The notes below the pieces were generated by a model. That model saw only the letters and a program-made list of their open reading frames with translations. It was not told where the DNA came from and did no database searches. The position numbers and the translations under genes were made by a program. From Gallionella sp. (GTDB lineage Bacteria > Pseudomonadota > Gammaproteobacteria > Burkholderiales > Gallionellaceae), in NCBI GenBank assembly GCA_028687575.1, contig JAQTZW010000003.1:1-64000 (forward strand): DNA of 64,000 nucleotides, read 5' to 3'. This document shows positions 1 to 64,000 of this stretch, piece by piece; positions within the stretch are counted from its first letter, which is position 1, and every line of letters starts with the position of its first letter.

Positions 1-1
1 T

Positions 2-112
2 TTTGAGGTCAATATGTTCGATAAAACCCCAATAAATCAAATGGTTGCAAATGCGATACAGAATCTTGACGAACCGGACATCAGTAAACAATTGAATCTA
101 TTCGATTTTTAA
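2..112 (+). CDS. C-terminal tail of an IS4-like transposase (partial)
   Basis: An open frame enters from the left edge and stops with TAA at 110-112, giving 36 residues. The tail reads FDKTPINQM followed later by QLNLFDF. I recall this kind of ending (F-x-K-T-P-I ... Q-L-x-L-F-D) from the C-termini of IS4-type transposases. Only the tail is visible and no terminal inverted repeat can be defined. The placement fits, because the next gene begins abruptly just downstream in mid-domain, as expected if an insertion sequence ends at about 113-127. Family assignment is by recollection of the C-terminal pattern and is tentative. Confidence 0.5.
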   Translation, partial: FEVNMFDKTPINQMVANAIQNLDEPDISKQLNLFDF

Positions 113-126
113 CCGGACAGTAGTGA

Positions 127-1770
127 TTACTGATAGATAGTGATAATAAACTTATTGCCGGAAGTCAGAATATGGCGGATTGGGAAGGTAAGGATATTAG
201 CGATACCCCTTTCTACAAATTATTGGCCAATAAAAAACAGACCACATTTGATGGGCTTGGTTTCGCCGGGGCTGACAGTCTCATCGTTACTGACCAATTC
301 AATACGGGATCGGGCGAAATACGGGTGGCGATTGATATGCCATACGGATTGCTGCTGCAGGGGGCTTACCTTGAGTTTGCTTACACGCTGTTGTTCAGCA
401 CAATCGGCTTTATTCTGATACTCGGCTTGGCCTATCACTGGAGCGACAAATACTTTCTTCGCAAGATTCTGGCGATTGAAGGCGCGGCCAAACAATTTTC
501 GCGAGGGAAACTCACTACCAGAATCAAACTAAAAAATACTGATGAACTTGGACATTTGGCTAACTCCCTAGATGAGATGGCCGATGAATTGTATGCTTCT
601 CAGGAAAAACTAAAAGCGCTGAATGATGAATTGTATCGGGTCAATCGTGCGCTGAAAGTGCTGTCAGCCGGCAACAAAACCCTGCTGCTGGCTAAAACCG
701 AACAGGAGTTACTGGATACGGTGTGTCGGCAGATTGTCGAAATGGGCGGCTATCTTGCGGTATGGATAGGGTTTTCAGGAGCAGGGCAGGATACTTACCT
801 GAAAACGATGGCAGCTTATCCCAAGGCTGAAAATAGTGCTGAAAATTTAGACTGGAATCAGGCAGGCAATGGGTTAAAGCCAGTTATTACCGCTGTACGT
901 GAAGGACGGGTATTGGTGGTCAACGATACTGAACACGAAACAACACACCCGTTGCTAGGGGAGCAAGCAGCAAAGTTCGGCTATCGTTCCATCATCATAC
1001 TGCCCTTGCATCTGGAAGGCAGGTCAATCGGGGCGCTCATATTGAGTGCACATCGCACCCATGAGTTTGGTGATGCGCAGGTCGAATATCTAAAGGAAAC
1101 CGCATCGGACATTTCCTTCGGTATCGAGATGCTGCGTACCAAAGGTGATCGAAACCGCCTAGCGTTGCTGAGCGAACATCACGAAAAAATGCTGAGGGAT
1201 GGACTGGAAGATACCTTGGCTGCCATTTCCAGAACGATAGAAATGCGCGACCCCTACACGTCCGGACACCAGAAACGCGTTGCGAATCTTGCCCGCTCAC
1301 TGGCAGAGGAGCTGGGGCTGAGCGCCGACGAGGCGCATGGCATTTACCTGGCTTCCATCGTGCATGACATTGGCAAACTCACCATTCCCGCAGAGATTTT
1401 GGTCAAGCCGGGGAAATTAAGCGATATTGAATATGCGTTGGTTAAAGGTCATGTGCAGGCTAGTTATGAGATTCTCAAGGAAATTAAATTTCCTTGGCCA
1501 ATCGCAATGATGGCGCAACAACATCATGAAAGAATTAACGGCACAGGCTACCCATTGGGGCTAAAAGATGGAGATATCCTGTTCGGCGGGCGGATCATGG
1601 CGGTAGCGGATGTTGTCGAAGCCATGTCTTCTCATAGGCCCTACCGTGCAGGGTTGGGCATGGAGGCGGCACTGGCGGAAATCGAAAAAGGAAAAAATTC
1701 GCTATATGACGCTTCCGTTGTTGATGCATGTCTGAGACTATTCAGGGACGGGCGATTCAAATTTGATTGA
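127..1770 (+). pseudogene. 5'-truncated CACHE-HAMP-GAF-HD-GYP c-di-GMP phosphodiesterase
   Basis: The frame is open from 127, right after in-frame stops at 121-126, and the first ATG is at 172. Residues encoded before that ATG (LIDSDNKLIAG) and after it (WEGKDISDTPFYK) form the second half of a periplasmic CACHE sensor. The first half and the N-terminal membrane helix are absent. Numbered from 172: a membrane helix at about 66-85, HAMP at 90-140, a short coiled coil, GAF at about 180-325, and HD-GYP at about 345-530. The HD-GYP domain keeps HDIGK (near 398) and HHERINGTGYP (near 451), so the enzymatic half looks intact and would hydrolyse c-di-GMP if made. The IS4-like tail immediately upstream suggests insertional truncation. 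A shortened protein started at 172 is possible but would lack its sensor and correct membrane topology. Confidence 0.75.
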
Positions 1771-1836
1771 TTCGCAAAATTTGGTGGACATTTCAGGTCA
1801 TATAACGCCAATATCAAACACCCAACGGAGAGTTGT

Positions 1837-4800
1837 GTGGTCGAAAACCAAGTGATGCCGAAAGTCCTACTGATAGGCGGTTCGGCGGGGGCACTGAACA
1901 AAATTCAGGCAATTATGAAGACGCTGCCGCTCGACTGCGGTGTGGCGTATGTTGCCATTCTGCACCAGAGTACGCAGCATCACAGCAGGCTACATGAATT
2001 GATTGCCGGATGGACTGGCATGCCCGTGCAGCGAGTTGAGGAAGGTGTTCAACTGTTGCGGAATCATGTCTACGTCGGTAAGCCGGGTAGTTATATGACG
2101 GTAGACGAAAATGCTGTTCTGCATTTGTTGCAGCCTGCGTCTGCCGCAGAGTCGCATAAGCCCATTGATTTTTTTAGTTTCTCACTTGCCATTCAAGCCC
2201 AAGCTAATGCCGCGCTGCTTATCCTGTCTGGTACCGGTTCTGATGGGCTGGAAGGCGCACGCGCCATTAAGGTTGCCAAGGGAATGGTGGTCGCCCAATC
2301 GCCGCAAAGTGCGACCTTCGATAGCATGCCTTTGTCGGTAATCAAGGCGGGACTTGCCGATCATCAGCTTAATGTTGAATTGCTGGGCGCGTTGTTGCAT
2401 TCATGGCATCAGAATCTACCATTCGATATGGGCCCACCCGTGCAAATTCCCGTTAAACCTGAATCCGAGATGTTTGCTGCGATTTTGACCCTGGTGCGCG
2501 ATTATGCGCATAACGACATGAGCGAATATAAGCACAATACGATGCGTCGACGCATCGAACGCAGAATGGGTTTGCTCCATGTTCAGGGTATGGATAACTA
2601 CCTTGATCTGTTGCGTCAGGATGCAGCTGAGTTGGATAGGTTGGCGGCCGATTTTCTGATTGGTGTCACTGCCTTTTTCAGGGATAGTGAAGCTTTCGAT
2701 CTCATTGAACAGGTCGTGATTCCGGCACTTTGCGAAAACAAACCGGCAGATCAGGCCGTCAGAGTCTGGCTTGCCGGCTGTTCGACAGGAGAAGAGGTTT
2801 ACTCTATCGCCATGTTGCTGACGGAATGGTATTTGGCGCGCAACCTGACACCGAGAATCCAGATGTTTGCAACGGATATTGATGCTGCCGCGTTAAGCAT
2901 TGCCAGAGCAGGAACTTACAATAAGGAAGAAATTGCGGGGGTTTCAGCCGACCGAATTGAAAGATTCTTTAAGCAGGATGGCAATGATTATCGTATTGAT
3001 AAATCACTTCGTGAATGTATTGTATTTGCCTCTCACAATCTGATTAGTGATCCCCCATTTTCCAAGCTGGATCTGGTTGTTTGCCGCAATCTGCTAATTT
3101 ACCTGAATCAGACGGTACAGAAGCGCGTATTAAGCATGTTTCATTATGTTCTCAATTCTTCAGGATATTTATTCTTGGGCAGCTCGGAGAGCATAGGAAA
3201 TATGGGCCGACATTTCGAGACGATTTCCAAACAGTGGCGAGTGTTTCGCCATATCAAGGTTGCGGCTCGCCGATTGCCGCTGATGCCGATTGGTTCAAAT
3301 GTGAGTGCCCGGCGATTTCCTAATGCTGAAGGGTTGGTCGCCGGGCAAACCTTGATGTCTGGTCAGGATGGTAACTATAAACAGCTCTTGGCAACTTACG
3401 GCCACGTGCAGCTGTTAATCAATGCGCATAATGATTTGCTGTTCGTGTCTGGCGATGCCTCTCCTTATCTGTCGGTTGCGACGGGGCAGGCATCACATAA
3501 CCTGTTCAAGATGATTAAGCCTGAGTTGGCTTTGTCATTGCGTTCCGCCTTTGACGGTGTCCAAAAGAACAAGGTTCGGACCGTTGTCAGTGCGTTCAGG
3601 GTGCGACCCGATGGGGCGCATGAGCAGCAGGGCGTCAGGATTGAGGTTGCTCCACTGCCAAGTAATGAGCATCACGAGCTCTTTTTGATCTGTTTGTCGG
3701 AGGAAACCCTCGATCAATCGGCGTTTCCGATGATAGGCGATAGTGGCAATGAATGGGTGTTGCAACAGGTATTGCTGGAACTTACCTCTACACAGGAGGA
3801 CCTGCGTAGCACGATTGAGCAATCGCGCATTTCCCGAGAGGAAATGAAAGCAGCCAATGAAGAAATAATGGCCATGAACGAGGAGTTACAGTCGGCCAAT
3901 GAGGAGTTGGAGAGTTCCAAGGAAGAGTTGCAATCACTTAATGAGGAGCTGATTACTTCGAATACCTGCCTTGATGCAAAAGTCATCGAAGTGGAAGGGC
4001 TGAACACGGATATTGGTAACTTCCTTAACAGCGCGGATATTGCCACATTGCTGTTAGATGAAACGCTGTGCATCCGTCGTTACACGCCTGCTTGCCTGCG
4101 GTTGTTCCGCGTCATCCCAGGCGATATTGGTCGGTCTATCAAGGATGTTGTGAGATTGTTCAATGACCCTGTTCTGGATGAGGATTGCAGCACGATTCTT
4201 CAGGGAGGCAATGTTGCCGATAAGGAAATTTGTGGTTATGACGAAAATTGGTATTTGCGTCGCATTCTGCCCTACCGTAATACTCCGGGTGGGTTGGCCG
4301 GGGTGGTGCTAAGCTTTTCAGATATCACCTCACTCAAGCGTGCTGACCAACTGTTAATTGAGCGTGCAACTGCGCTGCAATGGCAAACAGGTTTGCTCTC
4401 TCGTGCTGCGCCCATCGTGGGGCGTGACTTGCAGGACAGAATTATCTTCTGGAATAAGGGGGCGGAGGAGTTATACGGTTGGAGCGAGCAAGCGGTGCTG
4501 GGGAAGGTCACCCATGATCTGCTAAAAACAAAATTTCCGATTCCCCTGGATCAGATTAGGACGGAGCTGTCAGAGAATTTGGTCTGGAAGGGGGAGTTGG
4601 TGCACACCACGCGCGATGGCGGAAAAGTGACCGTAGATAGCCAGTGGACCTATTATCGCAACGAGGAAGGTGAGGTCGAGGCTGTCGTTGAGGTGAACAA
4701 TAACATTTCCAGACGTAAGTTCGCGTTGGCGCAGCTGCGTGATAGCGAAACTCTGTTTCACACGATGGTGGACTGGACTTTTAATTGGGAATACTGGGTC

Positions 4801-6420
4801 AACAAGGATTACGAGGTCATCTACATGACACCGTCCGTCGAAACTGTGACAGGCTATAAAGTAGAGGAATTCAGTCTGAATCCGAGTTTGTTTAGCACGA
4901 TTATTTTCCAGGAGGATGTGAAGCTTTGGGAACGGCATCTTCACCATATTCAGGAATTGAGTCGCGATGAGTGCGACTTGGAAATCCGCATCATGCGGAA
5001 GAATGGCGAAGTCCGTTGGGTAAACCATCACTGTCGTGCAATGTTCAGTCAGGAAGATAAACCGTTAGGGCGCAGAGTCACCGTGCGCGATATTACGGCG
5101 CAGAAACAGGCTGAAGAGCAGATTCATACGCTCGCCTACTTTGATTTTTTGACCCGATTGCCTAACAGGCGTTTGTTGATGGATCGTCTTGCTCAGTTGT
5201 TGATTGCCAGCAAACGTACGCAACAGTACGGTGCTGTGATGATGCTGGATCTGGATCAGTTCAAGGATATTAACGACACCGAAGGCCACGATGCTGGGGA
5301 CCATTTGTTGATCGAAGTGGCAGGGCGCATCAAGAGCAATGTCCGTGAAGAGGATACGGTCGCCAGACTGGGGGGGGATGAGTTCGTTGTGTTGCTGGAA
5401 GGTTTGGGGAAATCTGAATCTGACGCTATCAACGAGGCAGAACATATTGCCGAAAAAGTGCGTGTTGCGCTTAATGTCCCTTATCTAGTTGATAGTGCAG
5501 ACTTCTGCAGCACCGCCAGTATCGGCTTGACCCTCTTTAAGGGGCAGACGGATTCGGCTGATGTGTTGCTCAAGCAAGCTGATGTGGCCTTATATCAGGC
5601 CAAGGATGCGGGGCGTAACACCGTACGTTTCTTTAATGCGACCATGCAGGCCGCAATCGACACACGCACCGCGCTGGAAGGCGCGCTGAGGCGAGGTTTG
5701 GATAAAAATGAATTCCAACTTTATTATCAGCCGCAAACGGATCGGGATGGTCATGTCACAGGTGCGGAGGCGTTGATTCGCTGGTTTCCTATCTCAGGTA
5801 TGGTGTCGCCCACTCAGTTCATTCCATTAATGGAGCAAAGTGGGCTAATCTTGCCGGTCGGTCAATGGGTGCTTGATACTGCTTGCAGGCAATTAAAAGA
5901 GTGGGAAGATCATCCGCGCTACCGTGCTCTTAGTATTTCCGTGAATGTCAGTGCCAAACAATTTCATCAGTTTGATTTTGTGGAGCGAGTGAAGAAAAGT
6001 CTATCTGAGAGTGGCGCCAACCCTGCCAATTTGAAGCTGGAATTAACGGAAAGCGCCATTCTGAACAATATTGATGAAACGGTTCGGCGAATGGGTGCGC
6101 TGATTGAGCTCGGAATTTGTTTTTCTTTAGATGATTTCGGGACCGGCTATTCATCGCTTGTCTACCTTAAGTTGCTGCCGATTGAGCAAGTGAAGATAGA
6201 TCAAGGATTTATTCGAGATGTGACTGTTGATGAGAATGATTCAGCAATTGTGAGCGCTATCTTGGCGATGAGCCATGCGCTAAATATACAAACCATTGCA
6301 GAGGGCGTGGAGACCGAGGAGCAGAAGACATTTCTGTTGGGACATGCCTGTGATGCTTTTCAGGGTTATCTGTTTGGAAGGCCCATGTCGATAGTCGAGT
6401 GGAACCAAACAATCGGCTAA
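1837..6420 (+). CDS. CheB-CheR-PAS-GGDEF-EAL hybrid signalling protein
   Basis: A 1527-residue soluble multidomain protein. It starts at GTG 1837 behind GGAG (1827-1830). Order: CheB methylesterase (about 8-190) without a receiver domain, keeping Ser16 in GGSAG, His43 in LHQS and Asp136 in GTGSDG; CheR methyltransferase (about 210-470) with the SAM motif LAGCSTGEE; a Glu/Asn-rich coiled coil near 665-710; PAS segments to about 1095; GGDEF at 1179 with an upstream RxxD inhibitory site (REED plus five residues); and EAL at 1311 with DDFGTGYSS, KIDQGF and EGVET. By family knowledge it should combine receptor methylation/demethylation chemistry with c-di-GMP synthesis and breakdown. All listed signature motifs are present, so both c-di-GMP domains may be active. 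It lies 66 bp after the truncated HD-GYP gene, with no other chemotaxis gene in the window. Confidence 0.9.
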   Translation: MVENQVMPKVLLIGGSAGALNKIQAIMKTLPLDCGVAYVAILHQSTQHHSRLHELIAGWTGMPVQRVEEGVQLLRNHVYVGKPGSYMTVDENAVLHLLQPASAAESHKPIDFFSFSLAIQAQANAALLILSGTGSDGLEGARAIKVAKGMVVAQSPQSATFDSMPLSVIKAGLADHQLNVELLGALLHSWHQNLPFDMGPPVQIPVKPESEMFAAILTLVRDYAHNDMSEYKHNTMRRRIERRMGLLHVQGMDNYLDLLRQDAAELDRLAADFLIGVTAFFRDSEAFDLIEQVVIPALCENKPADQAVRVWLAGCSTGEEVYSIAMLLTEWYLARNLTPRIQMFATDIDAAALSIARAGTYNKEEIAGVSADRIERFFKQDGNDYRIDKSLRECIVFASHNLISDPPFSKLDLVVCRNLLIYLNQTVQKRVLSMFHYVLNSSGYLFLGSSESIGNMGRHFETISKQWRVFRHIKVAARRLPLMPIGSNVSARRFPNAEGLVAGQTLMSGQDGNYKQLLATYGHVQLLINAHNDLLFVSGDASPYLSVATGQASHNLFKMIKPELALSLRSAFDGVQKNKVRTVVSAFRVRPDGAHEQQGVRIEVAPLPSNEHHELFLICLSEETLDQSAFPMIGDSGNEWVLQQVLLELTSTQEDLRSTIEQSRISREEMKAANEEIMAMNEELQSANEELESSKEELQSLNEELITSNTCLDAKVIEVEGLNTDIGNFLNSADIATLLLDETLCIRRYTPACLRLFRVIPGDIGRSIKDVVRLFNDPVLDEDCSTILQGGNVADKEICGYDENWYLRRILPYRNTPGGLAGVVLSFSDITSLKRADQLLIERATALQWQTGLLSRAAPIVGRDLQDRIIFWNKGAEELYGWSEQAVLGKVTHDLLKTKFPIPLDQIRTELSENLVWKGELVHTTRDGGKVTVDSQWTYYRNEEGEVEAVVEVNNNISRRKFALAQLRDSETLFHTMVDWTFNWEYWVNKDYEVIYMTPSVETVTGYKVEEFSLNPSLFSTIIFQEDVKLWERHLHHIQELSRDECDLEIRIMRKNGEVRWVNHHCRAMFSQEDKPLGRRVTVRDITAQKQAEEQIHTLAYFDFLTRLPNRRLLMDRLAQLLIASKRTQQYGAVMMLDLDQFKDINDTEGHDAGDHLLIEVAGRIKSNVREEDTVARLGGDEFVVLLEGLGKSESDAINEAEHIAEKVRVALNVPYLVDSADFCSTASIGLTLFKGQTDSADVLLKQADVALYQAKDAGRNTVRFFNATMQAAIDTRTALEGALRRGLDKNEFQLYYQPQTDRDGHVTGAEALIRWFPISGMVSPTQFIPLMEQSGLILPVGQWVLDTACRQLKEWEDHPRYRALSISVNVSAKQFHQFDFVERVKKSLSESGANPANLKLELTESAILNNIDETVRRMGALIELGICFSLDDFGTGYSSLVYLKLLPIEQVKIDQGFIRDVTVDENDSAIVSAILAMSHALNIQTIAEGVETEEQKTFLLGHACDAFQGYLFGRPMSIVEWNQTIG

Positions 6421-6505
6421 CTAAGCGGGGGTATGGCATCCTGAAAGGGAGATTAATCTGTTTCAATAGGGCTGACCTCTGCTATCAATCATAGAGTCAA
6501 ACGGG

Positions 6506-6800
6506 TTAGGCCGCGTGTAATGTTGCATAGTAACGCTGCGTAAGTTTTGCTGGGGATAGATACCCCTGCCTTTTATGCTTCCGCTGCCGGTTGTAGAAGA
6601 CCTCGATGTACTCGCTGATCTCCTGCCGTGCCTGTTCCCGTGTCTCGAACTTGCGATGTTGCACCAGTTCGTTTTTCAGCGATCCCCAGAAGCTTTCCAT
6701 TGGCGCATTGCAGCCTAAAGGGTAGGCTTCGCACTCCCAACAGTCTCCCTTGCGACTCATGGAGGGCTGTACGCCGAACTGGCGTAAGCGTTCGGCCGTT
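6506..6800 (-). pseudogene. IS3-family transposase (OrfB) C-terminal remnant
   Basis: On the minus strand this encodes the end of an IS3-type DDE integrase: SMSRKGDCW, then NAPMESFWGSLKNELV, then GYLSPAKLTQRYY and a TAA at 6506. The reading frame continues upstream of the first ATG (6760) with similarity only to about 6800 (AERLRQFGVQPS), and the rest of OrfB and OrfA are absent. The final catalytic Glu (in MESF) is present. Between Trp and Asn, where the family has W-D-N-A, there is an extra 24-nt in-frame segment (6711-6734). A truncated, decayed copy that cannot transpose by itself. Confidence 0.75.
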
Positions 6801-7302
6801 CCATCTTGAACGGGTAAGCGAAAGCTAAGAGCATAGCGTCCACTTGGTTTTTAGTAGGCGCTATCATGGATTTATTGCCCCCAATTCGCCGCCATCGGCG
6901 GCAACAAGCCGCCGAATTTCAACAGAGACTGGTGGCTCATCCCAGCGAAAAGATTCCCTTATTGATTCCTCAATTTAGCGGAAAAACAGATGTGGAGTCG
7001 AATGGTGATAGCAGCCAAGCTGATTATCAATGTCAAGTTTCATGCGTGGATAATGCTCCGTTACCAGCCATTCAGGCAGAATTTTGTTCGCCCCCCCCGT
7101 TGTGGGTTGCTACAGTACACAAATCAGTAATACCAGAGTCATATAAAATATGCTAACCTTAAAAGATTTCATAAATGATGTTGAATATCAGTGGGTTATT
7201 GTCTATCAAGAGGGCTTCCAGTCTGCTTGTGCGTGATTTGGTCAAGTGGCAGTACATTAACTTGGTGGGAAGGGTTAACTTCAGCCATAGTTTCATTGCG
7301 AG
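6801..7302. other. Non-coding scar between IS3 remnant and hrpA
   Basis: About 500 bp with no supportable gene. An open frame exists at 6866-7156, but its composition (Arg/Gln-rich start, no recognisable domain, no ribosome-binding site) does not look coding. A small GC-rich inverted repeat built on CGCCGCC/GGCGGC lies near 6886-6916. The segment is more AT-rich toward 7140-7290 and presumably contains the hrpA promoter, which I cannot pinpoint. In-frame stop TAG at 7288-7290 limits how far hrpA can extend upstream. Confidence 0.5.
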
Positions 7303-10300
7303 GTGTTCTTGAAAACTACAGTTGGATTATCTGAAACCGCAATGCGCCGTAAGGCGCGTGTGAGTGCCCTTACGGAAATTGAGTTTCCTGCGGAGCTGCC
7401 TGTGGTGGCTCGGCGCGAGGAATTGGCGCGCACGATTGCCAAGAATCAGGTGGTCATCGTATGCGGTGAGACTGGCTCCGGCAAAACGACTCAGTTACCG
7501 AAAATTTGCCTCGCATTGGGGCGCGGAGTGTTGGGCTGCATCGGCCATACCCTGCCGAGGCGGGTGGCAGCACGCACGGTGGCGGCGCGCATCGCTGCGG
7601 AACTGAAATCAGAATTGGGCGGGCTGGTCGGTTACAAGGTGCGCTTCAACGACAAGGTGGCGGCAGACACGGTCGTCAAGCTGATGACAGACGGCATTCT
7701 GCTGGCCGAGATACACAGTGACCCTTTGCTCAGGAAGTACGACACGATCATCGTGGATGAGGCGCATGAGCGCAGCCTGAATATTGATTTTTTGCTCGGC
7801 TATCTCAAACAACTACTGCCAAAAAGACCTGATCTGAAGCTAATTATCACGTCTGCGACGCTGGATGCAGAACGGTTTGCGAGGCATTTCGGTGCAGAAG
7901 TTGTCGAGGTGTCCGGGCGCAGCTACCCGGTCGAGTTTCGTTACCGTCCGCTCCAGATCAGCGACGAGGGCGAGGCGCAGGATGTGCCGGCGGCTGTAAG
8001 TCATGCGCTGGATGAACTTGCTGCGGGCGGGCTGCGCGGCGATGTGCTGGTCTTTCTGCCGGGTGAGCGCGAGATACGCGAGACGGCCGAGGTGTTGCGC
8101 AAGCATCATGGCAGCCACTCCAGAGGGGGCGGCTTGGAGATTTTGCCGCTGTTCTCGCGCCTTTCGGCTGCCGAGCAGGATCGGGTGTTCAAGGTCGGCG
8201 CAAAGCGGCGCGTGGTTCTGGCGACGAATGTCGCGGAAACGTCGTTAACTGTTCCCAATATCGGTTATGTGATCGATTGCGGTCAGGCTCGGGTGAATCG
8301 CTACAGTATCCGCCAGAAGGTGGAGCAGCTGCATGTCGAGAAGATATCCCGTGCTGCGGCGAATCAGCGCGCGGGGCGTTGTGGACGCGTGATGAGTGGT
8401 GTTTGCGTGCGATTGTATGATGAATCCGACTTTTTGCAGCGGGATGAATTTACCGATCCCGAGATATTCAGGGTTTCGCTGGCGACGGTCATCTTGCGCA
8501 TGAGTGCGCTGGAGCTGGGCGATGTCGCCGAGTTCCCGTTCATCGAGCCACCTACGCCGCGCATGATTGCCGATGGTTACCAGTTGCTCGCAGAATTGAA
8601 TGCGATCGATGATGCGCGCAACCTGACCCAGGTGGGGCACGATCTGTCGCGCCTGCCTCTGGATCCCAAGATTGCCCGCCTGCTGCTGGCGGGCAGGCAG
8701 TATCAGTGTTTGACCGAGATACTGGTGATAGCCAGTGCGTTGTCGGTGCAGGATGTGCGGGATCGGCCGCTGGACCGTCAGGAAGCGGCCGATGCTGCAC
8801 ACAAACGCTTTGCCGATGAGCGTTCCGATTTTCTGGCGTATATCAAAATCTGGGCTTGGTTCGAACAGGCGATCGCTCACAAGAAATCCAATCGTTTGTT
8901 GACTGAAGAGTGTCGCAGCAATTTCCTGTCGCCGCTCCGGCTGCGCGAATGGCGTGAGTTGCATCAGCAGCTTCATGCGCAAGTCGCCGAAATGGGTATG
9001 CGATGCAACGAGTTGCCAGCAAGTTATGAGCAGATACACAAGGCGTTGCTGTGCGGTCTGCTCGGCAACATCGGTATGAAGGGTGTGGAAGGCAATGAAT
9101 ATATGGGGGCGCGTGGCATCAAGTTCTTCATTGCCTCCAATTCGGTGCTGGCAAAAAAAGGCAGCAAATGGGTGGTGGCCGGCGAGTTGGTCGAGACCCA
9201 CAGGCTATATGCCCGTACCGTAGCGCGCATCGAACCGGAGTGGCTGGAGGAGGTCGGCAGTCATCTCATCAAGCGTCACTATTACGATCCGCATTGGGAA
9301 AAGAAGCCGGCGCAGGTGGTGGCTTTCGAGCGCAGCACCTTGCATGGCTTATTGCTGAATGCGAAAAAGCGGGTGCATTACGGGCCGATGAATGTGCCGG
9401 AGGCGCGCGAAGTTTTTATCCGCCAAGCGTTGGTCGGCGGGGAATTCGAGACGCGTGCGCCTTTTTACGCACATAACCGGAAGCTGATCGCCGAAATCGA
9501 AGCGCTGGAGCACAAGTCTCGCCGCCCCGATGTATTGGTGGACGACGAGTTGATCTTCGCCTTTTATGACAGTCGCATTCCTTCACATATTCATAATGGG
9601 GCGGCATTTGATGCTTGGCGCAAGGATGCCGAGCGGGAAGATGCGAAGCTTCTGTATTTAAAAAAAGACGACCTGATGCGTCATGAGGCGGCGGGCATCA
9701 CCACCGACCAGTTTCCTCCTCAGCTGAAAATAGACAATGTCGGATTCGCCTTGAGCTACAACTTCTTGCCCGGCAAAAGCGATGACGGCATCACGATGAC
9801 TGTGCCGCTGGCGCTCATCAATCAGGTGTCTGAGGCGCGTTGTGAATGGCTGGTGCCGGGCTTGCTAGCCGAAAAGGTCGTGCAGCTGATCAAGACGCTG
9901 CCACAGAAAGTGCGTCGTCAGCTAGTGCCGGTGCCGGAGTTCGCGGCAGAATTCTGTCGTGCCGTGCAGCCGGTGAATGCGTCACTGTTGCTGGCGCTGG
10001 CACGCTATATTCGCGAACAGCGGCAGCAGGATGTGCCACTGAATGCTTTCCGGCCGGAACAGTTGCCCGCGCATTTGCTGATGAATTTTCGGGTGCTGGA
10101 TGAACATGGACGGCAACTCGGAATGGCGCGCAATTTCTCGCAATTGCACGCCGAGTTCGCCCCTAACGTTGCGCCTGTGGCCGTCACGGCTGTGGCGGAA
10201 GACGGGGGTAAAATTGTCGAACAGCGCTATACTTCATGGAACTTTGGCGAATTCCGAGAAACTCGGGAAGTCAAACGCGCCGGGCAAAATGTCACCCTGT

Positions 10301-11067
10301 ACAACGCGCTGGTTGATGAGGGAGATGCGGTGGTGTTGCGTGCTTTCGATACGCGCGATGGAGCACAGCAGGCACATCGAGCCGGATTGTGTAGGCTGTT
10401 CATGTTGGCATTGAAAGAGCAGGTCAAATATCTGGAAAAGAACTTGCCGGAAGCGCAGCGGCTGGGCATGTTGTTCATGCCCTTCGGGACCCAGCAGGAG
10501 TTGCAGCAGCAGATATTGACCATGACTTTCGAGCGCTGTTGCCTGAGCGATCCGCTGCCGGCCAATGAAGTGACATTCAACGCGCGCGCCAAGGAAGCCA
10601 AGAACCGTTTGCTGCTGATCGCACAGGAACTCGCAAGGCTGTTGCTTAATGCACTCAACGAACATCAAGGTGTGCAAAAAATGCTGCCGCAGATCAAGGC
10701 GCACGGGCAGGCCAGTCAGGATATCCGTTCGCAACTGGAGTGGCTGTTGCACAAGCGCTTTGTGGCTGAGACACCTTACGAACGGTTGCAGCATGTGACC
10801 CGCTATCTCAAGGCTATCGCGTTGCGTATCGAGAAACTACGCAGCAATCCAGCGCGTGATGCGCAATGCATGGCGCAATTGCAGCCCTTGTTGCAGGCTT
10901 GGCAGAAGCTGCGTCAGGCGCACCCGGGCGTACATGATCCGCGTTTCGATGATTTTGCGTGGATGTTGCAGGAGTTGCGTGTGTCACTGTTTGCACAGGA
11001 GTTGAAGACGCCGGTGATCGTGTCGGTCAAGCGACTGGAGAAGATGCTGGCCACACTGCGAGATTGA
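7303..11067 (+). CDS. hrpA: ATP-dependent RNA helicase HrpA
   Basis: A 1254-residue DEAH-box helicase. Motifs seen: Walker A GETGSGKTT (about residue 55), VDEAHERS, TSATLDA, and the QRAGRCGR motif VI. The long C-terminal region collinear with E. coli HrpA (LVDDELIFAFYD, then the DUF3418-type domain) is complete. By family it unwinds RNA and in E. coli rescues stalled ribosomes. Start: GTG 7303 is the first possible codon after an in-frame TAG, and ATG 7342 is the alternative. Either gives an N-terminus roughly 50-70 residues shorter than E. coli HrpA. Motif Ia, normally TQPRR, reads TLPRR (codon 7552-7554). The gene stands alone, about 75 bp before maeB. Confidence 0.95.
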   Translation: MFLKTTVGLSETAMRRKARVSALTEIEFPAELPVVARREELARTIAKNQVVIVCGETGSGKTTQLPKICLALGRGVLGCIGHTLPRRVAARTVAARIAAELKSELGGLVGYKVRFNDKVAADTVVKLMTDGILLAEIHSDPLLRKYDTIIVDEAHERSLNIDFLLGYLKQLLPKRPDLKLIITSATLDAERFARHFGAEVVEVSGRSYPVEFRYRPLQISDEGEAQDVPAAVSHALDELAAGGLRGDVLVFLPGEREIRETAEVLRKHHGSHSRGGGLEILPLFSRLSAAEQDRVFKVGAKRRVVLATNVAETSLTVPNIGYVIDCGQARVNRYSIRQKVEQLHVEKISRAAANQRAGRCGRVMSGVCVRLYDESDFLQRDEFTDPEIFRVSLATVILRMSALELGDVAEFPFIEPPTPRMIADGYQLLAELNAIDDARNLTQVGHDLSRLPLDPKIARLLLAGRQYQCLTEILVIASALSVQDVRDRPLDRQEAADAAHKRFADERSDFLAYIKIWAWFEQAIAHKKSNRLLTEECRSNFLSPLRLREWRELHQQLHAQVAEMGMRCNELPASYEQIHKALLCGLLGNIGMKGVEGNEYMGARGIKFFIASNSVLAKKGSKWVVAGELVETHRLYARTVARIEPEWLEEVGSHLIKRHYYDPHWEKKPAQVVAFERSTLHGLLLNAKKRVHYGPMNVPEAREVFIRQALVGGEFETRAPFYAHNRKLIAEIEALEHKSRRPDVLVDDELIFAFYDSRIPSHIHNGAAFDAWRKDAEREDAKLLYLKKDDLMRHEAAGITTDQFPPQLKIDNVGFALSYNFLPGKSDDGITMTVPLALINQVSEARCEWLVPGLLAEKVVQLIKTLPQKVRRQLVPVPEFAAEFCRAVQPVNASLLLALARYIREQRQQDVPLNAFRPEQLPAHLLMNFRVLDEHGRQLGMARNFSQLHAEFAPNVAPVAVTAVAEDGGKIVEQRYTSWNFGEFRETREVKRAGQNVTLYNALVDEGDAVVLRAFDTRDGAQQAHRAGLCRLFMLALKEQVKYLEKNLPEAQRLGMLFMPFGTQQELQQQILTMTFERCCLSDPLPANEVTFNARAKEAKNRLLLIAQELARLLLNALNEHQGVQKMLPQIKAHGQASQDIRSQLEWLLHKRFVAETPYERLQHVTRYLKAIALRIEKLRSNPARDAQCMAQLQPLLQAWQKLRQAHPGVHDPRFDDFAWMLQELRVSLFAQELKTPVIVSVKRLEKMLATLRD

Positions 11068-11102
11068 AGTAAGGTTGTGCCGGTGCGGACAGGCCACTGA
11101 GC

Positions 11103-11108
11103 TATAAT
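11103..11108 (+). promoter_or_regulatory. Candidate -10 box for maeB
   Basis: A perfect TATAAT lies 36 bp upstream of the maeB ATG. No good -35 hexamer sits at the normal 16-18 bp distance (TTGTGC at 11075 is 22 bp away), so the call rests on the -10 match and position only. Confidence 0.35.
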
Positions 11109-11144
11109 CGGCACGCTTTTGAATTTTTGGGAATACAGGAAATC

Positions 11145-13415
11145 ATGGATCAGTCCTTGCGCGATGCCGCGCTGCAATACCACCGCCAAGCACCAGCTGG
11201 CAAAATCTCCGTCAATGCGACTAAGCCCATGATTACCCAGCGGGATCTTTCGCTGGCCTATTCGCCGGGCGTGGCGGCTGCATGCGAACTCATCGTTGAG
11301 AATCCGGCTGAGGCGCGCAACATGACTGCGCGCGGCAATCTGGTCGCGGTGATCTCGAACGGCACGGCGGTGCTGGGGCTGGGCGCAATCGGGCCGCTGG
11401 CATCCAAGCCGGTGATGGAAGGCAAGGGTGTGCTGTTCAAGAAGTTTGCTGGCATCAATGTGTTCGATCTTGAGATCGCCGAGCTGGACCCAGATAGGCT
11501 GGTGGACATCATCGCCTCGCTGGAGCCGACCTTTGGTGGCATCAATCTGGAAGACATCAAGGCACCGGAGTGCTTCTACATCGAGCGCAAATTGCGCGAA
11601 CGCATGAAAATCCCGGTATTCCATGACGATCAGCACGGAACGGCGATCATTGTCGGGGCGGCGCTGCTGAATGGGCTGAAAATGCTCGGCAAGGATATCG
11701 CCGCCATCAAGCTGGTGGTGTCGGGTGCGGGTGCTGCTGCGCTGGCTTGTCTGGATATGCTGGTCAGTTTGGGCGTGCGCATGGATAACATTATCGTCAC
11801 CGACATCAAGGGCGTGGTCTACAAGGGGCGCACCGAGGAGATGGATGACAACAAGGCGCGCTTCGCAGTGGAAACCACTGCGCGCACGCTGGGAGAAGTC
11901 ATCGCCGGCGCGGATGTTTTCCTGGGCTTGTCGGCTGGCGGCGTGTTAAAGCAGGAAATGGTCGCACAAATGGCGGATAGGCCGTTGATCTTCGCACTAG
12001 CCAACCCGACTCCGGAAATATTGCCAGAACTAGCCAAGGCAGTGCGCCCCGATGCCATTCTGGCGACCGGTCGTTCCGATTATCCGAATCAGGTGAATAA
12101 CGCCCTGTGCTTCCCTTATATTTTCCGGGGTGCCCTGGATGTTGGTGCCAATACCATCAACGAGGAAATGAAGCGGGCGGCGGTGCATGCCATCGCCGAA
12201 CTGGCCGAGGCCGAGCAATCTGCTGAAGTGACTTCTGCCTACAGCGAGGATGATCTGACTTTCGGGGCGGATTACCTGATTCCCAAGCCTTTCGATCCGC
12301 GCTTGATCACCCGTATCGCGCCGGCAGTGGCTCAAGCGGCGATGGACAGCGGCGTGGCTGAGCGCCCCATCACCGATATGGCGGCCTACCGTGAGCAGTT
12401 GTCGGCATTCGTTTATAGCTCCAATATGTTGATGAAGCCGGTATTTGATCTGGCCAAACGCGCACCGAAGCGGCTGGTCTATGCCGAAGGCGAAGATTCG
12501 CGTGTGCTGAACGCGGTGCAGACCGTGGTGGACGAGGGACTGGCCTACCCGATACTGGTGGGTCGCCCTGCGGTGGTAGAGCAGCGCATCGCCAAACAGG
12601 GTCTGCGCATCCGTGCGGGGGTGGATTTCGAGCTGGTCAATCCCGAAGACGATCATCGCTACCGGGAGTATTGCAATGAATATCATCGTCTGATGCAGCG
12701 CAAAGGGGTGACGATGGATGCCGCCAAGCGCGAGATGCGCCGCAGCAATACCCTGATTGCGGCGATGCTGGTGCGCATGAACTCGGCGGATGCGATGCTG
12801 TGTGGCACGAGCTCTTCACCCCAACGTCACCTGCCGTACATTGATCAGGTCATAGGTCATCAGCCGGGGGGGCGTACCTACGCGGCAATGAATATCCTGA
12901 TGCTGCCCAAACAGACCTTGTTCATATGCGATACACACGTCAACCTCGACCCGACTGCCGAACAACTCGCCGAGATGACGATGCTCGCGGCCGAGGAGGT
13001 GCGTCGCTTCGGTCTGTTGCCTAGGGTAGCACTGCTGTCGCATTCCAACTTTGGCAGTCATGAAAACGATTCTGCAAGGAAAATGAGTCGGGCGCGCGCG
13101 TTGCTCGAAGAAATGGCCCCTGACTTGCAAGTTGAAGGCGAGATGCACGGAGATGCGGCTTTGTCTGATAGTCTTCGCACTACAATCTTCCCCGATTCGC
13201 GCCTCAAGGGTGAAGCCAATCTACTGATCATGCCCAATCTGGATGCAGCCAATATTTCGTATAACCTGCTCAAGGTAACGGGCGCCGACGGCATCACCAT
13301 CGGCTCCATCTTGCTGGGGGCGAATAAATCAGCCCACATTTTGACCTCGACCGCGACCGCGCGCCGTATTGTCAACATGAGCGCATTGGCGGTTGCTGCC
13401 GTCAAGACTCACTGA
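11145..13415 (+). CDS. maeB: NADP-dependent malic enzyme, MaeB type
   Basis: A 756-residue two-domain protein. The malic enzyme core (about 1-410) has the N-terminal LAYSPGVAA segment, FHDDQHGTA and a Rossmann segment [14 protein letters not shown] phosphotransacetylase-like domain (about 430-755) follows, which in this family is regulatory. It oxidatively decarboxylates malate to pyruvate and yields NADPH, feeding gluconeogenesis or anabolism. The open frame can be read from TTG 11127, but ATG 11145 is preferred because AGGA (about 11135) sits at the right distance and the family begins with a short polar leader like [10 protein letters not shown]. It is followed after 10 bp by a small gene that may be co-transcribed. 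Confidence 0.93.
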
Positions 13416-13425
13416 GGAGTAATGC

Positions 13426-13659
13426 ATGAATAACCAGGAAATTGAACTGATCCGTGAAGAAGTCGAGATGTTGATGCAAGAGCGGGCCAAGTTGCTCAAG
13501 GTGGCCGGTGCGGCTGCTGCACTGATCGCACATTCCTCGGTGAGGACGCTGCCCGACGAGGTATTGGAGGATGCAGAAGCGTTGTCACTGGCGCTCAATT
13601 CCTTGCGCGAGGAGACGCTGAAAGATGCGCTTGACGCGAGGATGAGCGATGCGGCATAA
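13426..13659 (+). CDS. Small helical protein of unknown function
   Basis: A 77-residue protein not recognised as a named family. It begins 10 bp after maeB with a strong site (GAGGAG, about 13413-13418) before ATG 13426, so it is very likely translated with maeB. The N-terminal 25 residues are charged and heptad-like (EIELIREEVEMLMQERAKLLK), suggesting a short coiled coil. An Ala-rich helix (VAGAAAALIAHS) follows, then an acidic amphipathic tail. No signal peptide, no cysteines. Function unknown; a dimerising accessory protein is a guess only. Confidence 0.75.
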   Translation: MNNQEIELIREEVEMLMQERAKLLKVAGAAAALIAHSSVRTLPDEVLEDAEALSLALNSLREETLKDALDARMSDAA

Positions 13660-13720
13660 GTGCCAGCAACCTGCAAGCAGGGGATGGGGCGGCTGAGATT
13701 TTATTGAAAGTACATCATAA

Positions 13721-14263
13721 ATGCATAACACTTCGACACTATTGGCTGACGATGCTGCAAAAAATATCGTCAAGCATTTCCAAGCCAACGGCTTCTCTGG
13801 AATCTCCGAGGCGCTGGTTATTCGCATCCGTCTCAAGCAGGGTAGTCGGGAGTTGGTTGAGGCTGCCTTTGAGTCCGCTGAAATTAAGGATGAGACTCCC
13901 CCTTTGCAGCAGTATTTCGAGATATTGCCTTGGGGCTTTTTTTCTGATTTTCGCAGCCTTGCAGAAGCAAAATCGGTGTTTCAGACTGATTTCACCAGCG
14001 GTTTGCGCACTGAAGTTCCCAGAGTGTTCTTCGATGCCGCACCGGTCGTGGTTGATGACCCGTTGGCGAGTGGCACTAAGTACGATGTACTAATGAAGCT
14101 TAGGGAAAATGTGCGCGGCTATGCGATTGCCATGTTGCTGAACGACCCGGATGCTTCGTTCCTGGATTATGTCGGTAGTCATCATGGCAATGACTGGCAG
14201 CAGATTATGGGGAATTTTGAGATTACCAGTCAGTCACTGGATGCAGAGATAGATCTGCTCTGA
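13721..14263 (+). CDS. Hypothetical protein, 180 residues
   Basis: Not recognised. A soluble acidic protein with no signal peptide or membrane helix. It reads as an alpha/beta globular domain: an N-terminal helical stretch, hydrophobic strand-like segments (ALVIRIRLK, AVSV-type spacing), Phe/Trp-rich centre (QQYFEILPWGFFSDF), and an acidic C-terminus (LDAEIDLL). It sits 61 bp after the small maeB-linked gene and ends convergently with the exchanger-like gene. Only a weak ribosome site (GAAAG) precedes ATG 13721. The codon pattern and length support a real gene, but no function is proposed. Confidence 0.7.
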   Translation: MHNTSTLLADDAAKNIVKHFQANGFSGISEALVIRIRLKQGSRELVEAAFESAEIKDETPPLQQYFEILPWGFFSDFRSLAEAKSVFQTDFTSGLRTEVPRVFFDAAPVVVDDPLASGTKYDVLMKLRENVRGYAIAMLLNDPDASFLDYVGSHHGNDWQQIMGNFEITSQSLDAEIDLL

Positions 14264-14288
14264 CGGTAATATTTCTGTGCTTGGGCCA

Positions 14289-15284
14289 TTATTGGATCAA
14301 GCCTTGATACAGGAAGAAACCGTAAACACCTAGCAGGCCGAGTCCCGTCAGGCGGGGCAGTCTGCCCAGTATGGCGATCGCCAGGAAATGAAATGCGCCG
14401 GCACCAAGAATGACCATGACACCTGTCTGGAAAAATTCCGGAATCCTGATGGGATTGAAGATGGCAAATAGTCCGATGCACATCGGTATGCAGATATGCC
14501 CGTCACCAATTTGCGAGCTCAGCACGATGTCCTGCCTGCCGATGCGCGAGTAATACAGTGCAAGGAAGGCATTCGGCACGACCATCAGCAGGCCGCTGAC
14601 CCAGCCTAACTCCGAGATGTTGAAGTAGGGGTTGTCAGCTTTGGATGCCCAGTTCACCAAATGATCTACCGAGTAATAGATGAGATAAGCGCTGGCGGCG
14701 AGCAGAGCCAGATCTATCACGATAGTCCAGTGGAATGACCTATTCTTGCGGATGTTGTCTTTTAATACCTCAAAGACGTGCAATATCTGCCAGAAAAGGA
14801 ATAATGCTATCAGCACTAGGCCATCATAGAGATCAAGCGTGCCGTCTTTTGCCAGCGCCCACAAGGTGCCGGTGAACAGGAATAGCGCAATCAGGGTAAA
14901 TAGCAGGTTTAAGCGATTGATGCGCGCGAATTCCGCATGTTTTGCCGATTTTTTCGCGGAGTTGCCTTGTTGGGCGATGACCGTGGAGCCGAGCAGGGTG
15001 GCGAGGCCGAGCAACAACGTCAGGTTGGTGGCGTTGTTCACCAAGCAGTTCTCTATGACCAGTCCGCCATTGTCGGCAGAACTACTCATTAAATAAGCAA
15101 ATACCAGATTTGCGAAACCTGAGCAGTAGGGCATGATCAGCGTGCCCAGAACGGTTCCCTCAAAGCCTTTGTTTTCCATCGCATGAAGACGCCATATCAT
15201 CAAAAAATTGGCTGCGATGAACTGGGCGAGTAGTACCAGTGGATGACCCCAATAGGGGTGGATGTAGTTGATTGCTTGTTCCAC
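14289..15284 (-). CDS. Na+/Ca2+ exchanger-like (CaCA superfamily) membrane protein
   Basis: A 331-residue polytopic membrane protein with about 9-10 hydrophobic segments in two halves separated by a polar loop (NSAKKSAKHAEFARIN). Each half contains a stretch that aligns by eye with the alpha-repeats of sodium/calcium exchangers: GTLIMPYCSGFANLVFAYL with ENCLVNNATNLTLLLGLATL in the first, and VSGLLMVVPNAFLALYYSR with SSQIGDGHICIPMCIGLFAI in the second. The usual GTSLPE and GSNIFN signatures are strongly diverged, with Pro and Asn kept but the helix Glu missing. The transported ion is therefore uncertain. It may be transcribed with parA/herA upstream, though a 117-bp gap separates them. Confidence 0.65.
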   Translation of the reverse strand: MEQAINYIHPYWGHPLVLLAQFIAANFLMIWRLHAMENKGFEGTVLGTLIMPYCSGFANLVFAYLMSSSADNGGLVIENCLVNNATNLTLLLGLATLLGSTVIAQQGNSAKKSAKHAEFARINRLNLLFTLIALFLFTGTLWALAKDGTLDLYDGLVLIALFLFWQILHVFEVLKDNIRKNRSFHWTIVIDLALLAASAYLIYYSVDHLVNWASKADNPYFNISELGWVSGLLMVVPNAFLALYYSRIGRQDIVLSSQIGDGHICIPMCIGLFAIFNPIRIPEFFQTGVMVILGAGAFHFLAIAILGRLPRLTGLGLLGVYGFFLYQGLIQ

Positions 15285-15401
15285 TGTGTAGGTTCGGAAG
15301 GTGGTCCGCCAGAAAAAACAGCCGCGATTATCGTTGCGCCACCGGCAACGGTCAAATGTGTGAAGTCACTGTTACGGGTTTAAGCGGTTGCAGTTCCAGC
15401 G

Positions 15402-16025
15402 TTAGTCTTTATTGATCCAGTCCAGTAGAAATTCCCATTGTTCCAGTTCGCGGGCGGCTTGGTGGGGGGGGAGGTCGAATAGGGACTTGCCTTCGAAGGC
15501 CGCATTCACATAGACCTGTGTTTCACGCAGATAGGCCAGTATCGGCAAGCCCAACTCGGCAAGGAAATTCTCCAGTGCCGTTGCCGCACGGGTGCGGGCA
15601 TTCATGCGCATGCCGACCACGCCGATTTGGCATTTCCCCTTGCGGATAATTTTCTCCTCGGCCAGCAGTTGCAGGAAGTCACGGCTGGCATTGAGGTCAA
15701 ACAGCGAGGGTGAGACTGGCACAATGACTTTGTGGGCGAGTTTCAGGGCGTAAGCAAGATTTTTGCCACGCAGTCCTGCGGGGGAATCTACTACTAGGCA
15801 GTCGTTGAGCGGATCATCGGCCCGTTTCGATTCCAGTGTGACAATTTCTGGCAGGTCGGCGGGGCGGGTGGCTACCCACAATGAGGCAGATTTTTGTCTG
15901 TCCAAATCGAGCAGCGCAACGCGCTGTCCGCTGTTCGCGAGATAACCGGCGATGTTCACCGATAGTGTGGTTTTGCCGCTGCCGCCTTTCGGATTGGCTA
16001 TCAGTATGGTGTCCATATTCTCCAA
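15402..16025 (-). CDS. ParA/MinD-family P-loop ATPase (orphan)
   Basis: A 207-residue ParA-type ATPase with the deviant Walker A KGGSGKTT near the N-terminus, LLDLDRQKSAS as the Walker A' region, and VVDSPAG as the Walker B segment. These proteins dimerise on ATP and position plasmids, chromosomes or protein complexes. No parB, partition site or cargo gene lies next to it, and the chromosomal parAB would normally sit near gidA/atp genes. It is 27 bp downstream of the herA-like gene on the same strand, so a shared transcript is likely. The start is either 16025 or the internal Met at 16016; the first is given. Confidence 0.85.
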   Translation of the reverse strand: MENMDTILIANPKGGSGKTTLSVNIAGYLANSGQRVALLDLDRQKSASLWVATRPADLPEIVTLESKRADDPLNDCLVVDSPAGLRGKNLAYALKLAHKVIVPVSPSLFDLNASRDFLQLLAEEKIIRKGKCQIGVVGMRMNARTRAATALENFLAELGLPILAYLRETQVYVNAAFEGKSLFDLPPHQAARELEQWEFLLDWINKD

Positions 16026-16052
16026 TTTGCTCGGTCAGGCAATCTAGCAAGG

Positions 16053-17567
16053 CTACCTTCTGCGGCTGCCCCCCAGCAGGGAGCCCAATACGCCGCGAAT
16101 GATTTCCCGCCCGACGGCTGAGCCTATCGAGCGCGCTGCGCTTTTTACCAAGGCTTCGCCCAGCCCCTGGCGATTGCTGACGCGTCCGCTGGCTGTGCCG
16201 CCTCCAAACAAGCCGCCCAGCATGTCGCCGATGCCACTGCAAGTAGCTTCGGCAGGCCTTGCCGTTTCAACTTTTTCGGATTGTGAGTCAGTGGCGCGGC
16301 CTTTCAGTATCTCGTAGGCAGATTCGCGGTCAATGGCGTTCTCATAGTGTCCGGCCAGCAGTGAGTTTGCGATGATGTCCTTGCGTTCTCCATCCGTGAT
16401 TGGCCCAATCTGACCTTGCGGCGGCACAATTAAGGCACGTTCGACAATGCTCGGCGTGCCTTTAGCATCCAGACAGGAGATAAGCGCCTCGCCCACGCCG
16501 AGTTCTGTGATGATGGTAACTTCATCCAGTTCAGGGTTATCGCGCATGGTCTCAGCGGCGGCCTTGACCGCTTTTTGGTCACGCGGGCTAAAGGCGCGCA
16601 AGGCATGTTGTACACGATTGCCAAGCTGTCCCAGCACCTTGTCGGGTACGTCGGAAGGATTTTGGGTGACAAAATATACGCCCACGCCTTTCGAGCGAAT
16701 CAGGCGTACCACCAGCTCGACCTTGTCCAGCAGTGCGGCAGGGGCATCGTTGAAAAGCAGATGGGCTTCGTCGAAGAAGAACACCAGTTTGGGTTTTTCC
16801 AGGTCGCCGGCTTCAGGCAGGTTCTCGAAAAGTTCTGCCAGCAGCCATAGCAACATGGTGGAGTAAACCTTGGGCGAAGTCATCAGCTGGTCGGCAGCAA
16901 GGATATTAATCATGCCGTAACCATTGCTATCTGTCTGCATCAAGTCGGCAACGTTGAGCATCGGCTCGCCGAACAGCTTGTCGCCACCCTGGCTTTCGAT
17001 CTGTAGCAGACCGCGTTGTATCGCGCCTATGCTGGCGGTGGAGATGTTGCCATATTCGGTGGTGAAATCGGAGGCATTGTCGCCCACGTTCTGCACCATC
17101 GCGCGCAGGTCTTTCAGGTCGAGCAGTAGCAGGCCATTGTCGTCGGCGATTTTGAACACCAGTGTCAGCACCCCTTGCTGTACCTCGTTGAGGTTCAGCA
17201 TGCGGCCTATCATCAATGGCCCCATGTCCGAGATGGTTGCGCGTAGCGGGTGCCCCATCTTGCCGAACACGTCCCAGAACGTCACAGGGTAGGCGCGGTG
17301 GGAAAAATCGTCCAACTTGAGTTGTTCAACACGCGCCGCAACTTTGGCGTTGCCGCCGCCTGTTTTGCTAACACCAGACAGGTCGCCCTTGATGTCAGAC
17401 AAAAACACCGGCACACCGATGCGGCTGAACGATTCGGCCAGAGTTTGCAGCGTGACGGTCTTGCCAGTCCCGGTCGCGCCGGTGATCAAGCCGTGGCGGT
17501 TGGCCATCTGTGGTAGCAGGTTGATGTCGTGTTTGTTGTTGCGGGCGATCAGGATGGGGAGGCTCAT
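16053..17567 (-). CDS. HerA-like ATPase, DUF853 (YjgR) family
   Basis: A 504-residue protein matching the E. coli YjgR/DUF853 family. N-terminal [20 protein letters not shown] holds the Walker A, the segment [11 protein letters not shown] follows, and a hydrophobic Walker B appears as [12 protein letters not shown]. The arginine-rich middle contains [21 protein letters not shown], typical of HerA/FtsK-like hexameric ATPases. The C-terminus is Gly-rich and basic (GLFGGG, LGGSRRR). The biological role of YjgR is unestablished; a DNA translocase role is inferred from the fold. It is transcribed divergently from yebC and leads the parA-like gene. Confidence 0.88.
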
Positions 17568-17646
17568 GGTGGTTTCAGGGTGGCGCGTTAGTTGGGTTAA
17601 CGGGGTTGAAATGATACCATCGCGCGGAAATTAATCGGAGGACATC

Positions 17647-18372
17647 ATGGCAGGTCATAGTAAGTGGGCAAACATCCAGCACCGCAAGGGCAAGCAGGAT
17701 GCGAAACGCGGCAAAATCTTCACTCGTCTAATCAAGGAGATCACCGTGGCAGCGCGCATGGGTGGCTCGGATCCGACCGGAAACCCGCGCCTGCGCTTGG
17801 CGATGGACAAGGCCTATGCCAACAACATGCCCAAGGACAACGTCGAGCGCGCCATCAAGCGCGGCAGCGGCGAACTGGAAGGCGTGGAATATGTCGAGAT
17901 CCGCTACGAAGGCTATGGCATCAACGGCGCGGCGGTGATGGTGGATTGCATGACCGACAACAAGACACGCACCGTGGCAGACGTGCGCCACGCCTTTACC
18001 AAATACGGCGGCAATCTCGGCACCGACGGTTCGGTGTCCTTTCTGTTCAACCATTGTGGCCAGATGATCTTCGCACCGGGCACCGACGAGAACGGCCTGA
18101 TGGAAGTGGCGCTGGACGCGGGTGCGGAGGATATCGCCAGCAATGACGACGGCAGCATCGAGGTCATCACCGCGCCCAATGATTTCATCGCCGTCAAACA
18201 GGCGCTGGAAGATGCTGGATACAAGCCGGAATTTGCAGAAGTCATCATGAAGCCCACCAATGAGGTTGTGTTCATTGGAGATGATGCCGTCAGGATGCAG
18301 AAGCTGCTGGACGCGCTGGAGGATCTGGATGATGTGCAGGAGGTTTATACCACTGCGGTGATCGAAGAGTGA
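17647..18372 (+). CDS. yebC: YebC/PmpR-family protein (transcription/translation regulator)
   Basis: A 241-residue protein starting [15 protein letters not shown], the invariant YebC start, and full length for the family. It has [10 protein letters not shown], the NMPKDN segment, and the acidic C-terminal domain ending in LDDVQEVY. YebC proteins bind DNA as regulators, and recent work on the family also assigns a role in translation of proline-rich stretches. It is the first gene of the yebC-ruvC-ruvAB run, a common proteobacterial arrangement. RBS GGAGG (about 17637-17641) precedes ATG 17647. A long imperfect palindrome separates it from ruvC. Confidence 0.95.
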
Positions 18373-18383
18373 AAGGTATGGAA

Positions 18384-18484
18384 CGTGAAAGGTGAAAAGT
18401 GAAATGTGATGCCCACCCAGCACTGCGTGCCACCCTCCCTGCCGGGAGGGTTTGCGTTTTACGTTTAACTTTTCACGTTTCACG
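18384..18484. repeat. 101-bp imperfect palindrome between yebC and ruvC
   Basis: Left arm 18384-18404 (CGTGAAAGGTGAAAAGTGAAA) and right arm 18464-18484 are inverted copies differing at about two positions of 21. Inside lies a second perfect hairpin, CCCTCCC/GGGAGGG at 18433-18450 with a 4-base loop. The structure ends only 6 bp before the ruvC ATG. It resembles a small mobile or REP-like intergenic repeat. If transcribed it would fold strongly ahead of the ruvC ribosome-binding region. Confidence 0.7.
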
Positions 18485-18490
18485 AATGGG

Positions 18491-19033
18491 ATGGCTGTGA
18501 ATCTTCCTGTACCAATCCGCATTCTAGGCATAGACCCCGGCCTGCGCATCACCGGCTTCGGGGTGCTGGACAAGCATGGCCAGCAACTGAGCTATGTGGC
18601 CAGCGGCTGCATCAAAACGCCGGATGCTTCGCTGCCGGAACGGCTGAAGGTCATCCTCGTTTCGCTGGGCGAAGTCATCGCGCTGCACAAGCCTGATCAG
18701 GTCGCCGTAGAGAAGGTGTTCGTCAACGTCAATCCGCAATCCACGTTGTTGCTGGGGCAGGCCAGGGGGGCTGCGATTTCGGCGGCGGTGCTGGCAGACC
18801 TTCCGGTGGGCGAATATACCGCCTTGCAGGTCAAGCAGGCAGTGGTCGGCAACGGCCACGCCGACAAGGAGCAGGTGCAACAGATGGTGAAACGCTTGTT
18901 GAAATTGTCCGGAACGCCCAGCCCGGACGCGGCTGACGCGCTGGCCTGCGCGATCTGTCATGCGCACGGCGGCATGGGGTTGGGCGCGCTGGCAACCAAG
19001 GGATTCCGGGTGCGGGGCGGGAGACTGGTCTGA
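18491..19033 (+). CDS. ruvC: Crossover junction endodeoxyribonuclease RuvC
   Basis: A 180-residue Holliday-junction resolvase. [14 protein letters not shown] carries the first catalytic Asp, VEKVF the Glu, and the C-terminal [12 protein letters not shown] the final acidic pair. ATG 18491 is chosen because the RuvC fold begins within 10 residues. The frame is open to ATG 18452, but that would add a leader translated from the right arm of the palindrome. RuvC cuts four-way junctions after RuvAB branch migration. Its stop overlaps the first base of the prenyltransferase ATG, so the two are translationally coupled. Confidence 0.95.
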
Positions 19034-19974
19034 TGGGTTTGCCGATGGAGCCGACCCGGGCTGCCTTCGCCCATCCCGTCGCGCGTTATTTCGCGGCGAC
19101 CCGGCCCGCGTTTCTGAGCGCCGCGCTGATGGCCTGTTTGCTCGGGCTGGCTGTTGCCTGGCACGACGGCGTGGCGTTCGATGGCGCGCTGGCCTTGCTG
19201 ACATTGCTGTTTGCGCTGATGGCCCATGCCGGCGCGAACGTGCTGAACGATTATTACGACGCGCTGAACGGTACCGATGCCTGCAACGTGGAGCGCATCT
19301 TCCCGTTCACCGGCGGCAGCCGCTTCATCCAGAACGGCGTGCTGAGCGCGCAGCAGACGCGCAATTTCGGATTCGCGCTGATGGCAGGAGTGGCGCTGGC
19401 GGGATTGTGGCTGATGGCGCACAGCGCGCCGCAACTGGCGTATCTCGGGCTGGTTGGCCTTTTCATCGGCTGGGCTTATTCCGCGCCGCCGTTTCGTCTG
19501 AACAGCCGGGGATTGGGCGAACTCTGCATCGTCGCCGGATTTTTGTTGATCGTGGTCGGCGCCGACTTCGTGCAGCGCAAGGGCTTGGCCTTCGAGCCTG
19601 TCATCGCGGGTTTAAGCTACGCGCTGCTCACCGCCAACCTGTTGTACATCAACCAGTTTCCCGACCGCACGGCAGACAGGCTGGCAGGCAAGCTGCACTG
19701 GGTGGCGCGGCTGGAAGTGCGGCAGGCACGCTGGGGCTATCTGCTGATCGTGATGCTGGCCTATGGCTGGCTGGTGGCGGGTGTGGCGCAGGAGTGGTTG
19801 CCGGTTTCGGCGTTGGCGGCCCTGCTGGCGTTGCCGCTTAGCATCAAGGCCGCCGTGCAGCTATGGCATCATGCCGCGCAGCCGCAACAGCTGGGCGACG
19901 CGATCAAGCTGACCATCGCCGCGATGCTGGCGCATGGGGCGCTGTTGTCGCTGGGATTGATTGAGGGGCGATAG
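19033..19974 (+). CDS. UbiA-superfamily prenyltransferase (MenA-like)
   Basis: A 313-residue membrane protein with about 8-9 helices. The first aspartate-rich motif is NVLNDYYDALNGTD (about 72-85), with the following PFTGGSRFIQNG loop, and the second is INQFPDRTADRLAGK (about 213-227). Such enzymes transfer an isoprenoid chain to an aromatic acceptor. The motif layout resembles 1,4-dihydroxy-2-naphthoate prenyltransferase more than UbiA, but no other menaquinone gene is in the window, so the acceptor is unknown. It overlaps ruvC by one base and the following ACP-like gene begins at its stop codon. It is therefore inserted into what is normally a ruvCAB operon. Confidence 0.85.
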   Translation: MGLPMEPTRAAFAHPVARYFAATRPAFLSAALMACLLGLAVAWHDGVAFDGALALLTLLFALMAHAGANVLNDYYDALNGTDACNVERIFPFTGGSRFIQNGVLSAQQTRNFGFALMAGVALAGLWLMAHSAPQLAYLGLVGLFIGWAYSAPPFRLNSRGLGELCIVAGFLLIVVGADFVQRKGLAFEPVIAGLSYALLTANLLYINQFPDRTADRLAGKLHWVARLEVRQARWGYLLIVMLAYGWLVAGVAQEWLPVSALAALLALPLSIKAAVQLWHHAAQPQQLGDAIKLTIAAMLAHGALLSLGLIEGR

Positions 19975-19976
19975 TG

Positions 19977-20312
19977 ATGCCGAGCGAAACTTTGTTGCCC
20001 CGTTTGATCGAGCTTATTCGCTCGTTTCATAGAGTGTCGCCCACGGTGAGAATCACTCCTGAAACCTTGCTTGAAATGGACTTGGGGATTACCGGCGACG
20101 ATGGCGTGGAGTTGATTGAAGCAATTGAACGCGAGTTTGGGATTTCCTTTTCCGGAGAAGTTGGAAGTTGTCGGGATGTTTTTGGGCTTGAGGGCGATCA
20201 GTGTTTGTTTCATAGCGAAAGTTTCTGGGCCAAATTGTTCGAGAAAAATGTGGTGGACTTGACCGTCGGCCAACTTTTGAGCGCCATTTTGAAAGTGTGG
20301 GAAAGATCATGA
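19977..20312 (+). CDS. DUF1493-type acyl-carrier-like protein
   Basis: A 111-residue acidic protein. [22 protein letters not shown] matches the core of the DUF1493/acyl carrier fold, and the family's C-terminal extension with paired aromatic residues (SFWAKLF) is present. At the position where true acyl carrier proteins have the phosphopantetheine Ser (D-S-L), this protein reads D-D-G. It may therefore carry no prosthetic group, which is a recurring feature of DUF1493. ATG 19977 is preferred over GTG 19974. It overlaps ruvA by 4 bp (ATGA), so it is embedded in the ruv operon. Confidence 0.72.
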
Positions 20313-20890
20313 TAGGAAGACTGGCTGGCATTTTGCTGGAAAAGAACCCGCCGCAGATACTGCTCGACGTGCAGGGGGTGGGCTACGAGTTGGAAGTGCC
20401 GATGAGCACGTTCTTCAATCTGCCTCAACTTAACGACAAGGTGACGCTGCACACGCAGTTGATCGTCCGTGAGGACGCGCACCTCTTGTATGGATTCCTG
20501 ACTCAGGATGAGCGCGTCGCCTTCCGTCAGTTGCTCAAAATCACCGGAGTGGGCGCGAAGCTGGCCTTGTCGGTGCTGTCTGGCCTGAGTCTGGGCGATC
20601 TGGCGGCAGCGGTCGCGGCCAAGGATGCAGGTCGTCTGACCAAAGTCCCCGGCGTGGGGAAAAAGACGGCTGAAAGGTTGTTGTTAGAATTGCAGGGTAA
20701 ATTCACCGTGACCGGCTCTGGCGCGTCACCGACGGCGGCAGTCGCCTCGTCCGGCAGCGACATCGTCAACGCGCTGCAGGCGCTGGGATACAGCGAAAAA
20801 GAAGCCGACTGGGCGGCGAAACAGCTGCCCAAGGATGCCGGCGTATCGGACGGCATCCGTCAGGCGCTGAAGTTATTGTCCAAGTCCTGA
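20309..20890 (+). CDS. ruvA: Holliday junction branch migration protein RuvA
   Basis: A 193-residue protein starting MIGRLAGIL. It has the N-terminal OB domain, two helix-hairpin-helix motifs ([10 protein letters not shown] and [16 protein letters not shown]), a flexible Ala/Ser/Thr linker and the C-terminal RuvB-binding domain ([12 protein letters not shown]). It tetramerises on the junction and loads RuvB. ATG 20309 overlaps the preceding stop as ATGA, and an upstream in-frame GTG (20297) is judged spurious because RuvA proteins begin MIG/MIA. The next gene, ruvB, follows after 54 bp. Confidence 0.96.
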
Positions 20891-20944
20891 GGTCGGTTAA
20901 GTTATCATTCGCCCCTTGATATTACTGACTGATAGGCTCCGAGC

Positions 20945-22000
20945 ATGATCCATAGCGACAACCTTACTGCCGAACCGCGCCTGAGTACGCCGGTGGTCGC
21001 TTCGCGTCAGGAGGAGGCGCTGGAACGTGCGCTGCGACCCAAGCAGTTGGATGAGTATGTCGGGCAGGAAAAGATACGGGAGCAGCTGGAGATATTCATC
21101 CAGGCGGCGAAGAATCGCGGCGAGCCGCTCGATCATGTGTTGCTGTTCGGCCCGCCGGGGCTGGGCAAGACCACGCTGGCGCAGATCGTCGCCCGCGAGA
21201 TGGGGGTGAATCTGCGCCACACTTCGGGCCCGGTACTGGAGCGCGCCGGCGATCTGGCGGCGCTGTTGACCAACCTTGAGCCGCACGACGTGCTGTTCAT
21301 AGACGAGATACACCGTCTGTCGCCGGTGGTGGAAGAGATTCTTTACCCGGCGCTGGAGGATTACCAGATAGACATCATGATAGGCGAGGGGCCGGCGGCG
21401 CGTTCGGTGAAGCTCGACCTGCCGCCGTTCACGCTGGTCGGTGCGACCACCCGCGCCGGCATGCTGACCAATCCGCTGCGCGACCGCTTCGGCATCGTTG
21501 CCAGGCTGGAGTTCTACACCCCGGCGGAATTGCAGCGCATCGTGATGCGGTCGTCTGGCCTGCTGGAGATGAATTTGTCCGACGAAGGGGCGCTGGAGAT
21601 CGCGCGCCGTTCGCGCGGCACGCCGCGCATCGCCAATCGCCTGCTGCGCCGGGTGCGCGACTATGCCGATGTCAAGTCGGGCGGCGATGCGACCCGCAAG
21701 GTGGCGGATGCGGCGCTGACCATGCTGGATGTGGACGCGCAGGGTCTGGACCTGATGGACCGCAAGCTGTTGCAGACCATCATCGAAAAATTCATGGGCG
21801 GCCCGGTCGGCGTGGACAATCTCGCCGCCGCCATCGGCGAGGAGCGCGACACCATCGAGGATGTGCTGGAGCCTTATCTGATCCAGCAGGGTTATCTGCA
21901 ACGCACGCCGCGTGGCCGCATGGCGACCGCCAACGCCTACCGCCATTTCGGGCTGGTGGCGAACAACGAATCACTGAACGGGGATTTGCTGGATGAATAA
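20945..22000 (+). CDS. ruvB: Holliday junction ATPase RuvB
   Basis: A 351-residue AAA+ motor. [12 protein letters not shown] opens the domain, then Walker [13 protein letters not shown], Walker [11 protein letters not shown], sensor 1 [18 protein letters not shown] with the arginine finger, sensor 2 [15 protein letters not shown], and a winged-helix C-terminus ending in [11 protein letters not shown]. It pumps DNA through the RuvA-bound junction. It overlaps the following ybgC by 8 bp (ATG 21993), linking recombination genes to the Tol-Pal operon in one transcript or closely spaced transcripts. Confidence 0.97.
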
Positions 22001-22406
22001 GCAGACGATTTTCAACTGGCCGGTGCGGGTGTATTTCCAGGACACCGACGCCGGCGGCGTGGTGTATCACGCCAGTTATGTGAACTTTATGGAGCGCGCG
22101 CGGACTGAGTGGCTGCGCACGCACGGCTACAGCAACGCCGGGCTGATGAAGGAGTTCGGCGTGGTGTTCGTGGTGCGCTCGATGAAGCTGGATTATCTGA
22201 AGCCCGCGCTGCTGGACGACATGCTGGAGGTCAGCGCGCAGGTGAAGGAGATCGGGCGCAGCCGGCTGACGCTGGTGCAGACGGTGCGGCGTGGCGAGGA
22301 GTTGCTGACACAGGGCGAGGTGCATCTGGTGTGCGTGGCGCTGGAGAGTTTCAAGCCGGTCAGCGTGCCGGAGGCGTTGCGGTCGCAGTGGAAAGATGTG
22401 GAATAA
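21993..22406 (+). CDS. ybgC: Tol-Pal-associated acyl-CoA thioesterase YbgC
   Basis: A 137-residue hot-dog fold thioesterase. The signature [24 protein letters not shown] includes the catalytic Asp. It cleaves acyl-CoA esters; in E. coli it is the first gene of the tol-pal operon and associates with phospholipid synthesis enzymes at the membrane. Family length is normal. Position directly upstream of tolQ agrees with this identity. Confidence 0.94.
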
Positions 22407-22436
22407 TCGGTCGGAATAATCAAGGGAAGGTCGCTC

Positions 22437-23114
22437 ATGGAAGTCACACAGGATTTGTCGTTCATACACCTCATCAGCAATGCCAGCGTGCTGGTGCAAA
22501 TGGTGATGGGCTTGCTGCTGCTGGTGTCGCTGTTGTCCTGGTGGTACATCTTCATCAAGCTGTTCGCCATCCGTCGCGAGAAGCAGTTGACCAGCGAGTT
22601 CGAGGAGTTGTTCTGGCGCAATTCCAACCTGAACGATTTGTACAAGCAGTCCAGCGGTGCGGCGCGTGCCGATCAGGGGGCGCTGGAGCGTATCTTCTCC
22701 GCCGGTTTCGTCGAATTCGTCAAGCTGAAGAAGCAGCACGGCGTGGACAGTAGTGCGGTGATGGACGGTACGCGCCGTGCGATGCGTGCCACCTATCAGC
22801 GCGAGATGGACCGGCTGGAATCGCATCTGGCGTTTCTGGCCTCGGTCGGCTCGGTCAGCCCCTACGTCGGCCTGTTCGGCACGGTGTGGGGCATCATGAA
22901 CGCGTTCCGGGGGCTGGCCAATGTCGGTCAGGCCACGCTGGCGCATGTCGCACCCGGTATCGCCGAGGCGCTGGTGGCGACCGCGATGGGTTTGTTCGCG
23001 GCGATCCCGGCGGTGGTGGCCTATAACCGCTATGCGCATGACATAGACCGGCTGGCCACGCGCTTCGAGAGCTTCAGCGAAGAATTCTCCAACATCCTGC
23101 AACGCCAGCCATGA
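22437..23114 (+). CDS. tolQ: Tol-Pal system proton channel subunit TolQ
   Basis: A 225-residue inner-membrane protein of the MotA/TolQ/ExbB family. Membrane helix 1 is near 15-40 (VLVQMVMGLLLLVSLLSWW), helices 2 and 3 near 130-200, with the conserved PYVGLFGTVWGIMNAF and GIAEALVATAMGLFAAIPAV. With TolR it uses the proton gradient to energise TolA during outer-membrane constriction at division. It overlaps tolR by 4 bp. Confidence 0.96.
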   Translation: MEVTQDLSFIHLISNASVLVQMVMGLLLLVSLLSWWYIFIKLFAIRREKQLTSEFEELFWRNSNLNDLYKQSSGAARADQGALERIFSAGFVEFVKLKKQHGVDSSAVMDGTRRAMRATYQREMDRLESHLAFLASVGSVSPYVGLFGTVWGIMNAFRGLANVGQATLAHVAPGIAEALVATAMGLFAAIPAVVAYNRYAHDIDRLATRFESFSEEFSNILQRQP

Positions 23115-23536
23115 GATCCGAACGTCGTTCCAAGACTCGGCTGATGAATGAGATCAACGTCGTGCCGTACATAGACGTTATGTTGGTGTTGCTGGTGATT
23201 TTCATGGTGACCGCGCCGATGATGAATCCGGGGCAGGTTGATCTGCCGCAGGTGAGCAAGTCGTCCGTGCCGTCGCCCGCGCCGCTGGAAGTCATCATCA
23301 ACAAGGACGGTACTCTGGCGTTGCGCGACCACGCCAAGGGCGGCGCCGAGAGCAAGGTCGGTCTTGAGGAGTTGGTCGCCATCCTGAAATCCCGGCAGGC
23401 GGACCAGTCCGAGCAGGCGGTGGTGATCTCCGCTGACAAGAGCGTGCGCTACGAAGAAGTCATCAACGTGATGGATGTGCTGCAACAGCAGCACATCAAA
23501 AAAGTTGGTCTGTTAACCCAAGCCAAGACGAAATGA
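23111..23536 (+). CDS. tolR: Tol-Pal system protein TolR
   Basis: A 141-residue ExbD/TolR protein. The single membrane helix contains the proton-carrying Asp in NVVPYIDVMLVLLVIFMVTAP, followed by a periplasmic domain ending KKVGLLTQ. Overlaps tolQ upstream and tolA downstream by 4 bp each, so translation is coupled. Confidence 0.96.
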   Translation: MRSERRSKTRLMNEINVVPYIDVMLVLLVIFMVTAPMMNPGQVDLPQVSKSSVPSPAPLEVIINKDGTLALRDHAKGGAESKVGLEELVAILKSRQADQSEQAVVISADKSVRYEEVINVMDVLQQQHIKKVGLLTQAKTK

Positions 23537-24255
23537 GCGCAGTGGTGTATCAGGAACCTTACAAGCTGCCTGCCGGGATAATGGCGCTGGCAGTGCATGG
23601 TTTGTTTTTTGCGTTCCTGTATTTTGGTTTTTCCTGGCAGACCCAGACGCCGCCGGTGATGAGCGTGGAGTTGTGGCAGAGCCTGCCCGATCCAGTACCT
23701 GCCCCGCCGGTCAAGGCGGTGGTCAAGGAAACGCCGCCACCCGCCAAGGTCGAACCGGTGGTCAAGCCGGACATCGTGATGCCGGACAAGAAGCCCGAGA
23801 AAAAGGTCGAGCCGCCCAAGCCGCTGGAAAAACCCAAGCCGCCGGAGAAAATCAAACCGGAGGTTAAGAAACCGGCGGAAGTGAAGAAGCAGGTCAGCAA
23901 GCCGGACCCAGCCGTGCTGGCAGCGGAGCAGCAGGCGGCGCGCGAAAAGGCCGCGCAGGAAGCAGCGACCGGTCGGGTGGTGGATGAATACATCAGCAAG
24001 ATTTCCGGCAAGATCCGGCGCAACATCGTGATGCCGCCGGACGTACCGAATGATGCGCGCGCCGAGTTTTTGGTGACACTGTTGCCGGGTGGGCGGGTGC
24101 TGGACGTGAAGTTGAAGAAATCCAGCGGCAATGCGGCTTACGACAGCGCGGTGGAGCGTTCCATCCTGAAGTCTGACCCATTGCCCTTGCCTCCTGATGC
24201 CGGGCTGTTCAATCGTTTCAGGGAATTGCGGCTGGGTTTCCAGCCCATAGAATAA
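23533..24255 (+). CDS. tolA: Tol-Pal system protein TolA
   Basis: A 240-residue protein with one N-terminal membrane helix (ALAVHGLFFAFLYFGFSW). A long Pro/Lys/Glu-rich periplasmic arm (about 50-135, repeated P-K-P-x-E-K units) follows, then a C-terminal TonB/TolA-like domain with GRVLDVKLKKSSGNAAYD. It is much shorter than E. coli TolA because the arm is reduced, as is common in betaproteobacteria. TolA bridges TolQR to Pal and TolB. Confidence 0.93.
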   Translation: MSAVVYQEPYKLPAGIMALAVHGLFFAFLYFGFSWQTQTPPVMSVELWQSLPDPVPAPPVKAVVKETPPPAKVEPVVKPDIVMPDKKPEKKVEPPKPLEKPKPPEKIKPEVKKPAEVKKQVSKPDPAVLAAEQQAAREKAAQEAATGRVVDEYISKISGKIRRNIVMPPDVPNDARAEFLVTLLPGGRVLDVKLKKSSGNAAYDSAVERSILKSDPLPLPPDAGLFNRFRELRLGFQPIE

Positions 24256-24270
24256 ATAAGAGAGGTTTGC

Positions 24271-25539
24271 ATGATGAAATTTTGGGCTGTGATATTGGGT
24301 TCGTTGATGCTGGCTGGCTCACCTGTGGCCACTGCGGCATTGAATATTGAGATTATCGGTGCTGGCGAAAATCAGATTCCGGTATCCCTCGTACCTTTCG
24401 GGGGAGATCAAAAACTCTCGGCTGTCATTAATGACGTTGTGTCCGGCGATTTGCAGCGTACCGGCTTGTTTCGTCTGGTAGATCCAACGGGCAAGTCTCC
24501 GCATCAGCCTGCCGAAGTGAATTATGCAGACTGGCAGGTGCGTGGTGCCGAGGCGCTGGCAATCGGTATGGTGAACACTCAGCCCAACGGCCGCATTGAG
24601 GCACGTTTCCGTCTGTTGGATGTGGTCAAGCAGGTCGAATTGACAGGGCAGGCAGTCGCCGCCAACGGCGACCAGATACGGGCAGTTGGTCATCGCATCT
24701 CGGACATAATTTACGAGAAACTGACCGGCATCAAAGGGGTATTCAGCACGCGCATCGCCTATGTGAACCGGCAAGGGCGAAAATTCAGTCTGATGGTCGC
24801 CGATAGCGATGGCTATAACGAGCAGGTGGTGCTTTCACACAATGAACCCATCATGTCGCCGGCCTGGTCGCCGGATGGCAGTCATCTGGCCTATGTGAGC
24901 TTCGAGACCGGACATGCCTCGGTGTTCGTGCAGTCGCTGTATACCAACCAACGTAAGCTGGTCGCGGATTTTCGCGGCAGCAACAGCGCGCCCGCCTGGT
25001 CGCCGGATGGGCAGCAACTGGCGGTGGTGCTGACGCGCGAAGGCAGCTCTCAGATTTATCTGATGCGTCCGGATGGAAGCGATTTACATCGTATTAGCTA
25101 CAGCGGCGGGATAGACACCGAACCTAGCTTCTCGCCGGATGGACAGTGGTTATTGTTCACCTCTGATCGGGGGGGCACTCCGCAAATTTATCGCATGCCG
25201 GTGGCGGGTGGGCAGGCACAGCGCCTGACCTTTGCGGGGGGTAACAGCTTCTCCCCCCGTTACAGTCCGGATGGAAAAAATTTTGTGTTTACTCGCCTTG
25301 AAGGAGGGCGGTTCTATATTTGTGTACAGGATTTTCAAACAGGACAAACGGAAACATTGACTACCGGGGGATGGGAGAAGAAGCCTAGTTTTGCGCCCAA
25401 CGGCAAGATTATCCTGTTTGCCAGCGAGGCGCGCGGTCGTGGTATATTGGCGACCGTGTCCAGTGATGGTCGCGTTCAGCAGCACATGTTCACGCAAAGC
25501 GGGGATGCGCGCGAGCCTGTTTGGGGTCCACAACTTTAA
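24271..25539 (+). CDS. tolB: Tol-Pal system beta-propeller protein TolB
   Basis: A 422-residue periplasmic protein with a cleavable signal (LGSLMLAGSPVATAA). An N-terminal domain is followed by a six-bladed propeller seen as repeated SPDG units (AWSPDGSHLAYVS, AWSPDGQQLAVV, SFSPDGQWLLFTS, RYSPDGKNFVFT). It binds Pal and competes with peptidoglycan for it. RBS AGAGAGG-like sequence sits before ATG 24271, 15 bp after tolA. Confidence 0.96.
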   Translation: MMKFWAVILGSLMLAGSPVATAALNIEIIGAGENQIPVSLVPFGGDQKLSAVINDVVSGDLQRTGLFRLVDPTGKSPHQPAEVNYADWQVRGAEALAIGMVNTQPNGRIEARFRLLDVVKQVELTGQAVAANGDQIRAVGHRISDIIYEKLTGIKGVFSTRIAYVNRQGRKFSLMVADSDGYNEQVVLSHNEPIMSPAWSPDGSHLAYVSFETGHASVFVQSLYTNQRKLVADFRGSNSAPAWSPDGQQLAVVLTREGSSQIYLMRPDGSDLHRISYSGGIDTEPSFSPDGQWLLFTSDRGGTPQIYRMPVAGGQAQRLTFAGGNSFSPRYSPDGKNFVFTRLEGGRFYICVQDFQTGQTETLTTGGWEKKPSFAPNGKIILFASEARGRGILATVSSDGRVQQHMFTQSGDAREPVWGPQL

Positions 25540-25562
25540 TTATTATTGATAAGGAAATTGCC

Positions 25563-26066
25563 ATGAAAAAACTCGTTGTCAGTATCGTGTTGTTGAATCT
25601 GCTTGCTGCCTGTGCAAGCCAAAAACCACATGAAGCACCACCTGTCGCGCCGGCAGCTCCAGCAGCAGCTGCTCCGACAACCGCTCCGGTAACACCTGTG
25701 GCAGTTGATCCGCTGAATGATCCTAACAATATCCTGTCCAAGCACAGCGTCTACTATCCGTTGGACGTGGCTGTCGTTCAGGAAGCCGATAAGCCGGTGG
25801 TTCAGGCTCACGCAAAATATTTGAGTGAGCATAGTGCTCGCCATGTGCGTCTGGAAGGCAATTGTGACGAACGCGGCAGCAACGAATACAACTTGGCACT
25901 GGGTCAGCGTCGTGCAGATGGCGTTAAAAAGATGCTGGAACAGGGCGGTGCCAATGCGGGTCAGTTGGAAAGCGTCAGCTATGGTGAAGAAAAGCCAGTC
26001 GGTACAGGTCACGATGAAGCTTCATGGTCGCAAAACCGTCGCACTGACCTGAACTACGCCAAGTAA
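25563..26066 (+). CDS. pal: Peptidoglycan-associated lipoprotein Pal
   Basis: A 167-residue lipoprotein: MKKLVVSIVLLNLLAAC is a type II signal with the lipobox LAAC. A Pro/Ala linker follows, then an OmpA-like domain with VRLEGNCDERGSNEYN and the peptidoglycan-binding RRADGVKKML. ATG 25563 is chosen over upstream in-frame starts because the lipoprotein signal begins there. It anchors the outer membrane to peptidoglycan and is the terminal partner of TolB. Confidence 0.96.
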   Translation: MKKLVVSIVLLNLLAACASQKPHEAPPVAPAAPAAAAPTTAPVTPVAVDPLNDPNNILSKHSVYYPLDVAVVQEADKPVVQAHAKYLSEHSARHVRLEGNCDERGSNEYNLALGQRRADGVKKMLEQGGANAGQLESVSYGEEKPVGTGHDEASWSQNRRTDLNYAK

Positions 26067-26074
26067 TTTTCAAG

Positions 26075-26830
26075 ATGAAGCTACGTGCCTTGATATTGTT
26101 GGGTTTATGTATTGCCGCTCCCGCGCAAGCGGGGTTGTTCTCGGATGACGAAGCGCGCAAGCAGATTCAGGATGTCGAGGCGCGAGTGCTTAAACTCGAA
26201 GAGCAGGACAAGCAACAAATCAAATCAATCTTCGATCTGCAAGGGCAGATCGAAGCATTGAATGCGGAGATCCGCAATCTGCGCGGACAGAATGAAGAGC
26301 TTGCGCACGGCCTGCAAGAAGCCGAAAAGCGTGAGAAAGATTTTTATGTAGATTTGGATACGCGCTTGCGTCATTTCGAATCTGCCGGTGTCGCTGCAAC
26401 AGCGGCTACGCCAACTCAGGGTGCGCCAGTCACAGCAGGCGATCCGGACGATCCGGCCATCCAGAATCGGGCGATAGAGGCGGCCTACGGCTACTCCAAG
26501 GCGGGTAGTTATGCTGAAGCGATTAAGGCTTATGAGGCGTTTCTCCAGCAATATCCTGCCTCGGTGCATGCTGGCAATGCACGTTTCTGGCTGGGCAATG
26601 CGCAATTCGCCTTGAACGATTACAAGGCTGCGCTGGCAAGCTATCGCGCTTTGCTGAAGGAGCAACCCGATACACCGCGTGCGCCGGACACGCTGCTGAA
26701 TATCGCCGGCTGCCAGCAAGAGTTGAAGGCAGTCAATGCGGCCAAGGCCACACTCAAGCAAATCATCAGCAAATATCCTGACAGCGCTGCGGCAGCCAAG
26801 GCTAAAGAGCTGCTCGCTGCTTCCAAGTAG
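26075..26830 (+). CDS. cpoB: Cell division coordinator CpoB (YbgF)
   Basis: A 251-residue periplasmic protein with a signal peptide (LILLGLCIAAPAQA). An N-terminal trimerising coiled coil (about 25-95, heptads QIQDVEARVLKLEEQDKQ) is followed by a C-terminal TPR domain (AYGYSKAGSYAEAIKAYEAF, with two further repeats). CpoB links PBP1B-LpoB peptidoglycan synthesis with Tol constriction in E. coli. An LpoB-like gene lies further along in this window at 30374-30988. Confidence 0.94.
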   Translation: MKLRALILLGLCIAAPAQAGLFSDDEARKQIQDVEARVLKLEEQDKQQIKSIFDLQGQIEALNAEIRNLRGQNEELAHGLQEAEKREKDFYVDLDTRLRHFESAGVAATAATPTQGAPVTAGDPDDPAIQNRAIEAAYGYSKAGSYAEAIKAYEAFLQQYPASVHAGNARFWLGNAQFALNDYKAALASYRALLKEQPDTPRAPDTLLNIAGCQQELKAVNAAKATLKQIISKYPDSAAAAKAKELLAASK

Positions 26831-26833
26831 TTC

Positions 26834-27493
26834 ATGTCCTACCAAACATCAAACGCGCAGCTGCGCATTACTGAAATATTTTTCTCCCTGCAGGGCGAGA
26901 CCAGTCGCATCGGCCTGCCCACGGTGTTCATCCGGCTGACCGGTTGCCCGCTGCGCTGCGGCTACTGCGATACCGCCTATGCGTTCAGTGGTGGCCAGAA
27001 CATGACGCTGCAGGAGATCCTCGGCGAAGTCGACCAATACGCGCCGCGCTACGTCACCGTCACTGGTGGCGAGCCGCTGGCGCAGAAGAATTGCCTGCCG
27101 CTGCTGACCATGCTGTGTGATGCAGGCTACCAGGTGTCGCTGGAAACCAGCGGCGCATTGGACATCGGCGCGGTGGATGTGCGCGTGATGCGCGTGGTGG
27201 ACATCAAGACGCCCGCCTCCGGAGAACAGGCAAGGAATCGCTGGGAAAACCTGCCGCTGCTGACTCCGTACGACGAGATCAAGTTCGTCGTCTGCGACGA
27301 GGCAGACTACCTGTGGGCGTGCGAAATCATGGCGGTGCATCATCTGGCCGACATCTGCCCGGTGACTTTTTCGCCGGCGCAGGGTGAGCTTAACGCGACC
27401 CAACTGGCAGACTGGATATTGCGTGACCGTTTGCCGGTGCGCTTTCAGGTGCAATTGCACAAGATATTGTGGAACAACGAGGCGGGGCACTGA
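26834..27493 (+). CDS. queE: 7-carboxy-7-deazaguanine synthase QueE
   Basis: A 219-residue radical SAM enzyme. The cluster motif is C-x3-C-x2-C in [15 protein letters not shown], which is the reduced spacing of QueE. A glycine-rich [11 protein letters not shown] follows. It converts 6-carboxytetrahydropterin to CDG in queuosine and 7-deazaguanine biosynthesis. It lies 3 bp after cpoB and overlaps queC by one base. The partner genes queD and queF are not in this window. Confidence 0.95.
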
Positions 27494-28164
27494 TGAAACA
27501 TGCGGTCGTTTTGCTGTCTGGCGGGCTGGATTCTGCCACGGTGCTGGCGATGGCGCGCGCGCAGGGCTATGCATGCCACGCGTTGAGCGTGGATTACGGG
27601 CAGCGTCATCATTCGGAGCTGGATGCCTCGCGCAGTGTTGCACGGGCGCTGGGGGCGATTGAGCATCGCGTCGTGAATGTTGACTTGGGTGGTTTCGGCG
27701 GTTCGGCGCTGACCGACGACAAAATTGCTGTGCCTGAGCAAGAATCAACCGGCATCCCGCTGACTTATGTACCGGCGCGCAATACCATCATGCTGTCGCT
27801 GGCACTGGCCTGGGCCGAGGTGCTGAATGCGCAGGATATTTTCATCGGTGTGAATGCGGTGGATTATTCCGGTTACCCGGATTGTCGCCCAGCCTTCATC
27901 GAAGCCTTCGAGCGGATGGCCAATCTTGCCACACAGGCGGCCATAGAAGGCAAACCGCTGACCGTGCATGCGCCTTTGCTGCATCTCTCCAAGGCGGAAA
28001 TCATCCGGCAAGGCAACCAGCTTGGCGTGGATTACTCGGCGACCGTCTCTTGCTATCAGGCAGACCAGCAGGGACGCGCCTGCGGCGTTTGCGACTCCTG
28101 CCGCCTGCGCCGCGCCGGGTTTACGGCGGCAGGCGTGACAGATCCCACCCGCTACCGGAAATAA
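27493..28164 (+). CDS. queC: 7-cyano-7-deazaguanine synthase QueC
   Basis: A 223-residue ATP pyrophosphatase-type enzyme. N-terminal [16 protein letters not shown] is the PP-loop, [13 protein letters not shown] follows, and the C-terminal zinc site is CGVCDSC plus an upstream Cys (VSCYQADQ). It makes preQ0 from CDG, ammonia and ATP. ATG 27493 overlaps the queE stop (TGATG). An upstream in-frame ATG at 27469 would add eight residues within queE and is rejected. Confidence 0.95.
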
Positions 28165-28240
28165 TCGGTCAGGATTTGCAGTCTGAATCCGGGCAGCATC
28201 CGCTTGATGGTCCAATTTGTCAGGAAAACGGAATTTACCG

Positions 28241-28268
28241 TTGACACGGTTCGGTGGTTGCGTATAAT
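28241..28268 (+). promoter_or_regulatory. Near-consensus sigma-70 promoter for the tRNA pair
   Basis: Exact TTGACA (28241-28246) and exact TATAAT (28263-28268) separated by 16 bp, about 17 bp upstream of the mature tRNA-Lys 5' end. A GC-rich discriminator (GCGCGC) follows the -10 box, typical of stringently controlled stable RNA promoters. Confidence 0.85.
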
Positions 28269-28285
28269 GCGCGCTCTGTTGCAGC

Positions 28286-28361
28286 GGGTCGGTAGCTCAG
28301 CCGGTAGAGCAGCGGACTTTTAATCCGTTGGTCGCGAGTTCGAATCTCGCCCGACCCACCA
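28286..28361 (+). tRNA. tRNA-Lys (UUU)
   Basis: A 76-nt cloverleaf: acceptor GGGTCGG pairs with CCGACCC, D-arm AGCTCAGCCGGTAGAGC, anticodon loop CTTTTAA with anticodon TTT, T-arm GCGAGTTCGAATCTCGC, and encoded CCA. Confidence 0.97.
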
Positions 28362-28403
28362 TTTTGCAGCAGTTCAGATTTTCAGTAGCAATCTGTTTCA
28401 TGC

Positions 28404-28479
28404 GCCGATTTAGCTCAGTTGGTAGAGCAACCGCCTTGTAAGCGGTAGGTCATCAGTTCGAATCCGATAATCGGCACCA
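28404..28479 (+). tRNA. tRNA-Thr (UGU)
   Basis: A 76-nt cloverleaf: acceptor GCCGATT pairs with AATCGGC, D-arm AGCTCAGTTGGTAGAGC, anticodon loop CTTGTAA with anticodon TGT, T-loop TTCGAAT, and encoded CCA. It lies 42 bp after tRNA-Lys and likely shares its transcript. Confidence 0.97.
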
Positions 28480-28483
28480 ATAC

Positions 28484-28517
28484 AACCCGTTAATTCGTAA
28501 GAGTTAACGGGTTTTTT
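28484..28517 (+). terminator. Rho-independent terminator after tRNA-Thr
   Basis: Perfect 10-bp stem AACCCGTTAA / TTAACGGGTT around a 10-nt loop, running into TTTTTT. Confidence 0.88.
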
Positions 28518-28556
28518 GCTTATGCGCAGTCCGCATGGCGACAATATGGATTCCGG

Positions 28557-29495
28557 TCAATGTCCTGCAGTGTCAATGTGCGTTGAGAGTGCCGCGCAGG
28601 GAGGGGAGTTCGGTATGCGAGCCCACTGTTCAAGCTTTGCCCATAGCCATTGCAGGCCGTCACGCTCACGTGACTGCAGGCCGTGGTCGGCTTGAGCCAG
28701 ACGTTCGCTGCAGATGTACGGCGGCTTTCCCGGAGGGCGGGCGGGTTGTGCATCTACAGCGAGTGTGGCGAACCGTTGATAGGCTTCCGCCGGGATCAGG
28801 CTGTCGTTTCCGCCCCACACCTGGATGACCGGGACTGGGCTGACGAGCAGGTATTCGGTGACCCGCCAGTTCCACAGGTCGCGCCAGTACTTGAGCGTCC
28901 GCCCCTGAAGCGGCGTCAGATCGTCCTGATCGGAAGCCACCGCCGCACCGATTTCCCGGTAGGCTGCCTCGGCCCCCAGTCGGCGCGCCTGGAGCGCCAG
29001 CGTCTCGCGCGGGTCGAGTCCAGCGGAGGAGATCATCACCAGCCCTCGTAAGTTGGTTATCTGAGGGGAAAGATAGGGCAGGATCTCCGCTCCCTCCGAA
29101 GCCCCGACCAGCAGCTGCGGCAGCGTGGTCGGGCTTGCGGATCGCAGGGCTTGGCCGGCGGTTGCGGCCCAGCTCTTCAGTGCGTCGTGCCGCACGAATT
29201 CCGGGGTGCAGGGCTGGTCTGACGGCGTGACACCGGGCTTTTGCAGCACCAGCACCTCGGCGTGCAACAGCCCCCGGAAATAGCGGTCGGCAATGGGCTG
29301 CATGTCGGTACAGCCAGAGCCGGGGATGAAGATGACGCGGTAGCGTGCGGGGGTGGCTAGGGCTGGCCGGTAAAGCGCGGGGAGCCGCTGTTCGCCGGCG
29401 GTAAGGGAGATGGGCTGGAAGCTGTCCTGCGCGAGAACGGCGCGGGGGGCGGCCAGTGCCAGGATGCCACAGGCCAGCGCCCCGCTCAGTTTCAC
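28557..29495 (-). CDS. Secreted alpha/beta-hydrolase-fold protein
   Basis: A 312-residue exported protein with signal ALACGILALAAPRAVLAQ. A possible oxyanion region is FIPGSGC, the nucleophile elbow LLVGASEGAE fits G-x-S-x-G, the acid may be in VWGGNDSLIP, and the His in QADHGL. The substrate is unknown. It overlaps the upstream secreted-protein gene by 4 bp (ATGA), so it belongs to the leftward LpoB/YcfL operon as its last gene. The C-terminal tail beyond the His is long and Pro-rich. Confidence 0.72.
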   Translation of the reverse strand: MKLSGALACGILALAAPRAVLAQDSFQPISLTAGEQRLPALYRPALATPARYRVIFIPGSGCTDMQPIADRYFRGLLHAEVLVLQKPGVTPSDQPCTPEFVRHDALKSWAATAGQALRSASPTTLPQLLVGASEGAEILPYLSPQITNLRGLVMISSAGLDPRETLALQARRLGAEAAYREIGAAVASDQDDLTPLQGRTLKYWRDLWNWRVTEYLLVSPVPVIQVWGGNDSLIPAEAYQRFATLAVDAQPARPPGKPPYICSERLAQADHGLQSRERDGLQWLWAKLEQWARIPNSPPCAALSTHIDTAGH

Positions 29496-30352
29496 TTCAG
29501 GATGATGACTTGCTGAACCTGCTCGCGTGTGCGCGCAGCCGAGGAGCCACTTTCCTGCTCATCGGCGCTGCGGTCAGGCAGGCCCAGTTGACCGACGAGC
29601 TGCTGGTAAACGTCTTTGGACAGCGTTTGGGAGGTCTCGCGGATGACCTTGCCACGATTGTGGCGCACAACGTCGTCGCGCGCGGAGACGATCTTGGTGT
29701 CGTTACCAGCACCCTGTGCCGAGAATGCCGCCTTGATTTCATACGTCCGGGTGTTGATCAGCGAAAAGTCGGCAACCAGGTCCAGACTGAGTTGCTGGGT
29801 TTCGCTGCTGGTGCCTTGCAGCGGCGAGACTTCATCGCGGAATTCGATGCTGGAGACGGTGCCGAACAGCACATAATCCGCGCCGGAAAACTCGCCTTTC
29901 TTGATGCGCGCGATGATGTCGCGGACGTCGGGCTGGCGACTTGGCTTCGCCATTTTTCCGGTTTGCATCTGACCCAGAACTTGTTCGGCCTTGCTGGGTT
30001 GAGGGCTGCCAGCATCAAAGGCTTTCCCCTGCACCAAGCGGAAAGAGGTGCCTTGCAGCAGGGCGCCCTTGATGTCGTTGGTAAAGGTTCCCAGTTCCCC
30101 CTGTTCGATATAGCTGTAAGTGCCGGCAGCATAGCTTCCGGATTCGCTCGCTGTCGCGGCGACGCTGTGGCGCTGGGCATTGAGTGTGCTGTTGGACTTG
30201 ACCCGTGCTACCTCGAAATACTGGGAGACGCTTTGCGAATAGGCCAGGTTGGTTACGGTGATGCGCGGTGAGGCGGTGTCTTTTGCGTTTGCCGAGCCTA
30301 TCAGGATGGTCGCCAGCAGTCCGGCGGCAAGGGCTTTGGTGGTAAGTTTCAC
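29492..30352 (-). CDS. Exported protein of the LpoB cluster, CsgG/LpoB-like fold suspected
   Basis: A 286-residue exported protein with an N-terminal signal ending in IGSANA. GTG 30352 is taken as the start because GGAG lies 6 bp upstream; TTG 30364 is the alternative. The body contains the pattern SGADYVLFGTVSSIEF, which resembles the beta-strand of CsgG/FlgO/LpoB-like domains that begin ADYvl.G.v. It also has a Ser/Thr-rich linker and a Gln-rich tail. Not a lipoprotein as no lipobox Cys is seen. It sits 21 bp after the LpoB-like gene. Function is inferred only from neighbours: outer-membrane or peptidoglycan-associated. Confidence 0.6.
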   Translation of the reverse strand: MKLTTKALAAGLLATILIGSANAKDTASPRITVTNLAYSQSVSQYFEVARVKSNSTLNAQRHSVAATASESGSYAAGTYSYIEQGELGTFTNDIKGALLQGTSFRLVQGKAFDAGSPQPSKAEQVLGQMQTGKMAKPSRQPDVRDIIARIKKGEFSGADYVLFGTVSSIEFRDEVSPLQGTSSETQQLSLDLVADFSLINTRTYEIKAAFSAQGAGNDTKIVSARDDVVRHNRGKVIRETSQTLSKDVYQQLVGQLGLPDRSADEQESGSSAARTREQVQQVIILK

Positions 30353-30373
30353 GGAATTCTCCAAAAAATCAGG

Positions 30374-30988
30374 TTAGCGTTTCGAGGTTTTGCGGATTTG
30401 TTTTTCATCCTGCCACTCGATGGTGCCTTCTTCGACATCGAACATCTTCAAGGTGAATTTGTAAAACACATCCTTGGTGGAGCCGTTGTCCTTGACGATG
30501 CTGGTCAGTTCGCCTTCCAGGCTGTATTTGGCGGCGGTCATTTTGCCGATCTTGGCGGTGCTGTGCTGCTTGTATAGGCCGCTCTGGTTCTGGCGCTGCA
30601 ATTCGTCTACACCGGCCTGCATCTCGTTGATCGAGCGGGTGAAGCGCACCTTGCCGGATTTGACCAGCGTGGTCTGGATCGAATTCATGATGTTGGTGGT
30701 GTCTATGTATTCGCTGGTCTTGTTCTTGACGGTCGAAATGGTGACGGTGGGTCGCCCCTGGAAGATACCGGTTTCCAGTAGGCTGCCGGTCATCTTCTCG
30801 GCAATCATCTGTAAGTCGGTGGAGCCGAACTCGTTGGTCACGAGTTCCACCGCCTTGTCGTCACCGTAATTGACTTCGCGGTCGAAACGCAGCACAGGGG
30901 AGGCGACCGGGGGGGTTGAAGAGGAGCAAGCCGTCAGGCCGGAGGATAACGCCAGTAACATGACCAGCAGATGAGAACGAGTAAGCAT
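30374..30988 (-). CDS. lpoB: LpoB-like penicillin-binding protein activator lipoprotein
   Basis: A 204-residue lipoprotein with signal MLTRSHLLVMLLALSSGLTAC and lipobox LTAC. The body matches the LpoB (YcfM/COG3417) fold: TDLQMIAEKMTGSLLETGIF, PTVTISTVKNKTSEYIDT, AKYSLEGELTSI and the final MFDVEEGTIEWQDEKQIRKTS, typical of the family. In E. coli LpoB reaches from the outer membrane to stimulate PBP1B. Neighbouring YcfL and COG3014 genes are also found with lpoB homologs elsewhere, which supports the call. Confidence 0.85.
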   Translation of the reverse strand: MLTRSHLLVMLLALSSGLTACSSSTPPVASPVLRFDREVNYGDDKAVELVTNEFGSTDLQMIAEKMTGSLLETGIFQGRPTVTISTVKNKTSEYIDTTNIMNSIQTTLVKSGKVRFTRSINEMQAGVDELQRQNQSGLYKQHSTAKIGKMTAAKYSLEGELTSIVKDNGSTKDVFYKFTLKMFDVEEGTIEWQDEKQIRKTSKR

Positions 30989-31014
30989 GATCTATCCTTA
31001 ATTTTGAAAGTTGA

Positions 31015-31398
31015 TTATTTTTGTTCGACATTCATTTCCAGCTTCAAGTCGGTGGCGGACGAGTTCGGTGCCACGCTCTTGACGGTCTGCAACTGCAGGC
31101 CGTACAGCCCCATCTGTTTCCAGGATTCGCCGTCGCCGACCTGATTGCCCATGTCGTCCAGCCAGCGGAAGCGGTAGAACACCGTGCGGTTGGCGCGGAC
31201 GGTGTTTTCAAGGTCGGCCTGCACGGTCAGGATGTCGTTCTTGCGCACGATGCGCATCTCCGCCACTCTGACCCCGTAGGGTTCGCCCCGCAGTGCGACC
31301 TTGGCGGCCACGGCAGGCGGGGTCGGATTGGCTGGTTGGGCGGCATGTGCGAGGCAGGTCATGCAGCCGAGTGTTGCAGCTAGCAGCAATGATTTCAT
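31015..31398 (-). CDS. YcfL-like (DUF1425) exported protein
   Basis: A 127-residue protein with signal MKSLLLAATLGCMTCLAHAA. The DUF1425-type beta-sandwich contains VQADLENTVRANRTVFYRFRWLD and ends in a QLQTVKSVAPNSSATD segment. ATG 31398 is supported by AGGA 8 bp upstream; the frame extends to 31437 without a better site. In E. coli ycfL is next to lpoB (ycfM) and of unknown function. Here it lies 26 bp upstream of the lpoB-like gene in the same direction. Confidence 0.78.
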   Translation of the reverse strand: MKSLLLAATLGCMTCLAHAAQPANPTPPAVAAKVALRGEPYGVRVAEMRIVRKNDILTVQADLENTVRANRTVFYRFRWLDDMGNQVGDGESWKQMGLYGLQLQTVKSVAPNSSATDLKLEMNVEQK

Positions 31399-31485
31399 CG
31401 TTACGTTCCTTTGCATAATAAAAATTGGCACGATCATCCGGTTGAAAGTCTGTCATCCTTGTAGACGGCAGACCTGTGGGTATTG

Positions 31486-32997
31486 TCAGGTAGTGGCTTT
31501 CTTGCGCTTGGCACCCTTCTTGGTAGGTGCAGGAGCGGGCGGGGCCAGTTCGCCGAAAGCGATTACATTGCCTTCGATTGCCTTGTTCTCATACAGACGG
31601 ATCGGGATCAGCGCATATTGCCCGCCAATGTTGATCTTTTCACCGAGGTCGCGGCCGTCAATTTGCAATTGGTATGCGCCTGGCGGCAGGTAACCCCTGG
31701 CCACATAGACGCGGCCAGGCAACATGCGCCACATGCGGTCGTCGGCTTGTTCCGTGTAAGCCGATGCGGCCATTCCCGCAATCTGGCCAAACATGCCGGC
31801 ATGTTCGCTGAGCTGGTGTTGAAGCACGGATTTGGCGATCGCGCGGGTGATGCCGCGCATCACCATGCCCGGCATGTCGTCCTTCAGGGCGCGGCGCGCC
31901 ATGACGTTCACGTCAACCACATTTTCAAGTTTCAGCTTCTGGCCGTTGGCGGCAAGCAGCGACAGCGGGGCATCCGTTGACGGCGCGATCACCGGATAGG
32001 AGATGCTCAGCGTCTGCCATCCGTCTATCGGCACCGGGATGGTGAAAGCCTGGGGCTTGCGCGCCGGCGCGTTGCCGGCCTCGACGACAAACAGCACATC
32101 CGTCATTTTTTTATGCCTCTTGTGGGTGAAGCTGGTGCGCTTGTCCAGCCCGCGCAGACCTTCTTCCAATAATGGCGTTTCCGGTTTTAGTTCGATCGCC
32201 TTGCGATAGCCGGGGGCGGCCAACCCTGGTTCGTTCAGCACCTCGTACAAGAAGCCTGCCAGATAGTGGCTCAAGGCATTGGAATAGCTGTTCTTAAGCT
32301 TCAGCACCGCAGGGTCGTTGATGGTCTCGACCGGATAGCCGTTGAGTTCCTTGCCGGTTGCAGCAGCGCCTTTTGTCTTGGCTTCCGCTTCCGCAGCGGC
32401 GAGGCTCTTGGCGCGGAATTCGGCAATGACCGCTTCACGCTCATGGGTGCGCTTGATGTCTGCTCTGGCGTTTTCGGTTTCTCCCTGGGCCAGATGATTC
32501 AGTGCCAGTCGGGTAGTCAGCCATACCTTTTCGTAGTCCTGCCCCTCGTAGTCGCTCAGGCGTTCGCTGATCAGCGCCGCGCCGATCTTGCCCAGTAATT
32601 TGGAGGGGTCGGTCTTGGCAGTCTGCTCCCATTCATTGACCAGCGCGTCCGCTTTCAGAAACGCCGCAGTGCTTTCCGGGTATTGCTTGTTTAGGCGCAG
32701 CAGTTCGCCACGTTCAAGGTTGTAAAGCAGGCCGGCCCGTTCTGAATCCGAGGAGGCGGATTTGTCCAGTTCGTCAATGGCCGAAGCGACCGTGCCGGTT
32801 TGCACTTGTGCCTGAACATTGGTGGCAACCACGTCATGGCTTTTCATGTTGGCGCAACCGGTGATGACCGCGATGCCAAGCAGTATCACAGTGCTGCGAA
32901 TGAATCGTAGGGATGCTGCCTGTCTGAGGCGGCTGGTTCTGGCGGGTGGCAAGCATAACTCGCCACACCCGGTGGTGCGGGTATTTTCTTCGTACAC
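31486..32997 (-). CDS. COG3014-type lipoprotein
   Basis: A 503-residue exported protein. The hydrophobic signal (STVILLGIAVITGC) ends with an apparent lipobox ITGC, followed by helical TPR-like segments (AIDELDKSA, LLYNLERGELLRL, LNHLAQGETENARADI) and a C-terminal beta-rich domain ending in a Lys-rich tail. GTG 32997 is chosen because GGGAG lies at the right distance, but this leaves an unusually long 43-residue stretch before the signal core. No better start exists between. COG3014 proteins co-occur with YcfL and LpoB homologs; their role is unknown. It heads the leftward envelope operon. Confidence 0.72.
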   Translation of the reverse strand: MYEENTRTTGCGELCLPPARTSRLRQAASLRFIRSTVILLGIAVITGCANMKSHDVVATNVQAQVQTGTVASAIDELDKSASSDSERAGLLYNLERGELLRLNKQYPESTAAFLKADALVNEWEQTAKTDPSKLLGKIGAALISERLSDYEGQDYEKVWLTTRLALNHLAQGETENARADIKRTHEREAVIAEFRAKSLAAAEAEAKTKGAAATGKELNGYPVETINDPAVLKLKNSYSNALSHYLAGFLYEVLNEPGLAAPGYRKAIELKPETPLLEEGLRGLDKRTSFTHKRHKKMTDVLFVVEAGNAPARKPQAFTIPVPIDGWQTLSISYPVIAPSTDAPLSLLAANGQKLKLENVVDVNVMARRALKDDMPGMVMRGITRAIAKSVLQHQLSEHAGMFGQIAGMAASAYTEQADDRMWRMLPGRVYVARGYLPPGAYQLQIDGRDLGEKINIGGQYALIPIRLYENKAIEGNVIAFGELAPPAPAPTKKGAKRKKATT

Positions 32998-33473
32998 AAC
33001 AATCTCCCTGATGCGATGTATTGTCAGAGATGCCTGTCCGATCTTGCCGGTGGGCAACCCTGTCGTTATTGGAAACATTCTCATGTTTTTGCCGCAGCCG
33101 GGAGCAATTCTATGTGATTGCTTGTTTTTCCAGCCTTGACCGGCTCAAACACATTGTTGCATCTGTGCCGTCAATTAACCGGGCACAGGGTGCGGATTAT
33201 ATACATAGACAATTGATTTCAGGTTGAAAATCGTGTCGGTTTCGGAGTGCTAATGTCGTGGCTGCGGAAAGCGGTGTGTCTGCCCCTTGAGGTGGCTCCG
33301 GCATTGCCGATTTCGGCAATTTATTGACCGTCTGCCGAGGTGGAAATCAGTCAGACTGCCGACAGCCATCAGACCTGTCGCGATACTGCAACGCGCACGG
33401 CGATTATTCGGTAATATTGCGTTCGCGCGTCGTTCTGGCGCGGCTTTTCGTTGCGACGAATCAGGGTGTACAT
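32998..33473. other. Divergent intergenic region, COG3014 operon / sucC
   Basis: About 475 bp between divergent genes with no supportable coding region. It should carry promoters for both directions. An AT-rich segment (GATTATATACATAGACAATTG, about 33194-33214) is the most promoter-like part, but no confident -35/-10 pair is seen. Long open frames here are only upstream extensions of the flanking genes. Confidence 0.4.
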
Positions 33474-34640
33474 ATGAAAATTCACGAATATCAAGGTAAG
33501 GAAATCCTGCGCCAGTTCGGCGTTCCGACGCCGCGCGGCATGGCGTGTTTCACGGCTGACGAAGCCGTGGCTGCGGCCCGCGAGCTGGGCGGTACGGTGT
33601 GGGTGGTGAAGGCGCAGATCCACGCCGGCGGGCGCGGCAAGGGTGGCGGCGTCAAGGTGGCCAAATCGCTGGACGAGGTGCGTCAGCATGCGCAGGCCAT
33701 ACTCGGCATGCAGCTGGTCACCCATCAGACCGGCCCGGATGGCCAGCGCGTGCGTCGCCTGCTGATTGAAGAGGGGGCGCAGATCGCCCGCGAATTCTAT
33801 ATCGGCATGGTGGTCGATCGCGCGGCGCAGCGCGTGGCGCTGCTGGCTTCGAGCGAAGGCGGCATGGAGATCGAAGAGGTCGCCAAACACAGCCCGGAAA
33901 AGATACACACGCTGAGGATTCATCCCGTTGATGGGTTGGCTGACGCCGAGGCCGCGCAAGCCGCGCGCCAGATCGGCCTGCCCGAGGCCGCCATCGCCGG
34001 GGCGGTGACGGTGCTGCAAGGCTTGTATCGCGCCTTTGTCGAAAAAGAGGCGATGCTGGCCGAGATCAATCCGCTGGTGCTGACGGCTGACAACCGCGTG
34101 CTGGCGCTGGATGCCAAGTTCAATTTCGATTCCAACGCGCTGTTCCGCCATCCCGAGATCGTCGCCTATCGCGATCTGGACGAGGAAGATGCCGCCGAGA
34201 TCGAGGCATCAAAATTCGATCTGAGCTATATCTCGCTGGATGGCGACATCGGCTGTCTGGTGAACGGCGCGGGGCTGGCGATGGCGACCATGGACATCAT
34301 CAAGCTGTATGGCGGCAGTCCGGCCAACTTCCTGGACGTTGGCGGGGGGGCTACCACCGAGAAGGTCACCGAGGCGTTCAAGCTGATGCTGAAGAACCCG
34401 AACCTGAAAGCGATTCTGGTCAACATCTTTGGCGGCATCATGAAGTGCGACGTGATCGCCGAAGGCGTGGTGGCAGCCGCGCGCGAGGTTCAGCTCACCG
34501 TGCCGCTGGTGGTGCGGCTGGAGGGCACTAACGTCGATCTCGGCAAGAAGATACTGGCTGAGTCCGGTCTGCCTATCATTTCCGGCAACGATATGGCGGA
34601 CGCAGCCGAAAAAGTGGTTGCCGCCGCGAGAGGTCAATAA
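33474..34640 (+). CDS. sucC: Succinyl-CoA ligase, beta subunit
   Basis: A 388-residue ATP-grasp subunit starting [16 protein letters not shown], the family start. Conserved segments: [34 protein letters not shown], and [13 protein letters not shown]. With SucD it interconverts succinyl-CoA and succinate with ATP formation in the TCA cycle. ATG 33474 is chosen; the frame is open 150 bp further upstream, but that peptide is unrelated to the family. The stop overlaps the sucD ATG by one base. Confidence 0.97.
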
Positions 34641-35521
34641 TGTCCATCCTGATCAACAAAGACACCAAAGTCATCACCCAGGGTATGACTGGCAAGGTCG
34701 GCCAGTTCCATACTTTCCATTGCAAGCAATACGCCAATGGCGCGAACTGCTTTGTCGCCGGGGTCAACCCGAAAAAGGCCGGCGAGACGTTCGACGGCAT
34801 CCCGGTCTATGCCTCGGTGCGCGATGCGAAGGCCGCGACCGGTGCCACGGTTTCGGTGATCTACGTGCCGCCGTCGGGGGCGGCTGCGGCGATAGACGAG
34901 GCGGTCGAGGCCGACCTCGATCTGGTGATATGCATCACCGAGGGCATTCCGGTGCACGACATGATCCGCACGCGCTACAAGATGGCAGGCAAAAAGACGC
35001 TGCTGATCGGACCGAACTGCCCCGGCCTGATCACGCCGGACGAGATCAAGATCGGCATCATGCCGGGCCACATCCACAAGAAAGGGCGTATCGGCGTGGT
35101 GTCGCGTTCCGGCACGTTGACATACGAGGCGGTCGGCCAGCTTTCCGCGCTGGGATACGGGCAATCGTCGTGCGTGGGCATCGGCGGCGACCCGATCAAT
35201 GGCATGAAGCATATAGATGTGATGAGGCTGTTCAACGACGATCCCGACACCGATGCGGTGGTGATGGTCGGTGAGATCGGCGGCAGCGACGAGGAAGAAT
35301 GCGCGCGCTGGATCAGGGACAACATGCAAAAGCCGGTGGTTGGCTTCATCGCCGGCGTCACTGCGCCGGAAGGCAAGCGCATGGGACACGCCGGCGCGAT
35401 CATCTCCGGCGGGCAGGGCGGCGCTGACGAGAAGCTGGCTGTGATGGAATCGTGCGGCATCCATATCACCCGCAATCCCGCCGAGATGGGGCGCGTGATG
35501 CAGAAAGTGCTTATAGGCTGA
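34640..35521 (+). CDS. sucD: Succinyl-CoA ligase, alpha subunit
   Basis: A 293-residue CoA-binding subunit: ITQGMTGKVGQFHT near the N-terminus, GPNCPGLITPDE, and the phosphohistidine region MGHAGAIISGGQG. Full length. Partner of SucC, translationally coupled to it. Confidence 0.97.
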   Translation: MSILINKDTKVITQGMTGKVGQFHTFHCKQYANGANCFVAGVNPKKAGETFDGIPVYASVRDAKAATGATVSVIYVPPSGAAAAIDEAVEADLDLVICITEGIPVHDMIRTRYKMAGKKTLLIGPNCPGLITPDEIKIGIMPGHIHKKGRIGVVSRSGTLTYEAVGQLSALGYGQSSCVGIGGDPINGMKHIDVMRLFNDDPDTDAVVMVGEIGGSDEEECARWIRDNMQKPVVGFIAGVTAPEGKRMGHAGAIISGGQGGADEKLAVMESCGIHITRNPAEMGRVMQKVLIG

Positions 35522-35531
35522 GCAGGGTTGG

Positions 35532-35601
35532 CACGCGGAGACGCGGGGAACGCGGAGAAATCGTTCTGGCTTTGACTCCGCGCACTCCGCGTCTCCGCGT
35601 G
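35532..35601. repeat. 70-bp palindromic repeat (REP-like) after sucD
   Basis: Left arm 35532-35557 (starts CACGCGGAGACGCGGGGAAC) and right arm 35576-35601 are inverted copies with about four mismatches over 26 bp, around an 18-nt loop. The arms themselves are made of direct GCGGAG units. This is the pattern of bacterial intergenic REP-like elements. It starts 11 bp after sucD and ends 69 bp before the TerC-family start, so it may end or stabilise the sucCD transcript. Confidence 0.75.
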
Positions 35602-35670
35602 AGTTGGAAGTGTTCAGGCAGGGCTTTTACCTGGCTTCCCCTTACGCTCCAAAATTTGGAAGGGAATGTT

Positions 35671-36426
35671 GTGCTGGAAATGTTGAGTTCCGCCCAGTTC
35701 TGGGTGGATGTAATGAAAATCATCCTGATTGATCTGCTGCTGTCCGGCGACAATGCCGTGGTGATCGCGCTGGCTTGCCGCAATCTGCCGCCGGAGCAGC
35801 GCAAGAAGGGCATTTTGTTTGGTGTCGGCGGTGCAATCGGTTTGCGCATCGTGCTGACGTTCTTTGCCGTCAGTTTGTTGTCGCTGCCGTATCTCAAGCT
35901 GGTGGGCGCTTTCCTGCTGATCTGGATAGGTGTCAAACTGATCCTGCCGGAAGAGGAGCACGACGAGGGTAACATCAAGGCCGATACGCGGTTGTTCGGG
36001 GCGGTCAAGACCATCATCATCGCCGACTTCGTGATGAGCCTGGACAATGTGCTGGGCGTGGCGGGGGCTGCCAAGGGCAACATCGCGTTGCTGGTGTTCG
36101 GCCTGCTGATCAGCATTCCGCTGATCGCCTGGAGCAGCCAGCTGGTGCTGAAACTGATAGATCGCTTCCCATATATTATTTACGGTGGTGGCGCGTTACT
36201 GGGCTATGTGGCCGGCGAGATGCTGGTGACCGAGGCATCGTTTGCCGGGTTGGTTGAAACATACCATGCCCTGCACTGGCTCGTTCCGGGATGTTGTGCG
36301 GTTGCAGTATTGCTGATCGGCAGATGGTTGGCGCTACGTTCTGCGGCAGGGGATGCTCCAGTCAACCTGTTGGATGGAGAGGTAGCTGTTGAGCCAGAAA
36401 ATAATCGGCCTGTCGGGAAGGAATAG
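35671..36426 (+). CDS. TerC/YjbE-family integral membrane protein
   Basis: A 251-residue protein with seven predicted membrane helices. The TerC hallmarks are ILIDLLLSGDNAVVIALA near the start and IIIADFVMSLDNVLGVAGAA in the second half, each placing an acidic residue in a helix. This subgroup (YjbE-like) is linked to metal-ion export, notably Mn2+, in other bacteria; the substrate here is inferred. GTG 35671 is chosen because GGAAGGGA (35658-35665) sits 5 bp upstream. The frame is open far upstream through the palindrome and sucD, which is an artefact. No Mn riboswitch is recognisable upstream. Confidence 0.85.
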   Translation: MLEMLSSAQFWVDVMKIILIDLLLSGDNAVVIALACRNLPPEQRKKGILFGVGGAIGLRIVLTFFAVSLLSLPYLKLVGAFLLIWIGVKLILPEEEHDEGNIKADTRLFGAVKTIIIADFVMSLDNVLGVAGAAKGNIALLVFGLLISIPLIAWSSQLVLKLIDRFPYIIYGGGALLGYVAGEMLVTEASFAGLVETYHALHWLVPGCCAVAVLLIGRWLALRSAAGDAPVNLLDGEVAVEPENNRPVGKE

Positions 36427-36430
36427 AGAA

Positions 36431-36859
36431 ATGATGAAAATATTGATTCCGCTGGATGGTTCAACCAGTGCCGAGCGTGCGGTGCAGTATGTCGTCGGCC
36501 AGATGGCTGAACTGAAGGCACGGCCTCAGGTATTGCTGTTGAATGTGCAATGGAAGATCGGCACCGGCAATGTCAAAATGTTTATTGATCAGAACACGAT
36601 CAACGACTATTACCGCGAACAGGGCATGGCGGCGCTGGCAGGCGGGCGTGCCATTCTGGATGAGGCGGGATTGCCTTATCAGTATCACATCAGCATCGGC
36701 TCTCCTGCCGAGGCCATCGCCCAGTACGCCCGCGAACAAGAAGCGGATCAGGTGGTGATGTGCAGACAGGGGCAGGGAGGCTTGCAGCAGTTGTTGCTCG
36801 GCTCGGTAGTGAGCAAGGCGCTGCATCTGGTTGGGTGTCCGGTGTTGCTGGTCAAATGA
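36431..36859 (+). CDS. Universal stress protein, UspA family
   Basis: A 142-residue Usp domain: MMKILIPLDGSTSAERAV at the start and the ATP-binding type G-x2-G-x9-G-S pattern near GQGGLQQLLLGSVV, ending in CPVLLVK. ATG 36431 is preferred, with GGAAGGAA ending 7 bp upstream. It lies just 4 bp after the TerC-family gene and is probably in the same transcript. Its signal is unknown. Confidence 0.88.
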   Translation: MMKILIPLDGSTSAERAVQYVVGQMAELKARPQVLLLNVQWKIGTGNVKMFIDQNTINDYYREQGMAALAGGRAILDEAGLPYQYHISIGSPAEAIAQYAREQEADQVVMCRQGQGGLQQLLLGSVVSKALHLVGCPVLLVK

Positions 36860-36964
36860 TGTGAGTCTGTGGGATAGGTGAGTGCGGCTTGGGTGGCTAT
36901 GGCTTGGATGCCAAGTCGTCGGTATCAGCAACAGGCTGGGCTGTGCGGGAGGGCTGGAGTATGA

Positions 36965-39517
36965 ATGAATAAGCTGGATTTCTGGAAAAAGGACTGGTTC
37001 GCAGGTTTGCTGTTGGCGTTGGTTTTTGTGTTGGCTTCCAACAGTGATTTGTTGCAAAGTCTTGAGCGCAAGGCCTACGACCTGGCAATGGTGTCGTCGT
37101 CGCGCCAACCCAGCAACAAGGTTGCGGTGATCGTGATAGACGATGCAAGCATCGCCAATATCGGGCGTTGGCCTTGGCCGCGCGAGATACATGCCGGAAT
37201 GATAGACATCCTGACGGCGGGGCATGCCAAGGCCATCGGCCTGACGACTTTCTTCGTCGAGCCGCAAGTTGACCCTGGTTTGAAATATATCCAGAAGATT
37301 GCGGCGTTGCTGGGGAAGGATACTTCTGGCAAGGCAGAGGCAACGGGCGGGAAGGCTGAGCTTGATGCCGTACTGCAGGATGCGGCGGTTCATCTTGATC
37401 ATGACCGTCAACTTGCTGCCAGCATGGCCGGTTCCGGCAATGTGCTGTTGCCGATGTTCTTTGAATTGGGGGAGTCGCTGGGGCGACCCGATCAACCTTT
37501 GCCGGACTATGTTCAGAGTAATCGGTTGACCAATGTGCAAAGCGGTGAAGTGTCGGGGGCGCTTTCTGCATCGAGTGTGTTGTTTCCGATCCCGGAGTTG
37601 GGCAGCAAGTCCAGTGCTCTTGGGCATCTCAACAGTTTCCGTGATGAAGATGGTGCGATACGTACCGAGCCGCTGGTGGTGCGCTATTACGATCAATACT
37701 ACCCATCCATGGCGCTGATGTTGGCTGCAAAAAGCCTTAATCTCGGGCCGCAGGACATCCAGGTCGAACTTGGTAAGAGGGTTAAGCTGGGTGGGCGCGA
37801 GATAGCCGGCGGTGCTGATATGCGCATGCATACCTATTTCTATCAGGATGCGAATGGCCAGCCGGCTTTTAATCCGGATTCCTTTTACGATGTGTATAGC
37901 GGCAAGATTTCGGCAGAAAAATACCGCGACAAGATTGTCCTGATCGGCGCATCGGCTGCCGGTGTTGGTACCTTGCAAGTCACGCCGGTGTCCTGGGGGA
38001 TGCCTTCCACCGTCACTTTGGCGCACTCAGTGTCCAGCATCCTGCAGGGAGATGCCCTGCAAGTCCCCACGTGGGCGGGTCCCGCCAGAGCCGCAGCCTT
38101 TCTGTTGGTGGTGTTATATCTGGTTATCGTATTGCCGGGGCTGAAGGCGATGCCTGCAGCCGGGGTGACTAGCCTGTTCTTTATCGCGTTGCTGGGTACG
38201 CATTTCGTCTTGATGTCCACGGAAGGCGTTTGGGTGCAGTTGATGTTGCCAGCGACCCTGTTGCTTGCCGGACATTTGTTGTTGACCACCAAACATTTCC
38301 TGACGACCGAACGCGGCAAGTTGAAGTCTGATGCTGAATCGGCTGAAAGCAATCGCATGCTGGGCTTGGCCTTTCAGGGGCAGGGGCAACTGGATATGGC
38401 GTTCGACAAGTTCCGCAAGGTTCCGCTGGACAGTGGCGTGATGGAGGTGTTGTATAACCTTGGCCTGGATTTTGAACGCAAGCGCCAGTTCAATAAGGCC
38501 GAATCGGTTTTCAGGTATATGAGCGAATACGACCCGGAGTTCTGCGACCTGCCGCAACGGATGAAACGGATGCAGAATCTGTCGCAGACGGTCATGCTGG
38601 GCGGTACGACCGGCAGCCGGATGCGTAGCCGGATCATGCTGGAGAGCGATGGCATCACGCGGCCCACACTGGGACGTTATGTGATCGAGAAAGAATTGGG
38701 CAATGGGGCAATGGGGGTGGTGTATTTCGGCAGGGATCCGAGGATAGGCCGCGAGATGGCGATCAAGACGATGAGCCTGTCTCAGGAGTTCGCAGGCAAG
38801 GAGTTGGATGAGGCGAGAGAGCGTTTCTTCCGGGAGGCGGAGTCTGCCGGCCGTCTGAATCATCCGGACATCGTGGCTATCTACGATGCCGGCGAGGAGC
38901 ATGATCTGGCTTATATTGCGATGGAGTACCTCCGGGGCGAGGATTTGACGGCCTATGCGGAAGCAGGGAACTTGTTGCCGCTGGCGACTTTGATGGAACT
39001 TATTGCGCGCGTGGCAGATGCGCTGGATTACGCACACCGGCAGAATGTGGTGCACCGCGACATCAAACCGGCGAATATCATGTATGACGCTGCCACCAAC
39101 ATGCTCAAGGTGACCGACTTTGGTTTGGCGCGCATCACCGATGCCAACAAGACCAGAACGGGGGTCATCTATGGCACGCCGTCCTACATGTCGCCTGAAC
39201 AATTGGCCGGCAAGAAGATAGACGGGCAGTCCGATCTGTTCTCGCTGGGCGTGACCTTGTATCAACTGGCTTGTGGTAAGCTCCCGTTCGAGGGTGATTC
39301 ACTGGCTCAGCTTATGTATCGTATTGCTTATAACCCACCTCCTGATATTTTGGATTTCAGGTCAGACCTGCCGCCTTGTCTGGTGGCAGTCATCAATAAG
39401 GCGCTATCCAAGCGGCATGAGGATCGTTATGCCAATGGGGAGGAAATGGCTGATGCATTGCGCCGGTGCGCTGCCAGCTTACAAGGGCAGAGTCAGTCTG
39501 CGGGAGTGAATGTATGA
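36965..39517 (+). CDS. CHASE2-domain membrane Ser/Thr protein kinase
   Basis: An 850-residue receptor kinase. One N-terminal helix (about 12-30) leads into an extracytoplasmic CHASE2 domain (about 35-345, with VIDDASIANIGRWPWPRE). Three helices at about 365-440, two TPR-like repeats (about 460-530), then a Hanks-type kinase (about 568-830): glycine loop GNGAMGVVYFG, MAIKT with the ATP Lys, VVHRDIKPANIM, TDFGLARI and GTPSYMSPEQ. All catalytic residues are present. It likely senses an envelope signal and phosphorylates cytosolic targets. The stop overlaps the PP2C start (ATGA), so kinase and phosphatase are coupled. Confidence 0.93.
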   Translation: MNKLDFWKKDWFAGLLLALVFVLASNSDLLQSLERKAYDLAMVSSSRQPSNKVAVIVIDDASIANIGRWPWPREIHAGMIDILTAGHAKAIGLTTFFVEPQVDPGLKYIQKIAALLGKDTSGKAEATGGKAELDAVLQDAAVHLDHDRQLAASMAGSGNVLLPMFFELGESLGRPDQPLPDYVQSNRLTNVQSGEVSGALSASSVLFPIPELGSKSSALGHLNSFRDEDGAIRTEPLVVRYYDQYYPSMALMLAAKSLNLGPQDIQVELGKRVKLGGREIAGGADMRMHTYFYQDANGQPAFNPDSFYDVYSGKISAEKYRDKIVLIGASAAGVGTLQVTPVSWGMPSTVTLAHSVSSILQGDALQVPTWAGPARAAAFLLVVLYLVIVLPGLKAMPAAGVTSLFFIALLGTHFVLMSTEGVWVQLMLPATLLLAGHLLLTTKHFLTTERGKLKSDAESAESNRMLGLAFQGQGQLDMAFDKFRKVPLDSGVMEVLYNLGLDFERKRQFNKAESVFRYMSEYDPEFCDLPQRMKRMQNLSQTVMLGGTTGSRMRSRIMLESDGITRPTLGRYVIEKELGNGAMGVVYFGRDPRIGREMAIKTMSLSQEFAGKELDEARERFFREAESAGRLNHPDIVAIYDAGEEHDLAYIAMEYLRGEDLTAYAEAGNLLPLATLMELIARVADALDYAHRQNVVHRDIKPANIMYDAATNMLKVTDFGLARITDANKTRTGVIYGTPSYMSPEQLAGKKIDGQSDLFSLGVTLYQLACGKLPFEGDSLAQLMYRIAYNPPPDILDFRSDLPPCLVAVINKALSKRHEDRYANGEEMADALRRCAASLQGQSQSAGVNV

Positions 39518-40341
39518 GGTTAATCGAGGCGCTGGAAGTTGTCAGTGAAACTCATCCGGGCATGTTAAGGGCGCACAACGAGGATAGTGTGGCGGTGGAG
39601 CCGGCTTGCGGCTTGGTGGTGCTTGCGGATGGCATGGGCGGCTATAACGCCGGGGAAGTGGCGAGCGGAATCGCGGTGACGGTGATGATCAGCGAGATCG
39701 TCCCGGCTTTGGCTGATGCCACCCCGATCCAGCGAGATGAAGAGACCGGTGAGGAATTGGCGGTCGTGTCGCTGGGAGCCGCTATTCGCAAGGCAAACGC
39801 CTCCATTTTTAATGCGGCGCGCAGCCAGTCGCAATATGCCGGAATGGGAACGACAATCGTGTCCGCACTGTTTTATGACAACAGGGTGGTCGTTGGGCAT
39901 GTCGGCGATTCGCGTGCCTATCGCTTGCGCGGGGAGAGACTGGAGTTGCTAACGCGTGACCATTCCCTGTTACAGGAGCAAATAGACAGCGGCATGATCA
40001 GCGTCGAGAATGCTCGGCATTCCAAAAACAAGAACCTGGTCACGCGTGCCGTAGGCATAGATGGAGAAGTGCTGCCGGAACTGCATGTACACGATGTGTT
40101 GGTCGGCGATATTTACCTGCTGTGTTCGGATGGTTTGAACGATATGGTCGAAGATGGCGATATCGAGTCTGCGCTGTATGGTTTGCAGGGGAATCTGCCG
40201 ATGGCGGCTGAGCAATTGATCCAGTGCGCCAATGACAATGGTGGTCGTGACAACGTTTCGGTGATTCTGGTGAAGATTAAACATGAGTATGCACAGCCGC
40301 GTAGCTGGCCGGTGCGTTTGCTCGATTGGTTCAAGAAATAA
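39514..40341 (+). CDS. PP2C-type Ser/Thr phosphatase
   Basis: A 275-residue PPM/PP2C phosphatase with the metal-binding signatures intact: AHNEDSVAVE, VLADGMGGYNAGEVAS, VGHVGDSRAYRL, LLCSDGLNDMV, and GGRDNVSVILV. No membrane helix. ATG 39514 overlaps the kinase stop, and the open frame upstream (to 39466) lies in the kinase tail. It should reverse phosphorylation by the preceding kinase, in the style of PrkC-PrpC or PknB-PstP pairs. Confidence 0.92.
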   Translation: MRLIEALEVVSETHPGMLRAHNEDSVAVEPACGLVVLADGMGGYNAGEVASGIAVTVMISEIVPALADATPIQRDEETGEELAVVSLGAAIRKANASIFNAARSQSQYAGMGTTIVSALFYDNRVVVGHVGDSRAYRLRGERLELLTRDHSLLQEQIDSGMISVENARHSKNKNLVTRAVGIDGEVLPELHVHDVLVGDIYLLCSDGLNDMVEDGDIESALYGLQGNLPMAAEQLIQCANDNGGRDNVSVILVKIKHEYAQPRSWPVRLLDWFKK

Positions 40342-40352
40342 GGGGGGCTGCC

Positions 40353-41138
40353 ATGACTGCTAAGTTGATATTAAGTCTGGATGGAGTGGTGGTGCAGGAA
40401 TGTCCGCTGATCAAAGAGCGGGTGACAATCGGGCGCAAGGCGCATAACGATATCGTCATCAATAATCTCGCCGTGAGCGGCGTGCATGCGGCGGTGGTTA
40501 CTATCCTCAACGACTCTTTTTTGGAGGACTTGGATAGTACTAATGGCTTGTCAGTGAATGGAGAGGTGACAAAAAAGCACTTCTTGCAGAACAATGATGT
40601 CATCGAAATCGGTAAGTACAAACTGAAGTATCTGAATGACCAGGTCAGTCAGACATCTGCCAGCGATTTTGAGAAGACCATGATGATGCATGCACCTGCG
40701 ATTCCGGTTCAGTCAGCCGCTGAGAAGTCAGGGGATACCGGGCATTACAGAGCCTTGCAGGGGGCTGCGATTGAGGAATCGGGCGGTGATACACGGTTAG
40801 GCTATGACAGGGTTGCCAAGACAGGCCCCAACCCTGTGGTGCCACCACCACTTTCGCCGGCACAGCCGGCAAGCCGGGCGGCTGCGGTACAGATACTCAA
40901 TGGTCCCAATGCAGGCAAGGAGCTCGAGTTGGTGAAAAGCCTGACTACGCTTGGCAAGCCCGGTGTCCAGGTGGCCGTGTTGACACGTCGCCCACTTGGT
41001 TATTTCATCACCCATGTCGAGGGAGCTATTTTCCCATCCGTGAATGGTCAGGCGCTGGGAGAGCAACCGCATCAGTTAAACGATCATGACGTGATTGAAC
41101 TGGCCGGCGTGAAGATGGAGTTCTATTTCAAGGACTGA
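40353..41138 (+). CDS. Double FHA-domain phosphopeptide-binding protein
   Basis: A 261-residue soluble protein. The N-terminal FHA domain (about 5-95) has VTIGRKAHNDIVINN, the SGVHA core, and DSTNGLSVNG. A Pro/Ser/Ala-rich linker with several Ser/Thr (about 105-180) follows, then a C-terminal FHA-like domain (about 185-260) that is degenerate, with LGKPGVQVAVLTRR instead of the G-R-x-x-x-N-D loop but keeping SVNGQAL. FHA domains bind phosphothreonine. Its place 11 bp after the phosphatase makes it the likely effector or scaffold of this kinase pathway. Confidence 0.88.
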   Translation: MTAKLILSLDGVVVQECPLIKERVTIGRKAHNDIVINNLAVSGVHAAVVTILNDSFLEDLDSTNGLSVNGEVTKKHFLQNNDVIEIGKYKLKYLNDQVSQTSASDFEKTMMMHAPAIPVQSAAEKSGDTGHYRALQGAAIEESGGDTRLGYDRVAKTGPNPVVPPPLSPAQPASRAAAVQILNGPNAGKELELVKSLTTLGKPGVQVAVLTRRPLGYFITHVEGAIFPSVNGQALGEQPHQLNDHDVIELAGVKMEFYFKD

Positions 41139-41170
41139 CAATCCGCCATAAAAAATAAGAATGGTTGAAT

Positions 41171-41935
41171 ATGAGGCTTAGCGTATTAGGATGTAGTGGG
41201 GGTATAGGTGGCAGTTCGCACACCACTACATTATTGGTGGATCAGGATATATTGATAGACGCAGGGACCGGGTTGAATGAACTCAGTCTGAGTGAATTGT
41301 GCGAGATAGATCACGTTTTTCTCACACACTCCCATCTGGATCACATTTGCTGTCTTCCTTTCCTGGTGGATAGCGTAGGCTGGATGCGTGACCGCCCATT
41401 GACGGTCTATGCGAGCGGCGCAACCATAGAAACGCTTAGAAATCATATTTTTAACTGGAGCATCTGGCCGGACTTTTCCGAGATACCTAATGTAAAACAG
41501 CCCATCATGCGTTTCCGCGAAATTGGGTTGGGCGAGGTGGTGGAGCTGCAGGGACGCCGCATACGCGCCCTGCCGGCGACTCACACGGTTCCTGCGGTTG
41601 GCTATCATCTGGATAGCGGGCAGGGCAGCCTGGTTTTTAGCGGTGACACGCATGTCAACGATGACCTTTGGGAGTTGGTTAATCAGATAGAGAATCTCAG
41701 ATATCTGATAATAGAGACCGCCTTTTCCGAGAAGGAGCGAGCTTTGGCGGATCTTTCCCTGCACCTGTGCCCGAGTTTGCTGGCGGGTGAGCTGGCTAAG
41801 TTCAGGGGCGATGCCGAGGTCTATATCACACACCTGAAACCGGGTGAGGTGGATCTGACCATGCAGGAAATCGAGCGCCATGTGCAGCAGTCGCCCCCTA
41901 AAATGTTGCTGAACAATCAGGTGTTGGAGTTTTAG
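41171..41935 (+). CDS. Metallo-beta-lactamase-fold hydrolase (cyclic-nucleotide PDE-like)
   Basis: A 254-residue MBL-fold enzyme with all metal sites: THSHLDHICC (HxHxDH), ATHTVPAVGY, SGDTHVND and a late His in ITHLKPG. The arrangement resembles class II 3',5'-cyclic nucleotide phosphodiesterases and RNase Z-type MBL proteins. cAMP or another small phosphodiester is thus a plausible substrate, but this is not shown. ATG 41171 is used; TTG 41165 is possible. It is 32 bp after the FHA gene and in the same direction, so it is probably co-transcribed with the kinase group. Confidence 0.8.
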   Translation: MRLSVLGCSGGIGGSSHTTTLLVDQDILIDAGTGLNELSLSELCEIDHVFLTHSHLDHICCLPFLVDSVGWMRDRPLTVYASGATIETLRNHIFNWSIWPDFSEIPNVKQPIMRFREIGLGEVVELQGRRIRALPATHTVPAVGYHLDSGQGSLVFSGDTHVNDDLWELVNQIENLRYLIIETAFSEKERALADLSLHLCPSLLAGELAKFRGDAEVYITHLKPGEVDLTMQEIERHVQQSPPKMLLNNQVLEF

Positions 41936-42058
41936 TGAGAGGATGAGGCCGGGTTTGGTTTGACGAAGGTGGTTGGGGGGCACGTCTACCAAGTTTCCAA
42001 ATTACGCGAACGGGATGGTTCGTGTGTGTGCGATTGAACGAGCAGTGCAGGAGCAGGG

Positions 42059-44440
42059 ATGATTCCAACAGTAGACAGGCGCAGTAACGACATGAGCAGC
42101 AAACTTGAGTTCACTACGAATCTCAATCATGTCATCAATAAAATTCACGCGACCAATAATATTGACGAGATCATGCTGGATGTCAGCAAGGACATTTGCG
42201 CCTTGTTCAATTCTGACAGGCTGACCATCTATGTCCTCGGTGAGGATAATGTTTCGCTGGTTTCCAAAGTCAAGACGGGGCTGAATTCCTTCAAGGATCT
42301 CAAGCTGCCAATCGCCGAGCAGAGCGTGGCCGGTTATGTGGCTGTCAACAAGAAGCTGCTCAACATCATGGATGTCTATGATGAGCAGGAGTTGGCCAGG
42401 TATAGCCCACATTTACGTTTTTTGAGGGAAGTAGATAAACGTACCGGATACCGTACCAAACAGATGTTGGTGGCACCGATTCTGGATGGGGTGAATGGTG
42501 ACTTGATAGGCGTTATCCAGATCATCAATAACAAGGGGGGGATTCCCTTTTCACCTCAGGTTGAGGAAGGTGTCGTCGAGCTGGCGCAAACCATGGCGGT
42601 CGCATTGCGTCAGCGTCAGGAAAGAGCCGCAGTCAAGACGCGCTACGACTATCTGGTGGCGGGTGGGGTGATGTCAGCACCGGAATTTGAGCTGGCTACT
42701 CGTACCGCACGGCGCAAGGGCGTGGAAGTAGAAGAGGTATTGCTGGATGAATTTCAAGTCAGCTTGGCCGCTTTGGGTGGCGCATTGTCCCATTTCTTTG
42801 GCGTTGCTTATGAGCCATTCAAGGCGGATCGCATCAAGCCCTCCGATCTGCTACGCAATCTCAAGCGTGAATTTGTCGAGAGTAGTCACTGGGTGCCGGT
42901 AGAGGAAACGCAGGAAGGTGTCGTGATTCTGACCACCGATCCCGAGCGTATCCAGGCATCCAGGGTGGTCAACAACATCTTTCCCCGGAATAGGCTGGTT
43001 TACAAGGTTTGCGCGCAGCGCGAATTCAGACAGACGTTAGATGCCTTCTATGGTGGCGGAGATCTTGGTTTTAATGGTAAGGCGGAGGATGGCTCCACGG
43101 TTGACGAGCTGTTGTCCAGCATGGGAGGGGACGAAGATGAAAGCTCGGTCCTCACACAGGAAGATGTCAATGCGGCGGCAGACAACGAGCTGGTCAAGCT
43201 GGTCAACAAGATTATTGTGGATGCCTATCGCATGGGTGCGTCCGATATCCACGTCGAACCGCAGCCCGGCAAGGCCAAAACGCAAATTCGTTTGCGTAAG
43301 GATGGTGCGCTGTTGAATTACATCGAAGTGCCTTCCACCTATCGCAATGCGTTGGTGACGCGCCTGAAGATCATGTGTGATCTGGATATTGCCGAGAAGC
43401 GCCGCCCGCAGGACGGCAAGATCAAGTTCAAGAAATTTGGGCCTCTGGACATCGAGTTGCGTGTAGCGACCATCCCGTCGCAGGGTGGGGTTGAAGATGT
43501 CGTGATGCGTATTCTGGCGGCGGGCGAACCTTTGCCGCTTGAGAAAATGGGCTTCTCGGAGCGCAATAATGAGCTGATAAAACATACGGTCAGCAAGCCC
43601 TACGGTCTGTTTTTCGTTTGCGGGCCAACCGGTTCCGGTAAAACGACCACGCTGCATTCCATTCTGAGCTACATCAACAAGCCTGAAACCAAGATATGGA
43701 CTGCCGAAGACCCCGTGGAGATCACCCAGAAGGGGTTGCGGCAGGTGCAGATCAACAAGAAGGCCGGCATGGATTTTGCGACGGTCATGCGCGCCTTCCT
43801 GCGTGCCGATCCTGATGTGATCATGGTCGGTGAGATGCGCGACAAGGAGACTGTTTCTATCGGCATCGAGGCATCGCTGACCGGTCACCTGGTGTTTGCC
43901 ACCCTGCATACCAATAGCGCGCCTGAATCCATCATCCGCTTGCTGGACATGGGGATGGACCCATTCAATTTTGCCGATGCCTTGCTGGGTATCCTGGCCC
44001 AGCGTCTGGCAAGACGCTTGTGCAGTGACTGCAAGAAGCCGCATGTTGCGAGCGAGGCCGAGATAAAAGAGCTGATGGCCGAGTACAGCGAGGAGCTGAA
44101 ACATACTGTCCGCTGGAAAGCTGCTCCCGACGCTGCCCGCAAGGCGCTGCTGGATGAGTGGACCCGGCTGTATGCCAATGACAAGAAGCAATTTACGCTC
44201 TACACGCCGGTGGGATGCGACAAGTGCATGGGGACGGGCTATCGCGGGCGCGTGGGCTTGCATGAATTACTGATAGGCAGCGACCCGGTGAAGCGGGCCA
44301 TCCAGGAACATGCGCGGGTCGCCGAATTGTTGGCCATTGCGCTGGATGAAGGTATGCGCACCCTGAAGCAGGACGGTATGGAGAAAGTCTTGCAGGGCAT
44401 TACCGACATGCATCAGGTGCGCGCCGTCTGTATCAAATAA
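42059..44440 (+). CDS. GAF-fused type IV pilus/type II secretion assembly ATPase
   Basis: A 793-residue fusion. An N-terminal GAF domain (about 15-185, after M-S-S-K-L-E-F) is followed by a GspE/PilB N-terminal domain (about 200-265, VEVEEVLLDEFQVSLAALG) and a complete secretion ATPase (about 375-785). The ATPase has Walker A FVCGPTGSGKTTT (about 522), the Asp box and His boxes (AEDPVEITQKG, HLVFATLHTNSA), and a four-Cys zinc site (CSDCKKP and CDKCMG). Canonical PilB is about 570 residues, so the GAF is an addition. RBS AGGAG lies before ATG 42059. It may power pilus extension, with the GAF sensing a small ligand. It follows the MBL gene by 123 bp and no pilC, pilD or pilM-Q genes are adjacent. 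Confidence 0.88.
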   Translation: MIPTVDRRSNDMSSKLEFTTNLNHVINKIHATNNIDEIMLDVSKDICALFNSDRLTIYVLGEDNVSLVSKVKTGLNSFKDLKLPIAEQSVAGYVAVNKKLLNIMDVYDEQELARYSPHLRFLREVDKRTGYRTKQMLVAPILDGVNGDLIGVIQIINNKGGIPFSPQVEEGVVELAQTMAVALRQRQERAAVKTRYDYLVAGGVMSAPEFELATRTARRKGVEVEEVLLDEFQVSLAALGGALSHFFGVAYEPFKADRIKPSDLLRNLKREFVESSHWVPVEETQEGVVILTTDPERIQASRVVNNIFPRNRLVYKVCAQREFRQTLDAFYGGGDLGFNGKAEDGSTVDELLSSMGGDEDESSVLTQEDVNAAADNELVKLVNKIIVDAYRMGASDIHVEPQPGKAKTQIRLRKDGALLNYIEVPSTYRNALVTRLKIMCDLDIAEKRRPQDGKIKFKKFGPLDIELRVATIPSQGGVEDVVMRILAAGEPLPLEKMGFSERNNELIKHTVSKPYGLFFVCGPTGSGKTTTLHSILSYINKPETKIWTAEDPVEITQKGLRQVQINKKAGMDFATVMRAFLRADPDVIMVGEMRDKETVSIGIEASLTGHLVFATLHTNSAPESIIRLLDMGMDPFNFADALLGILAQRLARRLCSDCKKPHVASEAEIKELMAEYSEELKHTVRWKAAPDAARKALLDEWTRLYANDKKQFTLYTPVGCDKCMGTGYRGRVGLHELLIGSDPVKRAIQEHARVAELLAIALDEGMRTLKQDGMEKVLQGITDMHQVRAVCIK

Positions 44441-44463
44441 GGAGACGCTGATTTATTCGAGAT

Positions 44464-44572
44464 CGTCGTTCCCACGCAAAGGGGTATGCAGGCAAACCGC
44501 AAAGCGGCTGCTCGCATAGCGGGAGCCCAGTTAAATCCAAAGGCAGGATATCCGCCTGCGCGGGTATGACGA
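44464..44572. repeat. MITE-like palindromic element between ATPase and HD-GYP genes
   Basis: A 109-bp element with inverted ends: CGTCGTTCCCACGC at the left and GCGCGGGTATGACG at the right. The core (44481-44527, GGGGTATGCAGGCAAACCGC onwards) is repeated with roughly 80% identity at 49880-49926. A second GC palindrome (CCGCCTGCGCGG) lies near the right end. It occupies most of the 216-bp gap, so the HD-GYP gene may have its own promoter near 44580-44650. Confidence 0.65.
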
Positions 44573-44656
44573 ATCAATCGGTGCTTTTCCAAGTATCAAC
44601 GCCCTTGCCAGGCCGGCTGGTGGGGGCTGTGTTTCGCAGCTAACGATGGTGCACTT

Positions 44657-46270
44657 ATGTCAACTGACCAAAAACCAATTGCGCGACTGAAGGAACTCAA
44701 CGAAATCGGTATTGCACTGTCACAGCAGCGCGATATCAATGACCTGCTCAAACTGATACTGGACGCGGCCAAACGCATCACCCATGCCGATGCCGGTACG
44801 CTTTACCTGTACGATGCCGAGCAGCAGGTGTTGCGCTTCGAGATCGTGCGCAACGATAGCTTGCAAATATCAATGGGTGGTGCAGCAGGCAAGCCCATCG
44901 TATTTAATCCGGTACATCTATTCGATGAGAACGGCAAGCCAAATCACAGTATGGTGGTTAGCCATGCGGCTTTGACGGGCGAAACGGTCAACATCCCCGA
45001 TGCCTACGCGGCCCAAGGTTTCGACTTTTCGGGTACCAAGAGTTTCGATAGCAAGTCCGGCTATCATTCCAAGTCGTTCCTGACGGTACCGATGTGTAAC
45101 CATGAGGGCGAAGTGATCGGCGTGCTGCAATTGATCAATTCGCTGGTGAGGGGTGTCGTCGCTGCCTTTTCTGCCGATGATCAACGGTTGGTCGAATCGC
45201 TCGCTTCGCAGGCAGCAATTGCGCTAACCAACCGCAAGCTCATCAATCAGCTCGAAGAGCTGTTCGAATCCTTCATCAAACTGATCAATAGTGCGATTGA
45301 TGACAAGTCGCCCTATACCGGCGGGCATTGCGCACGTGTGCCTGAACTCACCATGATGATCGCCGAGGCGGTCAACAATACCTACCAAGGGCCGCTCAAG
45401 GATTTTGTCCTGACCGAGCGTGACCGGCACGAGTTGCGGATTGCCAGCCTGTTGCATGATTGCGGCAAGATAACGACTCCTGTACATGTCGTGGATAAAC
45501 CGACCAAACTGCATACCTTGTTCGACCGTATCGGGCTGGTGGACACCCGATTTGAATTACTAAAACGCGATGCCGAGATTGCCATGCTCAAGAAGCAGGT
45601 GGCGGGTAGCGGTGATGAGGCTGAGTTTCGAGCCGAATATCAGGCGCGTATCCGGCAATTGGACGATGACCGCGAGTTTCTGCGCCAGTGCAATCGCGGC
45701 GTCGAGGCGATGCCCGAGGCTGCGCAACAACGCGTTTGCGATATCGCCAGTTACCAGTGGCAGGATGCAACTGGGCGCATGAGTAATTTTCTCAGCGAAG
45801 ATGAAGTGAACAATCTGACGATACGCGCCGGCACGCTGACTGCCGACGAGCGCGAAATCATCAATCGTCATATTGTCGTGACTATCAAGATGCTGGAATC
45901 CTTGCCATGGCCCAGACAACTCAAAAATGTGCCCGAATACGCCGGTGGACACCATGAGCGCATGGACGGTAAAGGCTATCCGCGTGGGCTGACGCGCGAT
46001 CAGATGTCCTTGCAAGCCCGCATCATGGGCATCGCCGATATATTCGAGGCACTGACTGCCAAGGACAGGCCGTACAAGGTGGGCAAGTCGCTGACCGAGG
46101 CGCTGACCATACTAGGCAAGTTCAAGTTGGGCGGGCATATTGACCCGGATGTATTCGATGTCTTCATTCGCGAGAAAGTGTACCTGCGCTATGCGCAACA
46201 ATTCCTATCCTCTGAACAACTGGATGACGTGGATCTGGAGCACATACCGGGTGTGAATCTTGTCGACTGA
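44657..46270 (+). CDS. GAF-HD-GYP c-di-GMP phosphodiesterase
   Basis: A 537-residue soluble protein: GAF (about 25-180), a short helical linker, then HD-GYP (about 215-520). HD motifs: GGHCARVPEL, LHDCGKI (about 267) and GGHHERMDGKGYPRGL (about 432), plus the conserved IFEALTAKDRPYK. The distance between HDxGK and HHE is about 165 residues, versus 53 in the truncated HD-GYP at the left edge, because of an added 110-residue helical insert (LKRDAEIAMLKKQ and FRAEYQARIRQL). Likely hydrolyses c-di-GMP. Located between the ATPase and pilin genes. No strong ribosome-binding site before ATG 44657. Confidence 0.9.
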   Translation: MSTDQKPIARLKELNEIGIALSQQRDINDLLKLILDAAKRITHADAGTLYLYDAEQQVLRFEIVRNDSLQISMGGAAGKPIVFNPVHLFDENGKPNHSMVVSHAALTGETVNIPDAYAAQGFDFSGTKSFDSKSGYHSKSFLTVPMCNHEGEVIGVLQLINSLVRGVVAAFSADDQRLVESLASQAAIALTNRKLINQLEELFESFIKLINSAIDDKSPYTGGHCARVPELTMMIAEAVNNTYQGPLKDFVLTERDRHELRIASLLHDCGKITTPVHVVDKPTKLHTLFDRIGLVDTRFELLKRDAEIAMLKKQVAGSGDEAEFRAEYQARIRQLDDDREFLRQCNRGVEAMPEAAQQRVCDIASYQWQDATGRMSNFLSEDEVNNLTIRAGTLTADEREIINRHIVVTIKMLESLPWPRQLKNVPEYAGGHHERMDGKGYPRGLTRDQMSLQARIMGIADIFEALTAKDRPYKVGKSLTEALTILGKFKLGGHIDPDVFDVFIREKVYLRYAQQFLSSEQLDDVDLEHIPGVNLVD

Positions 46271-46400
46271 AGGGGGATGGCGGTATATGGGTTGTCTGGG
46301 TGACGAAAATCGTCACCTGACTGACGATAACTGGTTGGGCGGGTTCCGTAGATAAGCAGGCGGCTAAGGGGAATTTAGATAAATCAATGAGTTGCTAGTC

Positions 46401-46416
46401 TGGCACGGGAATTGCT
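46401..46416 (+). promoter_or_regulatory. Sigma-54 (RpoN) promoter of the pilin gene
   Basis: TGGCACG-N4-TTGCT matches the -24/-12 consensus exactly, with the GG and GC dinucleotides correctly spaced. It is 97 bp upstream of the pilin ATG. RpoN/PilR control of pilA is established in Pseudomonas and Neisseria relatives. Confidence 0.85.
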
Positions 46417-46512
46417 TTATAATTACCAAGCACACACAGGGTGTGTTTGCCGCAAGCCGGAAAGTGCGACTTGAAGGCTGAAGAAATCAAATTTATTAAC
46501 TAGGAGCTTGAT

Positions 46513-46947
46513 ATGAAAAATGTACAAAAAGGTTTTACCCTGATCGAATTGATGATCGTTGTTGCGATCATCGGTATTCTGGCTGCCGTTGCGATCCCGG
46601 CTTACCAGGATTACACCGCCAAGGCGCAAGCTTCTGAAGCTTTCGTGCTGCTGGATGGTCTGAAGTCTTCTATCTCCGATACAGTCGGTCAAGATCCTTC
46701 TGCAACAGGCTGCGCAATTCCAGCTGGTGCTGTGACTGCCGGTAAGTATGTTGCCACCATCACTGCAGCTTGGGGTGCTCCTAACTGCGACCTGACTGCT
46801 ACTTACAAGGCTGCTGGCGTTGCAACTCCGCTGCAAGGCAGAACCGTTATCCTGCGTTTTGATAGCGGTACCGGTGCGTTTGTTACATCTCAAGCAACAA
46901 CTAGTGGTACTTTGCCAGTCAAGTTTATCCCAGTTGCCTGGAAGTAA
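46513..46947 (+). CDS. pilA: Type IV major pilin PilA
   Basis: A 144-residue prepilin. The leader MKNVQKG is short and basic, cleavage would be before Phe in KG/FTLIE, and Glu5 of the mature protein is present. The helix [22 protein letters not shown] is typical, and a C-terminal Cys pair (TGCAIP and PNCDL) forms the likely D-loop. RBS AGGAG (about 46502-46506). A strong terminator follows and a sigma-54 promoter precedes it, so it is expressed as a monocistronic high-level pilin. A near-copy lies just downstream. Confidence 0.95.
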
Positions 46948-46992
46948 TAGCTACTCAGGTTCAGGTCAAGCTGGCATGAACCTGATGTGCTG

Positions 46993-47024
46993 AAATAAGC
47001 CTCCTTTGGGAGGCTTATTTTTTT
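46993..47024 (+). terminator. Rho-independent terminator after pilA
   Basis: Twelve-base arms AAATAAGCCTCC and GGAGGCTTATTT enclose a 4-nt loop and run into a T tract ending at 47024. Confidence 0.9.
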
Positions 47025-47066
47025 ATGTTGTGGTAGCATCCAAAAAAACTAGCGGATGGGGGAGGT

Positions 47067-47501
47067 ATGACGCATTCTCAAAAGGGATACACCATGATAG
47101 AGGTATTAATTGTCATGGCGATCATCGGCATCCTGGCCGCCTTGGCTATGTCTAGCTATCAATATAATATTGCCAAATCTCAGTCAGTCGAAGCTTTCGA
47201 TCTGCTGGGTGGATTGAAATCCACCATCATTGCGGATGTGGCCCAAGAGCCCTCTGTCTACACTTGCGGCTTACCGCCCAAATCGGTGACCTCGGGTAAC
47301 TATGTGGCTTCCATCGTGGCGCAGTGGAACCCGCCCAATTGTGACTTGGTGGCAACTTTTGCCAATACCGGGATTGCCCAGCCCTTGCGGGGCAAGACGG
47401 TCATCTTGCGGTTTGACAGCACCACCGGATTCTTCGTGATGAGCAAGGCGGCGACTGGTTTCACACTTCCTGCGGAGTATGTGCCTTCAAATTGGAAATG
47501 A
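47067..47501 (+). CDS. Second type IV pilin, PilA paralog
   Basis: A 144-residue prepilin of exactly the same length as the pilin upstream, with leader MTHSQKG and cleavage before Tyr in KG/YTMIEV. Glu5 is kept. The first helix is altered ([19 protein letters not shown], lacking the usual Pro22). The body is collinear with the upstream pilin ([36 protein letters not shown]), with the same Cys pair (YTCGLP and PNCDL). RBS GGGGGAGG lies just before ATG 47067. It is separated from pilA by a terminator, so expression may be lower or from its own promoter. Confidence 0.9.
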   Translation: MTHSQKGYTMIEVLIVMAIIGILAALAMSSYQYNIAKSQSVEAFDLLGGLKSTIIADVAQEPSVYTCGLPPKSVTSGNYVASIVAQWNPPNCDLVATFANTGIAQPLRGKTVILRFDSTTGFFVMSKAATGFTLPAEYVPSNWK

Positions 47502-47573
47502 GAGTCGCTGGATGTTGAGGTAGGGTGTACAGAAAGTGCCTCCCACTCGCGCTTGAGAGCGACACTTGACTGT

Positions 47574-49007
47574 CTATTTCTTCACTTGCGCACTTGCCAT
47601 CTCGCGCAGTTCGCGCAAATCGCTTTCGATTGCGGAAAGCTCATAAAAACTTCCCCCCGCGTGTTTGGCCAGTTCCAGTTGTTCAATGGCGCCCATTAGA
47701 TTGCCCTGCCAGGCGTAGCTGTAAGCCTGCGCCTGATGCTGCTGTAGCGGCAGGTCCATCATGTTGTAACTGCGCGCCTGCAAATCGTAGAGTCGCGTGT
47801 CGCTGGGGTGGCGGGTGATCTGTTCGGTCAGTAGTGTCACTGCGGTTTCTGGCTGATTACTTTGCAGCAGCAGATCGGCATAGTCGTAAATGAGTGCGCG
47901 ATGTTGTGGGAAATTCAGTACGGCCTTGCTGTAGAAGGCCAGCGTGTCGGGTGCATGGGCTGCGCGTTTGACTTGTCCGGCCAGCGTCTCAAGCATGGGG
48001 TCGTGTTGCGAGGCGGGGCTCTCTTGGGCCTGTTGTTGCAGGGTGTTCAGTTCCTGTGAGGCGCGTGCCACCTGATTGTTGCGCAACAATGAGATCACCA
48101 GCCCGTAGCGTTGCGCGATCGGATTGCCGTGCTTGCGGGTGGTCAGCGCTTCGGTGAAATAACTGATCGCGTCCTGCGCGGTCTTCTGCCCGGCGATCAG
48201 CTTGGTGCGCACCAATTGGAAATCCAGACTGTCGGCCAGCAAGCGGTAAGGTTGTTTGTTTACACGGTTTTCGATATCGGCGATGCGGTCGCTGGTGACT
48301 GGATGGGTGCGCAGGTAGTTGGGCGCGTTGCCATCCACCAATCGCGTTGCGCGCTGCAGCTTGTCGAGAAAATCAGGCATCGCATGCGTGTTGAAGTTCG
48401 CCTTTTGCAGAATATCCAGCCCTAGGCGGTCGGCCTCCTGTTCAAAACTGCGGGTGAAATCGAGCTGTTTCTGCATTGCGCGTGCCTGTACGCCAGCCAT
48501 CGTCGCTTGTGCGGCTTGCGGGTTGCTGCGCGCGGCGAGGATGGCCACGGCGATGGCCGCCATCGAGGCCATCGAATCCCCTTTCTGTGCTGCCACCATG
48601 CGCGCCAGATGGTGCTGCGTGACGTGGGCGATCTCGTGGCTCAGCACCGAGGCCAGTTCCGATTCGCTCTCCGTGGTCAGCAACAGGCCGGCATTCACGC
48701 CTATGAAGCCGCCGGGCAGCGCGAAGGCGTTCACGTTGTAATCGTTAAGCGCGAAGAATTCGAAGTTGAGCGAAGGTTCGTTGCTGAACTCGATCAACCG
48801 GTAACCGAGTTGGTTCAGGTAGTCATTGATCTCGGGGTCATCCAGATACATCTTGCCGGCGCGTATTTCTCGCATACTCTGCTGGCCGACCTGGCGTTCC
48901 TGCATGGGATTGAGCGCGGCTTGCGAGACGTCACCCAGATCGGGCAGTCCGTCACTGATGGCGCACGGCGGGAAACTCAGCAAAATTAGCAGAAGCGTCT
49001 TTTTCAT
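47574..49007 (-). CDS. BepA/YfgC-like periplasmic M48 metalloprotease
   Basis: A 477-residue exported protein: signal MKKTLLLILLSFPPCAIS, then an M48 domain with the zinc motif LSHEIAHVTQHH, the third ligand in FEQEADRLGLDIL, and a C-terminal TPR-rich domain (about 300-470). BepA in E. coli degrades or assists assembly of outer-membrane proteins such as LptD. Start 49007 is chosen because the signal begins there; the frame is open 144 bp further without a signal. It is convergent with the second pilin. Confidence 0.9.
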   Translation of the reverse strand: MKKTLLLILLSFPPCAISDGLPDLGDVSQAALNPMQERQVGQQSMREIRAGKMYLDDPEINDYLNQLGYRLIEFSNEPSLNFEFFALNDYNVNAFALPGGFIGVNAGLLLTTESESELASVLSHEIAHVTQHHLARMVAAQKGDSMASMAAIAVAILAARSNPQAAQATMAGVQARAMQKQLDFTRSFEQEADRLGLDILQKANFNTHAMPDFLDKLQRATRLVDGNAPNYLRTHPVTSDRIADIENRVNKQPYRLLADSLDFQLVRTKLIAGQKTAQDAISYFTEALTTRKHGNPIAQRYGLVISLLRNNQVARASQELNTLQQQAQESPASQHDPMLETLAGQVKRAAHAPDTLAFYSKAVLNFPQHRALIYDYADLLLQSNQPETAVTLLTEQITRHPSDTRLYDLQARSYNMMDLPLQQHQAQAYSYAWQGNLMGAIEQLELAKHAGGSFYELSAIESDLRELREMASAQVKK

Positions 49008-49159
49008 GCCCGTTATGATAAACGGAATGCTCGGGTTTAGGGAGGCGCGATTCACAGCGTGATGACGGTCATGGTGAGCGCAGGTGTTGCGGGCTGGGAG
49101 TGCTGGACTTTGCGAACAAGAGTGTTCAAAATCCGCATCCTGAAAAAACAACCGAAGGA

Positions 49160-49480
49160 ATGAGCGTGGCTGGATTCAAGAATATTACCGTCGCCGAGCT
49201 GGCGACTCTGTTGCAACAAGGTGAGTTGCGTCTGGTTGATGTGCGCACTGATGCGGAAGTGGCACGCGGCAAGATCCCGCAAGGCGACTCACTGCCGTTG
49301 CATTTATTGCCGCTGCGCATCAACGAAATGGATAAATCCGCCCGCACGGTGTTCTATTGCCAAATGGGTGGCCGTTCGGCACAAGCCGCCGCGTTTGCAG
49401 AAGCAAACGGTTTCACCGATGTCTACAACCTGCAAGGCGGCATCACCGCCTGGGCGCACGCCGGAATGCCGCTGGCATGA
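49160..49480 (+). CDS. Rhodanese-like sulfurtransferase
   Basis: A 106-residue single-domain rhodanese: LRLVDVRTDAEVARGKIPQGDSL, then the catalytic Cys in VFYCQMGGRSAQAA and LQGGITAWAHAGMPL at the end. The active loop CQMGGRS is the usual 6-7 residue size. ATG 49160 follows AAGGA at 7 bp. It overlaps tusA by 4 bp, so a sulfur-relay partnership is likely. Confidence 0.9.
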   Translation: MSVAGFKNITVAELATLLQQGELRLVDVRTDAEVARGKIPQGDSLPLHLLPLRINEMDKSARTVFYCQMGGRSAQAAAFAEANGFTDVYNLQGGITAWAHAGMPLA

Positions 49481-49734
49481 CGGACGAAGCGAATATCTTC
49501 TCGGGACAGCCGTATGACGTCGAACTGGACGCGCGCCGGCTGGTGTGCCCGATGCCCATCCTGCGCACCAAGCGCTCGCTGGCGGGCATGAGCAGCGGGC
49601 AGGTGCTGAAGGTGGTGGCCACCGACAAGGAAGCGCCCAAGGATTTCGAAGTGTTCTGCCGCCAGACCGGCAACGAACAGTTGCTGTCGGTCGAGCAGGA
49701 CGGCGAATTCGTGGTACTGATCCGCCGCCGCTAA
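49477..49734 (+). CDS. tusA: TusA-family sulfur carrier protein
   Basis: An 85-residue protein with the CPxP signature in LVCPMPILRTK and the C-terminal strand FVVLIRRR. TusA proteins carry sulfur for tRNA 2-thiouridine or for oxidative sulfur metabolism. Being fused by overlap to a rhodanese suggests transfer from that enzyme. ATG 49477 overlaps the preceding TGA (ATGA). Confidence 0.92.
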   Translation: MTDEANIFSGQPYDVELDARRLVCPMPILRTKRSLAGMSSGQVLKVVATDKEAPKDFEVFCRQTGNEQLLSVEQDGEFVVLIRRR

Positions 49735-49941
49735 AACCAACCCCTCCTAACCTCCCCTAAAACCAACCCCTCCCGACCTCCCCTTGTCAGGGGAGGCGAA
49801 TGATACTCACCGATCTGCTCCTCCCCTTGTCGGGGGGAGGGGGCGAGCGGTACTCACCGATCTGTTCCTCCCCCGAAGTGGGGTAAGCAGGCATTCCGCG
49901 AAGCGGAAGCTCGCATAAGGGGAGGCTGGGAGGGGTTAAGG
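49732..49941. repeat. Composite palindromic repeat region between tusA and valS
   Basis: About 210 bp of repeat DNA starting at the tusA stop. Two tandem copies of AACCAACCCCTCCYRACCTC occur near 49736 and 49762, and an inverted copy (GGGGAGGCTGGGAGGGGTTA) ends the block at about 49921-49940. Inside are two copies of TACTCACCGATCTG and short GGGGAG/CTCCCC hairpins. The 49880-49926 part is related to the repeat at 44481-44527. No gene. It may serve as a bidirectional terminator for the converging tusA and valS transcripts. Confidence 0.7.
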
Positions 49942-49953
49942 AAGGGTTAAGGT

Positions 49954-52749
49954 TTACCCCAGCTTGGCCCGCTGCGCCTGCACTTGCGCCAGTGTCGATC
50001 CGAAGTCGCTCATGCGCTTCTTTTCCTGCTCCACCACGGCAACCGGGGCGCGCGCGACGAAACTCTCGTTGCCGAGTTTGGCTTCGGTCTTGGCGATCTC
50101 GCCCTGCAAGCGGGCGATCTCCTTGTCCAGCCGTTCGCGCTCGGCGGCGACGTCAATCTCGACCTTCAGCATCAGTTTGAAACTGCCCACGATGGCGACC
50201 GCTGCCGCATCTTCGCCCGGTAGTTCGGCTGTAATCTGCACTTCGCTGAGTTTGGCCAGCGCGCTGAGGTAGGGCGCCAGCGCTTCCAGCGTGGCGGCAT
50301 CACCGGCGGCGATCAGCGGCACGCGGGCGGCGGGCGACAGGTTCATCTCGCTGCGCAGACGGCGGCAGGCGTTGACCATCTCCTGCAGCAGAGCGATCTG
50401 TTCCAGCGCGGCGCTGTCCATCCGGCCCAGGTCGGCGGCAGGATAGGGTTGCAGCATGATGGAGGCTCCCGATCGGCCGGCCAGTGGTACAACCGACTGC
50501 CACAGTTCCTCGGTGATGAACGGGATGATGGGGTGCGCCAGGCGCAGGATGGTCTCCAGCACGCGCACCAGATTGCGGCGCGTGGCTCGCTGCTGCGCCT
50601 CGTTGCCGTTGGCGATCTGCACCTTGGCCAGTTCCACATACCAGTCGCAATAGGTGTTCCACACCAGTTCATACACGGTGCGCGCGGCCATGTCGAAGCG
50701 GTAGTCGGCGAAATGCTGCGCCATCTCGGCTTCGGCCTGTTGCAGCACGCTGATCATCCAGCGGTCGGCGGCGGAGAATTCCAGCGGCAGGCTCTCGTCC
50801 AGCCCGGTGTCGTGGCCATCGCAGTTCATCAGCACGAAGCGCGTGGCATTCCACAGCTTGTTGCAGAAGTTGCGATAACCCTCGCAGCGTTGCATGTCGA
50901 ATTTGATGTCGCGGCCCGGCGAGGCGAGGCTGGCGAAGGTGAAGCGCAGCGCGTCGGTGCCGAACGCCGGGATGCCCTTGGGGAATTCCTTGCGGGTGTG
51001 TTTCTCTATCTGCGCTGCCTGCTTCGGGTTCATCAGGCCGGTGGTGCGCTTCTTCACCAGCGAATCGAGGTCTATGCCGTCTATCAGGTCTATCGGATCG
51101 AGTACGTTGCCCTTGGATTTGGACATCTTCTGGCCTTCCGCGTCGCGGATCAGGCCGTGTACGTACACATCCTTGAACGGGATCTTGCCGGTGATGTGTT
51201 TGGTCATCATAACCATGCGCGCAACCCAGAAGAAGATGATGTCGAAGCCGGTGACCAGCACCGAGGATGGCAGGTATTGCTGCACGAACGGATTCGCTGC
51301 ATCCTTTGCCGCGTCGCCGGTCCAGTCCAGCGTCGAGAATGGCCACAGCGCCGACGAGAACCAGGTATCCAGCACGTCGGCATCGCGGTCCAGTTGCCCG
51401 GCATAGCCGGCCTTGTCGGCCAACTGGCGTGCCTCGGCCTCGTCATGGGCGACGAACACTTCGCCGTTGGTGCCGTACCAAGCCGGAATCTGGTGTCCCC
51501 ACCACAGCTGGCGCGAGATGCACCAGTCCTGGATGTTGTTGAGCCACTGGTTGTAAGTGTTGACCCAGTTCTCCGGGTGGAACTTGATCTCGCCGGAACT
51601 CACGCATTCCAGCGCCTGTTCGGTGATGCTCTTGCCGCCATCGCCCGGCTTGCTCATCGCCACGAACCACTGGTCGGTCAGCATCGGTTCGATCACCACG
51701 CCGGTGCGGTCGCCGCGCGGTACTTTCAGCTTGTGCTTGTCGGCCTTGATGAACAGGCTGGCGGCTTCCAGGTCGGCAACGATGGCTTTGCGTGCGTCGA
51801 AGCGGTCCATGGCGCGATATTTTTCGGGGGCGTGGTCGTTGATCTTCGCGTCCAGCGTCAGGATGGAGATCATTTCCAGTTTGTGGCGCTGGCCGACGGC
51901 GTAGTCGTTGAAGTCGTGCGCGGGCGTGACTTTCACCACGCCAGTGCCGAATTCGCGGTCCACGTATTCGTCGGCGATGACCGGGATAGTGCGACCGCAC
52001 AGCGGCAGCGTGACTTGCTGGCCGATCAGGTGTTTATAGCGCTCGTCCTCGGGATGCACCATCACCGCCACGTCGCCCAGCATGGTTTCGGGGCGGGTGG
52101 TGGCGACGACCAGATGCCCGGAGCCGTCCGCCAGCGGGTACTGGATGTGGTACATGAAACCGTCTTCTTCTTCCTGCACTACTTCGAGGTCGGAAACCGC
52201 CGTATGCAGTTTCGGGTCCCAGTTCACCAGCCGCTTGCCGCGATAAATCAGGCCCTCGTTGAACAGGCGCACGAAGGTGTCCGTGACGGTCTTGTTCAGC
52301 GCCGGATCCATGGTGAAGCGCTCGCGCGACCAGTCTGGCGAAGTGCCCATCCGGCGCATCTGTTTGGTGATGGTGTTGCCTGAATATTCCTTCCACTCCC
52401 ACACTTTTTCGATGAAGGCCTCGCGCCCCAGGTCGTGGCGGCTGACACCCTGCGCGTCCAACTGGCGCTCCACCACGATCTGTGTGGCGATGCCCGCGTG
52501 ATCGGTGCCCGGCTGCCACAGGGTGTTGTCGCCGCGCATCCGGTGGAAGCGGGTCAGCGTGTCCATCAGCGTCTGGTTGAAGCCGTGCCCCATGTGCAGC
52601 GTGCCGGTGACGTTGGGCGGCGGCAGCAGGATGCAGAAATTTTCCGGGTTGGCGCTGTCCGTGCCGGCGTGGAAATGGCCGGCGTTTTCCCACTCGGGAT
52701 ACCAGCGCGATTCGATGGAGGCGGGTTCAAAACTTTTGGTGAGTTCCAT
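49954..52749 (-). CDS. valS: Valyl-tRNA synthetase
   Basis: A 931-residue class I synthetase: [17 protein letters not shown] carries the HIGH-type motif (LHMGHG), KMSKSKGN the KMSKS motif (about 538), an editing domain lies between, and the C-terminal 65 residues form a tRNA-binding coiled coil ([19 protein letters not shown]). Full length. A large open frame on the opposite strand is an artefact. ATG 52749 is followed upstream by the small hypothetical gene and holC, a common arrangement. Confidence 0.97.
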
Positions 52750-52839
52750 GGCAATACCTTGTGACTGAGAGCCGAATTACGGCTGTGCGAAAAGGGGGCG
52801 ATTATACAGCAGGGTGGGGCTGGCTTGACGAGAGGGCGC

Positions 52840-53310
52840 TTATTCGCGCTTGTGATGCGCCAGTGCATCGCGCAGCAGTTGCGGCAATTCGGCCTTGAAT
52901 TCGCTGACCGCCAGTTCAACCGCCAGTCTTTGCAGCTGTTCGAGCTGGCTGTTGAGTTTGTTGGTGAATATGGTGGAGAGATGTTCCTCGATATGTAGCA
53001 ACAGGTATGAAATTTCCTCGCTGGTGAATGCGTTTACTTCCTGGCTGATGGGTGCTTCTATCGCAACGGCCTCAGTGAGAGGCTCTGCAACGGGTGGCAA
53101 GTTTTCGGGAAAAGGTTCCGTGTCGTGCACAAGTACTGCTTGAGGCAGGGGCATATCGTCTGGAGCGACAATTTCCAGCAGCGGTAAGTCGTCCAGTTCC
53201 GTATCGGGTGAGCCGACGATTTCAGTGAGCAACGGCAATTCCTCTGCCGGTGGCGGACTGACGATCTCGGTCAGGAAGGGCAGGTCGTCAGGCAGTGCGT
53301 CCTGCGTCAT
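52840..53310 (-). CDS. Small acidic protein with LPxLTEIV repeats
   Basis: A 156-residue protein between holC and valS. The N-terminal half is Pro/Asp/Glu-rich and holds three copies of a short unit: LPFLTEIV, LPLLTEIV and LPLLEIV. The C-terminal half is helical (EEISYLLLHIEEHLSTIF and LEQLQRLAVELAVSEFKAELPQLLRDAL). The unit resembles the repeat seen in DUF2486 proteins of betaproteobacteria; assignment is tentative. It overlaps holC by 4 bp (ATGA), so it is translated with it. Function unknown. Confidence 0.72.
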   Translation of the reverse strand: MTQDALPDDLPFLTEIVSPPPAEELPLLTEIVGSPDTELDDLPLLEIVAPDDMPLPQAVLVHDTEPFPENLPPVAEPLTEAVAIEAPISQEVNAFTSEEISYLLLHIEEHLSTIFTNKLNSQLEQLQRLAVELAVSEFKAELPQLLRDALAHHKRE

Positions 53311-53738
53311 GTCTGTTGCTCCCCGGATAGGTCGAAATGGCGCAATTCGTAGCCGCGATCCCGGTAAAACTTGTAACGTTCGCGCCCGAGTCGACTGTCT
53401 TCGGCGTGGGTGCCGATGATCTCAATGACGCGTTCGAAACGGCTGAAGTACGGCACGCACTGGTCGTGCAGGCTGATCAGCAGGTCGTGGTGCGGGAATC
53501 GGTCTTTGCCGTGACTGAGTAGCACCGGGGTCTGCGCGGCGGACTCCGCATCGCTTGAACAGTGCGGGATGAAGGCGGTGTCCGGAAAATGCCAGAGCAG
53601 TCTGTCCAACGCCCCATAACTGGCGGCATCGGGCAGGCTGATGACGGTCTTGAGGCCGTTCTGCATGGCCTTGTGGCTCAACTGACACACGGTGCGTAGT
53701 TTGTCGGGAGAGCCGGTGTAGAAGTCTATGCGGGTCAT
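53307..53738 (-). CDS. holC: DNA polymerase III chi subunit HolC
   Basis: A 143-residue protein starting MTRIDFYTG and following the chi fold: the LLWHFPDTAFIPHC segment (the L-W-x-F region of chi), then HDLLISLHDQCVPYFSRFERVIEI, and the final RERYKFYRDRGYELRHFDL. Chi links the clamp loader to SSB. ATG 53738 overlaps the pepA stop (ATGA), a conserved pepA-holC-valS arrangement. Confidence 0.92.
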   Translation of the reverse strand: MTRIDFYTGSPDKLRTVCQLSHKAMQNGLKTVISLPDAASYGALDRLLWHFPDTAFIPHCSSDAESAAQTPVLLSHGKDRFPHHDLLISLHDQCVPYFSRFERVIEIIGTHAEDSRLGRERYKFYRDRGYELRHFDLSGEQQT

Positions 53739-55228
53739 TGCGCTGCGGCTTGGGTGCGCCGGATCAGGTATTGCGTGAGCAGCGGCACGGGGCGACCGGT
53801 TGCGCCCTTGTCCTTGCCCGACTTCCATGCGGTGCCGGCAATATCCAGATGCGCCCAGCGGTAGTCCTTGGTGAAGCGTGACAGGAAGCAAGCAGCCGTG
53901 ATGCTGCCAGCCTCGCGCCCGCCGATGTTTTGCAGGTCGGCAAAGTTGCTGTCGAGTTGCGGCTGGTATTCGTCCCACAGCGGCAACTGCCAGACGCGGT
54001 CGCCGGCGTAGTCGCCCGCTTCGAGCAATTCGCTCGCCAGCGGCTGCTGATTGCTGAACAGGCCGCTGGCTACACCGCCCAGCGCGATCACGCAGGCGCC
54101 GGTGAGTGTGGCGATATCCACCACGGTGTCCGGTTCAAAGCGCGCCGCATAGGTCAGCGCGTCGCACAGGATCAGCCGGCCTTCGGCATCGGTGTTGAGA
54201 ATCTCGATGGTCAATCCCGCCATGCTGGTGACGATGTCGCCCGGCTTGCAGGCCGCGCCGTCCGGCATGTTCTCGCTGCTGGGGATGATGCCGATCACAT
54301 TCATCTCCAGCCCCATTTCGGCTACCGCCTGCAGGGTGCCGAGTACGCTGGCTGCGCCACACATGTCGTATTTCATCTCATCCATAGAAGCGCCTGGCTT
54401 GAGTGAGATGCCGCCAGAGTCGAAGGTCAAGCCCTTGCCGACCAGCACCACGGGCTTCTGTTTCTTGTTAGTGCCGCGATATTCCAGCGTAATCAATTTG
54501 GCTGGTTGGCGGCTGCCGCGTGAAACCGACAACAACGAGTGCATGCCAAGTTTTTCCATGTCCTTTTCTTCTAGGACGGTGGCCTTGAGCGGGTATTTCT
54601 CAGCCAGCGCCAGCGCCTGCTCCGCCAGATAGCTTGGGGTGCAGATGTTGCCGGGCAGGTTGCCCAGTTCTTTGGCCAGTTTCACACCGTGGGCGGTGGC
54701 AACGGCTTGCAACAGTGCAGTCTTGGCGGCGCTATCCGGTTTTTTCGCACAGCCCAGCGTTAGCTTTTTCAGCAGCGGCTTGTCGGCGGGTTTGCTCTTG
54801 AGTTGGTCGCTGCGATAGATGGAATCGCTGCCGGCCATAACGATCTGGCTGATCTTCCAATTGGTGTCGCGTTCCTTCACCGCCAGATCGGTGAGGTATA
54901 GCGCGGCATTTTTGCAGGGCGTTTTGTGCAAAGCAGCAAAGGTGGCGCGCAGTACGTCCAGAAATTGTTTGGCACCGAGTTCGTCCGGCGCTCCCAAGCC
55001 CACCAGTAACACGCGTTCGGCTGGTGCGCCGTTCGGGGTGGGCAGCATCAGCACGCTGCCTGCTTTGCCGGTCAGGTCGCCGCTCGCAATCAGCTTGCTC
55101 AATTGGCGAGCGGTCGCATGGTCGAAAGTTTGTGCTGCGGGTGACAGGATGCCGTCCTGATACACGCCCAAAACGACGCAGGCGCTGTGCTGCTGCTCCG
55201 GACTGCTTTGTTTTATGCTAAATTCCAC
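53735..55228 (-). CDS. pepA: Leucyl aminopeptidase PepA
   Basis: A 497-residue M17 peptidase. The metal and catalytic segments are GKGLTFDSGGISLKPG, MKYDMCGAASVLG and the signature NTDAEGRLILCDAL. The N-terminal macro-like domain has LMLPTPNGAPAERVLLVGLG. It removes N-terminal residues, and in E. coli PepA also binds DNA in site-specific recombination and carAB regulation. The gene is divergent from lptF with a 33-bp gap between start codons. Confidence 0.96.
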   Translation of the reverse strand: MEFSIKQSSPEQQHSACVVLGVYQDGILSPAAQTFDHATARQLSKLIASGDLTGKAGSVLMLPTPNGAPAERVLLVGLGAPDELGAKQFLDVLRATFAALHKTPCKNAALYLTDLAVKERDTNWKISQIVMAGSDSIYRSDQLKSKPADKPLLKKLTLGCAKKPDSAAKTALLQAVATAHGVKLAKELGNLPGNICTPSYLAEQALALAEKYPLKATVLEEKDMEKLGMHSLLSVSRGSRQPAKLITLEYRGTNKKQKPVVLVGKGLTFDSGGISLKPGASMDEMKYDMCGAASVLGTLQAVAEMGLEMNVIGIIPSSENMPDGAACKPGDIVTSMAGLTIEILNTDAEGRLILCDALTYAARFEPDTVVDIATLTGACVIALGGVASGLFSNQQPLASELLEAGDYAGDRVWQLPLWDEYQPQLDSNFADLQNIGGREAGSITAACFLSRFTKDYRWAHLDIAGTAWKSGKDKGATGRPVPLLTQYLIRRTQAAAQ

Positions 55229-55261
55229 GCGTCACTCCTGTCTATTCTAGTTACATTTTCA

Positions 55262-56395
55262 ATGTCCGATTATCCGCAAACTGACAGCCTCAAGTCAAAG
55301 TTGTTTCGTACGAAGCTGTTTCGTCGCACGCTGGTGCGCGAATTCGTCGGCAATGGCGCGCTGATATTCTCGATTTTGCTGGGCATCGTGGTGGTCAGTC
55401 AGACCATCCGCTTCCTGAGCGAAGCGGTCAGCGGAAAACTGGCAGCAGATGGCGTGCTGGCCTTACTCGGTTTCAGTGCGCTGAATTATCTGCCGGTATT
55501 GCTTTCCATGAGCCTGTTCATGTCCATCCTGCTGACGCTGTCACGCTGTTATCGGGATAGTGAAATGGTGGTGTGGTTTAGTTCAGGTGTCGGGTTGACG
55601 CGCTGGATGCGACCGGTAATGAGTTATGCCTTGCCGGTAGTGTTGTTGATTGCGGTATTGAGTTTGGTGCTGTCGCCCTGGGCGCTGCGCAAGTCCGATG
55701 AATTTAAGAACAAGTTAGAGAGTCGTGACGAAATTTCCGGAATTACGCCGGGCATGTTCCGAGAGTCCGCTCAAGCGGATCGGGTGTATTTCATCGAAGA
55801 TGTGGATGCCGGCAGCGAGCGGGTAGGGAATATATTCGTTCGATCGGTGCAAAATGGCAGGTTGGGCACGATGGTGGCGCGCCAAGGTATGCAGGAGACT
55901 ATGCCGAATGGTGATCGCTTCCTGGTGTTACTCAATGGCACACGCTATGAAGGGATGCCGGGTCAACGTGATTACCGCATTGTCGAGTTCGAGCGTTATG
56001 CCATACGCATCGAGGCTGCTGCGGTCGCCAAGGCACAACCCATGGCGCGCACTATGACCACCCCGCAACTGTGGCGCAATCCAACCACCTGGAATCTCGC
56101 CGAACTGGAGTGGCGCCTGGGGCTGCCCATTAGTGCGGCCATACTGTCATTGTTAGCCATCCCTTTGAGCTATGTTAATCCGCGTGTCGGGCGTTCCCTG
56201 AATCTGGTGCTGGCAATTGTGCTGTACATGCTTTACAGCAATATGATCAGTGTGACCAATGCCTGGGTGGGATGGGGCAAGATGTCGCCAGGCATTGGGC
56301 TGTGGGGGATACATGCGCTGATGTTGCTGATCGTGGCGCTGCTGTTTTATTGGCGCACTCAGCTGTTTTCACTACGCAGGATATTTGGTAAATGA
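55262..56395 (+). CDS. lptF: LPS export permease LptF
   Basis: A 377-residue YjgP/YjgQ-family protein with six membrane helices flanking a periplasmic beta-jellyroll (about 150-290). Conserved features: LVREFVGNG at the start of helix 1 and IPLSYVNPRVGRSLNLVLAI in the C-terminal helices. With LptG and the LptB ATPase it extracts LPS from the inner membrane. ATG 55262 is used. The family usually begins nearer LFRRTLVREF, so a downstream start is possible. It overlaps lptG by 4 bp. Confidence 0.92.
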   Translation: MSDYPQTDSLKSKLFRTKLFRRTLVREFVGNGALIFSILLGIVVVSQTIRFLSEAVSGKLAADGVLALLGFSALNYLPVLLSMSLFMSILLTLSRCYRDSEMVVWFSSGVGLTRWMRPVMSYALPVVLLIAVLSLVLSPWALRKSDEFKNKLESRDEISGITPGMFRESAQADRVYFIEDVDAGSERVGNIFVRSVQNGRLGTMVARQGMQETMPNGDRFLVLLNGTRYEGMPGQRDYRIVEFERYAIRIEAAAVAKAQPMARTMTTPQLWRNPTTWNLAELEWRLGLPISAAILSLLAIPLSYVNPRVGRSLNLVLAIVLYMLYSNMISVTNAWVGWGKMSPGIGLWGIHALMLLIVALLFYWRTQLFSLRRIFGK

Positions 56396-57468
56396 AGCTG
56401 CTGACTCGTTATCTGGCAAGGGAGATTTATGCCAGCATCGCACTGGTGTTCGCTACGCTCATCATGCTGTTCGCTTTTCTTGATCTTATCCATGAATTAA
56501 GTGTCATGGGGTATGGGCAGTACAGCCTGAAATACGTGTTGCTGTTCGTCTTGCTGACAATTCCGGGGCATATCTACGAGTTGTTCCCGGTGGCGGTGCT
56601 GGTGGGTACGATATTCGCGCTGGTGCAGATGGCCGCGCATTCCGAACTGACCATCTACCGGGCTTCCGGCGCTTCTACCAAACAGATGCTGGGAGCGCTG
56701 TGCAAGATTGCTATCCCATTGATTATATTAAGCTACGTATCTGGGGAGTTGATTTCGCCTCCTAGCGAACGCATGGCGCAAAAGTTGCGACTCAAAGTGC
56801 AAAATTCTACAGTTTCGATGCAGGCCTTCCGCTCCGGTGTGTGGGTCAAGGATGAGCGCAATTTTGTCAATGTCAGGAGTGTGTTGCCGGATACCAGTCT
56901 GGAAGGGATAAACATCTACAGTTTTGACGAGACTTTCCACTTGCAGCAGATCGTCGCCGCCGAGCATGCCAGCTATATTGAGCCGGGGAAATGGTTGTTG
57001 AGCGAGGTGATGGAGACGCGTTTCGACAAGCAGGGCGTAACGACCAGTATGGTGCAGAAACAGGAGTGGCTGTCTGCGCTGACACCGGGAATTATGAGCG
57101 TGATGCTGGTGGTGCCGGAGCAGATGTCCGCCTATGACTTGTATAAGTATGCCGAGCACCTGAAAGAGAACAAACAGAAGAGTGCGCGTTACGAAATAGC
57201 GATGTGGAACAAGCTGATCTATCCTTTCGCCCTGCTGGTGATGATGGTGTTGGCGTTGCCGTTTGCTTCCTATCAGCGGCGCGCAGGCGGTATCAGTGTA
57301 ATGATATTCATGGGCATCGTGCTGGGCTTGATGTTTCATTTTGTTGGTCGCCTGTTTGCCAGTCTGGGTGCGCTCAATGACTGGCAGCCCTTGCTTAGTG
57401 CTACTGCAATGACAGGGGTTTTTCTGTTGCTGGGTGTGGCGATGCTGTGGTGGGTGGAGCGTCGCTGA
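56392..57468 (+). CDS. lptG: LPS export permease LptG
   Basis: A 358-residue partner of LptF: MKLLTRYLAREIYASIALVF, the helix-2 region YVLLFVLLTIPGHIYELFPVAVLVG, the coupling segment ELTIYRASGAS, and a C-terminal LFASLGALNDWQPLLSA helix. Translated with lptF through a 4-bp overlap. Confidence 0.95.
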   Translation: MKLLTRYLAREIYASIALVFATLIMLFAFLDLIHELSVMGYGQYSLKYVLLFVLLTIPGHIYELFPVAVLVGTIFALVQMAAHSELTIYRASGASTKQMLGALCKIAIPLIILSYVSGELISPPSERMAQKLRLKVQNSTVSMQAFRSGVWVKDERNFVNVRSVLPDTSLEGINIYSFDETFHLQQIVAAEHASYIEPGKWLLSEVMETRFDKQGVTTSMVQKQEWLSALTPGIMSVMLVVPEQMSAYDLYKYAEHLKENKQKSARYEIAMWNKLIYPFALLVMMVLALPFASYQRRAGGISVMIFMGIVLGLMFHFVGRLFASLGALNDWQPLLSATAMTGVFLLLGVAMLWWVERR

Positions 57469-57512
57469 TCAACCGGTCAGCCTGTTGGCATGCTCGCTGC
57501 TCGCGCTGGCGG

Positions 57513-57896
57513 TTAGTGTGTGTTCGCCTGCTGACTCTTACTTTCTTGCTGTTCGCGGATCATTTGTTTTACTTGCTCGCGTTTGTCCGCCGGCACCTTG
57601 CTGAAGGCGCGGTACTTGTCGCGTGCGGCTTGGCGCTGCTCTGGAGTGAGATTTATCCAAGTGGTCATGCGGCTCAGGAAGCGTTGTTTTTCCTCAGGAG
57701 TGAACTCTGAATAATGCTCGGCAAGCAGTATTAGTTCCTGTTGCTGTGTTTCGGACATTCTGTCCCATTTCGGGCGAGCGGAAGCCAGTGCTTCCCGTTC
57801 GATGGGCTTCAGCTGTTGCCAGAGTTGGGGCGCAGCCAAAGCGATGGGGGGGGTGAGTGTTAGTAATAATGCAAGGGCGAGGAGTGGTTTGTTCAT
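57513..57896 (-). CDS. DUF3106-type exported protein
   Basis: A 127-residue exported protein with signal LLALALLLTLTPPIALA. Helical repeats W-x-x-L-x-P-x-E-R/Q appear twice (LWQQLKPIEREAL and TTWINLTPEQRQAA), plus YSEFTPEEKQRF, matching DUF3106. A Gln/Ser-rich tail follows. It is the third gene of the sigma/DUF3619/DUF3106 set seen in betaproteobacteria and may interact with the envelope. Periplasmic helical shape resembles Spy/CpxP-type proteins, but that link is only by analogy. Confidence 0.82.
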   Translation of the reverse strand: MNKPLLALALLLTLTPPIALAAPQLWQQLKPIEREALASARPKWDRMSETQQQELILLAEHYSEFTPEEKQRFLSRMTTWINLTPEQRQAARDKYRAFSKVPADKREQVKQMIREQQESKSQQANTH

Positions 57897-57902
57897 AATG
57901 TG

Positions 57903-58253
57903 CTAATCGATGAACACTTCCATGGGGAGGTCGTCCGTCAGGATGGCGATGTCCAGATGGCTGACCGATTGGGCATGCTGGTACTCCCAGAAATTTGTGC
58001 CACCGACAACAATCGAGAACAGCAGGACAGCAGTGGCCAGCCATTGGCCGGCAGTATTCGGGGCAAGCATGTGCTGTAAAAAGTCGCCGATAACTTCCAG
58101 CGAGAATACGGGTGCGTGCGTACGCTGTTTTTGCAGCGCAGTCATGCGCGCATTACGTAGTGAAGCAGCGACATCGTCTTCCACTTGGCTGGCACTGCGC
58201 GTCAGCATCGCGGCAATCTCGCCGTGAGTGATCTGTCGGTTTTTAGTGTTCAT
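57903..58253 (-). CDS. DUF3619-type membrane protein (possible sigma regulator)
   Basis: A 116-residue protein with one membrane helix (WLATAVLLFSIVVGGTNFWEY, about 70-92). The cytoplasmic N-terminal half has a helical region (LTRSASQVEDDVAASLRNARMTAL) and the short C-terminal tail is acidic (LDIAILTDDLPMEVF). It overlaps the sigma gene by 4 bp and precedes the DUF3106 gene. A single-pass protein coupled to an ECF-type sigma gene is a natural anti-sigma candidate, but no zinc or anti-sigma motif is visible. Confidence 0.78.
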   Translation of the reverse strand: MNTKNRQITHGEIAAMLTRSASQVEDDVAASLRNARMTALQKQRTHAPVFSLEVIGDFLQHMLAPNTAGQWLATAVLLFSIVVGGTNFWEYQHAQSVSHLDIAILTDDLPMEVFID

Positions 58254-58852
58254 GTCAGTATGATTCCTTTGATCTTGAGGCTTTCCGCCAGCGCGTGATT
58301 TGCGCGCGAACAATGCGTTTTTACGCTGCCCTCGGTGCAGCCCATGATTCTGGCTGTCTCGGCTGTATCCATTCCCTCCCAGTAACGCAGAAGAAAGGCT
58401 TCGCGTTGACGGGCTGGAAGTTTGCTAAGCGCATGTTCGATGGCAGTGAGTGTTTGTTTTTGCTGCACATTCATATCCGGAGTTCCCGGAGAGCTTTGAT
58501 TTTCATCATCTGCAAGCACATCAAGCGGGTCGAACTCTTCCTCGGGATTGTCTGGCTGGAAGGCAGAAAAAAGCGTGGTCCAACTAGAGCGGACTTTTTG
58601 ACGACGAAAATGATCCCGTATGGTGTTCTGGAGGATGCGCTGAAAGAGTGGCGGTAGCTCCTCTGCGGGCTTGTCACCATACTTTTCAGCCAGCTTAATC
58701 ATCGCATCCTGCACGATATCGAGGGCGGTCTGGCTATCATTGACTGCAAATGTGGCCTGCTTGTAGGCACGGCGTTCAACCTGCGTAAGAAAATGACTTA
58801 ATTCGTCTTGAGTTGCCAGTTTTTGCTCCTTGCACTCAGCGGATGATAGCAA
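58250..58852 (-). CDS. ECF-type RNA polymerase sigma factor
   Basis: A 200-residue sigma-70-family protein. Region 2 (about 28-95) has FAVNDSQTALDIVQDAMIKL and LFQRILQNTIRDHFRR. A Glu/Asp-rich linker of about 40 residues follows, then region 4 (about 130-190) with LPARQREAFLLRYWEGMDTAETARIMGCTEGSVKTH. Its targets are unknown. The stop overlaps the DUF3619 gene (ATGA), the next gene of the trio, so the operon is sigma-DUF3619-DUF3106. Confidence 0.9.
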   Translation of the reverse strand: MLSSAECKEQKLATQDELSHFLTQVERRAYKQATFAVNDSQTALDIVQDAMIKLAEKYGDKPAEELPPLFQRILQNTIRDHFRRQKVRSSWTTLFSAFQPDNPEEEFDPLDVLADDENQSSPGTPDMNVQQKQTLTAIEHALSKLPARQREAFLLRYWEGMDTAETARIMGCTEGSVKTHCSRANHALAESLKIKGIILT

Positions 58853-58884
58853 ACCGTGGTGAATTTCGCCAAGAATGCGATTCC

Positions 58885-58944
58885 ATGCGCTGCAAGTGGT
58901 TGACCAAATGGCCTCTTGCCATTATCTTACGCAGTTCTTTTTAG
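58885..58944 (+). other. Possible short upstream ORF before the ilv operon
   Basis: A 19-residue frame (MRCKWLTKWPLAIILRSSF) ends 21 bp before the ilvI ATG. It contains three Leu and two Ile, including the run LAIIL, which would suit a branched-chain attenuation leader. No clear terminator hairpin with a T run follows, so the evidence is weak. Confidence 0.25.
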
Positions 58945-58965
58945 GTTATACATAGGGTAATTGTC

Positions 58966-60675
58966 ATGGAGCTGACTGGCGCGGAGATCACCATCCGTTG
59001 TTTGCAGGAAGAGGGGGTCGAATATGTGTTCGGCTATCCTGGCGGAGCGGTGTTGCACATATATGATGCGCTGTTCCAGCAGGAGCAGGTAAGGCATGTT
59101 CTGGTGCGCCACGAACAGGCTGCGGTGCATGCGGCTGATGGATATGCGCGCTCCTCCGAAAAGGTGGGTGTGGCACTGGTGACATCCGGTCCGGGGCTGA
59201 CCAACGCTGTGACAGGTATTGCAACGGCTTATCTGGACTCCATTCCTATGGTGGTGATCAGCGGTCAGGTGCCGACTTTCGCAATCGGCGAAGATGCCTT
59301 TCAGGAAGTGGACGCGGTGGGTATCACGCGTCCGTGCGTGAAGCACAATTACCTGGTTAAGGATGTCAAGGATATTGCCGCCACCATCAAGAAGGCATTC
59401 TATTTGGCCAAGTCGGGGCGTCCTGGTCCGGTGCTGGTGGATATTCCCAAGGATGTCTCTGCACAAAGAACAGAATTCGTCTACCCGGAAAGCGTCAAGA
59501 TCCGTTCTTACAACCCGGTTGGCAAGGGAGACAGCATTCAGATTAGACATGCCGCGCAAATGCTGCTGGATGCCAAGCGCCCGATGATATACAGCGGTGG
59601 TGGCGTGGTGCTGGCGGAAGCTGCCGGCCAACTGACTGAGTTGGTGCGCCTGCTGGGTGCGCCTTGCACCAACACCTTGATGGGATTGGGCGGATTTCCG
59701 GCTGGTGACTCGCAGTTCGTCGGTATGCTGGGTATGCACGGTACTTACGAAGCCAATATGGGGATGCAGTATTGCGACGTATTGCTGGCGGTCGGTGCGC
59801 GTTTCGATGATCGCGTGATCGGCAACGTTGAGCATTTCGCGCAGGTGCCGCGCAAGATCATCCATATTGATATTGACCCGTCTTCCATCGCCAAGCGCGT
59901 CAAGGTCGATCTGCCCATCGTCGGCGATGTGAAGTTGGTGCTTGACGAACTGCTGGATGTGTTGCGCAGCAGCAAACAAAAGCCCGATGCGGTCGAGATG
60001 GCATCCTGGTGGAAGCAGATCGAAGAGTGGCGTGTCAAGGGCGGCGGGCTGCGCTACAAGAATTCCAGCGAGATTATCAAGCCTCAATATGTCATCGAGA
60101 CTTTGCATAAAATCACCAACGGAGATGCCTATGTCGCCTCCGATGTGGGGCAGCACCAAATGTGGGCTGCACAGTATTACAAGTTCAATCATCCGCGCCG
60201 TTGGATCAACTCCGGCGGTCTGGGCACGATGGGTTTTGGCCTGCCGGCTGCGATGGGCGTGCAGCTCAAGCATCCTGATGCGACAGTCGCCTGCGTGACC
60301 GGCGAGGGTAGCATCCAGATGAACATTCAGGAGCTGTCTACCTGCAAGCAGTATCATCTGCCAATCAAAGTGCTGGCGCTGAATAACCGCTATCTGGGCA
60401 TGGTTCGCCAGTGGCAGGAGTTCTTTCATGGCAACCGTTATTCCGAGTCCTACATGGATGCCTTGCCGGACTTTGTCAAGCTGGCTGAAGCGTATGGTCA
60501 CATCGGCATGCGCATAGACCATCCGGCTGATGTAGAGCCCGCACTGCGGGAAGCCTTTGCGCGCAAGGACGATCTGGTCTTTATGGATTTCCGCACCGAC
60601 CCTGGCGAGAACGTGTTCCCCATGGTGCCGGGCGGTAAGGGCTTGTCTGAAGTTGTTTTGGCGGAGGAACTGTAA
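58966..60675 (+). CDS. ilvI: Acetolactate synthase, large subunit
   Basis: A 569-residue ThDP enzyme: FGYPGGAVLHIYDAL with the catalytic-Glu region (RHEQAAVHAADGYAR), ATAYLDSIPMVVISGQVP, and the ThDP motif GEGSIQMNIQELSTC. It makes 2-acetolactate and acetohydroxybutyrate for valine, leucine and isoleucine. It is followed after one base by the regulatory subunit gene. Confidence 0.95.
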   Translation: MELTGAEITIRCLQEEGVEYVFGYPGGAVLHIYDALFQQEQVRHVLVRHEQAAVHAADGYARSSEKVGVALVTSGPGLTNAVTGIATAYLDSIPMVVISGQVPTFAIGEDAFQEVDAVGITRPCVKHNYLVKDVKDIAATIKKAFYLAKSGRPGPVLVDIPKDVSAQRTEFVYPESVKIRSYNPVGKGDSIQIRHAAQMLLDAKRPMIYSGGGVVLAEAAGQLTELVRLLGAPCTNTLMGLGGFPAGDSQFVGMLGMHGTYEANMGMQYCDVLLAVGARFDDRVIGNVEHFAQVPRKIIHIDIDPSSIAKRVKVDLPIVGDVKLVLDELLDVLRSSKQKPDAVEMASWWKQIEEWRVKGGGLRYKNSSEIIKPQYVIETLHKITNGDAYVASDVGQHQMWAAQYYKFNHPRRWINSGGLGTMGFGLPAAMGVQLKHPDATVACVTGEGSIQMNIQELSTCKQYHLPIKVLALNNRYLGMVRQWQEFFHGNRYSESYMDALPDFVKLAEAYGHIGMRIDHPADVEPALREAFARKDDLVFMDFRTDPGENVFPMVPGGKGLSEVVLAEEL

Positions 60676-60676
60676 A

Positions 60677-62253
<1,577 letters not shown>

Positions 62254-62307
62254 TCAGGTGCTGTGCGGGCAGCTTGGTTTGTCCGCACCGGTTACTGATT
62301 TGGCTTA

Positions 62308-62337
62308 AAGGGCCGGCCTGTTTTGGCTGGCCTTTTT
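62308..62337 (+). terminator. Rho-independent terminator after ilvC
   Basis: GGCCGGCC and GGCTGGCC arms around a short TGTTTT loop with one G-U-type mismatch, followed by TTTTT. It ends the ilvIHC transcript before pssA. Confidence 0.75.
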
Positions 62338-62383
62338 GCCGTGATACGGCAGGATTGTTGTAACAGTGGGATGGCAGAATCCG

Positions 62384-62411
62384 GGTGGTCACGTTTTCCG
62401 GCGGGTATAAT
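62384..62411 (+). promoter_or_regulatory. Candidate promoter for pssA
   Basis: A perfect TATAAT (62406-62411) with a partial -35 (TGGTCA, 62384-62389) at 16 bp, about 95 bp before the pssA ATG. Confidence 0.35.
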
Positions 62412-62506
62412 TGCCACCTTATGGTCATTTGGCCGTCGATATTGATGATAAAGTGCAGGGAATGAGGCCGCTTGGTCGCTATTCTGCAGAAGGCAGGTTT
62501 TAGATT

Positions 62507-63250
62507 ATGGATGAATTTGACACACGCAAGCCGATGATGCTGCGCAGGCGCGGCATTTATCTGTTGCCTAACTTGTTTACGACAGGTGCGTTGTTCGCGG
62601 GCTTTTACGCCATCGTGCAGGCGATGAATGGCAAATTCGAGTATGCCGCCGTGGCGATCTTCGTGGCGATGGTGCTGGACGGTCTGGATGGGCGGGTCGC
62701 CCGCATGACGCATACCCAGAGCGAATTCGGTGCAGAGTACGATAGTTTGTCCGATATGGTCTCGTTTGGCGTGGCGCCTTCGTTGGTAATCTACGAATGG
62801 GCGTTGCGGGGGATGGGAAAGTGGGGCTGGTTTGCAGCCTTCATTTACTGTGTTGCGACCGCCTTGCGGTTGGCGCGCTTCAACACCAATCATGATGTGA
62901 TAGATAAAAACTATTTTCAGGGACTGCCCAGTCCTGCGGCGGCGGCGCTGGTTGCGGGATTCGTCTGGGTGATGCTGGATTACGGCTACACAGGGGAGTC
63001 GGTGCGCTGGTATGCCGTGAGTCTGACGCTGTTTGCAGGGCTCTCCATGGTTAGCAATTTGCCGTTTTACAGTTTCAAGGGAATCAACATGCGCAAGAGC
63101 GTGCCATTTCTGGTGATCTTTCTGGCGGCGTTGTTCTTCCTGCTGATCTTCAGCTATCCGCCGGGTGTGCTGTTCGGCTTGTTCCTCTGCTACGGTATGT
63201 CGGGATTCGTGATGTGGTTCATGCGCCGACGCAACAAGCAGCATGAGTGA
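62507..63250 (+). CDS. pssA: CDP-diacylglycerol-serine O-phosphatidyltransferase
   Basis: A 247-residue membrane enzyme with the CDP-alcohol phosphotransferase signature D-G-x2-A-R-x8-G-x3-D-x3-D in VLDGLDGRVARMTHTQSEFG and YDSLSDMVSFG, followed by about six helices and a basic C-terminus (FMRRRNKQHE). It makes phosphatidylserine from CDP-diacylglycerol and serine. It lies between ilvC and leuA, as in many betaproteobacteria; the partner decarboxylase gene psd is not in the window. Confidence 0.93.
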   Translation: MDEFDTRKPMMLRRRGIYLLPNLFTTGALFAGFYAIVQAMNGKFEYAAVAIFVAMVLDGLDGRVARMTHTQSEFGAEYDSLSDMVSFGVAPSLVIYEWALRGMGKWGWFAAFIYCVATALRLARFNTNHDVIDKNYFQGLPSPAAAALVAGFVWVMLDYGYTGESVRWYAVSLTLFAGLSMVSNLPFYSFKGINMRKSVPFLVIFLAALFFLLIFSYPPGVLFGLFLCYGMSGFVMWFMRRRNKQHE

Positions 63251-63283
63251 TGGATATCGTGCGGCTTACGAAATCTGCAGGCA

Positions 63284-63312
63284 TTGCGTGAGCCGGTAAA
63301 ACTGGTTATATT
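63284..63312 (+). promoter_or_regulatory. Candidate promoter of the leuA leader
   Basis: TTGCGT (63284-63289) and TATATT (63307-63312) with a 17-bp spacer. Transcription would begin at about 63319, at or next to the ATG of the Leu-rich leader frame. Confidence 0.45.
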
Positions 63313-63318
63313 CGAGCC

Positions 63319-63399
63319 ATGCATTTTTCACGCCAAATCTCCTTGTTACACTCTACTTTCAGCCTGCTGGCCGCGCTGCTGCTGCGCGGCGCGCGCTAA
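63319..63399 (+). CDS. Putative leucine-rich leader peptide (leuL-like) before leuA
   Basis: A 26-residue frame reading [16 protein letters not shown], then [10 protein letters not shown] and TAA. Seven of 26 residues are Leu, with runs LL, LL and LLL. The second half folds into a perfect 7-bp hairpin (GCCGCGC at 63370-63376 with GCGCGGC at 63384-63390) that spans the last Leu codons. It ends 77 bp before leuA. Such a layout is that of a translation-linked attenuator of leucine synthesis, where low charged Leu-tRNA would stall the ribosome. No obvious poly-T terminator is seen, so the exact mechanism is open. No other evidence of translation. Confidence 0.6.
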
Positions 63400-63476
63400 T
63401 CCGACCGCATAAAATCAGTATCAAGCGCGGCAACCCATTGAGGTTGCGCAGGAAAACCTATTTTCAGGAGTGCAGC

Positions 63477-64000
63477 ATGACAGATAAATTGATTATTTTT
63501 GACACCACCTTGCGGGATGGCGAGCAAAGTCCGGGCGCTGCGATGACGCGAGAAAAGAAGTTGCGCATCGCGCGCCAACTGGAAAAGCTCGGCGTGGACG
63601 TGATCGAGGCGGGCTTTGCAGCCGCCAGTCCCGGCGATTTCGAGGCGGTCAAGGCGGTCGCCGAGATCATCAAGGATTCCACGGTATGTTCGTTGGCGCG
63701 TGCCAGCGAGAACGACGTGCGTCGCGCGGGCGAGGCGATCAGGCCGGCCAAATCCGGGCGCATCCATACCTTCATCGCCACCAGCCCCATCCATATGCAG
63801 CATAAGTTGCGGATGAACGAGGATCAGGTGGTAGAGCGCGCGGTGCAGGCGGTGAAGTGGGCGCGCGAATACACCGACGACGTGGAATTCTCTGCCGAGG
63901 ATGCGGTGCGTTCCGACATGGATTTCCTGGTGCGGGTGTTCGACGCGGTGATTCGTGCGGGTGCGAAGACGCTGAACGTGCCGGACACGGTGGGATACTC
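63477..64000 (+). CDS. leuA: 2-isopropylmalate synthase (5' part, runs off the window)
   Basis: The first 174 codons of Leu[21 protein letters not shown] contains the metal-binding Asp and the DGEQSPG motif, followed by [12 protein letters not shown] and [13 protein letters not shown]. It catalyses the first committed leucine step, condensing acetyl-CoA with 2-oxoisovalerate. RBS AGGAG (about 63466-63470) lies 6 bp before ATG 63477. The 3' end is beyond the window. Confidence 0.96.

Follow-up and report, generated by a model that had tools for sequence, protein, structure and literature searches.

A CHASE2 kinase, PP2C phosphatase and FHA protein encoded beside a GAF-fused PilB in Gallionellaceae: a candidate envelope-signal system acting on an alternative pilus motor

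A membrane Ser/Thr kinase, a PP2C phosphatase and an FHA protein are clustered in the PpkA-PppA-Fha system of type VI secretion, where they control an envelope machine, and the FHA switches GarA and OdhI are driven by Thr phosphorylation. The link between cAMP and type IV pili is an old one and runs via transcription, as in Pseudomonas, where CyaB and the Crp-like regulator Vfr place the pili under cAMP control. We know of no earlier pilus motor under direct allosteric control by cAMP. In Synechocystis, Cya1 and the Crp-like regulator Sycrp connect cAMP to type IV pilus function, according to the available part of the source (PMC7690835). Excerpts of two further papers describe c-di-GMP regulation of MshE/PilB-type ATPases through the MshEN domain (PMC5013675) and, in the PilB-PilZ-FimX system of Xanthomonas, an action of c-di-GMP on PilB via separate proteins (PMC10333796). 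A GAF domain of Anabaena CyaB2 contacts cAMP with R291, T293 and D356 (excerpt of PMC4411481).

The window, meaning the whole stretch of 64,000 nucleotides that was analysed, comes from a Gallionellaceae genome. The preliminary description had placed eight same-strand genes in it, and all eight were found as intact ORFs, open on one strand at those positions and with the domains assigned to them: CHASE2 with protein kinase, PP2C, FHA, metallo-beta-lactamase, GAF with MshEN and T2SSE, GAF with HD-GYP, and two N-methyl pilins. The tested catalytic or binding patterns were present in six of the six non-pilin proteins. Every part belongs to a known family, and a literature text search found no description of the gene combination.

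The cluster is like PpkA-PppA-Fha in joining a membrane Ser/Thr kinase, a PP2C phosphatase and an FHA protein, and differs in the CHASE2 sensor of the kinase, in the type IV pilus machine and in the TagH model, on which the FHA protein scores 35 bits, far below the cut-off of 120.25; a Pfam scan of 20 window ORFs found no type VI secretion gene. GarA and OdhI are among the closest solved FHA structures to the first FHA domain, FHA1, but the Thr lies here in a linker between two domains and not at the N-terminus. As in the MshE/PilB-type ATPases, so far as the excerpt describes them (PMC5013675), an N-terminal domain of the ATPase would read a nucleotide messenger, and MshEN is present here too; unlike MshE, GAF-PilB has a CyaB2-like GAF domain fused in front and fails to hit NF053729, the model of the c-di-GMP motif. 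Second-messenger control of PilB would be shared with the Xanthomonas system as excerpted, from which the locus differs in a sensor fused to PilB and in the additional kinase, phosphatase, FHA and cyclase genes. CyaB2 (1YKD; PMC4411481, in part) is the closest solved GAF by sequence and has the R, T and D contacts in common, whereas the output of GAF-PilB is a pilus ATPase and the Asp of the NKFDE motif is missing. As in the Crp-like regulator systems (for Synechocystis, in the part of the source available), cAMP would control the pilus, there through transcription and here, as proposed, at the motor.

The reading to which we give an even chance is that Thr phosphorylation and cAMP are the two inputs of an envelope-signal system whose target is an alternative, GAF-gated PilB motor. 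The cell envelope would be sensed by the CHASE2 kinase, joined in more than half of the loci of relatives by a class III cyclase that also has CHASE2. In its juxtamembrane linker, the kinase would autophosphorylate the Thr of a T-[VM]-[IM]-L motif. There the FHA protein would bind via FHA1 and be phosphorylated in turn on the similar motif of its own linker, FEKT-M-V-L; both linkers would be reset by PP2C. The cyclase would produce cAMP and the MBL hydrolase would probably clear a cyclic nucleotide; cAMP bound by the CyaB2-like N-terminal GAF of PilB would gate pilus extension, with HD-GYP lowering a cyclic dinucleotide in parallel. GAF-PilB would replace the lost standard PilB, its partners being the neighbouring PilA and, from genes elsewhere, PilC and PilD. 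The proposal builds on the composition and conservation of the cluster, the replacement pattern among motors and the conserved cAMP-contact residues and Thr motifs, all of them read from sequence; the phosphorylation events, the direction of control and the kinase-to-pilus link we infer. The more specific statement, that cAMP from the CHASE2 cyclase directly switches extension via the PilB GAF, with kinase, PP2C and FHA as second input, and that a cAMP-gated PilB replaced the standard one in many betaproteobacterial lineages, is made tentatively, at a little under an even chance. If a cAMP-type pocket is built into PilB, the messenger would sit on the motor itself. For surface sensing in betaproteobacteria (Gallionella, Nitrotoga, Accumulibacter), the cluster would offer candidates for the signals and for their writers, erasers and readers.

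The CHASE2-TPR-Ser/Thr protein kinase (36965..39517, + strand, 850 aa) has the juxtamembrane Thr motif SQTVML (T542, 38588-38590), found at the same place in 72 of 86 relatives. Among 88 kinases the HRD pattern occurs in 75, a point against the proposal. The ORF of the PP2C-type Ser/Thr phosphatase (39514..40341, +; 231.1 bits on NF033484, cut-off 230) is open from a GTG at 39466. Its likely start, the ATG at 39514, overlaps the stop codon of the kinase gene, and between its own stop and the FHA start at 40353 there are 11 bp, so that the reported coupling of these three genes by overlap or 11 bp holds. The FHA protein (40353..41138, +) comprises FHA1, a linker with the motif FEKTM (Thr codon 40677-40679) and a degenerate second FHA-like domain. 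FHA1 is closest to GarA, OdhI and FhaA, and the phosphothreonine-site residues are conserved (GR..S..H in 155/155 proteins, S[TL]NG in 153/155). The protein had been called a double-FHA reader; the first domain is recognised by Pfam but the second is not. The structure model gives the second a confident beta fold, but the GR..S..H residues seen in FHA1 are missing from it in the alignment, and the structure list contains no separate match to it. The linker Thr motif is present in 117 of 155 FHA proteins, and the motif common to kinase and FHA linkers is a plausible docking site. No conserved Thr pattern was seen in the PP2C, cyclase, MBL, GAF-PilB or pilin alignments; the pattern also matches conserved positions of HD-GYP, SucD and TerC, which weighs against the proposal.

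Linkage beyond one strain, the first test named in the preliminary description, was found: across the order the genes recur, with losses, as sucC-sucD-TerC, CHASE2 kinase, PP2C, FHA, CHASE2 cyclase, MBL, GAF-PilB, GAF-HD-GYP and pilin. The eight-gene set stands as a conserved linkage but is joined by a ninth gene, the CHASE2 nucleotide cyclase, in over half of the relatives' loci. The neighbourhoods comprised 152 loci (80 chosen by FHA match, 71 named loci after 9 of 80 had been dropped as duplicates, and the window); co-occurrence in those picked by FHA match is conditional on FHA, and flanks are incomplete in some that are cut by contig ends. GAF-PilB was present in 101 of the 152 and all seven of kinase, PP2C, FHA, cyclase, MBL, GAF-PilB and GAF-HD-GYP in 52, "cyclase" in the first labelling, that of the class loci included, being a CHASE2 protein without a kinase domain and in later counts a match to a cyclase profile. 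The nearest labelled gene within 1.5 kb of GAF-PilB was MBL upstream in 90/101 and GAF-HD-GYP downstream in 79/101, which shows that the linkage is not due to chance. Against the proposal, no CHASE2 kinase accompanied the FHA gene in the stretch in 43 of 115 loci, though a few of them had a kinase without a recognised CHASE2.

It is rather unlikely, in our estimate, that the kinase, PP2C and FHA protein are a separate envelope-stress pathway without direct pilus action, sharing the locus via the CHASE2 cyclase or the sucCD-TerC-pilA synteny while MBL, HD-GYP and cyclase serve the GAF-PilB motor. Such a separation would fit 13 of 20 class loci with CHASE2 kinase, PP2C and FHA and no GAF-PilB (cyclase in 10/20); GAF-PilB matches were found in 6 of 274 genomes and in none of the genomes of these 20 loci. 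It would also fit a distant class member, L240, in which CHASE2 cyclase, MBL, GAF-HD-GYP and GAF-PilB occur within 12 kb in a different arrangement with no kinase genes in the stretch, a linkage that counts for the main reading too, and some order genomes (G105, G148, G163) in which a long distance separates FHA from GAF-PilB and its HD-GYP. Against it, one gene order persists in many families, and in a table of 120 genomes the FHA protein (E<=1e-18; 73 of 78) accompanied GAF-PilB in 53 of 56 genomes, the other three having none at this threshold, and was found in 20 of the 64 others. GAF-PilB was counted there where the GAF query matched at E below 1e-40, a limit passed by 56 of 66 genomes with some match; one of the 56, G119, has only a 191-aa frame. 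Counting against the main reading, cyclase and MBL were seen at only one of five distant GAF-PilB loci.

The relatives' cyclase, directly after FHA, consists of CHASE2 and PF00211 (three tested) and has adenylyl-cyclase-type residues: metal Asp in 85/86 and 86/86, nucleotide-site Lys and Thr in 86/86 each, and transition-state Asn and Arg in 86/86 each. The Lys/Thr pair at the substrate site presumably specifies ATP. Among 115 loci with enough flank, kinase and cyclase were both present in 63 and both absent in 39, with kinase only in 9 and cyclase only in 4. The window cluster has no cyclase after FHA; a divergent copy on another contig of the genome falls, on a long branch, outside the Gallionellaceae in-cluster cyclase group in the tree. 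No cyclase was found at E<=1e-100 in 19 of 60 family genomes, some of them incomplete, which, like the lack of one in the window cluster, weighs against the proposal. The metallo-beta-lactamase-fold hydrolase (Lactamase_B_2; 41171..41935, +) has HxHxDH and matches the class II cAMP phosphodiesterase model PF02112 with 50.2 bits (cut-off 23.7) over a short stretch (80/340 positions), scoring 52.2 of 400 bits on NCBIfam NF041851. In the proposed system it would probably remove a cyclic nucleotide; it resembles class II phosphodiesterases weakly, no more than it does RNase Z, and may instead be an RNase Z-like enzyme.

The best PDB sequence match of the PilB GAF was CyaB2 (1YKD; 2.5e-26 with the single sequence, 1.1e-33 with the profile), and R54, T56 and D126 of GAF-PilB align to R291, T293 and D356. 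In the GAF-PilB alignment these are R in 98/98 letters, T in 97/98 and D in 99/99. The NKFDE motif is typical of cNMP-binding GAFs; in the PilB GAF, N is found in 60, K in 74, F in 98 and E in 80 of 99, with V, A or M in most cases where the D belongs. With the Asp missing, the motif was rejected as proof of cNMP binding, and the domain, not filed as a cNMP-binding GAF member, may yet work like one. GAF-PilB looks as if it carries a cAMP pocket, and reading of a nucleotide by this domain, as had been claimed, is plausible; cAMP as the ligand we infer from sequence. It is doubtful that the GAF binds another ligand (cGMP, another cyclic nucleotide or a metabolite), on which, or on RNA, the MBL would act. 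The altered NKFDE motif, the nearest GAF by fold (PtsP, not a cNMP GAF) and the RNase Z resemblance of the MBL would agree with this, as would the conservation of the contact residues even in loci without cyclase and the family genomes without any. The CyaB2 match argues for cAMP, as do the conserved R, T and D, which extend to five relatives at 34-40% identity, and the GAF of the neighbouring HD-GYP, where 76/86 have Gly or Ala instead of the Arg.

The GAF-MshEN-PilB type IV pilus extension ATPase (42059..44440, +, 793 aa) matches the T2SSE domain PF00437 with 390.2 bits, and Walker A and B patterns are found in 100 of 101 GAF-PilB proteins. Its 485.5 bits on the PilB equivalog model TIGR02538 are under the cut-off of 675.65, making it a PilB-like paralogue outside the standard PilB family. 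Among genomes with a type IV pilus PilC (at least 528 bits; 93 of 103), GAF-PilB was found in 30 of the 31 without standard PilB, including the window genome, and in 26 of the 62 with it (Fisher p 7e-8, phylogeny uncorrected), which upholds the earlier tie to pilus extension. Standard pilB adjoins pilC in 61/62; the window genome has pilC-pilD-coaE-zapD with no pilB alongside, and in four other such genomes no pilB was seen in the 2-3 kb before pilC. The window genome encodes PilC and PilD and no standard extension motor, the pattern looked for in a functional stand-in. The main motor of type IV pilus extension is probably GAF-PilB, an identification with good support, and the standard motor seems to have been replaced by it in about half of the sampled genomes that carry it; many sampled genomes would have pilC without standard pilB because GAF-PilB stands in. 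A role as accessory motor beside standard PilB was rejected for the window genome, where no match exceeded the cut-off. In G106, the exception to the 30 of 31, the FHA matches lie 344 bp from a contig end, and GAF-PilB may be missing from the assembly.

GAF-PilB had no match to NF053729 at E<=0.001, whereas the C20 and C23 ATPases of the same genome matched it with 80.7 and 57.8 bits, and the MshEN c-di-GMP motif residues RLG and Gln, as given in the excerpt (PMC5013675), are absent from the GAF-PilB alignment column counts. Control of GAF-PilB by c-di-GMP via MshEN was therefore rejected, and HD-GYP is unlikely to act on PilB through this domain. It is improbable that the C20 protein, a PilB-like protein encoded on contig C20 with DUF4388 and a c-di-GMP-motif MshEN, serves as the pilus motor of the window genome, with GAF-PilB driving some other filament. 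In favour of this, the C20 protein has the higher PilB-model score (528.3 bits, GAF-PilB 485.5) and is placed as sister to GAF-PilB in the ATPase tree (30 of 35 rows kept, standard PilB 5 of 8, with a warning of long branches meeting). Against it, the C20 type (N-terminal part, E<=1e-25) occurs in 6 of 120 genomes of the order, and only three of the 31 PilC genomes lacking standard PilB have it (G000, G061, G171); its gene adjoins xseA and a sugar-transferase-like gene, GAF-PilB being near pilA.

The GAF-HD-GYP phosphodiesterase (44657..46270, +) has about 100 residues between the Pfam matches of its HD and GYP motifs. To the left the cluster is flanked by sucC, sucD, a TerC-family membrane protein and a universal stress protein (36431-36859), together 33324..36859 (+); sucC, sucD and TerC also flank it in part of the relatives. 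In sigma-70 and terminator scans of the region, sites were no more frequent than in shuffles. Pilin 1 (type IV, PilA-like; 46513..46947, +, 144 aa) is set apart by a 242-bp gap and followed by a terminator-like hairpin (46992..47021, +; 13 pairs, 4-base loop, T tail), a type of site no more frequent in the region than in shuffles. Pilin 2 (type IV; 47067..47501, +) is similar to it. A sigma-54-type promoter, TGGCAC-N5-TTGCT (46401..46416, +), lies 112 bp before pilin 1. Given the gap, promoter and hairpin, pilin 1 is probably a separate transcript; one operon of eight genes was rejected, and the pilins, said to complete the series, adjoin it with pilin 1 probably transcribed apart. The sigma-54-type pattern was found in 35 of 79 pilin upstream regions as against 0.25% of plain letter shuffles, and with 0 or 1 match in each of six other gene classes, whose starts were taken as the first Met of the frame.

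An ORF check of the window found all eight ORFs of the cluster (36965..47501, plus strand) open and placed as in the preliminary description. The close coupling of the first three genes also holds: PP2C overlaps the kinase stop and a gap of 11 bp precedes the FHA gene. The domain calls agree with Pfam and NCBIfam matches, which give in order CHASE2 with protein kinase, PP2C, FHA, Lactamase_B_2 with PDEase_II (the MBL hydrolase), GAF with MshEN and T2SSE (GAF-PilB), GAF with HD-GYP, and two pilins. In the GAF-HD-GYP protein (44657-46270) about 100 residues separate the Pfam matches to HD (222-282) and HD_5 (382-499). The cluster is preceded by sucC, sucD, a gene of the TerC family and one for a universal stress protein, and followed, on the opposite strand, by an M48 peptidase and valS.

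Whether the linkage is conserved had been left to a search of other genomes, and it recurs across family and order loci. Matches to the FHA protein occur in 55 of 60 genomes of the same family, 78 of 120 order genomes and 137 of 274 class genomes, many of those in the class being weak. From 80 genomes, 20 of the family, 40 of the order and 20 of the class, a stretch of at most 20 kb with the FHA gene was cut out, and its genes were labelled by profiles built from the window proteins. The 20 family loci contained PP2C (20), GAF-PilB (20), MBL (17), GAF-HD-GYP (16), CHASE2 kinase (15), pilin (15) and a CHASE2 cyclase (13); the 40 order loci contained PP2C (37), MBL (31), GAF-PilB (27), GAF-HD-GYP (25), cyclase (22), kinase (21) and pilin (21). 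PP2C was present in 19 of the 20 class loci, kinase in 13, cyclase in 10 and MBL and GAF-HD-GYP in two each, with no GAF-PilB in any of these 20 stretches around the FHA gene. A scan with record names gave at least 80 loci, 71 once duplicates were removed, many on short contigs; those among the matches listed belong to Gallionella, Sideroxydans, Nitrotoga, Sulfuritalea, Sulfuricella, Azonexus, Dechloromonas, Zoogloea, Accumulibacter, Azoarcus and others. These 71 listed loci contained PP2C (69), MBL (58), GAF-PilB (53), cyclase (43), GAF-HD-GYP (41) and CHASE2 kinase (38). All seven non-pilin genes occur together in 52 of 152 loci, the 71 named ones being those among the matches listed. The gene order is constant across the taxonomic order wherever the genes occur, with rare exceptions such as locus L150. 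Variant loci include one with a short kinase-type CHASE2 ORF of 270 aa (L083) and three (L076, L079, L080) in which a kinase without recognised CHASE2 is flanked by duplicated PP2C-FHA pairs.

The distribution of pilus genes bears on the role of GAF-PilB. The type IV pilus gene pilC (at least 528 bits) is present in 93 of the 120 order genomes and standard PilB (TIGR02538 above cut-off) in 68; both are found in 62 genomes, with the genes adjacent in 61. GAF-PilB occurs in 30 of the 31 genomes with PilC but without standard PilB, against 26 of the 62 with standard PilB (Fisher p 7e-8, not corrected for phylogeny), and all 56 GAF-PilB genomes have PilC. The window genome, a 2.9-Mb draft, has the order pilC-pilD-coaE-zapD, and the place expected for pilB is taken by a CorC-like gene and lgt; four other genomes with PilC and without standard PilB have no PilB-like ORF within the 2-3 kb before pilC. 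In the ATPase-domain tree (30 of 35 rows kept, midpoint root, with a long-branch warning) the GAF-PilBs fall into a single clade whose sister is a second PilB-like ATPase of the window genome; standard PilB is the sister of the two together. GAF-PilB is not classed in the standard family because it scores 485.5 bits against an equivalog cut-off of 675.65. The replacement pattern, the surroundings of pilC and the tree therefore indicate that GAF-PilB is most likely a paralogue that took over pilus extension.

A third PilB-like ATPase of the window genome, on contig C23, adjoins a GspF-like gene. The competitor for the role of motor is the sister ATPase, a DUF4388-MshEN-PilB-like protein on contig C20 (L118:5711-8092) that matches the c-di-GMP motif model NF053729 with 80.7 bits. 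It adjoins xseA and not pilus genes, and a search with its N-terminal part finds this type in 6 of the 120 order genomes, including three of the 31 with PilC and without standard PilB. GAF-PilB is very probably the extension motor.

The cyclase seen in many loci, roughly 740 aa long, is another CHASE2 protein; its gene directly follows FHA in 13 of the 20 family loci and 22 of the 40 order loci, and its output domain is a class III nucleotide cyclase in the three tested. Across 86 aligned sequences one metal-binding Asp is conserved in 85 and the other in 86, and all 86 have the substrate-site Lys and Thr, a pattern characteristic of Anabaena-type adenylyl cyclases. At this place the window lacks the cyclase, with only 32 bp after FHA; that of the window genome, its domains checked, is on contig C4 (L115:8143-10413) and is a long branch that falls outside the clade of the Gallionellaceae in-cluster cyclases. 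At E<=1e-100 a cyclase is found in 41 of 60 family genomes, and in one of the sampled genomes (G044) the copy, 75% identical to the query, is on a different contig from FHA. A locus mostly has either both kinase and cyclase or neither: among 115 loci with enough flank 63 have both, 39 neither, nine (including the window) the kinase only and four the cyclase only, a kinase without recognised CHASE2 being scored as absent. The window genome encodes two more CHASE2 proteins (L116:8945-10702 and L117:9213-10733), in which Pfam recognises no output domain.

In a class member outside the order (G295, L240:1-12032) genes for a CHASE2 cyclase, a GAF-HD-GYP protein, an MBL hydrolase matching PDEase_II and a GAF-MshEN-T2SSE protein are spread over both strands of 12 kb, and the kinase, PP2C and FHA profiles have no match in the 20-kb stretch. 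This clustering associates cyclase and MBL with the motor independently of a common ancestral gene order, in one of five distant loci; the other four have GAF-PilB alone.

The preliminary description is confirmed in its observation and retained in part in its interpretation, that an envelope signal passed by threonine phosphorylation to the FHA protein and nucleotide messengers read and adjusted by GAF and HD-GYP domains together control the pilus. The PilB GAF domain probably binds a cyclic nucleotide, with cAMP in particular slightly favoured, and the chances that the kinase-FHA module acts on the pilus appear even. These gradings, like that of the motor, are judgements and were not computed. 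Combined text searches found no paper on the composition of the cluster, and neither this gene combination nor a cAMP-binding PilB is in any title or abstract found, a weak test of absence from print with subscription journals outside its scope.

The first FHA domain resembles GarA, OdhI and FhaA and has the full phosphothreonine-site pattern, GR..S..H in 155 of 155 proteins. The linker between the two domains of the FHA protein, predicted with low confidence in the model, begins with FEKTMMM in the window, and 117 of 155 relatives have a T-x-x-[LIM] motif there, mostly FEKTMVLR. The kinase linker has a motif of the same type in 72 of 86, mostly SETVILGG; a further copy is present in 50 of the 86 but absent from the window. 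Because FHA domains are often selective at the +3 position, the two linker motifs look like a shared docking motif; this is suggestive only, since the pattern is also found at conserved places in HD-GYP (80/83), SucD (43/49) and TerC (26/40).

Upstream of the cluster, on the minus strand, a group at 30374-33084 encodes an LpoB-like protein, a DUF1425 protein and a 532-aa protein with a weak TPR match. Between the GAF-PilB and HD-GYP genes (44441-44656) there is an apparent dispersed palindromic repeat, judged by eye. A sigma-54 box is found 5' of the first pilin in the window and, across the loci, of 35 of 79 pilins, compared with 0.25% of shuffles and 0-1 matches per class in six other gene classes.
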